Position numbers and translations under genes: made by a program | Notes under the pieces: generated by a model | What the model saw: the letters and a program-made list of their open reading frames with translations, nothing else | Told to the model about the DNA's origin: nothing | Databases searched by the model: none | Shown: one piece after another, positions 1 to 32,555 of the stretch | How positions within the stretch are numbered: position 1 is the first letter of the stretch | How the letters are laid out: each line of letters opens with the position of its first letter | Assembly: GCA_902794895.1 (NCBI GenBank) | Contig: CADBIY010000017.1 | Span: 16,323 to 48,877 of the forward strand | Source: Candidatus Avelusimicrobium vaccinum | GTDB lineage: Bacteria > Elusimicrobiota > Elusimicrobia > Elusimicrobiales > Elusimicrobiaceae | Direction of reading: 5' to 3' | Length of the DNA stretch: 32,555 nt

Positions 1-1
1 A

Positions 2-1162
2 AAACAACACATTGCTTTCATGACCAGTTGCCGAAGTGATTTTGCCAAATTACGGCCTTATATTAACTTTTTTGTCAAAAGAAAGATTTATGTGTCAATT
101 TTCGTAACCAGTATGCATGTAAATAAGGTACTTGGTTGCACGCGTAAACACTTAGAAACCTATTTTCCCAAATATGTACATTTTTGTTGGGATGACTCTT
201 TCCCGCAACATGAACCTGTGGTCGGCATGACTCATTTACTGAAGGCTATCAATGATTTTTTTATTCGAAAACATATTACTTTTTTATTTGTTCATGGGGA
301 CCGGATGGAAGCGCTGGCAGCGACCATTGCCGCCACGCTAAGGCAAATTCCTGTTTGTCATATTGAAGCCGGGGATGAAAGTGGAAATATAGACGAATCT
401 TTTCGTCATGCAATCACAAAATTGGCAAACCGCTTTTTGGTAGATAATGATATTGCTAAACGGCGTGTAATACAAATGGGGGAAGATCCCTGTTCCGTAT
501 TTACCGTTGGATTCAGTGTGCTTTGTTTATTGCCAACGGAGAAAGAACAAAAGAGATTGCTTGAAAATTTACAAATTAATTCACCCTACATCGTCGTTCT
601 TTATCACCCGGAAACCGGTCTCACGCCCAAACAACAATATCAACGTTGTAAAGAAATGGTTTCTACACTGGGGAAGTTGCCCTTTCAGTATATTGTTTTA
701 CCGCCTAATAATGACCCGGGTTATACGGAAATTTTGCGTGCGTACCAGTCTTTTCCGCAGAAAAAAGTTAAATTTATTAAATCCCTTCCTTGTGAAGATT
801 ATTTATCACTGCTTTCTTCTTCGATTGGGTTAGTGGGCAACAGTTCCAGCGGTGTCAAAGAGGCTCCGTTGCTTCAGGTTCCTTCGATTACATTCGGATC
901 CCGTCAAAACAACCGGGTAAATGGTTGTAACTTTACCACCTGTTATTTTGTTCAATCCGCAAAAGAATTACAAGCCTGTATACAAAACAATTTTTTAAAA
1001 TCGGTAAAATACAAACAACATCTTCTTACCACACAAAAATTTGAGCAGCAGTTAGAACGTATTTTCACCCCTGCTTTTTTTACACCTAATCTGCAAAAAT
1101 GCTTTTATAATTCCTTGTGTAAACGACGGAGTAAAGCCCGTTCGCATCGCTCGAAATCCTGA
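2..1162 (+). CDS. neuC: UDP-N-acetylglucosamine 2-epimerase (hydrolysing), NeuC family, 5'-truncated by window edge
   Basis: This enzyme would convert a UDP-HexNAc to the 2-epimer plus UDP, the first committed step of sialic/nonulosonic acid synthesis in the cytoplasm. The frame is open to the left edge: residues before the first ATG (position 20) read KQHIAF and continue into MTSCRSDFAKL, the normal NeuC N-terminal strand, so the true start lies a few codons outside. 386 residues are visible. Family marks seen are VHGDR (about residue 98-101), HIEAG (about 120), a SFRHAITK segment (about 133-140) and GNSSSG followed by KEAP (about 279-288), the UDP-binding C-terminal half. Its 3' end overlaps the 3' end of neuA on the opposite strand by 58 bases. 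Because LegG and similar enzymes are close homologues, the product could be a legionaminic-type sugar; the GT80 enzymes next door favour sialic acid. Confidence 0.85.
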   Translation, partial: KQHIAFMTSCRSDFAKLRPYINFFVKRKIYVSIFVTSMHVNKVLGCTRKHLETYFPKYVHFCWDDSFPQHEPVVGMTHLLKAINDFFIRKHITFLFVHGDRMEALAATIAATLRQIPVCHIEAGDESGNIDESFRHAITKLANRFLVDNDIAKRRVIQMGEDPCSVFTVGFSVLCLLPTEKEQKRLLENLQINSPYIVVLYHPETGLTPKQQYQRCKEMVSTLGKLPFQYIVLPPNNDPGYTEILRAYQSFPQKKVKFIKSLPCEDYLSLLSSSIGLVGNSSSGVKEAPLLQVPSITFGSRQNNRVNGCNFTTCYFVQSAKELQACIQNNFLKSVKYKQHLLTTQKFEQQLERIFTPAFFTPNLQKCFYNSLCKRRSKARSHRSKS

Positions 1163-1818
1163 AAAGTATCAATATCCAGTGTATGGCTTTTTGGTAACAC
1201 AATCCCTAAGGAAGGGGTATTAAGTTTTGCATTCGGTTTCAAAAAAGACCGTTTAAAAACATAAACTGTACCATTCACTCGATATAATTTCGGAGCATCC
1301 TGCCGTCGCAATTCCGCGTAATTTGGAGCTAAAGGCGTTGTTTTTAATACTTCTTCTGGTTTAGAACCTATCAGTAATAGTCCGGGCCGCAGATCGACAG
1401 GGCTTACACTGGCAACACTTTTTGCCTTGTTTTTAATAGCCAAGTTAACTGCTTTTGTGATATCGGTTGAGGTTCGCAAGGGTGAGGTCGGCTGTAATAA
1501 AACAATATAATCAAACGGTTGATGGGGATTTTCAACCCTTTGCAGCACATGCAGTAATACATCCAACATGGGAGTAGTATCTTTCGACAAATTAATAGGT
1601 CGATGTAAAACACGAATATTTGTGAGCCGTGCACATTCCTTCACCAACGAATCATCTGTTGAACAAATAATTTCATCAAAGAATGTACATTCTTTTACGG
1701 CTGAAAATGTCCATTCGACTAAGGGACGGCCGGCAATTTTACAATGATTTTTACCCGGCACCCCTTTTGAACCGGCTCGTGCGGGGATAATTGCAATAAT
1801 ACGTTTATTTTGAAACAT
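1105..1818 (-). CDS. neuA: CMP-N-acylneuraminate cytidylyltransferase (NeuA family)
   Basis: It activates sialic acid (or a related nonulosonate) with CTP to CMP-sugar, the donor for the two sialyltransferases encoded just upstream. The 237-residue protein has the nucleotide-binding motif IPARAGSKGVPGKN (residues 11-24), QPTSPLR (109-115), YRVNG (179-183) and LDIDTFQDF (214-222), all typical of the NeuA/KdsB-like fold. I chose ATG 1818 rather than an upstream in-frame start because GAGG lies 7 bases before it and because residue 1 then sits just before the first beta strand. It is the last gene of a four-gene operon and its start overlaps the end of the preceding GT80 gene by 14 bases. The 3' end overlaps the convergent neuC. 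Assignment to the family is firm; the exact sugar is not shown. Confidence 0.88.
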   Translation of the reverse strand: MFQNKRIIAIIPARAGSKGVPGKNHCKIAGRPLVEWTFSAVKECTFFDEIICSTDDSLVKECARLTNIRVLHRPINLSKDTTPMLDVLLHVLQRVENPHQPFDYIVLLQPTSPLRTSTDITKAVNLAIKNKAKSVASVSPVDLRPGLLLIGSKPEEVLKTTPLAPNYAELRRQDAPKLYRVNGTVYVFKRSFLKPNAKLNTPSLGIVLPKSHTLDIDTFQDFERCERALLRRLHKEL

Positions 1819-3014
1819 TTTTTTCCTCAAGTGAAATAATTTTATCATCGGTTAAAATTCCGGCTTGCTTGAGTAGCGGAATGTATACATCATGGGGTCT
1901 TTGAATATAGAATAAAATCCGTTCCGGAGGTAAAGCAAAAAATAAGGAGGAACTGTATCCAAATACTTTATCGGGCATATATCCCGTTAAAAATAGTATC
2001 TCTAAGGGTATTTGTTTCGGTAACGCATGCATAAAAGGCCATTTTTTATGTAGCGTATCCTTTAAATATGTGTTTTTAGTCAACCAAGGATGTTCTTTAA
2101 AAAACCAAGTGTATTGTTCTGGTTTTTCCAAAGGTACAATATTCCCGGAAAGCAAGCGGTCCATAATACGGATTTGGGCTTTATTAAACTTTTTATCATC
2201 TGCAAAAAAACCGAGCGTATAGAGCATTACCGGTTTTCCGTCATGAAATGGAAGCAAATCTTGTTCATTGATTCCGGCCAAGCGTAATAAATCTTTTTTT
2301 TGTTGTTCTGTTAAACTTTGTGAAATTTTTAAATAATTGACATCTTCAACTGATTGGGCTTGTGTAAATAATTTTTTTATTTCCGGATAGTGAGCAAATA
2401 CAAAATCTTTCATCCCGATATGTATCGTAGACGGATAAAAAGGAATAAGAGAAAGCGCATAGTTAATACCGAAATGGGGGGGAGGATTTTTTCGGTTTAA
2501 AATCGATAACGCATACTCTTTAGGCAGTTGAATATACCCAATTTGAAAAGAGGTTGCTCCAAAACTTTCTTCATACCAATGAATGTGTTCTATTTTTTCC
2601 CGGGGGATTGTAGTTAAAAACAACCAGACTAAAGCATTTTGGTCTTTATTTAAATGCAAGGTTAATTTAGCATTAGGATATTGGGCAAGAAATCGTACAA
2701 TTTCTTTGCGAAGACGTTTTAAGTTTTTTTTCATTTTTAAGGAGGATGCCCCTTTTACAAGCCAAGTATGTTTGGGCAAGGAATCCTGATACGTAAAATG
2801 GGTCATGCGGCCCCAAAAAACTAATTTTGGGATGGAGGGATCACTTTTTACGAAGTCAACCATCTGTAAAAAGGTAGGGAATGAGGAAGTATCCGCGTAC
2901 ATAACGGCATGCTTCACTTCCGGATACACAGGAGATTTTTTATAAAAATATAGCACATAACCGGTACAAATAGCACATAAAAAAAAATACAATCAATACA
3001 CCAAGTTTTTTCAT
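1805..3014 (-). CDS. GT80-family sialyltransferase, frame broken at a T9 tract (probably phase-variable, OFF)
   Basis: The family transfers sialic acid from CMP-sialic acid to a galactoside (Pasteurella PM0188/PmST1 type). Seen: YADTSSFPTFLQMVDF at the N-terminus, YPNAKLTLHLN, WYEES, KEHPW, IPLEILFLTGYMPDKVFGYSSS, each aligning with PmST1 segments. The best start is ATG 3014: AGGAG lies 9 bases upstream and the ATG forms an ATGA overlap with the stop of the preceding paralogue. From that ATG the reading frame enters nine T (2979-2987) one base out of phase; removing one T gives a continuous 402-residue protein starting MKKLGVLIVF with an N-terminal hydrophobic anchor like its paralogue. As sequenced, only a TTG at 2992 without a good ribosome site opens the catalytic frame (395 residues). 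Also odd: the position of the catalytic Asp of the family is Glu (residue 149 of the restored protein). Confidence 0.8.
2979..2987 (-). repeat. Homopolymer T9 (A9 on + strand) inside the 5' end of the GT80 gene
   Basis: Nine identical bases lie 28-36 bases into the coding strand after ATG 3014. Eight T would join the start codon, ribosome site and hydrophobic anchor to the catalytic domain; nine puts them in different frames. Tracts of this length are known sites of slipped-strand mispairing and of RNA polymerase slippage, and also of sequencing error. Confidence 0.85.
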
Positions 3015-4252
3015 GATTCGTTTTCTCCTGCATAGATTTGTTCTGCCCGTAAATTACCAAATTTAAGTAACCAGGGAACGTAGGGATCTTCCGGCCGCGG
3101 AATATAGAATAATACCCGTGTACTGGGAAGAGCAAAGAATACAGAAGAACTATATCCAAAAACTTTCTCGGGGATATATCCTGTTAAAAATAAAATTTCT
3201 AAGGGAAAGTCTTTCGGTAAAAAATGCACGAATGGGTACTTTTTTAAAATAGATTTTTTAAGGGATTGATCGTTTGTATGCCACGGATGTTCTTTGAGTA
3301 AAAGGAAATAATCCTTGCCCAATTCGCCCCATTGTCCAAATTTATCGTTAATCACCTCTTCAATTATTTGAAATTGCATTTTATTAAATTCTTCAGAAGA
3401 TTTTAAAGAATGCCCTAGTGTTCCCAGTAAAACAGGTTTATTTTGAAAAAATGGTTGCAAATCGGTTGGATTAAGTCTGGCGAATTTAAGTAACATTTCC
3501 CGTTGAGAATCTGTTAAATTTTCTTGAATTTGCTTATAATCAATTGGTTCAATTTTTACATTTTCAGGAAATAGTGCACGGAAAGAAGATTTGTTTTTTA
3601 TGAGTTTCTCTGGATGTGCGATATGCAAAACAGATGAATAAACAGGGAGTAACGATAGAGAAAAACTCACTTTATTTGATGTCGGAACTAGCAAATCAAG
3701 CAACAGTTGCGAATCCTTTTCTATCGGGATTACAAAACGAGTATCCGGAGTATGGATAAAACAGGAAAAACAATCTTCATACCAGTGCACAGTTATCTTC
3801 CTCTGTTCCCTATCAAAAAGTTGTAAGACTCCAAGCACAAAATCATTATGCAGGAGATTTAAATGTATTTTTAATGAGGCATTCGGATAGTTTGAGATAA
3901 ATTTTTTTATTTGCTTTTGTAATTGATTAAAATAGTCTACTCTTTCAGTAGCCGTTAACTCCGAATAGGACTGATATGTCGTTTTCCCGGTTGTGATATG
4001 ATATTGTTTTCGTAAAAATCGTGATAGTTTCGGTTGCCGTTCCCAAAAAATAAATTTAGGTTCCTCCGGGTTGCTTTTTACCACTTCAACCATTTGGAGC
4101 ATGCTTGGGAAAGAAGCAGGATCCACGTAAATACTGGCCTGTTTGACCTCCGGTTGAACCGTAGAAGTTGTCCGGGATATTAACGCATAAACCGCTATCA
4201 ACAAGAGAAATACAAAGAATAAATATAGACTATATTTTTTAGATTTTACCAT
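3011..4252 (-). CDS. GT80-family sialyltransferase with N-terminal membrane anchor
   Basis: A 413-residue paralogue of the gene that follows it. GT80 features: IYVDPASFPSMLQM (41-54), NYPNASLKIHLN (121-132), WYEDC (157-161) where Asp160 aligns with the catalytic base Asp141 of Pasteurella PmST1, KEHPW (320-324, His322), PLE (350-352, the conserved Glu of the CMP site) and FGYSSS (365-370). Residues 8-25 form one hydrophobic segment after a Lys-rich N-terminus, a signal anchor. ATG 4252 is preferred over 4285 because AGGA lies about 7 bases upstream. It overlaps the MFS gene by 14 bases and the next GT80 gene by an ATGA. It most likely caps a surface glycan with sialic acid; acceptor and linkage cannot be read from the sequence. 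Confidence 0.85.
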   Translation of the reverse strand: MVKSKKYSLYLFFVFLLLIAVYALISRTTSTVQPEVKQASIYVDPASFPSMLQMVEVVKSNPEEPKFIFWERQPKLSRFLRKQYHITTGKTTYQSYSELTATERVDYFNQLQKQIKKFISNYPNASLKIHLNLLHNDFVLGVLQLFDREQRKITVHWYEDCFSCFIHTPDTRFVIPIEKDSQLLLDLLVPTSNKVSFSLSLLPVYSSVLHIAHPEKLIKNKSSFRALFPENVKIEPIDYKQIQENLTDSQREMLLKFARLNPTDLQPFFQNKPVLLGTLGHSLKSSEEFNKMQFQIIEEVINDKFGQWGELGKDYFLLLKEHPWHTNDQSLKKSILKKYPFVHFLPKDFPLEILFLTGYIPEKVFGYSSSVFFALPSTRVLFYIPRPEDPYVPWLLKFGNLRAEQIYAGENES

Positions 4253-5507
4253 GGGACATCCTTTTTTCAAACGATATGCAGGCAATTACGGCTATTATTT
4301 GTATACAAACACATAATAAAAAGAAAAATTGCCATTGCCGATATAAATTAACTGCGTTCCCCATTTGATTTAATAAGGCCCATACAATTCCCGCCATGGC
4401 CGGTCCCAAGGCAGCAATTAATTTAGCACAAGAAACTGCCGCAAAAAAAACAGACGAGGATCGTTTCGGAGCTTCTAAGAGAACTGCCCCGTCTAATCCG
4501 GCTTGGATACCGGCCTGTGTAATAAAACTCAAAACAAAGAAAACTCCGCTACATGTCATAACTTGTTTTGGTGTCATCAAGGGGAGGGAAAAAATCAGTC
4601 CGCTTAATAAAATACAGAGTATTGTAAAGGATACTTGGCAAGAACACAGAGAATAAGTTTTCTCATTCATTTTTTTCCACCAAGGGAGAGAAAGCAAAAA
4701 TAAGAATTGTCCAAGCACGGCTAATCCGGTCATCCAAGTTACCGACCACTTACCGATTTGTAATACAAACACAGGCACGAACGTGTTCATAAACAACAAC
4801 GACCCTAAAATCACAATACACACTGTCAAAAACCACTTATAATGCCATACAGTTATTCGTATATATTTAAATGCCGGGATGGGTACCTGACAGGGTTTAG
4901 CACTACCGGGAATATGCCCCAAACAGGCTGTCCCAATAAGTCCACATATACAAGCACAACAGAAGAGAATCGCATAAATCGCACAAGGTACGTTTCCATT
5001 TAAATCACTCCAGTATTTCATGAAAACAAAGGCACTCAAAAAACCGCCAATATGTGCGCCCATAGAAGCCGTATATTTACGTTGAACAAATAAATAAGTT
5101 TGTTTTGCAGGTAATACGGATTTTAACCAAGGATAATAGGATCCCGAAGAAATTCCGCCCGTAAAATAGCATAAAGCAATCACCCATGCTAATCCAATAG
5201 CTGCCCACGAAGCGGAGGGAAAGAAAGCCAATAATGCCCCGAATAAATAAAAAGGTCGGCTCGCATAAGAGAAAATAAGCGTAATTTTTTTTGCATCCAT
5301 TCCTTTGTAAACAAAATAAGCCCCCAGCATACTGGCAGCCGTCCCCATATAAGGAAGAGCCCCTAAACATCCAATCAACCAGGAAGAAGCCCCCAATGCG
5401 AGGGCATAAGCCGTCAGTAATGTTCCGGTGGCTAAGGTATCCATAGCACTTACCCAAGCACTATTGTAAATAAAATAACGTAAAAAAGAAGGCTCTAATC
5501 GCTGCAT
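4239..5507 (-). CDS. MFS transporter, first gene of the sialylation operon
   Basis: A 422-residue protein with about 12 hydrophobic segments, the size and layout of a major facilitator. The first segments (ATGTLLTAYALALGASSWLIG, then a loop with YKGMDAKK after helix 2) and the second half (from about residue 215) fit two six-helix bundles. No subfamily signature is clear to me, so the substrate is unknown; by position it could move a sialic-acid-related sugar or glycan precursor, but that is inference from the operon only. Start ATG 5507 has no ribosome site; an extended -10 lies 6 bases before it, suggesting a leaderless message. Downstream it overlaps the GT80 gene by 14 bases. Confidence 0.75.
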   Translation of the reverse strand: MQRLEPSFLRYFIYNSAWVSAMDTLATGTLLTAYALALGASSWLIGCLGALPYMGTAASMLGAYFVYKGMDAKKITLIFSYASRPFYLFGALLAFFPSASWAAIGLAWVIALCYFTGGISSGSYYPWLKSVLPAKQTYLFVQRKYTASMGAHIGGFLSAFVFMKYWSDLNGNVPCAIYAILFCCACICGLIGTACLGHIPGSAKPCQVPIPAFKYIRITVWHYKWFLTVCIVILGSLLFMNTFVPVFVLQIGKWSVTWMTGLAVLGQFLFLLSLPWWKKMNEKTYSLCSCQVSFTILCILLSGLIFSLPLMTPKQVMTCSGVFFVLSFITQAGIQAGLDGAVLLEAPKRSSSVFFAAVSCAKLIAALGPAMAGIVWALLNQMGNAVNLYRQWQFFFLLCVCIQIIAVIACISFEKRMSHGKI

Positions 5508-5513
5508 ATTGTT

Positions 5514-5522
5514 ATTGTATCA
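5514..5522 (-). promoter_or_regulatory. Extended -10 promoter of the MFS/sialyltransferase/neuA operon
   Basis: On the minus strand TGATACAAT ends 6 bases before ATG 5507. The TGn extension could compensate for the absence of a recognisable -35. The transcript would start at or next to the ATG, so the first gene would be translated leaderless. Confidence 0.45.
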
Positions 5523-5572
5523 AATAGGATCAATCCCCGTTTTAAATTATTCTGCGCCGAAACAACAAAAAG

Positions 5573-6634
<1,062 letters not shown>

Positions 6635-6652
6635 CTTTCACAGAGTTATACC

Positions 6653-6686
6653 AAAAACCCCCGGGCTTTTAATCCCGGGGGTTTTT
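6653..6686. terminator. Bidirectional-looking terminator after gap
   Basis: A5 C5 GGG pairs with CCC G5 T5 around an 8-base loop, 18 bases after the gap stop. The stem is GC-rich and ends in a T run. Confidence 0.85.
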
Positions 6687-6800
6687 CACAATACGTGGGA
6701 TAAAATCTTTACTTACTAGCCTAGGGCTTAATCCCTTCTTAACTACCTGCCGCACGCAACTTCCCACGCTTGGTTCTTGCTGTTTTACTGTTAAACAAAG

Positions 6801-6829
6801 TGTCATTCCAAACTTGATTTGGAATCTTC
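6801..6829 (+). repeat. REP-like hairpin, copy 1
   Basis: ATTCCAAA pairs with TTTGGAAT around the loop CTTGA, preceded by GTC and followed by CTTC. It resembles the short palindromes built around CTTGA/TCAAG that are dispersed in many bacterial genomes. It forms an inverted pair with the copy at 6872-6900. Confidence 0.6.
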
Positions 6830-6871
6830 CGCTTTTGTCGTTGCTATTTCGTAACTACCACAACATCTGTT

Positions 6872-6900
6872 GAAGATCCTGAATCAAGTTCAGGATGATT
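6872..6900 (-). repeat. REP-like hairpin, copy 2 (inverted)
   Basis: ATCCTGAA pairs with TTCAGGAT around the loop TCAAG. Its reverse complement matches copy 1 in overall layout (TCAT, stem, CTTGA, stem, CTTC) with compensating stem changes. The 430-base gap 6635-7063 otherwise holds only the two terminators; I see no gene in it. Confidence 0.6.
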
Positions 6901-6980
6901 TTATGATTTATCTTAACAACCTGTTTATCAGTTGAACCTTACAGGAACCCCACGCCCGGCGCGAGGTTTTCACAACACAC

Positions 6981-7012
6981 AAAACCCCCGGGCTCCTAAC
7001 CCCGGGGGTTTT
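6981..7012. terminator. Second terminator, near-copy of the one after gap
   Basis: AAAAC5GGG pairs with CCCG5TTTT around CTCCTAAC. It lies 51 bases beyond the stop of the minus-strand gene ending at 7064, so it can end that transcript; its stem matches that of the terminator at 6653-6686. Confidence 0.75.
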
Positions 7013-7063
7013 GTATAAATTATTTTCAGCATTTCAATCTTTTATTTCGGAATTGGTAAATTC

Positions 7064-7576
7064 CTAAGGTTCCGTTTTCTTATTACGTTGGCTGTATGTA
7101 TTAAGATAGGCCTCTAATACTGCTTGTTTTTCTGTTTCAATTACTAATTTATCATCTAGAATATTGTTCCTAAATGACATTAAAGTATTTGCAATTTCAA
7201 CAGGCATAAACACAGCAAATTCTTCAAGGAAGTCTTGCACGTAAAAAGTTTTGTTTTTTGCAGAGAAAGGATGCGTTGCTATCAGCGTTCCTGCTACCTG
7301 CGCAGCCGTCAAATATTTTTCGCGAACTTCATTATACGTGGCAATAGCAGGCAATAATACATCTATAATATCTTTCGCTTCCATCAGTTCATTCGTGTTT
7401 TGCGGATAATTTAACAGTTTAATTTCTTGCTGCGAACGTGCAAATGCCACAGAGACAGCATCTGCAGGAATCGCCACTGCTCTGGGCGATTGCATATATC
7501 TTGCATAGGTTTGTTGTTGCGCAAACGCAAAAGAAACCATAAGCACTAAACTACTTAGCATGAGTATTTTTTTCAT
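7064..7576 (-). CDS. Small secreted protein of unknown function
   Basis: I do not recognise this 170-residue protein. ATG 7576 gives a clean signal peptide (MKKILMLSSLVLMVSFAFA, cleavage before QQQ). The mature part is mostly helical and soluble in character with no Cys and no repeated motif. A 48-base longer frame exists but its start would disrupt the signal peptide and would lie inside the promoter. It has its own promoter (TTGACA, 17 bases, TACACT) whose -10 ends 7 bases before the ATG. It lies directly after the outer-membrane protein gene ending at 7641 and is probably transcribed independently. Confidence 0.75.
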   Translation of the reverse strand: MKKILMLSSLVLMVSFAFAQQQTYARYMQSPRAVAIPADAVSVAFARSQQEIKLLNYPQNTNELMEAKDIIDVLLPAIATYNEVREKYLTAAQVAGTLIATHPFSAKNKTFYVQDFLEEFAVFMPVEIANTLMSFRNNILDDKLVIETEKQAVLEAYLNTYSQRNKKTEP

Positions 7577-7583
7577 ATCTAAT

Positions 7584-7612
7584 AGTGTACTGTATCCGAA
7601 ATTAATTGTCAA
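7584..7612 (-). promoter_or_regulatory. Sigma-70 type promoter giving a leaderless transcript
   Basis: Minus strand: TTGACA at 7612-7607, a 17-base spacer, TACACT at 7589-7584, then 7 bases to ATG 7576. The -35 is a perfect consensus, and the expected start site falls on or next to the A of the ATG. Confidence 0.75.
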
Positions 7613-7640
7613 TTCTATTATCATTTATTCTTGCAAGTTC

Positions 7641-8504
7641 TTATTTTGCTTCGTGGAACAAATGACTAAACGATAAAGAAACTCCAATATACACATTTTC
7701 ACCGCGATCTTTTACATACTCCCCTTTAGCGGTATAGAAACTAATAAAAGGAGCCACGTATAAGTTCTTATAGAGTTGCACATCTAAACGGGCATCTGCA
7801 CCGGCTTCCCAATCTAAATCCGTGGGATGTTTCTCCGTTGTATCTAAATAATCACGAAACATTGCTCCAAATTTAAAGGTTACTCCTTCGCGCACCGGGG
7901 CTTCCAATTTAATACCTGTTTCCCAGGCCGTTTTGGTGGCATACGGTTTATAGGTATAATCGCGTTCACCCACAAAAGCCGCATACAGTTCTTTTAAATA
8001 TTTACCTTCAAACATTTTTACGCCAGCTGTACCGCGTAAAATGCGGCGGCGGGGGGAATCTTCCGGTTTTGTAAATTCAGTATCGTACCCAATGGTGGCA
8101 AAGGGCCCTGCTTCAAAACCACCCAGAAAGTCATCTACATGCCACAAACGTTGGGTGTATCCAGTCGTGAATAAAATATTATCGGCATTTTCGTTTTTAA
8201 GCACGTCGCCTTCCACCGGACGGATTTTAGTACGACCATAATCCATTAATAACTGGTTGGTCCAGATATAATGTTGGGCATGATAATCGGCAATAGAATC
8301 CCAACTGCCACGTACTGCTGTTTGGGAATCGGATGTTAACCGGGCATCCGAAAAACCTTCATATGACCGCGCATGTTTGACTTCGGTGCTGGTGAAATCA
8401 AACGCCAATTTCTTTAGTTCAACTTGCCATCCTTGTTTTCCATCCTGGGCATACGCAAGCCCTGCAACGAACAAACAAGCCACAATGAATGTAATTTTTT
8501 TCAT
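7641..8504 (-). CDS. Outer-membrane beta-barrel protein candidate
   Basis: A 287-residue protein with signal peptide MKKITFIVACLFVAGLAYA followed by a sequence of alternating hydrophobic/polar stretches rich in Tyr, Phe, Trp and Gly (for example FEAGPFATIGYDTEF, TFKFGAMFRDYLDT, LYVAPFISFYTAKGEY, VYIGVSLSFSHLF), the pattern of transmembrane beta strands in the outer membrane. There is no long hydrophobic helix after the signal. The end (HLFHEAK) lacks the terminal Phe common in proteobacterial barrels. I cannot assign a family or substrate. AAGGAGAG lies about 6 bases before ATG 8504. The upstream gap 8505-8643 has a possible -10 (TACAAT near 8560) without a clear -35. Confidence 0.7.
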   Translation of the reverse strand: MKKITFIVACLFVAGLAYAQDGKQGWQVELKKLAFDFTSTEVKHARSYEGFSDARLTSDSQTAVRGSWDSIADYHAQHYIWTNQLLMDYGRTKIRPVEGDVLKNENADNILFTTGYTQRLWHVDDFLGGFEAGPFATIGYDTEFTKPEDSPRRRILRGTAGVKMFEGKYLKELYAAFVGERDYTYKPYATKTAWETGIKLEAPVREGVTFKFGAMFRDYLDTTEKHPTDLDWEAGADARLDVQLYKNLYVAPFISFYTAKGEYVKDRGENVYIGVSLSFSHLFHEAK

Positions 8505-8643
8505 AACTCTCCTTATCCATAAAAAAACAAACGCCTGATAATGCGGTTGTTGTTATGTATATTGTAGCGTATTTAGAGACGAAAATCCACGTGTCAAATA
8601 AATTGTCGACATTTTGTCTGTAATAATATAGCACTGAATTACA

Positions 8644-8676
8644 CACAAAACCCCGGTTTTTCACCGGGGTTTTGTG
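8644..8676. terminator. Terminator after the OPA-family transporter gene
   Basis: CACAAAACCCCGGT pairs perfectly over 14 bases with ACCGGGGTTTTGTG around a 5-base loop, 25 bases beyond the stop of the gene ending at 8702. Confidence 0.8.
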
Positions 8677-8701
8677 ATAGCAAGATAGCAAGAGGGGTTT
8701 T

Positions 8702-10066
8702 TTATTTATCTGTGCTAGCCGCTTCTTTTTTCCAAGTCGTAGCAATACAGACCCCAGCCAAGATACAAGCAATAATACACGAGACATACACGCCTTTCCA
8801 ATTATATGCTTGACTAATATAAGCCGCACCTTTACTGGAAAGCATGGCCCCGAAATATCCAAACATTCCGGTAAACCCACAGGCCGCAGATGCCGCCTTC
8901 TGTACCGTTACACGGGATGCTTGCACCCCACCGGCTAAGTTTTGCGGCCCATCTACAAAGAAACCAATCATAGCAGCAAAAACAGCCGTCATCCAGAAAG
9001 CATTGGGAGATGCTACTTTATAGAATCCCCAGCAACTAGCTGCTAAAATGGCCAGATAAATGAGGTTCATTTGAGTACAGCGTCCCCCAAACCAACGGTC
9101 CGCTAAATAACCGGCTACAATACCACCAGGCATTCCCAAAAAAGGCATAGCCGAGGCCGCCGAAGCAGCGGCTGCTTCCGTAAAACCGCGTTCTTGATTT
9201 AAGAAAGTCGTAGCCCAATCCAGCGTGGCAAAACGGACATAGTAAATAAACACGTAGGACAAAGCCAATGCCCAAAGGAAAGGGTTTGTAAGTACATATT
9301 TTTTTATAATTTCCCATTGGGTCATATCCTCTTTTTCTTGTTTCACCGGCATTACGTCGTTGCGATATATTTCAATAGCAGGCAACCCTACTGATTTTGG
9401 GGTATCTGCCATAAAGTACACCATAAAAATACTATACGCAATACCCATGGCAGCCGGTACTAAAAAGGCCATTTGCCAGCCACATTTCAGCCATAAAAGT
9501 AAGGAAATCAGTTGCGCTACAAAAAAGGCTCCAAACGTATGAGAGGAAGACCACAATGTCCATTTGGTGGCACGTTCAGAGGGGGAGAACCAATAGACAA
9601 GCCCTTTAGCTACCGGTGGGAACCCCATAGACTGGGCAGCCCCGTTTAGCCCCCACAAAAAAGCAGCCATAAAAGTTATCGAAAATGGAAAAATATGCTG
9701 CAATTGCGGTAAGAAGGCAAAGAGAATATTAATAACAGAAGATGAGAATAATCCTGTTGCCATAATGGAACTAATGTTGCAACGGTCAGCAATGGTTCCA
9801 CTTAAAAATTTACCGATACCATAGGTCAAGTAAATTACAAAACCAATCGTACCTAACTGTTCTACCGTAAAAACACCACTGTTAATGAGCACCGGTTTAA
9901 TAATATCCAAGTTTTTGCGGGTAAAATAGAAAAGTGCATACCCGAAATACATGGAGAAAAACATCTTAATACGCCAACTTCTATACAATCGTTTAATCTG
10001 CTGCTCATCTGTTAACAACTCAACGTCCGGCAACGGTTTAAACCAATTTACAATTTTGGACAGCAT
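8702..10066 (-). CDS. Organophosphate:phosphate antiporter, UhpC/UhpT/GlpT family
   Basis: A 454-residue inner-membrane protein with about 12 hydrophobic segments. The N-terminal half has YRSWRIKMFFSMYFGYALFYFTRKN, the conserved first-helix segment of the organophosphate:Pi antiporter family with the Arg-Lys pair, and helix 7 has YYVRFATLDW with the conserved second Arg. GFFVDGPQNLAGG late in the protein is also family-like. Overall it most resembles UhpC/UhpT, so sugar phosphate such as glucose-6-phosphate exchanged for phosphate is likely; UhpC in enterobacteria is a sensor, and no two-component partner is adjacent here, which favours transport. ATG 10066 is chosen because AGGAG lies 5 bases upstream; a start at 10090 would leave the ribosome site inside the gene. 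Confidence 0.88.
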   Translation of the reverse strand: MLSKIVNWFKPLPDVELLTDEQQIKRLYRSWRIKMFFSMYFGYALFYFTRKNLDIIKPVLINSGVFTVEQLGTIGFVIYLTYGIGKFLSGTIADRCNISSIMATGLFSSSVINILFAFLPQLQHIFPFSITFMAAFLWGLNGAAQSMGFPPVAKGLVYWFSPSERATKWTLWSSSHTFGAFFVAQLISLLLWLKCGWQMAFLVPAAMGIAYSIFMVYFMADTPKSVGLPAIEIYRNDVMPVKQEKEDMTQWEIIKKYVLTNPFLWALALSYVFIYYVRFATLDWATTFLNQERGFTEAAAASAASAMPFLGMPGGIVAGYLADRWFGGRCTQMNLIYLAILAASCWGFYKVASPNAFWMTAVFAAMIGFFVDGPQNLAGGVQASRVTVQKAASAACGFTGMFGYFGAMLSSKGAAYISQAYNWKGVYVSCIIACILAGVCIATTWKKEAASTDK

Positions 10067-10091
10067 ACAGTCTCCTAAGATAAGTTTCAAT

Positions 10092-10116
10092 GCCTGTTTT
10101 CTTTTTTGTAACAGGC
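10092..10116 (-). other. Hairpin in the leader of the transporter gene
   Basis: GCCTGTT pairs with AACAGGC (7 bp) around an A-rich loop, 26 bases before ATG 10066. It may be an attenuator-like or mRNA-stability element; nothing else in the 10067-10223 gap is recognisable except AT-rich promoter-like sequence. Confidence 0.35.
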
Positions 10117-10223
10117 GCAGTTTACTTACGCTCTATTACAGAAAAGAAATCAAGTATGTTTATAACAAACATTCCTACTTTTTTATTATAACAAAATTTC
10201 TCTTATTTTATGACAGAGATTTC

Positions 10224-10253
10224 AAAAAAGGGAGAACCTAAAAAGGTTCTCCC
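10224..10253 (-). terminator. Terminator of the 1520-residue protein gene
   Basis: On the minus strand GGGAGAACCT pairs with AGGTTCTCCC around a 4-base loop and is followed by six T. It starts 20 bases after the stop codon at 10274. Confidence 0.9.
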
Positions 10254-10273
10254 AAAGAAGTGGCCTGGAGTGC

Positions 10274-13200
10274 TTAATCAGCATACGCAGCAAGCACGTC
10301 TCTTAATCTTTGCAAATCACGCATTTCTTCCGGGGTTTCATGTCCTGTAGGAACTAATAGTTCATCAGCCCGTTTTTGCAAAGCACTGCAAATGCTATCC
10401 ATATGGCGGCGTAACTGCGCTGTACGGGCAGCATCTGCCGGATTTGCTTTTTCATAGCGCAACAAATCTTCACGTGCACGGTTAAGATACGTAACAAAGG
10501 CATTCGTGTCAATCGGATTTTTGTGTAACAAGGTAAATGCTAATTGGTCCAACTCACTGACTAGCCAACGTGCGGACTCATATGCATCATATTCTTTAGG
10601 TAACTGATAGGTCCCTTCTTCTATATAGGAAGGCGTCTGTATGGAATTGCCAGCCCCATCGTAAAGATGGTTCTTTAATGCGGCATACTGCCGTTGGAGC
10701 ATAATGGACAAGTCATTATGTTGGTTATTCAAAATAGTTTCATAACTGTGTAGTACTCGGCGCAATTCGTCAAAAGTCGGATTTACGGCTTCCATGCCTA
10801 ATATTTCACTTTCGGCTACTAAACGATTATAAACCGATGTTAATTTGTTGAGCATTGTAGTCATTTTTTGTTCAGAAGTACGGCCATAATCCACAAGTTG
10901 CGTGGCAAGTTCTTTAATTTGTTTTTGACTATCCACTAAACGCAACGAAGCATTTTTTTCGTTGATTCCAAAGGTTTTTGCATGTATTTTGTTGGCTGCA
11001 ATCTTTTCTGCCGTCACTTGGCGGTCACCAAACAAGTTAAAAAAATCAGCCGTTAGTGCGCGGTTTTTCCACGCCAAGATACTCGCAATTGTTGCAGAAT
11101 AGCCAAACAACAAGCGGTTTAATGCTAAGGAGGGGGTAGGAGCATCTAATATATTAGACACCCATTCCAGCATGTCTTTGGTCCATTGCGGGCCATAATC
11201 AGCGAACAAAAATGCACCAGCCGTCGCAGCCCCAATGCCCCATAACCCTCGAGAATTATACAGCGAATAGTCTTTTGAAGCCTGCGCCGACCATACCTGT
11301 TCTTCGGCTTTTAAACGTTGGATTTGCGCATCTTTTTCGGCTTGGGTTAAGGAGGCATCTTCTTCAATTTTTTGTTTACGTGCCCGCATTTCAGCCGTAA
11401 CAATATTTTGCATACGGGCAGCATCTAACTGACCGGGAACGGCTGTTGCCATATAATGTAACACACCGGCAAGTCCGGTTACAAGCGCTAATGCTCCGGA
11501 ATAAGGAGCCAAGGCCAAAGCAGTCCCGGTAGTGGCTAATAGCGGAAGAGAAATACCCGTCAATTGATCATCCGTTACTTTATTTTTCTTGACTAATGAA
11601 GTAGAAATCTTACGTGTAAGGTAAGTGGCTGCCATACATCCGGTAATAAATCCCTGCCCTATTCCGGATCCTAATACTTCGTTAGCGGCTTGTCCTAACA
11701 TCATCAAGCTAGCGGCATAACTGGCATAAACCATTTTTACACGGGAACGAATATCTCTCATTTCTTGCAAATTATTTCTAAAATCTTGATATTCCGTTAC
11801 AAATTGCTTATTATCTTGAGCAAGTTTTTCAGCCAATGCTTGTTGTTCGGCAAGTTTGGCAGCTTGCTCTTCTGGAGATAATGCCGCGAACTCAGCCGCT
11901 TCTTTAGCGGCTTTTTCTTTCGCTAGCAATTTGGCCGTAGTAGCTTCGCGGTACATAGGTGTATTTCTAAATAAAGCATAAGATACCCCTAATAACCCCA
12001 GCCCAATCGGTACTACGGCTGTCCAGTTCATGCCAACTGCGGCTCCTACGGCAGTTAAACCGGTTAACATCAAGCGGGACATTTGCTTATTAGTCGCAAA
12101 ATCAAGGTTAGCAGCGGTACGGGCGGTAGGATCTTTATAAAAATTTAAGAAAGTCGGCACAAATGAATTAGCTAAACTGGCACCAAGTACCAATGCTACC
12201 GTGGGAATAGCTAAACCTAACAGCGGAATTGTTGCCGGATCCACAAAGCCGTTCATGCCCAACCCAAACCAGGAAAATGCCAATGCCGCCCCAGACATCA
12301 AATAAATCAGTTGCGTTGTTTTTACATTGCCCATGCGGGACATTAATGGCATAGCATAGCCGCCGGCAATCGGGGACACATAACCAAAACCGCTCACGAA
12401 GTTGGCTAAGGTATTGGATAATCCTTTAATTTCTTTTAAAGAAGATTTAAAAGGTCCTGTTAAAGAAGCCCCTGCATCATTCCCGACAAATAACGCATGT
12501 GCTTTTAAAAACGGTTTTAAGGAATGAGGTGTATTTAGTTTTAATTCCAAATTTAACTGTGGATTATGTTCCAACATATGTGCCATAGCCAACAAATCCG
12601 TTGTAGAATAAGGGCTATCTACAGTGACACGCACAGAACCGTCTTTTTGAATTTGTTTTAAAATTCTGCTGGAAATAGGATCCGATTCTACCACGGATAA
12701 ATTGCCTTTGGGCATAATTAATTTCCACTGTCCCTGTTCATCTAGGGCTAATACGAATCCTTTCGGAATCGTCATGCCGGGTTGAGTAGCCAAACGTAAT
12801 GTAGAAAGCAGACGTCCATACCAGTTAGCCGGTTCTTGCGACAAAATACCAACCGGCCAGCTGGAAAGTTCTCCTTTAGCATTACGGTAATAGAAAGGAA
12901 TATTATTTTGATAGTAAGAACCGGAGGACGTATCTACATGTGTCATTTTGTTTTCTACAGCAAATCCCTCCGGCCGGAAAGTAGCCACAATACTTTTTTG
13001 GTCTGCCACCGGAACCGTAGGCACTACTCCTGAGAAATTATCTTCCCCGGTAAAAGGCAACACGGCTTCTTCTTCATAAGCGCGCGCCGCTTTGGCACCC
13101 CAATCCGCCTGAGAAACAATTCCTTGTAATTCTGCCAATAAGGACCCTTGTTCAGATACATCCGCAATGCTTTCTAACGTGGTATCAAAGAAATGGGCAT

Positions 13201-14836
13201 CATATAACTTCCAAAGGGCGTTTTCTAAAGTCGCGCCAGTTGTCGCTTGTTCAATCGGAGTACGTACATTGGCCGGTAAATTGGCAATTACATTTTGAAA
13301 AATATTATTTTCATACAACCGCATGAGTGCCTTCTTTTTTAAATCCTTAGAAGCCTCACTAAATAAAATATCACGCAGTTGGGTGATAAGCGGTCTCGGT
13401 TTATTTAATACTAATTCCGCCGAACGATTCGCAGATTGTGCAGAAAAATTTAAAAAACTAGGAAGTAATTTAGATGCATATCGCGAGAAAACAGAAGATG
13501 TTTTCTTGGGAGAGGGGACTGTTTTGCCAGCGGCAGGGGCTGTTTCCGGTACAACACGGGGAGCAGCTGCCATCGAAACAGCGCTTTCGGGAATTGTTGA
13601 TTCCGTCGGTGGCAGGTGAATAGACTCCAGTTGTGATCCGGACAAAGGCACATCTAAATTAGTTGCAGAAGGAGATACTGCCATGCCTTCTGCACTGGGG
13701 GCGTGTGTTAAGGAAGTGCTAGAAGATTGTTGATACGTTTTAACCAAGCCACGCTGTGCCACCCAATCGCGAGTTGTATCCCAATCCATATCTAAATGCA
13801 ACGCATTAAGTTCGCTGGCATTTACTAAAACTTGTTCAATTACCGGATCGGGTGTATGCCCCGTAGTTGACGCAATAGGGGTACCTAAGGTTGAGCCATG
13901 TGTTTCAAAAGAAGTAGATACACCTGCCCAAAACGGACTGGTTAATGCCTCTGCCTTTGTTGTTTGCAACCGGAAGGCCGCTAATTCTTTCACCGCTTCA
14001 TCTGCACCTAGGGCTAATAATGCCCGTCCGGCAATGACATCCGTATAGTTTCCCAAAGATTCCGGCGCGCTTTTAGCTGTTTTTAAAATAAGTTCCACAT
14101 CCGTTTTAATTCCCAACAACCCCAAATTGCTTATGGCCGTCATTTTTTTTGCCCAGGTTAACAATGTCTCATTATACTGACTGATGCGGAGTGGCCGGGT
14201 CGGATAAGTAGTATCCGACAACAAACTTCTATAAAAACGGACTAATTCCAAATGTTCCGGAACTTTAATACTTGCATCTCTTGCCACAATAAATTGAGGA
14301 ATAAATTGAAGAAAAAATTTCTCTTTAAGTAACGCAGGAGTATTCTTATCAAAAACAAAAGAAAACAATTCTGTAATCTGGGATTGGGATAAATTCCCTA
14401 ATACGGACGAATCCAATGATTCAAGAAACAAATTTTGCTGCTTGAGGATCTGCGCAGTAGATGCACCCACTGCCGCAGAAAGATTTTGTTGAATAAGATC
14501 CTGTGTCAGAGGCTGGTTACCAGTGCTTTTACCGACCTGTCTTGAAAGATCCAAATTAATGGGATATTGCTTCACTACCTGTGAGAGAGGTTTACCCGCA
14601 TAAGCAAATACATATCCGGTAGGCAAGGCAGAAAAATTAATATATTTCCAGGGGTTTAAGGTAATTTCATGATTGGCGGCAATTTTACTGATCCGCCCTG
14701 CATTGCGTGCAGCAAGCCCGGCATGCTCGGATGCACTCATAGAATTTTGTATCAAACGGCCAAGTTGGGCATAAGAAGGAGAAATGCTACAAAATACAAT
14801 TGAAAAACTAAGAAGAATAGATAGTAGTTGCCTCAT
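10274..14836 (-). CDS. Very large secreted protein with internal multi-helix membrane-like core, function unknown
   Basis: 1520 residues; I recognise no family. Residues 1-23 are a signal peptide (MRQLLSILLSFSIVFCSISPSYA). Residues about 25-370 are helical and HEAT-like in character; about 380-445 is a Ser/Pro/Ala-rich linker; about 810-960 and 1015-1260 contain a dozen hydrophobic stretches rich in Gly and Ala (for example TTQLIYLMSGAALAFSWFGL, ALVTGLAGVLHYMATAVPG) that look like an MFS-type helix bundle interrupted by two charged coiled coils (about 965-1012 and 1145-1180); the last 260 residues are helical and soluble. ATG 14836 is chosen over 14845 and 14884 because AGGGG lies 9 bases before it and it begins the signal peptide. 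It has its own promoter and terminator. A cell-surface or periplasm-facing structural role is only a guess. Confidence 0.8.
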   Translation of the reverse strand: MRQLLSILLSFSIVFCSISPSYAQLGRLIQNSMSASEHAGLAARNAGRISKIAANHEITLNPWKYINFSALPTGYVFAYAGKPLSQVVKQYPINLDLSRQVGKSTGNQPLTQDLIQQNLSAAVGASTAQILKQQNLFLESLDSSVLGNLSQSQITELFSFVFDKNTPALLKEKFFLQFIPQFIVARDASIKVPEHLELVRFYRSLLSDTTYPTRPLRISQYNETLLTWAKKMTAISNLGLLGIKTDVELILKTAKSAPESLGNYTDVIAGRALLALGADEAVKELAAFRLQTTKAEALTSPFWAGVSTSFETHGSTLGTPIASTTGHTPDPVIEQVLVNASELNALHLDMDWDTTRDWVAQRGLVKTYQQSSSTSLTHAPSAEGMAVSPSATNLDVPLSGSQLESIHLPPTESTIPESAVSMAAAPRVVPETAPAAGKTVPSPKKTSSVFSRYASKLLPSFLNFSAQSANRSAELVLNKPRPLITQLRDILFSEASKDLKKKALMRLYENNIFQNVIANLPANVRTPIEQATTGATLENALWKLYDAHFFDTTLESIADVSEQGSLLAELQGIVSQADWGAKAARAYEEEAVLPFTGEDNFSGVVPTVPVADQKSIVATFRPEGFAVENKMTHVDTSSGSYYQNNIPFYYRNAKGELSSWPVGILSQEPANWYGRLLSTLRLATQPGMTIPKGFVLALDEQGQWKLIMPKGNLSVVESDPISSRILKQIQKDGSVRVTVDSPYSTTDLLAMAHMLEHNPQLNLELKLNTPHSLKPFLKAHALFVGNDAGASLTGPFKSSLKEIKGLSNTLANFVSGFGYVSPIAGGYAMPLMSRMGNVKTTQLIYLMSGAALAFSWFGLGMNGFVDPATIPLLGLAIPTVALVLGASLANSFVPTFLNFYKDPTARTAANLDFATNKQMSRLMLTGLTAVGAAVGMNWTAVVPIGLGLLGVSYALFRNTPMYREATTAKLLAKEKAAKEAAEFAALSPEEQAAKLAEQQALAEKLAQDNKQFVTEYQDFRNNLQEMRDIRSRVKMVYASYAASLMMLGQAANEVLGSGIGQGFITGCMAATYLTRKISTSLVKKNKVTDDQLTGISLPLLATTGTALALAPYSGALALVTGLAGVLHYMATAVPGQLDAARMQNIVTAEMRARKQKIEEDASLTQAEKDAQIQRLKAEEQVWSAQASKDYSLYNSRGLWGIGAATAGAFLFADYGPQWTKDMLEWVSNILDAPTPSLALNRLLFGYSATIASILAWKNRALTADFFNLFGDRQVTAEKIAANKIHAKTFGINEKNASLRLVDSQKQIKELATQLVDYGRTSEQKMTTMLNKLTSVYNRLVAESEILGMEAVNPTFDELRRVLHSYETILNNQHNDLSIMLQRQYAALKNHLYDGAGNSIQTPSYIEEGTYQLPKEYDAYESARWLVSELDQLAFTLLHKNPIDTNAFVTYLNRAREDLLRYEKANPADAARTAQLRRHMDSICSALQKRADELLVPTGHETPEEMRDLQRLRDVLAAYAD

Positions 14837-14874
14837 AAAAATCATCCCCTGGAATTTATAAGTTTTATACTTAT

Positions 14875-14920
14875 ATCTTAACACGTAAATTCTGAAATAA
14901 CAAGGGTCAAAGGTCCTATA
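14875..14920 (-). promoter_or_regulatory. Promoter of the large secreted protein with upstream TATAGGA-N5-GACCC motif
   Basis: Minus strand: TATAGGA (14920-14914), CCTTT, GACCC (14908-14904) directly abutting a -35 TTGTTA (14903-14898), a 17-base spacer and a -10 TAAGAT (14880-14875). The same arrangement precedes the secreted protein gene at 30833. The position, touching the -35, fits an activator or alternative-sigma element. Confidence 0.6.
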
Positions 14921-14941
14921 CGAAAAATAGGACTTTTAGAA

Positions 14942-16078
14942 TTACCAGTCCGCATCTTTACCAAGAGAGGATGTGGGCAATTTGTTTCCAAAAGTAAACG
15001 AACGCGGTATTTCATGAACCGTTACTTGGTGTTCGTTCAAAAAACTTCTTAATTCTTCCACAGAGGGGGGGATTACATCCGGTTTGGGAACCAGGAAGGC
15101 TTTTAAACGGTCTCCTTCTTCGGGGCGCATTAAGCGCACACGGCATTGTTCAATTGCCGGATGTGTCATTAAGATTTTTTCTATGTGTTTTGGATAAACG
15201 TTAATTCCGGCTATCTGAACACACGCATCACGACGTTCCAATGGGAAAATAAAACGCTCCTCCTCTACTTGCACTTTATCGGGTAACGATTGCCATTCCG
15301 CACCATTTTTCCGTTTAATAAAAGGCATTCCTTCACGCATTTTAACTTCCCAAAACGGTAAAATTTCAAAAGGCCGATACGGTAAATTTCGCCAGGCCAT
15401 TGCTCCCGTTTCGCTGGAACCGTAAATTTCGGTAAAGTGTGTGGCTCCTGCTTTTAGAAGGGATTCTATAATTTCATTTTTACAAGGAGCCGTAGAAGAT
15501 AATAAATGCATTTCAGGGAGAAATGTTTCATTGCAACGCAACCAATAACTCCAAAATAAAGGAAATCCTACTAATAAATCTCCCGGTTGGAGTAATTTAT
15601 CCCACGATTGTGTCGGTAATGCAGGTAAATTAATCACCGGAACCTGTAAAATATGAGGCAATGCCACCGTAAATGTAAATCCGTATAAATGGTTAGCAGG
15701 AACAAACGAAACAATTCGCCGTACTTCCTTAAATAAAAAAGCCACCCCGCGCGCTTCTTCCCAAATCATTTCCTGGGTATGTATGCAAATTTTTGGAGTT
15801 CCTGTACTCCCCGAAGTTAAAAAAGCAACCTGTTTGGTTTTTAAGTAAGATGCATACGCATAATCCGTCATCAACTCTAACGAAGAAAATGCTAACGGAG
15901 TATAGCCAAACATGGTGCCGGCTTTAAGTATCGCCGAATGTAAAATATCTGCCGGAATATTGCTCCATAAATTTTCAGCCGGACTATCAAACACGGCCAA
16001 TGCATCTTTTTGATGCCGGGCCATTTCCGTACGGAAAAGATCAGTAATCATCCGTTTAATATCATTACGGTTTAACAT
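14942..16078 (-). CDS. AMP-ligase (acyl/aryl-CoA synthetase-like), ApeH-like
   Basis: A 378-residue member of the ANL adenylating family, short as in aryl-polyene loci. It would adenylate an aryl carboxylic acid and load it on an acyl carrier protein to prime polyene synthesis. Seen: the P-loop FLTSGSTGTPK (86-96), YGSSETG (219-225), ERRDACVQIAGINVYPKHIE (281-300, the hinge Asp284 region) and a C-terminal LPTSSLGK with Lys374 at the place of the catalytic A10 lysine. ATG 16078 is used because GGAGG lies 9 bases upstream; it overlaps the preceding gene by 14 bases. Last gene of the minus-strand operon. The substrate (a hydroxybenzoate- or coumarate-like acid) is inferred from the pathway. Confidence 0.8.
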   Translation of the reverse strand: MLNRNDIKRMITDLFRTEMARHQKDALAVFDSPAENLWSNIPADILHSAILKAGTMFGYTPLAFSSLELMTDYAYASYLKTKQVAFLTSGSTGTPKICIHTQEMIWEEARGVAFLFKEVRRIVSFVPANHLYGFTFTVALPHILQVPVINLPALPTQSWDKLLQPGDLLVGFPLFWSYWLRCNETFLPEMHLLSSTAPCKNEIIESLLKAGATHFTEIYGSSETGAMAWRNLPYRPFEILPFWEVKMREGMPFIKRKNGAEWQSLPDKVQVEEERFIFPLERRDACVQIAGINVYPKHIEKILMTHPAIEQCRVRLMRPEEGDRLKAFLVPKPDVIPPSVEELRSFLNEHQVTVHEIPRSFTFGNKLPTSSLGKDADW

Positions 16079-16838
16079 AAGGGGTGGCCTCCAAGTTAAA
16101 TTGGGTATCACAAAAAATATCCTGTAAACTAAACGTTTCGTTTGTTTTTAATAAATCAACCAATTGTTGTGCAAAACAGATCGGACGGGGAGTTGTATTC
16201 ATCTTTTTTTCCCGTCGCATACATACAGATTTAATTTGATACGGCCTTGCTCCTTGGGGATGACGTCCAAGCACCAATGCGGCAGAAAAACGCTCAAAAG
16301 GGCCTTGCACATTACGTAATAACGGACGAAATAAATCCATATGTTTAGGAGCATAATCTGCCGCCACTGGATTTACCTCATCCGCAACAGCCACTACTAT
16401 TTGCTCGCAACACCCCTTTTGTAAAAAAGAAACGGCCGTCATTATCGCCGCTGGGAAAGAAGATTCGAATTGCCCAATAGTCACACAGGGCCCTTGAATA
16501 TTTAAATGCATGGACAAAGCAAGCCCGGTTGAATTATGGACTGATCCGGCAAATGCCGTTGGAGAAGATAATTCATCTCCATCCTCAAAAATACTATCCA
16601 TAAATTTACAAGTATTTTCCAATGATCCTGCCCCGGCTGCAATACATAACCCCATATTTTTAGGTTCTTGTACAGACAGGCCGGCCTGTTCCAACGCCTG
16701 AAATGAACAGAATAATGTATTTTTGACGATTTTTTCCATGCGGCGTAAACGGCGCAGTTCTATATAGGGGCTAAACCATTCGGCAGGAACGTCCCCTGTA
16801 AAAGAAGAAAAACCGTTGATATATAGATTAGTGTCCAT
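16065..16838 (-). CDS. Ketosynthase-like partner without the active-site Cys, ApeC/chain-length-factor-like
   Basis: 257 residues covering only the N-terminal half of a beta-ketoacyl synthase (Ketoacyl-synt_2 type). The segment NIQGPCVTIGQFESSFPAAI (113-132) aligns with the nucleophile elbow of ketosynthases, but Glu125 stands where the catalytic Cys should be, and no second-half His motifs exist. In aryl-polyene systems such proteins (ApeC) pair with the ketosynthase ApeO and act as chain-length factor. The gene overlaps the ketosynthase gene in front of it by 11 bases, which supports stoichiometric pairing. ATG 16838 has GGAG 10 bases upstream. Confidence 0.75.
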   Translation of the reverse strand: MDTNLYINGFSSFTGDVPAEWFSPYIELRRLRRMEKIVKNTLFCSFQALEQAGLSVQEPKNMGLCIAAGAGSLENTCKFMDSIFEDGDELSSPTAFAGSVHNSTGLALSMHLNIQGPCVTIGQFESSFPAAIMTAVSFLQKGCCEQIVVAVADEVNPVAADYAPKHMDLFRPLLRNVQGPFERFSAALVLGRHPQGARPYQIKSVCMRREKKMNTTPRPICFAQQLVDLLKTNETFSLQDIFCDTQFNLEATPYVKP

Positions 16839-18030
16839 AATCTTGCGCTCCGATAATAAGGGCCGCATTGCACCCACCAAAAGCCAGCGAGGTAGATATT
16901 GCTGCGCGTTTATGAATCTTCAGTTTATTTTGGGTAGGAGAAAAACCAATTTGTTCATCCATTTCCGCAAATCCCCAAGTAGGCGGCACTACTTGATGAT
17001 TTAAGGCTTCCAGCGTTAATACCGCTTCCACCGCACCGGCAGCCCCCAGGGTGTGCCCGGTAACGCCTTTAGATCCCCAAACGGGGAGGGCCGGAAGTAT
17101 TTCCTTAAAAGCGCATGCTTCAGCAGCATCATTGGCCGGACTAGCAGTTCCGTGTGCATTACAAAAAGCAAGATCGGTTGCCGAAAGGTTTCCTTCCTGT
17201 AATGCAAAAGAAATTGCTTGTTTGAGGCCTTTGGCTTGCGGATCGGGTGCAGTAGGGTGATAAGCATCACATGAATTACCGTAGCCTAATACGTATCCTT
17301 TCGGCGTTAAATTCAGTTCTTTAGCCAATGCTTGGCTAGTTAACAACATAGCGGCAGCACCTTCTCCGATATTGATTCCGTTACGATTTTTATCAAAAGG
17401 CTTACACTTTTCTTTAGAAGCAATTAACAAACGAATAAATCCATCATAAGGGATCAAATTCATCTCATCCGTTCCGCCGCATAAAACAGCATCACACCAT
17501 CCTTGCCGGATCCAACTATCAGCCAACCCAATAGCATCTGTTCCACTGGCACAGGCCGTTACAATGGTTTGAAAAGGGCCGCTAAACCCGAAATAGCGGC
17601 TCACTGCCTGAGCCGTTGCGGAAGCAAAATAATGGGATAATTCGACAATATCCTGGGGTGATGTATTATGATTGCGCCAGTTTTTATATACATTTAAACA
17701 GTGAAAAGAGGCATCTACAGAGGTGCCTACAATAACTCCAACCTTTTTGTCTGTTAATTGGGCAGGTTCAAGACCGGCTTGCGCAAAGGATTCTTTAGCA
17801 GCCGTAAGAAAAAAATGCAAACTTAAACTTTGATCTTTTGGACAGGATAATACTACTGCCGGATCGACCAAAAAAACCGGGTAACCAGAAGTATATGCAC
17901 TTTCCACTCGATGCTTAGGCAACAAAAAACGGGCACATCCATTCAGTGCGCCCTCATAGCAGGTTACGGAAGTGTTGCCGCTGGCACATATACACCCATG
18001 TCCGGCAATCCAACTGGCGGGCTGTTTCAT
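16828..18030 (-). CDS. Beta-ketoacyl-ACP synthase, ApeO-like
   Basis: A 400-residue FabF-type condensing enzyme with the full catalytic set: Cys160 in VTACASG, His293 in NAHGTASPAND and His326 in GVTGHTLGAAG. It would elongate the ACP-bound chain by decarboxylative condensation with malonyl-ACP. It starts directly at the stop of the acyl carrier protein gene (TAA then ATG, no gap) and overlaps the Cys-less partner by 11 bases, so ACP, ketosynthase and partner form one cassette. ApeO versus ApeR assignment rests on this adjacency, not on residue evidence. Confidence 0.88.
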   Translation of the reverse strand: MKQPASWIAGHGCICASGNTSVTCYEGALNGCARFLLPKHRVESAYTSGYPVFLVDPAVVLSCPKDQSLSLHFFLTAAKESFAQAGLEPAQLTDKKVGVIVGTSVDASFHCLNVYKNWRNHNTSPQDIVELSHYFASATAQAVSRYFGFSGPFQTIVTACASGTDAIGLADSWIRQGWCDAVLCGGTDEMNLIPYDGFIRLLIASKEKCKPFDKNRNGINIGEGAAAMLLTSQALAKELNLTPKGYVLGYGNSCDAYHPTAPDPQAKGLKQAISFALQEGNLSATDLAFCNAHGTASPANDAAEACAFKEILPALPVWGSKGVTGHTLGAAGAVEAVLTLEALNHQVVPPTWGFAEMDEQIGFSPTQNKLKIHKRAAISTSLAFGGCNAALIIGAQDYGH

Positions 18031-18291
18031 TTATTTTTTGCGGTTTTTAATAATATAATCGGCCAAAGTTCCTAAATTTTTAAAAATTTCCCGGCCTTGC
18101 TGCATATTTTCAATGGTAATACCATATTTTTTTTGCAACAGCATGATCAATTCTACCGCATCCAGACTATCTAAACCAAGACCCTGGTCCCCAAAAATAG
18201 CATCTTCCGGTCCGAATTTAGACAAATCAGCACCCCCTAAATCAATACCGGAAGAGATCATCTCTTTAATTTCTTCGACAGTTTGTTGCAT
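18031..18291 (-). CDS. Acyl carrier protein, ApeE/ApeF-like (first of two)
   Basis: An 86-residue acyl carrier protein. GLGLDSLDAVEL (38-49) holds Ser42, the phosphopantetheine attachment site. ATG 18291 is chosen over 18312 because GGAG lies 8 bases upstream and it gives the normal length. The gene overlaps the acyltransferase gene by 26 bases and its stop touches the ketosynthase start. It is rich in acidic residues as expected. Confidence 0.9.
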   Translation of the reverse strand: MQQTVEEIKEMISSGIDLGGADLSKFGPEDAIFGDQGLGLDSLDAVELIMLLQKKYGITIENMQQGREIFKNLGTLADYIIKNRKK

Positions 18292-19189
18292 TTTCTTCGC
18301 TCCATAAGTCAAAATAGTTAAAAAACTGATACGGATATTGTATACAAAAATCGGCTAATTCGTCCATGAATTGTTGGGCATAAGGAAGATATTTTTCTTT
18401 CTGATTGCCGCCATCCGGGATACGTAATACCGCAGCCGTTTTAGAAGCAAACATGCCACGCTTCAACCAAGGGAAAAACAGAATAACAATCGGTGCTCCG
18501 GTGATAGCCGCGATTCGGTAAAAACTGTACGGAACAGACACTTTCCCTTTAAAAAAATGTACGGAAAGTGCGTTCTTTTCAGGCCCAAACATACGATCAC
18601 CCATCGCACAGAGGACTTCCCCGCGTTGTAACGCATTCATCATTTCCACCGTTCCGCCTAACGGTCCGGCCGGGTTAATAAAATCAAAGGGGGCTTGTTG
18701 TCCGGTATGCTGGGAGACGGTTTTATCATAATCTTTTGGATTGCGGTAATACAAAACATGCTTTTTGCCGGGTAAAAATTGCATTAAATTTACCGCCATT
18801 TGCCAACACCCCACATGGGCGGAAAGTAAAATAAGTCCTTTTTGTTCAGACAGTAGTTTGCGGCATAATTCGCGTTCTTCTTCCGTAGAAGTAACCGCCG
18901 TTGCCCCCAAAATCCCAAGTGCCGCACGATCCACGAGCGTGCGTGCAAAAGTTAAATTAAGCAGATAAGTGTGTTTAAAAAAATCAGTAAAACAGCGGGG
19001 GGAAAAACGGCGTATTACATAGGATTGGGACTTTTTGCGTACCGAAGGGAAACAAGTATATACAAAAACGAGCGGATACAAAAATACATAAGCCAACCCA
19101 CGGCCGCCTATAAAAATAAGGCCGTAGATAAACGCATGTTTCCATTTACCGGCCAAACTGCGACCGGTTTCTTCTTTATGATTGCGCAT
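18266..19189 (-). CDS. LpxL/HtrB-like lipid acyltransferase, equivalent to the acyltransferase half of ApeJ
   Basis: 307 residues, LPLAT superfamily of the lipid A late acyltransferase type, probably inner-membrane associated (hydrophobic stretch about 20-46). It may transfer the polyene acyl chain to a lipid or sugar acceptor. The HX4E/D motif region reads SAHVGCWQ (123-130): His125 is present but Gln130 stands where Glu or Asp is usual. FINPAGPLGG and GDRMFGPE follow later. In enterobacterial aryl-polyene loci this domain is fused behind a GT2 domain; here it is a separate gene overlapping the GT2 gene by 14 bases. Other members of this branch may share the Gln, so inactivity cannot be assumed. 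Confidence 0.75.
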   Translation of the reverse strand: MRNHKEETGRSLAGKWKHAFIYGLIFIGGRGLAYVFLYPLVFVYTCFPSVRKKSQSYVIRRFSPRCFTDFFKHTYLLNLTFARTLVDRAALGILGATAVTSTEEERELCRKLLSEQKGLILLSAHVGCWQMAVNLMQFLPGKKHVLYYRNPKDYDKTVSQHTGQQAPFDFINPAGPLGGTVEMMNALQRGEVLCAMGDRMFGPEKNALSVHFFKGKVSVPYSFYRIAAITGAPIVILFFPWLKRGMFASKTAAVLRIPDGGNQKEKYLPYAQQFMDELADFCIQYPYQFFNYFDLWSEENATNCRRN

Positions 19190-20321
19190 GCAACCCCCGG
19201 GTGATTATTTTACCGATTAGCCACACGAAACAAAATGTTAGCGCCGCTAAGCAGGGAGCAAGCACAAAGGAACCTAATATCCACTCCCATACACGGCTTA
19301 AGAACTGACGTCCTAAAGTAGTTAAATTAAATTCCGTTAAAAAATAGCCATGACGTATAAAAAAACCCGTTTCTATACATAATGCCGGGATAATAGGACC
19401 TATGCAAAGTTTCTCAAAAGAAATGACTAATAACCGATTTAAATCAAACCACCCTGCACCTATAAAAAGCATGACTTGGCGAATCCCGGGCAGCGCAATA
19501 CTTCCACAGAAAATACCCCATGCGGCAGAACATGCATTTTTAGAAGCACTATTTGGTTTTTTAAGATTTTCAATCATCACTTCCCAATAGCCGCGTTTTT
19601 CTATTTTTCTTCCCTTGCCTGCATATTGACGGTGCGGAACGGGTAACATTGAACGGATCGTGAGATAAGTATTCAGGACCGTTAAACGTAAATTATCTTT
19701 TAAAACGCTAAAATGGGAAATTCTATTTTTGGGATACACAACTGAAATTTCTTTTTCCCGCACCTCAAATCCGGCCCATAAGGCTTTCACGACAACTTCC
19801 ACTTCAAACGCATACCGTTTGCACCACAAGGGTAAGGCGAGTAATATATTGACCGGATAGACACGGTACCCGCTTTGAATATCTTGTATGGCTTTACCCG
19901 TTTGCAGATGCACCCAAAAACTACCAAAAGCACGCCCAAAACGGGAAGATAACGGAACGGTTTCTTTATTAAATTTACGTTTCCCAATAATAATTGCCTG
20001 TGAGCAGGAACGCGATAATCGCTCCAGTGCGGGATAATCCTGATGCCGGTGTTGTCCGTCTGCATCTATCGTGACTAAATGCGTAAAACCGTGCGCTTTG
20101 GCCCAACGGGCGGCATCTAACAAAACAGCCCCTTTTCCTCTATTCTTTTTAAACCGAACCAATGTCACGGGCAGACCGGAAAGTTGAATTTCCGGGGATA
20201 CCGCACTTCCATCGTCAAATACGGCTACCTGTGGATTTTTTTTCAAACAACCCTCTGCTACGCGGCGTAAAGTACCGTTATGATTATAGTGGGGAATGAT
20301 AATTACAAATTTCATACTCAT
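19176..20321 (-). CDS. GT2 glycosyltransferase with C-terminal DUF2062-like membrane domain
   Basis: 381 residues. The N-terminal GT2 domain has VIIIPHYNHNGTLRRV (6-21), FDDGS (35-39), KNRGKGAVLLDAARWA (59-74) and TIDADGQH (84-91), with the DXD motif in DAD; the acceptor loop QSGYRVYP follows. From about residue 265 to the end there are three to four hydrophobic segments resembling DUF2062 (WGIFCGSIALPGIRQVMLFIG and after). It would glycosylate a lipid or polyene carrier at the inner membrane, the ApeJ N-terminal role. ATG 20321 forms an ATGA overlap with the thioesterase stop; ATG 20315 is an alternative two codons in. Confidence 0.8.
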   Translation of the reverse strand: MSMKFVIIIPHYNHNGTLRRVAEGCLKKNPQVAVFDDGSAVSPEIQLSGLPVTLVRFKKNRGKGAVLLDAARWAKAHGFTHLVTIDADGQHRHQDYPALERLSRSCSQAIIIGKRKFNKETVPLSSRFGRAFGSFWVHLQTGKAIQDIQSGYRVYPVNILLALPLWCKRYAFEVEVVVKALWAGFEVREKEISVVYPKNRISHFSVLKDNLRLTVLNTYLTIRSMLPVPHRQYAGKGRKIEKRGYWEVMIENLKKPNSASKNACSAAWGIFCGSIALPGIRQVMLFIGAGWFDLNRLLVISFEKLCIGPIIPALCIETGFFIRHGYFLTEFNLTTLGRQFLSRVWEWILGSFVLAPCLAALTFCFVWLIGKIITRGLHAQS

Positions 20322-20785
20322 TTTTTTAAAGTTCCGGCCCGCCAACTGGCTAAAAACTGTTGCGTAAATTTAGGCCATTCAAACAGTAAATTATTATTTT
20401 TATCCACCATCAATTGAACACTATACCCGCGTGCCATCACGTTTTGATTGGAATCCAGTATCGTAAAATCATAATTCAGACGGGCCGCTTCGCTATAAAA
20501 AAGCCGTGCGCGAATTTCATAGGTAGAAGGATAGGTAAGAGAGGCTAAATAATCAACATGGAATTTACGAACCGGAATTACAATATTATGGTCATAAAAA
20601 TCTTGATATCCAATGCCCCATTCGTTTCCCAGCGCAACCCGGGCATCTTCTATAAAACTGGCATAGTGCCCGTGCCACATAATCCCCATGGGATCTATTT
20701 CATTAAAACGAACCGTGCGAAAAACAGATTTTTCAAGCGGAGCCGGTTCACCCGGCAAAACGGTAAAATATTCTATCTTTTTCAT
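20318..20785 (-). CDS. Acyl-CoA/ACP thioesterase of the 4HBT hotdog family, ApeK-like
   Basis: 155 residues. The hotdog signature VRFNEIDPMGIMWHGHYASFIEDARV (25-50) carries Asp31 at the position of the catalytic Asp of 4-hydroxybenzoyl-CoA thioesterases, and HGHY in place of the common HxNY. It could release or proof-read ACP-bound polyene chains; the aryl-polyene systems contain such a protein (ApeK). ATGA overlaps at both ends tie it to the dehydratase-like gene before it and the glycosyltransferase gene after it. Confidence 0.82.
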   Translation of the reverse strand: MKKIEYFTVLPGEPAPLEKSVFRTVRFNEIDPMGIMWHGHYASFIEDARVALGNEWGIGYQDFYDHNIVIPVRKFHVDYLASLTYPSTYEIRARLFYSEAARLNYDFTILDSNQNVMARGYSVQLMVDKNNNLLFEWPKFTQQFLASWRAGTLKK

Positions 20786-21135
20786 ACTCTATCTCTTACG
20801 GTAAAAATAAGTTGACTCACTTTTATTTGACTATCGGCAAGCCGTAATTCTGCTAAAATTTTTCTGTCCGGCCGCGAAATAAGCACGACCTCAATGGATT
20901 GCCCGGGCCGAATAGGAGCCATAAATTTACAACGGGAAACAGTATCAATCTCCACCGAACGTTTTAACTGTCGGCTTACAGCATCCGCGCAAAGCCCCAG
21001 TTGGCATACCCCGGGTAATAACGGATTGTCCGGAAAATGACCTTTAAAGACCGGCAAAGCGGAATCAATACGGTAAGTATAGCAATTGTCCTGTGCCTGT
21101 TCAAAACAGGCCGCTAACGATTGTTCTAATAACAT
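20782..21135 (-). CDS. FabZ/FabA-like hotdog protein, ApeI-like
   Basis: 117 residues with the dehydratase signature FKGHFPDNPLLPGVCQLGL (30-48). His33 matches the catalytic His of FabZ. In FabZ the Glu acting with it lies 14 residues later; here that position is Gly47 and no acid replaces it, so catalysis may differ or depend on a partner. It would dehydrate 3-hydroxyacyl-ACP during polyene building. Start ATG 21135 overlaps the lipoprotein stop by 10 bases and the stop overlaps the thioesterase start (ATGA). Confidence 0.75.
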   Translation of the reverse strand: MLLEQSLAACFEQAQDNCYTYRIDSALPVFKGHFPDNPLLPGVCQLGLCADAVSRQLKRSVEIDTVSRCKFMAPIRPGQSIEVVLISRPDRKILAELRLADSQIKVSQLIFTVRDRV

Positions 21136-21545
21136 GCGGATTCTCCTTTTAACTGTGCCCGAAATATAGCATGGGTAGGAGCGTCTTTATATTGAACAGT
21201 TGACGGGGGGCACTTGGAAAAGAAATTTTCCCGTGCAAACCGAACAAACGCTTCTAAAGCAACCGTTGGAAATTGTTCTTGTTTATGGTATACTTCCGCG
21301 TGATGAGGCCAAACTTTCAAATCCGCTAATTTCACGCCAAAAACAGATAAAATAACCATACGGACCGAATCCGCCTCCCGATAGCAAACGGCCGTAAAAT
21401 CTAAATTCCAATTTTCAACACTTCCTGCCCATAACATTGTTTTATCTTGCGGAATTACTCCTTGCGGAGGTTGCCGATAAACTAAAGAGGTTCCCTGGCA
21501 TGCTGTTAAAAAAAGAAGGCACAAAAAGATTTTAAAAGGATGCAT
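21126..21545 (-). CDS. Lipoprotein, DUF3261-like (ApeN-like)
   Basis: 139 residues. ATG 21545 gives signal MHPFKIFLCLLFLTAC with lipobox LTAC and lipidated Cys16; a longer upstream frame is in the exporter gene and lacks a signal. GGAG lies 8 bases before the start, and the start overlaps the exporter stop by one base (TAATG). The mature part (WNLDFTAVCYREADSVRMVILSVFGVKLADL) fits the small envelope lipoprotein found next to the MMPL exporter in aryl-polyene loci, likely an outer-membrane acceptor or adaptor for the exported product. The family name is from context and general likeness. Confidence 0.7.
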   Translation of the reverse strand: MHPFKIFLCLLFLTACQGTSLVYRQPPQGVIPQDKTMLWAGSVENWNLDFTAVCYREADSVRMVILSVFGVKLADLKVWPHHAEVYHKQEQFPTVALEAFVRFARENFFSKCPPSTVQYKDAPTHAIFRAQLKGESACY

Positions 21546-23815
21546 TACTTTTTCTCCAATATAGCAGGTAAAAGATATTGGGCGGACAACATGGCAGATC
21601 CAATGCCTAAAAATGAGGAAATCCCCATCATAAACAAAACACTGTGGCGGGCAAAAATAAGTACGCCAAATCCAGCCAGTGTCGATAAAGCCGCCACCCA
21701 TAAAGCAGCAGGCGCATATGCCGTACGTATTGAAGGGGCCAATTCATGGCGGGTAAGTTGGAAAATCGCATAATCAATACCAAGCCCCATAAGCAGCGGC
21801 AGGAAAATTAATACAAAAAGATTGATCTTTAATTGAAAAATCCAAAAACACGCAAACGTAAATCCCGCCGCAAACAATACGGGAATAAATGCCAGCAATG
21901 CTTTCCTTATACTTCTAAAAATAATAGTTACAGCCGCGAAGTTTAACAAAAATGCCAGTTCCACCACCCACAAAGACTCCTGTTGAATTTGCTTCAGCAG
22001 ATCTTGTTGCAGTTGACTCCCAGCGATAAGTATTGCTCCGAACCGGGTGGCTTGCTGTAATAAGCGGGGGGAATAAGGCACCATATGAGTTACGGCCCAA
22101 TCTCCGTTAGGCAATGAAATAAAAGGGTCATAAATGGAAGAAAAATCGGCGGTGTCTTTCTGGGTTAAGTCCGTTAAAAAGTCTATAAAGGGTTTAAAAG
22201 CCGCAGGCACCATGCCTAATTTTTTGGCTGAAATTTCTAGATCGTTTTGAAGTTTCAAAACGCGGTCTTGGTTCCAAAAATTCCGCCATTGCGCCACTTG
22301 TTTTTCGGCGGTATTTTTAGAAGGAAAAAGCGCATTTACCGCCAAGGGAATACCGGCCTGTTGTTCAAACCGTTCGCTTTGTTCCAAGGCTTCCTCGCGG
22401 GTGCGGCCCTTCACAAATAGCAGTGCCTGTTCCTGGTCACGGCCTTGCAAGGTATTTTGCAATATGTTGTATTGTTGTTTAAAAATGCCCGAAGTTGCGT
22501 TTAAAGAATTTAAATCACTTTCAAAATGAATTTGAAATAATCCAATCACTCCCAAACAAATTACCCCGAAACAAAGACTCCAAGCAAACGGTTTTGAAAT
22601 TTTAGGGGGCAAAGATTTTGAAATGCTATTTTCCGCAATAGGCAGATTTTTCCAATAAACAGGTAAAATGTATAAGGCAATCAGCAAGGATATTAAAAGA
22701 CCTGTAAGGGCAAACACGGCAATTTGGCGAAACACTTCTACCGAAGAAATAAATAAAGATACAAAACAGAGCGCGGATGTTGTAAAAGTACAAAATAAAT
22801 GACGCTTAAGTGGTGGAGTAATGAGTTGCCGTTCTTGTCCGCTGCGTAAAGCAAAAAACACATACACCGCATAATCAACCGATAATCCGGCCACTACACT
22901 TCCAAATCCAAGTGTAATGCCGGAAATTCCATCGAAAATCCAATAAGTTACCCATGCTGCTATGGGAGTAACTGCTAGTGGTAATAAATAAATAAGCAAG
23001 GCTTGTTTCATTCGCAAAAAGGAAATAAAAATGAGGATCAGACTTAGCATTGCCAAAGTTCCTACGATCCATAAATCCCGCTGAATAATTTGTACATTTT
23101 CTGCCGTATACCTTAGCCCGCCTAAAAAGAAAGCCTTAACATCTGCAGGAAGATCCTTGGAAAATTGTTGAAAAAATTGTGTCATTTGACGGGCCGCTGC
23201 AAAATCAGGTATTGCGTTTAATTCATAAATCCCCAGATGCACCCGTCCGGTAGCATCCGTTAAAAATCCGTTTTGATAACGTACCGAAGTTTGAGGATTT
23301 AACAAAGCAAATTTTTGCCCCATTAAATCAATCAAGTGCAGCGGATCGGCCAGCAAAAGCGGTTTTAATACCCAACCTTCTAAAGAAATTAATTTTTTAT
23401 AATTTTCTGCCATCAACCGGTCCACAGCCTCTGCAGACAATTTTGTAAGAGTTTGCTGTTCATCTTTTGCAGTCCACCGGAAAGGAAGTGCCCCCAGCCA
23501 AGCCTGCATTCGATCTAACGAAGGTTGAAAGCCGGGCTTAATTAAATGTTGGTCCAATAAAGATTGTTGTAACCCACGGGCATAGTCCAGTGAGGAATTT
23601 TCATCTGGCCCTTGAACAATAACAAATACTTTTCGGTTGAGTGGGGATTTTTGGAATAAATATATCTGTTCCCGGAGTGCAAATGGAACTAATCCGTTTA
23701 TATTTTCTTGCGGTTTAATATGTAACAATTTCCAGCTGCTTGCGACCATCGCAAAAATTAATAAACCGGTAAAAAGAATATTTAAAATTCGTCGATTATT
23801 CCCTGCTAATTTCAT
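21545..23815 (-). CDS. RND-superfamily (MMPL) exporter, ApeM-like
   Basis: 756 residues with the duplicated RND layout: an N-terminal helix (about 10-30), a periplasmic domain, six helices with GLSVDY (310-315), then the same again with a helix near 408-428, a second periplasmic domain and helices with GLGIDY (677-682). The GxxxDY motifs carry the proton-relay Asp. It would move the polyene lipid across or out of the inner membrane toward the periplasm, with the LolA-like and lipoprotein partners encoded on either side. ATG 23815 forms an ATGA with the LolA-like gene, and the stop forms TAATG with the lipoprotein gene. Confidence 0.88.
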   Translation of the reverse strand: MKLAGNNRRILNILFTGLLIFAMVASSWKLLHIKPQENINGLVPFALREQIYLFQKSPLNRKVFVIVQGPDENSSLDYARGLQQSLLDQHLIKPGFQPSLDRMQAWLGALPFRWTAKDEQQTLTKLSAEAVDRLMAENYKKLISLEGWVLKPLLLADPLHLIDLMGQKFALLNPQTSVRYQNGFLTDATGRVHLGIYELNAIPDFAAARQMTQFFQQFSKDLPADVKAFFLGGLRYTAENVQIIQRDLWIVGTLAMLSLILIFISFLRMKQALLIYLLPLAVTPIAAWVTYWIFDGISGITLGFGSVVAGLSVDYAVYVFFALRSGQERQLITPPLKRHLFCTFTTSALCFVSLFISSVEVFRQIAVFALTGLLISLLIALYILPVYWKNLPIAENSISKSLPPKISKPFAWSLCFGVICLGVIGLFQIHFESDLNSLNATSGIFKQQYNILQNTLQGRDQEQALLFVKGRTREEALEQSERFEQQAGIPLAVNALFPSKNTAEKQVAQWRNFWNQDRVLKLQNDLEISAKKLGMVPAAFKPFIDFLTDLTQKDTADFSSIYDPFISLPNGDWAVTHMVPYSPRLLQQATRFGAILIAGSQLQQDLLKQIQQESLWVVELAFLLNFAAVTIIFRSIRKALLAFIPVLFAAGFTFACFWIFQLKINLFVLIFLPLLMGLGIDYAIFQLTRHELAPSIRTAYAPAALWVAALSTLAGFGVLIFARHSVLFMMGISSFLGIGSAMLSAQYLLPAILEKK

Positions 23816-24414
23816 TGAAAAAGTTCCTTTTTCAGCGGTTGGTTAATTTGCGGATTTAAAAATCGGAGTAACGTATAATCTCCTCCAGGTTCATCCAAAC
23901 GTATCTTTTCCAATGCTTGTGGATTTTCGGTCGAAAACCAAGCGGTGATTTTTTGGAGTACCGTTATTTTTCCTTTCGGATATAGCATAACCCCTCTCTC
24001 AAAATATTCCACTTCATAGTTTTTTGATAATTCAGTCAAATCAAAAGATAACCACATCATCATCTGGGCCGCAATATGGGAAGACATGGCATTCTTCACA
24101 GGTTTTTTAATTCCTTCTTCCAAACGAAATGTTTTTCCTTCGCTCATTAAAAAACCATTTTGAAACGGTTCCGTATATTCCCAACGGATTTTGGCAGGAT
24201 CTTTGGAAAAAGCAAAATATCCCGCACTGGTTACCGGCTGTTCCAATAAACTCATATGTTTTTCTTGGGTAAACGAAGCGGAAAGCGTTTGAACAGACGC
24301 GAAACGTTGTTGAATTTCTTGTGCTAGGCTATTTTCTTCCGCCGGTTGAAGATCTTGCGCCATAACGCCGACCGAAAATAATAAAAAACAAACCGTAAAA
24401 ATTATTTTTTTCAT
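23812..24414 (-). CDS. LolA-like periplasmic carrier, ApeL-like
   Basis: 200 residues. ATG 24414 starts a signal peptide (MKKIIFTVCFLLFSVGVMAQ) and forms ATGA with the preceding stop; the longer frame to 24489 has no such feature. The mature domain shows the LolA pattern: FASVQTLSASFTQEKHM, AGYFAFSKDPAKIRWEYTEPF, NGFLMSEGKTFRLEE and later the LRFLNPQIN strand, a half-barrel that binds a lipid tail. It probably ferries the polyene lipid through the periplasm from the MMPL exporter. It is a dedicated paralogue rather than the housekeeping LolA because of the operon. Confidence 0.85.
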   Translation of the reverse strand: MKKIIFTVCFLLFSVGVMAQDLQPAEENSLAQEIQQRFASVQTLSASFTQEKHMSLLEQPVTSAGYFAFSKDPAKIRWEYTEPFQNGFLMSEGKTFRLEEGIKKPVKNAMSSHIAAQMMMWLSFDLTELSKNYEVEYFERGVMLYPKGKITVLQKITAWFSTENPQALEKIRLDEPGGDYTLLRFLNPQINQPLKKELFQ

Positions 24415-24851
24415 AAAGATGTTGGAGGCTCCTTTCCTTCCCACATAAAAATATATACCGTTGCTTCTGCTAATTTGTTTTCTTGGCAAAACACGGTGCC
24501 TTTAACAATTCGAGTACCTAAAAAATCATCTTGTTGAACGACCTGTGTAATTAATTCATCGCCGCAACGTGCCGGTGAAAAAAACTGAAAATTACGTATA
24601 TTGACCAAATATCCGCCACCTTCCGTAGATAATCCCGCTAATTCCCGTCGTTTCGATTCGCATGCCGCAAAACTTTGTGCGATAATTTCACAAAACGCTT
24701 CCGGAGCCACGGTTCCGTCTTGACGCAAAAATAAGAAATCTGGCCCAATGCACGTTTTCACGCGCGAAGCAGCCGCATCCACGGAAAGAATTTCATCAAC
24801 TAGCCGCATAGGAGGTTGGTGCGGAATAAGAGTATCAATTTTATAAGGCAT
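24411..24851 (-). CDS. 3-hydroxyacyl-ACP dehydratase, ApeP-like hotdog
   Basis: 146 residues of the COG4706-type hotdog family. LIPHQPPMRLVDEI (8-21) with the conserved His-Gln, and a helix EAFCEIIAQSFAA (51-63) with Glu51 or Glu55 as the likely catalytic acid, are visible. It would dehydrate 3-hydroxyacyl-ACP to the trans enoyl form, the step that builds the conjugated polyene since no enoyl reductase is present. Start ATG 24851 overlaps the preceding lipoprotein gene by 11 bases. Confidence 0.82.
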   Translation of the reverse strand: MPYKIDTLIPHQPPMRLVDEILSVDAAASRVKTCIGPDFLFLRQDGTVAPEAFCEIIAQSFAACESKRRELAGLSTEGGGYLVNIRNFQFFSPARCGDELITQVVQQDDFLGTRIVKGTVFCQENKLAEATVYIFMWEGKEPPTSL

Positions 24852-25233
24852 TGTTGATCATATTTCCGTTAACAGCACGGCGGATTTCTAAATCCAAATT
24901 TTGAACCCATTGGTTATATTTGCGGTGAATGGTGTTTTTCTTAGCATTGTAGGACATATTTAAACTCCCCGCATAGTGAATGGCATAGGTGTTGGCGGTA
25001 TACGGAATACGCACACGTACTTCATGACCGCGTAACATTAACTGTCCTTCTACTTCCCCGGGGGTCACTTCGTACATTGCCCATCCTTTTTTGGCGCCCC
25101 CTTGAAAAATTGCCTGTTTCATCGTGGTATTAACAGGAGTAACCGTACGAGTGGGTACATCCTTTACTTGAGGTAAACCGCTACATGCTGCCGCAAAAAA
25201 TACTGCTAAAATTAGGTGTAAGTTTTTCTTCAT
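24841..25233 (-). CDS. Small lipoprotein of unknown function in the aryl-polyene-type operon
   Basis: 130 residues. Signal MKKNLHLILAVFFAAAC with lipidated Cys17. The mature part contains HYAGSLNMSYNAKKNTIHRKY and QWVQNLDLEIRRAV, a pattern I associate with a widespread small lipoprotein family of unknown function. ATGA overlap with the acyltransferase stop and an 11-base overlap with the dehydratase start place it firmly in the operon, so a role in handling the product at the envelope is plausible. It is not among the core Ape proteins I know. Confidence 0.65.
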   Translation of the reverse strand: MKKNLHLILAVFFAAACSGLPQVKDVPTRTVTPVNTTMKQAIFQGGAKKGWAMYEVTPGEVEGQLMLRGHEVRVRIPYTANTYAIHYAGSLNMSYNAKKNTIHRKYNQWVQNLDLEIRRAVNGNMINNAL

Positions 25234-25958
25234 TGTTTTTCCTCCTGATTTACAATTTCCATGATTTTATTTTTAACGGTTCGTGCCATTTCCAAATGTA
25301 CCACCGGTCCATTAAAATCAGCCGGATGAACCGCCGGGAGTGCTTGAATCAAAATATCCGCAGGATGTAACCAAATACTTCCGGGGGGAAGCATAGGGCC
25401 GGTACCGGCAATGGCTACCGGAACAACCGGAACGTTCAACTGCTCCGCTAAATAAAACGCACCGCTTTTAAAACGGGCTTGCGGATTTTTGCGGGATCCT
25501 TGCGGAAAAAGCACAATATCGCACCCATTCTCCAAGGCTTCTTTACAGCGGGATAACATTTCCTGCGGGGGGGTTTTTTCAGCATCCAGATACCCTGCCC
25601 CTTGCATCACAAAACGGAAAAAAGGTAACCGAAACACCCAGCCTTTGGTAATATACACCACATTGTTAAACCCCAATGAAGCCACGGTATACAAATCCAA
25701 GGCCGAAGCATGATTAGCCACCACAATACACGCTTGGTGCGGCCGCGGAGATATTTTTACCCGAAACTTACGCGCGCACGCGCGTATGAAAAAAACAATT
25801 CCTTTGGATTGGATATATACAAAGCGGCGTACATTCCGGCCCTCCTTCCCGGGGAAAAGCCACAAAAAAGGACCCGCAATAAGTCCGGACAGCAATAACC
25901 ACACAATCGCTCCGGCTCCAAATAAAATCGTATTCACAAAAGTACGTAACGAAAACAT
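25230..25958 (-). CDS. PlsC-like 1-acylglycerol-phosphate acyltransferase, ApeD-like
   Basis: 242 residues. A hydrophobic N-terminal anchor (about 10-36) precedes the LPLAT domain with NHASALD (82-88, the HX4D catalytic pair His83/Asp88) and FPQGSRK (151-157), where family members usually have FPEGTR, so Gln152 replaces Glu. It would acylate a glycerophosphate-like or sugar acceptor at the inner membrane. The start TAATG overlaps the acyl carrier protein stop, which suggests that it takes its acyl chain from that ACP. Confidence 0.85.
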   Translation of the reverse strand: MFSLRTFVNTILFGAGAIVWLLLSGLIAGPFLWLFPGKEGRNVRRFVYIQSKGIVFFIRACARKFRVKISPRPHQACIVVANHASALDLYTVASLGFNNVVYITKGWVFRLPFFRFVMQGAGYLDAEKTPPQEMLSRCKEALENGCDIVLFPQGSRKNPQARFKSGAFYLAEQLNVPVVPVAIAGTGPMLPPGSIWLHPADILIQALPAVHPADFNGPVVHLEMARTVKNKIMEIVNQEEKQ

Positions 25959-26224
25959 TATTTTCCGGCTTCGTGCTCGCGGGCCAATTTTTCAATAAAA
26001 TCGTACAAGTCGTTTAAGGTTACAATCGAACGGATATCGTATCCTTGGCGTAACGTCATACCGAATTTTTGTTCTAACACAACCACCATATCAACGGCAT
26101 CCAAACTGTCTAAACCGACATCTTGTTGCAAGTGGGCCGTGGGAACCAACTGGTCGTCAGTTAATTCAAATTCTTTTTTCAGTGCTTCATTAGTTAAACG
26201 GATAATTTCTTCTCTTGTAATCAC
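25958..26224 (-). CDS. Acyl carrier protein (second of two), GTG start
   Basis: 88 residues with VGLDSLDAVDMV (36-47), Ser40 being the phosphopantetheine site. The start codon is GTG at 26224, forming GTGA with the ketosynthase stop, with AGGAG 7 bases upstream. It differs clearly from the other ACP of the operon in sequence, so the two probably serve different steps (for instance starter loading and elongation). Confidence 0.9.
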   Translation of the reverse strand: MITREEIIRLTNEALKKEFELTDDQLVPTAHLQQDVGLDSLDAVDMVVVLEQKFGMTLRQGYDIRSIVTLNDLYDFIEKLAREHEAGK

Positions 26225-27441
26225 AGGGGTCTCCTTATTATTACAGAACAGTTATTGCCGCCAATAGCAAAACTATTCTTTAAAATAATATTTACCGGAT
26301 GTTTTTCCAACTGGGTTACGTGGGTAACCGGGGCACAGCGTTCATCCGGTTGGCACAAATTTTTTGTAGGAATTATTTCCTGACGTTTTAACATTTCCAT
26401 ACAAGCAATCAACTCCAAACTTCCGCTAGCCCCCATTGTATGGCCTAAATGGCCTTTTAGGCTGTTTACCTGGATACCTGGACCAAAAACGGCATTGGCT
26501 GCTTGTGTTTCGGCAATGTCCCCCACTAACGTACCGGTTGCATGTGCATTTAACAAATCGATTTGAGAGGCGCTGATGCCTGCATTTTTGATTGCCATTT
26601 CCATACATTCCCGTAAGGTTTGTGCGGACGGATAGGCCATATTTTCTGTTTCTGTATTCGAGGAAAAACCAATGATTTCCGCTAAGATAGGTGCACCGCG
26701 CTTTTTAGCACTCTCTTCTGTTTCCAAGAATAATAACCCACATCCTTCCGAACAAACAAGACCGGTACGGTCTTTATCAAACGGACGGCAAGCCTCACCA
26801 GGTCGGTCATTAAAATTGCATGAAGTGGCCTGCATAATATCAAAACAAGCACTAAACATGGGATGATATTCTTCAGTACCGCCACAAAGCGCTTGGGAAA
26901 CAACCCCTTGCTTGATCGCCAAATACGCAAGCCCTACATTCATCAGTCCCGTTGCACAGGCATCTGCGGCTCCCACACAAGGGCCGTTTATTTTGAGGGC
27001 CTGGGAAACCGTTGCTAACGGTGAGTGATTCATAATTTGTAAAAAATCCGAAGTTTTAACTAACTCCAAATGATTTTGTAAACAATTTTTGCTAACTTCC
27101 AGCCACACGGAAATACTGTTTAATGTAGACCCCATAAAAAAACCTAATCCTTGAGGGGCTACTGCATATCCGGCAGATTGCAAGGTTTCTTTAGCCGCGG
27201 CATAAGCATATTTAGCCATCCGGCTCATGGAACGCCGATCCCGGCGGGGAATATAGGAAAAATCGATGTCCGGCACGGTTGCCGCCACTTTCGTTTTTAC
27301 CATGGGAAGTGCTTCCAATTCCGGCACCGTATGCATACCACACGAACCGGAAAAAAGGCCTTCTGTCAAAGCAAAAACTCCTGCACCGTAAGGGGAAACG
27401 GCACCAGTTCCGGTAATAACTACTTTAGGGGATTGGGTCAT
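26221..27441 (-). CDS. Beta-ketoacyl-ACP synthase, ApeR-like
   Basis: 406 residues, FabF type. Cys162 in DACATG, His300 in LNAHATGT and His334 in HLGHTMGASG give the complete catalytic triad. It would perform condensations, possibly the first one, in aryl-polyene synthesis. ATG 27441 has no ribosome site; TATAAT ends 6 bases before it, so it may be made partly from an internal leaderless promoter. There is a 34-base gap to the ketoreductase gene, the only real gap in the operon. The stop overlaps the ACP start (GTGA). Confidence 0.88.
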   Translation of the reverse strand: MTQSPKVVITGTGAVSPYGAGVFALTEGLFSGSCGMHTVPELEALPMVKTKVAATVPDIDFSYIPRRDRRSMSRMAKYAYAAAKETLQSAGYAVAPQGLGFFMGSTLNSISVWLEVSKNCLQNHLELVKTSDFLQIMNHSPLATVSQALKINGPCVGAADACATGLMNVGLAYLAIKQGVVSQALCGGTEEYHPMFSACFDIMQATSCNFNDRPGEACRPFDKDRTGLVCSEGCGLLFLETEESAKKRGAPILAEIIGFSSNTETENMAYPSAQTLRECMEMAIKNAGISASQIDLLNAHATGTLVGDIAETQAANAVFGPGIQVNSLKGHLGHTMGASGSLELIACMEMLKRQEIIPTKNLCQPDERCAPVTHVTQLEKHPVNIILKNSFAIGGNNCSVIIRRPL

Positions 27442-27447
27442 ACATTC

Positions 27448-27453
27448 ATTATA
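27448..27453 (-). promoter_or_regulatory. Internal -10 element before the ketosynthase gene
   Basis: Perfect TATAAT, 6 bases before ATG 27441, in the only intergenic gap of the operon. No convincing -35 or TGn extension is present, so activity is uncertain. Confidence 0.35.
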
Positions 27454-27475
27454 CAATTTTAATCGTGCGGTTTAC

Positions 27476-28216
27476 TTACATACATACGCCGCCATTGACC
27501 TGAAATGCTTGTCCGGTAATATAAGAGGCTCGCGGAGAACACAAGAACGAAACCACAGCCGCTACTTCTTCCGGACGGCCCAAACGGCCCAAGGGAATAA
27601 GCGGCATAATTTTATCCATAGGCAGACCGTCCAGCATGTCCGTTTCAATAAATCCGGGGGATACCGCATTAACTAAAATGTTTCGTTTGGCAACTTCTAA
27701 TGCTAGACTGCGAGTCGCACCCACGATACCGGCTTTTGCGGCCGAATAATTTGTTTGTCCCGGCACCGGTGCATGGGCCGCGGCAGAGGCAATATTTACA
27801 ATACGCCCGCCTTTAGCCCGGATCATAGAGGCCAGGATTGTTTTTGTTACATTATGAAATCCACCTAAAATGGTTCCAATGACACGGGTCCAATCTTCAT
27901 CCTGCATAAACACGAGTAAATTATCCCGCCTGATTCCGGCATTATTCACCAGTACATAAGGAGTGGCTTTTTCCAATAACGGATTTAATGCCGTTTGCAC
28001 CGCCGATAAATCTGCAACATCAAAAGGTAGCAAAGTAACACAAGCACCTGTTTTTTCAATTTCTTCTTTGACTTGTTGGGCGGCCTGATGATTTGAATGA
28101 TAATTCAACCAAATATCAAAGCCGTCTAAGGCCAGTTGTTTAGCCACCGCACGGCCAATTCCGCGGCTGGCTCCGGTAACCAATGCAATTTTTCGGGAGT
28201 TGGAGGGGTTATTCAT
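27476..28216 (-). CDS. 3-oxoacyl-ACP reductase, FabG/ApeQ-like
   Basis: 246 residues, a classical short-chain dehydrogenase: TGASRGIG (14-21) for NADPH, NNAG (91-94), and the catalytic Ser144, Tyr157 and Lys161 in [20 protein letters not shown]; the family end [14 protein letters not shown] is present. It reduces the 3-keto intermediate before dehydration. ATG 28216 matches the FabG start; the frame upstream runs into the divergent promoter region and methyltransferase gene and is not real. It is the first gene of the minus-strand operon. Confidence 0.92.
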
Positions 28217-28256
28217 TTGTAAACTCGCTTGAAATAAAATAAAATTACTTATAAAT

Positions 28257-28285
28257 ATGATAACTAATAATAAAGTAAAAAACAA
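28257..28285 (-). promoter_or_regulatory. Promoter of the aryl-polyene-type operon
   Basis: Minus strand TTGTTT (28285-28280), 17-base spacer, TATCAT (28262-28257), about 40 bases before ATG 28216. The 106-base gap is AT-rich and also has to carry the divergent methyltransferase promoter, for which TTGAAA at 28229 is a weak -35 candidate. Confidence 0.45.
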
Positions 28286-28322
28286 TCTTCCGTATCGCCG
28301 CAAACGCCGAGAAGGGCGTACC

Positions 28323-29345
28323 ATGGCAGATGTTGCTTTTGATGCACAAAAAATTGCTTTTGCGCCGATTAGTTTCCAAGCCGCGTTGGCTTTGCGCAAT
28401 TTGGGTATCTTGCAACTGCTTAATACTACCCCGGCAGATGATAAAACAATAGCCAAAAAATTAAAATTATCACTTTATGCCGTTCAAACCTTATTAGAAA
28501 ACGGCATCGCGTTGGAAATTGTATCACTTGAAAACGGAAAATACGCTCTTACTAAAACCGGGTGGTTTTTACTTTGCGACCCTATGACCCGCGCCAATAT
28601 GGATTTTGTCCAGGACGTGTGTTATTTAGGCATGCATTCTTTGCAGGATTCCCTCACCCACGGAAAACCTACCGGACTGAAGGTATTTGGTAAATGGAAA
28701 ACCGTGTATGAAGGTCTTTCTAAATTACCGGCAAAGAACCGGAAAAGTTGGTTTACATTTGATCATTTTTACTCCGATATCGCCTTTCCGGAAATTTTAC
28801 CAATTATATTTGAACCGGCACCGAAACGGGTCATGGATATTGGGGCTAATACGGGGAAATGGGCCAAAAAATGTTTAGATTATAATAAAGCAGTAACCTT
28901 GATGTTGGTGGATTTACCCGGCCAACTCAATATGGCTAAAAAAAATCTAAAGAAATATGGCAAACGGGCCGAATTCTACCCGACGAACGTGTTGGACGGG
29001 AAAGCACAATTTCCCAAAGGAGCGGATGCTGTGCTGATGAGCCAATTTTTAGATTGTTTTGATGAAAAACAAATTATTTCTATTCTTAAAAAAGTAAAAA
29101 TAGCTGCTCATCAAAACACACGGATTTATATTTTGGAACCTTTATGGGACCGCCAGGAATATAAAGCGGCTACTTTTTGCTTAAACCATACCTCGCTTTA
29201 TTTTACTAATATCGCTAACGGTAACAGCAAAATGTACTCGTATACCCAACTTGAACATTGTGTAAAAAAAGCCGGGCTGAAGGTTGAAAAAGTATTCGAT
29301 CAAATCGGTCGGTTTTCATATACGTTACTGTGTTGTAAAAAATAA
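28323..29345 (+). CDS. SAM-dependent O-methyltransferase-like protein with winged-helix N-terminus
   Basis: 340 residues. Residues 1-100 look like the winged-helix dimerisation domain of the plant-type/COMT O-methyltransferase family ([16 protein letters not shown], then a [20 protein letters not shown] helix-turn-helix). [14 protein letters not shown] (170-183) is the SAM-binding loop, and [15 protein letters not shown] follows as the second strand. Aryl-polyene and related pathways often include a methyltransferase acting on the aryl head; this one diverges from the operon, so that role is likely but inferred. ATG 28323 has GAAGGG 6 bases upstream; the earlier ATG at 28257 lies in the promoter region. 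Confidence 0.75.
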
Positions 29346-29347
29346 TT

Positions 29348-30733
29348 ATGCATATCCACGTACCCCATCTAAGTAAAAAATGGATGATTTTCACGGTTAC
29401 GGCTAACGGGACGTTTATGTCCACCTTATCGGCCGGAATTATGAATATCGCATTACCGACTATGTCAGCAGAGTTTGGGGTATCGTTGGAAAGTATCCAA
29501 CTCGTTGTCAGTTTATACCTGCTGATTTTAACCTGTCTGTTACCGGTTTTTGGGAAATTAAGTGATATTTACAGCCGAAAATGGATGTATTTAGGAGGAT
29601 TTATTACCTTTGGAATAGGTGCTCTGTTGGGGGCTTTGTCCAATTCTCTTACCGCAATTTTGCTGGCAAGAACCGTACAAGGAATTGGATCTTCGGCTAT
29701 GATGGCCACATCACAGGCATTAATTACCCAAATTTTTCATGGAAAATCCCGCGGCCGGGCTTTTGGAGCAATCGGAGCCGTTGTAGCCTGTGGGGGGCTG
29801 GCGGGCCCTGCCATTGGAGGCGCGTTGATACAGGCCTGGGGTTGGCGTTCTATTTTCTGGCTGACACTTCCCATTTGTCTTTTAGGTGTGTGGCGCGGAA
29901 TTTATTTAATTCCCCGCTTTAAAGGTAATCCGCTTTTACACATGGACTACCGGGGGGCTTTCTTTTATACACTTTCCAGTTTTCTTTTCTTATATGCACT
30001 GAATACCGCTAGTGAAAAAGGGTGGACGAACCCGTTTATTTTGATTGCTTTTATTTTATCGGTCATTTTCTTTATTTTTTTTCTTCAACGGGAAAAAACA
30101 AGTAACAATCCGTTTATTGGCCTTTCGATTTTTCGTATTAAAGCCATTTCGTACGGATGTTTGGTAGCCATTTTGGGATATACCGCGTTGTTTGTTAATT
30201 CCGTGTTATTACCCTTTTATTTAACAGATATCATGCATATGGATCCTATTAAAATTGGTCTTTTAATGTTACCCTTTCCGGTTACATTAGCACTCGCCTC
30301 GGCAGTGTCCGGAGCCTTGTGCGCCCGGTGGCCGGCCCGAATTATTACCACAGCCGGTTTTATACTCCTTTTTATATCTACCCTGCAATTTGCATTTATG
30401 GGAGCGGCTCCCAGCATTTCCTACATTATCCTAGCGCAATTGATTATGGGGCTTGGCAGCGGTACATTTCAAGTGCCCAATAATAACACCGTACTCAGCG
30501 CGGCCCCTAAAACCCGCCTGGGAGTAGTGGCAAGTGTCAATGCTTTAGCCCGTAATGTGGGTATGATTTTAGGAATTGCGCTTTCCGTAGCCATATTTAC
30601 CCTGGTTCAACAATATTTACTCTCAAACGGAAATCCTTCGCAATATGCCTTTATTACCGCTTACAAAACAGCGTTACTCTTTGGAACGGCCGTATCTGTG
30701 GCGGGGGGAATTTTATCTGCCAAAAGAGATTAA
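29348..30733 (+). CDS. MFS exporter, DHA2 (EmrB/QacA) 14-helix family
   Basis: 461 residues with 13-14 hydrophobic segments. Motif A is seen as GKLSDIYSRKW after helix 2, VQGIGSSAM in helix 4 and motif C as GAVVACGGLAGPAIGG in helix 5, typical of drug/proton antiporters. It starts 2 bases after the methyltransferase stop and is surely co-transcribed with it. It might export a polyene precursor, an aromatic acid or an antimicrobial; the substrate is unknown. Confidence 0.85.
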   Translation: MHIHVPHLSKKWMIFTVTANGTFMSTLSAGIMNIALPTMSAEFGVSLESIQLVVSLYLLILTCLLPVFGKLSDIYSRKWMYLGGFITFGIGALLGALSNSLTAILLARTVQGIGSSAMMATSQALITQIFHGKSRGRAFGAIGAVVACGGLAGPAIGGALIQAWGWRSIFWLTLPICLLGVWRGIYLIPRFKGNPLLHMDYRGAFFYTLSSFLFLYALNTASEKGWTNPFILIAFILSVIFFIFFLQREKTSNNPFIGLSIFRIKAISYGCLVAILGYTALFVNSVLLPFYLTDIMHMDPIKIGLLMLPFPVTLALASAVSGALCARWPARIITTAGFILLFISTLQFAFMGAAPSISYIILAQLIMGLGSGTFQVPNNNTVLSAAPKTRLGVVASVNALARNVGMILGIALSVAIFTLVQQYLLSNGNPSQYAFITAYKTALLFGTAVSVAGGILSAKRD

Positions 30734-30757
30734 ATATAGGCCCTTTTCCGAACTTAA

Positions 30758-30803
30758 TATAGGAAAAAAGACCCATGCAACTTTTTTATAAAATAGGTAT
30801 ATT
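30758..30803 (+). promoter_or_regulatory. Promoter with TATAGGA-N5-GACCC motif before the secreted protein gene
   Basis: TATAGGA (30758-30764), AAAAA, GACCC (30770-30774) directly abutting a weak -35 ATGCAA (30775-30780), a 17-base spacer and -10 TATATT (30798-30803). A further TATAGG-CCCTTT half-like copy begins at 30735. The layout equals that upstream of the 1520-residue protein. Confidence 0.6.
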
Positions 30804-30832
30804 AATAATGTAGTGAATTTTGTGAGGTGCTT

Positions 30833-31885
30833 ATGAAACGATTAATGTTATGTTTGGTCTGTCTTTGTTTGGTGCTTTGTCTTTCCACTCCCATCCATGC
30901 TATGGATTTCTTTCAAGATCCGGATACAGGGACTTTATTTGTAGAAAGTAATTCTTGTCAAGATATGTACCGGCTATCACAAGTCTTTGGAGATAAAACA
31001 AATGAAGATGTTCTGCCAAACGGACCGAGTCAAGCACACGCTGTTTTGCCAACGTTCCATGAACAAAATTTTCAATATGCACAGGAAAAATTAATTGCCT
31101 TCGTTCGCGATATGAACTGGAAAACCGGCCTTCATTTAACTTTACGGGATGCATCCTTTTTTCAACGTCTCAAAATGATTTGTAGCGGCGTAAACACCTA
31201 CACCAAACCGTTCCGCCTGCAACTTAGCATTCATGATCCGCAAGCGGACGAACATCTAGCACAACTAGAGAATGCGGCGATTGATGCCTTGCAAGAAAAA
31301 GTTACCGATGCAACCTTTCACAAGGTAGCCAAACTATCTATCCGCGGACTTCATACGGCTATCATTACAAATAAACCTTTCTTATTATTATTAATTGATG
31401 AAGATACTTATCATCAACTAGTTGAAATCGATCCGGTCATTCAAGACCTAGCTGATAACTTATACAAGTTCTTTGCGTATCGTGCCGTTTATATGGACGA
31501 AGAATATAACCAGAACACGAAAGCCTTAATTAAAGTCTCTAAAATCGGCGATGAAGATGCTGTTCAAACTTGGGCGATCATGGCTACTTTTGCTGAAAAA
31601 ATGTATTTGTTGGATCAAGAACACCAATTAAATCCGGATCAGGAATCACACAACCATATTTGGCGCTTACGTGCGACCTTATCTAAAATTAAAAGACACG
31701 TGGAAATTGAAAAACGCGCCGCCACTCTTGCTTTGGAACAAAATCCAAGCTATAGAAAATGGTTGAACGAGCAAAATAATACAAATCGCAAAAAACCTAC
31801 CTTAGATCAAGAAGCGGTTATGATGTTAAAATCGTTGACTGAAAAACAAATTCGCGATTTAATTGAAAAATATAAAGGAAAATAA
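30833..31885 (+). CDS. Secreted protein of unknown function
   Basis: 350 residues; not recognised. Signal peptide MKRLMLCLVCLCLVLCLSTPIHA, then a mature helical protein rich in charged residues, without repeats or obvious catalytic motif. A central stretch ITNKPFLLLLIDEDTYHQL and a long charged C-terminal helix (KRHVEIEKRAATLALEQ) are visible. ATG 30833 has GAGG 5 bases upstream; a GTG two codons earlier overlaps that site. It is a single gene with its own promoter and terminator. The promoter motif it shares with the 1520-residue protein gene suggests common regulation. Confidence 0.75.
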   Translation: MKRLMLCLVCLCLVLCLSTPIHAMDFFQDPDTGTLFVESNSCQDMYRLSQVFGDKTNEDVLPNGPSQAHAVLPTFHEQNFQYAQEKLIAFVRDMNWKTGLHLTLRDASFFQRLKMICSGVNTYTKPFRLQLSIHDPQADEHLAQLENAAIDALQEKVTDATFHKVAKLSIRGLHTAIITNKPFLLLLIDEDTYHQLVEIDPVIQDLADNLYKFFAYRAVYMDEEYNQNTKALIKVSKIGDEDAVQTWAIMATFAEKMYLLDQEHQLNPDQESHNHIWRLRATLSKIKRHVEIEKRAATLALEQNPSYRKWLNEQNNTNRKKPTLDQEAVMMLKSLTEKQIRDLIEKYKGK

Positions 31886-31905
31886 TTCCAAAATACCTAT
31901 TGGAT

Positions 31906-31939
31906 AAAAACTCCTCCGCTATATAACGGAGGAGTTTTT
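31906..31939. terminator. Bidirectional terminator between convergent genes
   Basis: A5 CTCCTCCG pairs with CGGAGGAG T5 around an 8-base loop. It lies 20 bases after the + strand stop and 22 bases beyond the minus-strand stop at 31962, so it can serve both. Confidence 0.9.
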
Positions 31940-31961
31940 CTTCAACCTCAAAACAAACAGA

Positions 31962-32555
31962 TTATTTTTTTAGTATCCACACGCCATAAGGAACAAGCAG
32001 GCTCTCGTTTAAACGGGTAAACAGACGTTTATAAGGCTTATCCAATAATTGCGGCGGAATGGCTTGCGAAGTATTCGATCGGTTAATTAAAATGGAATAA
32101 ATATGGCGCTTATATTTCCAACTTTGCATTTTTAACGGAGCAGAAACTTTCACCGGATTTTCAACCAACGTACCTTTTTCAAAGATAGGGCGCATCTTAG
32201 CCAATTCCCCAATTACATTGACAACGGCTTGCCAGTCTTTGGGCGAAACCTCCGGAAGCGGTTTTCCAAACGAATACAAATGAAAGAAAAATAAGCCGGT
32301 AGCCCCATTCAAAATGCCGTCATAAGACATAAAACGAATTTCATCTTCCGTTGGGAAACGGCCAATCCGGTCATGATCCGGGCGGTACTGTTTAAACTCT
32401 TTCCAATTAAAAATTTGCACGACTCCCCAAAGCGGATGCTCCCCGGCTCCATAGGCTTTCATTCCCTCACGTGTCCACGCCACATTATCTCCAAACGACG
32501 TGAGTTCTAAATGAGGCACCGGGTACCAATCTACCATCATATTATCTGTTAAATC
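31962..32555 (-). CDS. C-terminal part of a TIM-barrel glycosidase-like protein, cut by the window edge
   Basis: 197 residues are visible and the frame is open to the right edge (DLTDN before the first Met), so the start lies outside. The part seen has late TIM-barrel features: MMVDWYPVPH, AGEHPLWGVVQIFNW, FPTEDEIRFMSYDGILNGATGLFFFHLYSFG, followed by a small C-terminal beta domain. This pattern (D.YP, then viewing of a working-sugar or garden-variety glycosidase strand, then E..RFM.YD) recalls uncharacterised glycoside hydrolases with a beta-sandwich tail. I cannot assign a GH family. No ribosome site can be judged. Confidence 0.55.
   Translation of the reverse strand, partial: DLTDNMMVDWYPVPHLELTSFGDNVAWTREGMKAYGAGEHPLWGVVQIFNWKEFKQYRPDHDRIGRFPTEDEIRFMSYDGILNGATGLFFFHLYSFGKPLPEVSPKDWQAVVNVIGELAKMRPIFEKGTLVENPVKVSAPLKMQSWKYKRHIYSILINRSNTSQAIPPQLLDKPYKRLFTRLNESLLVPYGVWILKK

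Follow-up and report, generated by a model that had tools for sequence, protein, structure and literature searches.

Organization of the sialic acid locus

The window analyzed here is the whole 32,555-nt stretch, C17:16323-48877, of a Candidatus Avelusimicrobium vaccinum genome. The genome is 1.45 Mb in 30 contigs, of which 1,428,782 bases were read by stretches. On the minus strand of the window, a gene for an MFS-like membrane protein, two GT80-like genes (designated ST1 and ST2) and neuA followed one another in a tightly packed series. The first of these (4239..5507), at the head of the apparent MFS-ST1-ST2-neuA operon, was recognized as MFS transporter-like by sequence reading only, and its product gave no Pfam match at E 0.01. 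ST1 (3011..4252, minus strand) was an intact paralogue of ST2, which encoded 413 residues from ATG 4252 and matched PF11477. The GT80-like frame of ST2 (1805..2992, minus strand) followed.

The neuA-like gene (1105..1818, minus strand) was identified as a CMP-sugar synthetase gene by family match. Its ATG lies inside the 3' end of ST2, with a 14-nt overlap, and neuA is therefore probably translationally coupled to ST2. The only other strong match to the neuA family in the genome was found on contig C5, and this is probably KdsB.

On the plus strand, neuC (UDP-GlcNAc 2-epimerase; 20..1162) converged on the operon and matched TIGR03568 with 255 bits, above the cut-off. The neuB gene was located directly upstream of neuC, beyond an 18-N scaffold gap. 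The sialic acid pathway context was supported, with neuA, neuC and neuB all adjoining ST1 and ST2.

Elsewhere in the window, at 14942-27456, the ORF list contained ketosynthase, acyl carrier protein, acyltransferase, thioesterase-like and exporter-like ORFs, which together resembled an aryl polyene cluster.

A T9 tract places ST2 out of frame

The run of nine A at 2979-2987 on the plus strand reads as T9 in the minus-strand sense of ST2. The expected start of ST2, ATG 3014, overlapped the ST1 stop codon (TGA at 3013-3011) as ATGA. It was preceded by AGGAG at 3029-3025, the pairing of which with the 16S tail was -7.4 kcal/mol. This value exceeded those of the first ATGs of 73% of the long genes, and was reached at 5% of random positions. 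The good ribosome-binding site and the stop-start overlap that the original prediction had placed at this ATG were therefore both present.

Translation from ATG 3014 through the T9 allele gave MKKLGVLIVFFFMCYLYRLCAIFL and then a stop at 2942-2940, a short ORF of 24 residues (2940..3014, minus strand). On the other hand, the T8 version gave MKKLGVLIVFFLCAICTGYVLYFYKKSPVYPEVKHAVMYAD..., which entered the GT80 frame and continued to the stop at 1805, a product of 402 aa. A one-unit change in the tract thus toggled the frame of ST2, as had been predicted from the nine T and from the 402-residue protein expected with eight. The GT80 frame itself contained 395 open codons and was not the frame read from ATG 3014.

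ST2 is a GT80-like protein with an unusual active site

In a Pfam profile search, ST1 and ST2 both exceeded the curated PF11477 cut-off of 25, with matches of 42.7 bits (ST2) and 52.1 bits. The structure of ST2 was predicted with a pLDDT of 69. In a structure search, the top 20 PDB matches were all GT80 enzymes (E 2e-13 to 3e-11, TM about 0.6-0.68), and no non-GT80 match was found below 0.001.

The HP and SS motifs were also retained. YSSS and KEHP were conserved among the ST2 homologues; KEHPW and SSS were invariant in the alignment, where they matched KGHP and GVASS. The fold and these two motifs are common to ST2 and the GT80 enzymes of Pasteurella and Photobacterium (PM0188, 2ex0, 4v2u, 2z4t). 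The identity to these enzymes, on the other hand, was only about 20%, and their YDDG, which contains the catalytic Asp, was replaced by YEES, YEDC or a close variant in all eight Elusimicrobium copies. In these aligned copies, the position of the D-D/E-G motif remained acidic, but was occupied by Glu and lacked the Gly.

The assignment of ST2 to GT80 was therefore upheld by the profile match, the fold and the HP and SS motifs. With neuA, neuB and neuC adjacent, the best reading of ST2 was a putative sialyltransferase with an unusual active site.

The T9 tract is unlikely to be an assembly error

If the true sequence were T8, the break would be a consensus or assembly error and ST2 would be expressed normally. 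The reliability of the assembly at homopolymers was examined throughout the genome. The 1,428,782 bases contained 240 A/T runs of 8 nt but only 11 of 9 nt, and a length of 10 did not occur. Only one T9 (that of ST2) and five A9 were on coding strands, against 22 T9 and 63 A9 in synonymous-codon shuffles. Runs of at least nine are thus avoided in genes of this genome. All five genes that contained A9 were intact.

A scan for a good-site ATG followed by a run and a long out-of-frame ORF gave six candidates, compared with 0-2 at random positions. Four of the five other than ST2 proved false when inspected, and the fifth was a pilin promoter tract (C11:31767; see below). ST2 was the only genuine break of its kind in the 1.43 Mb read.

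The genome was also compared with the ORFs of a congener (G031, 0.7 Mb), which gave 461 conserved genes. Uninterrupted alignments spanned 396 A/T runs of 7-9 and 115 G/C runs of 6-8. Four candidate frame breaks were found among the conserved genes, and none of them was at a run of at least seven. One was a true break, in which about 7 nt were deleted and no homopolymer was involved, at C7:about 4445 in a gene named from sequence reading as that of pyruvate phosphate dikinase (PPDK). It may be an assembly error or real. This showed that isolated indels occur in the assembly, and a suspicious short deletion in at least one core gene gives the error explanation some weight.

The three N gaps were 6, 18 and 34 bases long. 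Such variable lengths suggest that the assembly was made from paired short reads, in which a T9 is seldom miscalled. Longer tracts, of 11-17 T, were assembled in this genome. A general homopolymer error of the assembly was therefore not supported, and an error at the T9 of ST2 in particular is unlikely, since the five A9 genes were intact and no conserved gene was broken at a run of at least seven. We considered it improbable that the true sequence is T8.

Routes around the frame break

We rejected programmed -1 ribosomal frameshifting at the T run: the GT80 frame lies at +1 with respect to ATG 3014, and a -1 shift would go the wrong way. The earliest codon that could serve as a start in the GT80 frame is a TTG (2990..2992, minus strand). 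Its ribosome site was weak, at -5.4 kcal/mol, a value reached at 19% of random positions, and in the orthologues the start codon corresponds to ATG 3014. The TTG was therefore an unlikely normal start.

An in-frame ATG (2900..2902, minus strand) was found at the first strand of the GT80 domain, 37 nt past the stop of the short ORF. It had a strong site (-8.8 kcal/mol), and restart there would yield a product of 365 residues. Of the aligned homologues, the closest orthologue alone shared the Met that ST2 has at this position.

Slippage in transcription may provide another route. RNA polymerase of Escherichia coli drops one U at T8, and this one-base deletion rescued about 10% of the expression of a reporter (PMC6260861). 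This is the direction needed for the T9 of ST2. The original prediction that the gene was "switched off" was therefore too strong, as polymerase slips in the restoring direction at such tracts and in-frame starts lie downstream. We infer that the T9 state is better described as "down and altered", because three routes could still yield enzyme.

The same evidence could mean that there is no switch, and that the T9 gene is constitutively useful through transcriptional slippage or restart at ATG 2902 or TTG 2992. The polymerase efficiency and the strong, well-placed ATG at the domain boundary agree with this. However, an ordinary ATG, in frame, is present in the nearest relatives, ATG 2902 is conserved no further than the closest orthologue, and this genome avoids long runs within genes. 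A constitutive arrangement of this kind was judged to have only a small chance of being correct.

Orthologues lack the tract

Homologues of ST2 occurred in 5 of the 66 genomes of the genus, and the other four genomes held six further copies. All six were open and started with ATG. The closest orthologue (in G038) was 75% identical to ST2 in an end-to-end alignment, and had a normal ATG at the corresponding position. Between these two genes dN was 0.19, with dS saturated near 2, which at the sequence level shows strong constraint on ST2. No GT80 was found outside the genus in a 295-genome sample of the phylum, and viral contigs gave no match.

The T9 tract was absent from all four of these genomes (G038, G039, G045 and G046). 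The closest orthologue had a T6, located elsewhere, and the other five homologues had no T run of six or more near the start. It is therefore a recent feature at the level of the species; contingency tracts restricted to one species are possible. A T-rich anchor as such is ordinary, because T7-8 runs are generally enriched early in genes (22% of T7 runs in the first 30 codons vs 9% expected).

The 395 codons of ST2 contained no further stops or frameshifts. An old, decayed pseudogene was thereby rejected; nor were there the added inactivating mutations that, according to the original prediction, would have spoken against a switch. A recent loss is a different matter. A single base inserted by chance, at a run prone to mutation, could have disabled a dispensable gene and been kept by drift without any selected switching, while ST1 covers the needed activity. 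This would be consistent with the orthologues without the tract and with the ordinary anchor, and also with the rarity of the gene, which makes it dispensable at the level of the genus. On the other hand, such a loss would have left the remaining codons without decay, and the same break is found in no other gene of the genome. We regarded plain recent loss as rather unlikely, but as deserving more weight than the error or the constitutive explanation.

Poly-T tracts in pilin promoters

The long A/T runs (11-17) of this genome were nearly all situated between TTGAC(T/A) and a TATACT/TACACT-like box, and the majority lay 39-47 nt upstream of type IV pilin-like genes (GFTLIELLVVVLI). T10-17 was found upstream of 13 of the 42 pilin-like N-termini, and several more had T7-9 at the same place. 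The pilin promoter tracts ranged overall from T7 to T17; examples, outside the window, are at C2:57979, C2:84943, C9:25014 and C16:22445.

The promoter pattern was found in 51 of the 66 genomes of the genus, with a maximum of 119 per genome; the reversed control gave one hit in total. Among the sampled genomes of the phylum, multiple copies of the pattern occurred only in two genera of Elusimicrobiaceae. Among 30 sampled sites, 23 directly preceded a pilin gene, with lengths of T10-13 and a mode of T12. The tight mode suggests a favoured spacer. These tracts are candidates for a phase-variable or length-tuned promoter repertoire, and as a candidate contingency system they are stronger than the T9 of ST2.

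Near-identical promoter copies with different tract lengths were present at C15:36708 (T9), C16:34728 (T14), C27:11835 (T12) and C28:10596 (T12). Downstream of the C16 and C28 copies we observed a short hairpin and a terminator-like sequence, and no ORF was found there. The four copies may belong to small RNAs, or to leaders in repeats at the ends of contigs.

A second pilin-like set (C2:65718, C3:73409, C8:30337, C9:28671, C16:5160 and C28:7870) shared an upstream leader with (G)GCCGTTTTT in an apparent hairpin. In the regions searched, these leader hairpins matched no Rfam family at the gathering threshold.

Discussion

Our leading interpretation, held tentatively and at somewhat less than an even chance, is that the one ST2 allele seen, which is out of frame, is genuine and prone to slippage, and that in principle it is leaky and can revert. 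In this model, ST2 would be a membrane-anchored GT80-like enzyme, with a presumed N-terminal anchor encoded by a natural T run. Replication slippage would have added one T in the sequenced lineage, and ribosomes starting at ATG 3014 would stop after 24 codons. Full-length ST2 would drop to a low level, supplied by RNA polymerase slippage and perhaps by internal starts. RNA polymerase may drop one U at the tract and restore the frame in some transcripts; restart at ATG 2902 may give a soluble enzyme without the anchor; and weak initiation may occur at TTG 2992. Loss or gain of one T would restore or break the frame, and the tract may thus act as a leaky, heritable and reversible switch.

The switch may in addition limit the supply of CMP-sialic acid, because the start of neuA lies within the end of ST2 and its translation follows that of ST2. 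If ribosomes no longer read through ST2, polarity could lower neuA expression and thereby affect ST1 as well.

Selected phase variation of ST2 is possible. In favour of the leading interpretation we counted the unique coding T9, the only genuine configuration of its kind in a genome that avoids such runs, together with the intact and strongly constrained remainder of ST2, its GT80 fold and conserved motifs, the reliability of the assembly at runs, and the precedents in V. cholerae manA and with E. coli RNA polymerase. Against it we counted the lack of the tract in orthologues, the isolated indels in the assembly (PPDK) and the presence of both mutS and mutL in the genome, with which a lower rate of slippage is expected than in many of the classical phase-variable species. 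For a contingency tract, moreover, nine T is short. The original wording, "likely phase-variable", therefore went beyond the evidence, considering the tract that is not conserved, MutS and MutL, and the single genome for the species.

Repeat-driven phase-variable sialylation is known in Campylobacter, Haemophilus and Neisseria, where the enzymes belong to GT42 and GT52 and the repeats are longer G tracts or tetranucleotides. The likeness lies in the repeat-driven on/off transfer of sialic acid to a surface glycan; ST2 differs in being GT80-like and in its T9.

The poly-A loci manA and wbeL of Vibrio cholerae O1 are closer in the tract. As in ST2, an A/T tract of 8-9 is located early in a surface-polysaccharide gene, and a one-base change leads to a short peptide (PMC3441752). 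The A9 tracts of manA switch, with reversion shown (PMC3441752), and thus provide a precedent for a tract of this length. In V. cholerae, however, both alleles were isolated, reversion was observed and the tract is conserved across strains, whereas ST2 is represented by one genome and one allele, and its tract is not in the orthologues.

In Citrobacter rodentium, tssM is reported to be interrupted at an A/T run and still to give full-length product through polymerase slippage (PMC4256274). Such rescue of a frameshift in transcription is, for ST2, only a candidate route.

For Elusimicrobium, the titles and abstracts in the literature searched held nothing relevant on a sialyltransferase or phase variation.

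Phase variation is known mainly from pathogens and, to our knowledge, almost nothing is known of surface variation in Elusimicrobiota. It is conceivable, though doubtful, that this lineage runs a homopolymer contingency programme, in which poly-T tracts in pilin promoters would act beside the coding T9, and the latter would switch sialyl transfer and also, by way of the neuA overlap, the supply of CMP-sialic acid. An on/off sialyltransferase in an uncultured commensal of the gut would, if real, place host-glycan mimicry in Elusimicrobiota under the type of control known mainly from pathogens.

What the first reader, a model, noticed from the sequence alone, without database searches (positions are those of the whole stretch)
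14875..14920. A shared activator-like motif touching the -35 of two secreted-protein genes
TATAGGA-N5-GACCC-(T/A)TG occurs in the same position relative to a 17-base-spaced promoter upstream of the genes at 14836 and 30833. Twelve fixed bases of the motif agree and the spacing to -35 is identical, which is unlikely by chance in two promoters of otherwise unlike sequence. Adjacent hairpin (AAAG-TCCTAT / ATAGGACCTTT) overlaps the first site.
Basis: seen in the sequence. Interest (0 to 1): 0.65.

Follow-up and report, generated by a model that had tools for sequence, protein, structure and literature searches.

The report
Promoter box for Elusimicrobia secreted proteins
The two matching promoter sites are real and belong to a switch-like DNA box, found at a fixed distance from the promoter of many secreted-protein genes across a whole class of little-studied bacteria (Elusimicrobia), most likely bound by a conserved two-component regulator encoded next to a pilus/secretion machine.

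Summary
The N5 gap is not free: the element is a dyad, TAGGNC-YWWN-GNCCC(T/A)TG, centred near -42 with a -10 exactly 38 nt from its first base. The "hairpin" is a second, upstream copy of the box in inverted orientation. This genome has about 22 sites; 18 of the 20 with a readable ORF precede a signal-peptide protein (background 18/83, p=2e-8). The composite (box, fixed spacing, -10) occurs 770 times in 147 Elusimicrobia-class genomes against 13 for the reversed control, in nine families, again in front of signal-peptide proteins (109/125). Many of these genes look leaderless. The box fits the published DosR/DevR consensus (RRGNCYWNNGNMM) letter by letter. The best candidate regulator is a NarL/FixJ-family response regulator (here RR-B) with DosR's DNA-contact residues, encoded with a Cache-domain histidine kinase and a hybrid kinase inside a Tad pilus/secretion locus. 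A close RR-B (>=59% identity) occurs in every box-positive family; it is absent or divergent (<=53%) in all six box-negative families. The regulon is strongly supported; RR-B as its activator is inferred. I found no published account.

The parts
14901..14918 (-). Proximal box, site 1 (TAGGACCTTTGACCCTTG); its last TTG starts the -35
   Evidence: R1 hit 24.5 bits, E=1e-6 in the window
14898..14903 (-). -35 hexamer TTGTTA overlapping the end of the box
   Evidence: sequence; position in genus-wide base counts
14875..14880 (-). -10 hexamer TAAGAT, 38 nt from the first base of the box (17-bp spacer)
   Evidence: base counts of 64 sites
14928..14933 (-).
   Evidence: 71 of 135 sites have an inverted half at spacer 8-9; fold
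10274..14836 (-). Controlled gene 1: 1520-residue protein with N-terminal signal peptide, no Pfam or NCBIfam match
30760..30777 (+). Proximal box, site 2 (TAGGAAAAAAGACCCATG), degenerate in the inner part of its left half
   Evidence: R1 hit 19.8 bits, E=3.3e-5 in the window
30775..30780 (+). -35 region ATGCAA overlapping the end of the box
30798..30803 (+). -10 hexamer TATATT, 38 nt from the first base of the box
30737..30750 (+). Distal box copy TAGGCCCTTTTCCG, direct orientation, 23 nt upstream
   Evidence: direct copies cluster at 22-24 nt in 59 of 135 sites
30833..31885 (+). Controlled gene 2: 350-residue protein with N-terminal signal peptide, no Pfam or NCBIfam match

Best explanation
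The motif is the DNA-binding box of a transcription activator that controls a class-wide regulon of secreted proteins in Elusimicrobia. A dimer binds the dyad AGGNC-YWWN-GNCCC at about -42, next to a weak -35 (TTGnnn), and contacts RNA polymerase as at class II activated promoters. A second dimer often binds about 23-24 bp upstream. The most likely protein is RR-B, a NarL/FixJ-family response regulator with a DosR-type recognition helix (KTIKNH), encoded with a Cache-domain histidine kinase and a hybrid kinase in a Tad pilus/secretion locus; when phosphorylated it would switch on secreted-protein genes together. Shown here: the motif, its fixed promoter geometry, its link to signal-peptide genes, its class-wide conservation, and its co-occurrence with RR-B. 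Inferred: binding, activation, phosphorelay control, and the link to Tad activity.
For: Geometry: 64 sites collected without requiring a -10 show TAGGYCYWWWRGRCCCTTG and a TAWAAT peak at +38..43. Regulon: 22 sites at E<0.02 in this genome; 18 of 20 readable downstream ORFs are signal-peptide-like against 18/83 background, Fisher p=2e-8. Conservation: composite pattern 770 hits against 13 reversed-control hits in 147 genomes; downstream ORFs signal-peptide-like in 109/125 sites, e.g. f2 18/18 and f10 15/16. Second box: inverted half within spacer 4-12 in 75/135 sites, shuffles about 2. Regulator: the box fits the DosR consensus GGGACTTNNGNCCCT / weak RRGNCYWNNGNMM (PMC6448022). RR-B helix SVKTIKNHLN carries K, K, N at the positions of DosR K179, K182, N183, its core DNA-binding residues (PMC5999986; the alignment to DosR numbering is mine). 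RR-B is >=59% identical in box-positive families, and absent or <=53% identical in f5, f6, f7, f8, f12, f13, which have 0 hits in 21 genomes. G093, whose divergent RR-B has N at the K179 position, has no boxes. RR-B sits in a Tad-kinase operon whose core is kept across the class.
Against: No binding, expression or mutant data. Box-negative families also differ by descent, so the co-occurrence amounts to few independent events. Nine of 126 genomes in positive families lack a strict composite hit although some have RR-B with an unchanged helix (e.g. G026), and one incomplete genome (G216, 79%) has 6 hits but no RR-B found. K-T-x-K-N helices are common in the NarL family (my knowledge), so the helix alone is weak evidence. 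No box lies in front of the RR-B operon in this genome. Other DNA-binding proteins were not profiled, apart from RR-A.
Confidence: 0.72

Rival explanations
1. The box is a real activator site, but the regulator is another protein: RR-A, the other NarL-type response regulator found in this genome, or an unprofiled activator such as a CRP/FNR-family protein (a 5-N4-5 dyad near -42 also fits class II CRP/FNR geometry).
For: RR-A has a GerE domain and is conserved in the family. A dyad near -42 is typical of class II activators in general.
Against: Close RR-A orthologs (>55%) are confined to family f1 among the order-level relatives searched, whereas the box is class-wide. The promoter of the RR-A kinase operon carries a different conserved motif (TAGTAAAA...AAACTATTGTAAAAT). 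g15 has RR-A at 70% but no boxes. The half-site GGNC is unlike CRP (TGTGA) or FNR (TTGAT) half-sites (my knowledge).
Confidence: 0.2
2. The box is a repressor operator: bound protein blocks the -35, and secreted-protein genes are induced when it leaves.
For: The box overlaps the -35 TTG.
Against: The -35 beyond TTG is not conserved and site 2 has ATGCAA, so the promoters look activator-dependent. The rigid 38-nt phase to the -10 and the further boxes upstream fit activation better.
Confidence: 0.06
3. The element is not a regulator site but a dispersed repeat, terminator or RNA hairpin.
For: Paired inverted boxes can fold as a hairpin, and near-perfect inverted pairs exist in some genomes.
Against: It lies upstream of the -10, so it is not in the mRNA. 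The sequence between and around boxes is not conserved. Many distal copies are direct repeats, which form no hairpin. There is no Rfam match and no terminator call at the dyad.
Confidence: 0.02

Closest known systems
DosR/DevR regulon of mycobacteria (NarL/FixJ-family response regulator)
   Same: Box consensus RRGNCYWNNGNMM fits AGGNCYWWNGNCC letter by letter (PMC6448022); paired boxes in a target promoter (PMC2682197); recognition-helix residues K, K, N shared (PMC5999986).
   Different: Different phylum and gene content: here signal-peptide proteins, not hypoxia genes. Regulator linked to a Tad locus with Cache-domain and hybrid kinases. RR-B is not a DosR ortholog: in the PDB search VraR scores above DevR.
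GerE of Bacillus (LuxR-type HTH without receiver)
   Same: GerE half-site TRGGY resembles TAGGY, and its helix KTVRNH resembles KTIKNH (both recalled; a paper search gave no source).
   Different: GerE has no receiver domain and acts in sporulation (my knowledge).
VraR/LiaR-type response regulators
   Same: VraR is the closest solved full-length structure to RR-B (E 9e-39); NarL/FixJ family.
   Different: VraR helix KTVKTH lacks the DosR asparagine; its known site is unlike the GGNC dyad (my knowledge).

Membership tests
DosR/DevR-type binding box | Dyad RRGNCYWNNGNMM / GGGACTTNNGNCCCT | tested here: met
   Consensus AGGNCYWWNGNCCCT from 64 sites against the published consensus (PMC6448022); the weak form is met fully, the stringent form (GGGACT) only in part
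DosR/DevR-type binding box | More than one box per target promoter | tested here: met
   Inverted half at spacer 8-9 in 71/135 and direct copy at 22-24 nt in 59/135 sites; shuffles about 2 for the inverted half
DosR/DevR-type binding box | Bound by the cognate response regulator | not testable with these tools
   No binding assay available
NarL/FixJ-family response regulators (RR-B) | Receiver plus LuxR/GerE helix-turn-helix | tested here: met
   Response_reg E 9e-30, GerE E 1.6e-17
DosR/DevR ortholog (RR-B) | Closest to DosR among characterised regulators, or a curated equivalog | tested here: not met
   VraR better than DevR in the PDB search; no NCBIfam equivalog reaches its cut-off (best MadR-family model 146.9 bits against 300)
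DosR/DevR ortholog (RR-B) | Core DNA-contact residues K179, K182, N183 | tested here: met
   SVKTIKNHLN conserved in RR-B; G093 has N at the K179 position
DosR/DevR regulon content | Hypoxia/dormancy genes | tested here: not met
   Targets are signal-peptide proteins, mostly without Pfam family
Class II activator promoter | Site centred near -41.5 overlapping a weak -35, fixed phase to the -10 | tested here: met
   Base counts: box 0-14, TTG at 15-17, TAWAAT at 38-43; start sites themselves not measured
cis-acting RNA element | Located in the transcript | tested here: not met
   Element upstream of the -10; no Rfam match

The most novel reading that the evidence does not exclude
A single phosphorelay built into the Tad pilus/secretion locus acts as a master switch of the secretome across the class Elusimicrobia: its response regulator turns on a lineage-variable set of exported proteins, many from leaderless mRNAs, and so couples the state of the surface machine to production of exported cargo.
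Probability: 0.4. Interest if true: 0.78.

Novelty: new variant of a known kind. Interest (0 to 1): 0.62.

Why it matters
Gene regulation in Elusimicrobiota is almost unstudied, and most members are known only from metagenomes. A box with fixed promoter phase gives a readable tag for a large set of exported proteins of unknown function in gut, rumen and groundwater species, and points to one testable regulator. It also shows a DosR-type operator in Elusimicrobia, wired to a secretome and perhaps to a Tad locus. The marked promoters also predict start sites, including probable leaderless mRNAs, in organisms without transcriptomes.

Tried and rejected
RR-A was considered first because one MAG lacking it (G013) seemed to lack boxes; the model search found 7 boxes there, and close RR-A orthologs are confined to f1, so RR-A was rejected. 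CRP/FNR was considered on geometry but not profiled. Terminator, RNA and repeat readings were rejected. The search for autoregulation of RR-B found no box in front of its operon here and only two hits, not at RR-B, in 80 named RR-B neighbourhoods. A viral-contig search with the gene 2 protein gave nothing. Literature searches for a published Elusimicrobia motif, regulon or Tad-linked regulator gave nothing relevant.

Full report
Check of the observation. Each is followed by a promoter with 17-bp spacing in the same phase. The window is part of contig C17 of a 1.45-Mb, 98.9% complete genome. The closest named relatives of its response regulator are gut and rumen Elusimicrobium, Elusimicrobiaceae and Avelusimicrobium MAGs.

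What the motif really is. Base counts over 64 sites collected without requiring a -10 give T-A-G-G-(T/C/A)-C-(T/C)-W-W-N-G-(G/A)-C-C-C-T-T-G, mostly followed by T, and 38 nt from the first base a clear TAWAAT. The core is a dyad, GGNC-N4-GNCC, centred about -42. The -35 is only TTG; the rest is not conserved. In 71 of 135 sites an inverted half-box lies 8-9 nt upstream, and in 59 a direct copy starts 22-24 nt upstream; shuffles give about 2 for the inverted half.

A regulon of secreted proteins. A 46-position sequence profile built from sites of this genus finds 22 sites at E<0.02 in the genome. Apart from one glycosyltransferase (L112), one short ORF ahead of a secreted one (L097) and one contig end (L104), they stand in front of ORFs that begin with a signal peptide or N-terminal hydrophobic anchor. 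By a simple home-made signal-peptide rule, 18 of 20 readable targets pass, against 18 of 83 other ORFs of the genome (p=2e-8). One failure, L100, looks like a signal peptide by eye, and the background includes the two window targets. Some of the sites trained the profile, so the count for this genome is not fully independent. Only the two sites in question occur in the window; the long fatty-acid-like gene cluster between them has none. Targets are mostly orphan proteins. The few Pfam hits among twenty scanned are trypsin-like (two, one weak), a glutaminase domain, an M20 peptidase, and weak ankyrin or BAR-like matches.

Class-wide conservation. The composite pattern TAGGNCYWWNGNCC-N24-TANNNT was run over 147 genomes of the class: 770 matches against 13 for the reversed pattern. 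Nine families have it; six (f5, f6, f7, f8, f12, f13; 21 genomes) have none. The profile was trained only on the window's genus, and the composite also drew on two f2 sites, so families f3-f15 are independent of it. In these families too the next ORF usually starts with a signal peptide: f2 18/18, f10 15/16, f9 6/8, f3/f4/f11/f14/f15 together 4/7, all groups 109/125. In 26 of 109 cases the ATG lies 50-51 nt from the first base of the box, about 7 nt after the -10, which predicts leaderless mRNA. One single-contig genome with 26 profile sites (G090) is 1,643,562 bp; from its size I take it to be Elusimicrobium minutum Pei191 (my knowledge, not a tool result).

The regulator. The box agrees with the published DosR consensus (stringent GGGACTTNNGNCCCT, weak RRGNCYWNNGNMM; PMC6448022). 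The genome has two NarL/FixJ-type regulators by the GerE family model. RR-A (L136) has close orthologs only in family f1, and its kinase operon carries a different conserved promoter motif. RR-B (L137:6041-6736) has the recognition helix SVKTIKNHLN; DosR's core contacts are K179, K182 and N183 (PMC5999986). RR-B is present at 59-100% identity in all nine box-positive families, and absent or at most 53% identical in all six box-negative ones. Within the ingroup, G093 has a divergent RR-B whose first contact lysine is asparagine, and no boxes. At family level the split is 9/9 against 0/6, but families are nested in orders, so this is supporting and not decisive evidence. Exceptions are listed under evidence against.

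Setting of RR-B. Upstream genes encode a TadA-type ATPase and two T2SSF (TadB/C) proteins, then TPR and sensor-like proteins, a Cache-HAMP histidine kinase, a receiver-histidine kinase hybrid, RR-B, and TadG/TadE-like proteins. The kinase-hybrid-RR-B order, often with TadE, is kept in most of the distant RR-B loci tested (8 of 11); the other three carry RR-B without these neighbours. Some genomes have a second RR-B copy. An attractive but untested reading is that the state of the Tad machine or an extracellular ligand sets phosphorylation of RR-B and thus production of exported proteins.

Mechanism, shown and inferred. Shown by sequence: box, phase, second box, target class, conservation, co-occurrence. 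Inferred: a dimer binding each box, class II-like activation, phosphorelay control. Confidence that the box is a genuine promoter-linked regulator site is about 0.95; that it is an activator site, about 0.9; that RR-B is the protein, about 0.75.

Novelty. The operator type and regulator family are known kinds; a DosR-type box in Elusimicrobia and a regulon defined by secretion are, as far as the searched literature shows, undescribed. RR-B is a NarL/FixJ member but not a DosR ortholog.

Noticed in passing
L157-L176, upstream of the RR-A kinase gene (L136 about 4880-4940): A second conserved promoter motif, TAGTAAAA-N(5-8)-AAACTAT(A/T)GTAAAAT, in front of the kinase/RR-A operon in most of 20 genomes; possibly an autoregulatory site of RR-A.
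   Followed up: partly
window 14942-28456 (-): Long gene cluster with ketosynthases, acyl carrier proteins, dehydratase/thioesterase-like, acyltransferase, LolA-like and MMPL-type exporter genes, resembling an aryl polyene pathway; none of its genes carries the box.
   Followed up: no
window 10274-14836 (-): 1520-residue secreted protein with central hydrophobic helices, no match in Pfam or NCBIfam.
   Followed up: partly
L092 (G046): Near-perfect 38-nt palindrome GGGCCAAAAGACCTA-N8-TAGGTCTTTTGGCCC formed by two opposed boxes; possible symmetric control in some promoters.
   Followed up: partly
f10 and f14 genomes such as G164, G178, G181, G190, G204: Two RR-B copies at about 65-72% identity to the query on separate contigs of one genome, suggesting a duplicated regulator.
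   Followed up: no
L404, L406, L407: RR-B genes without the Tad/kinase neighbours, in groundwater Elusimicrobia; L407 and L410 are two loci of one MAG, one without and one with the kinase operon.
   Followed up: no
L276 (G166, family f4): A box in front of a type IV prepilin-like gene (GFTFVEMMAVLLIMG), a possible direct tie between regulon and pilus.
   Followed up: no
L106, L107 (this genome): Two regulon members match the trypsin-like Pfam model (one weakly), which would fit a protein-degrading gut lifestyle.
   Followed up: partly
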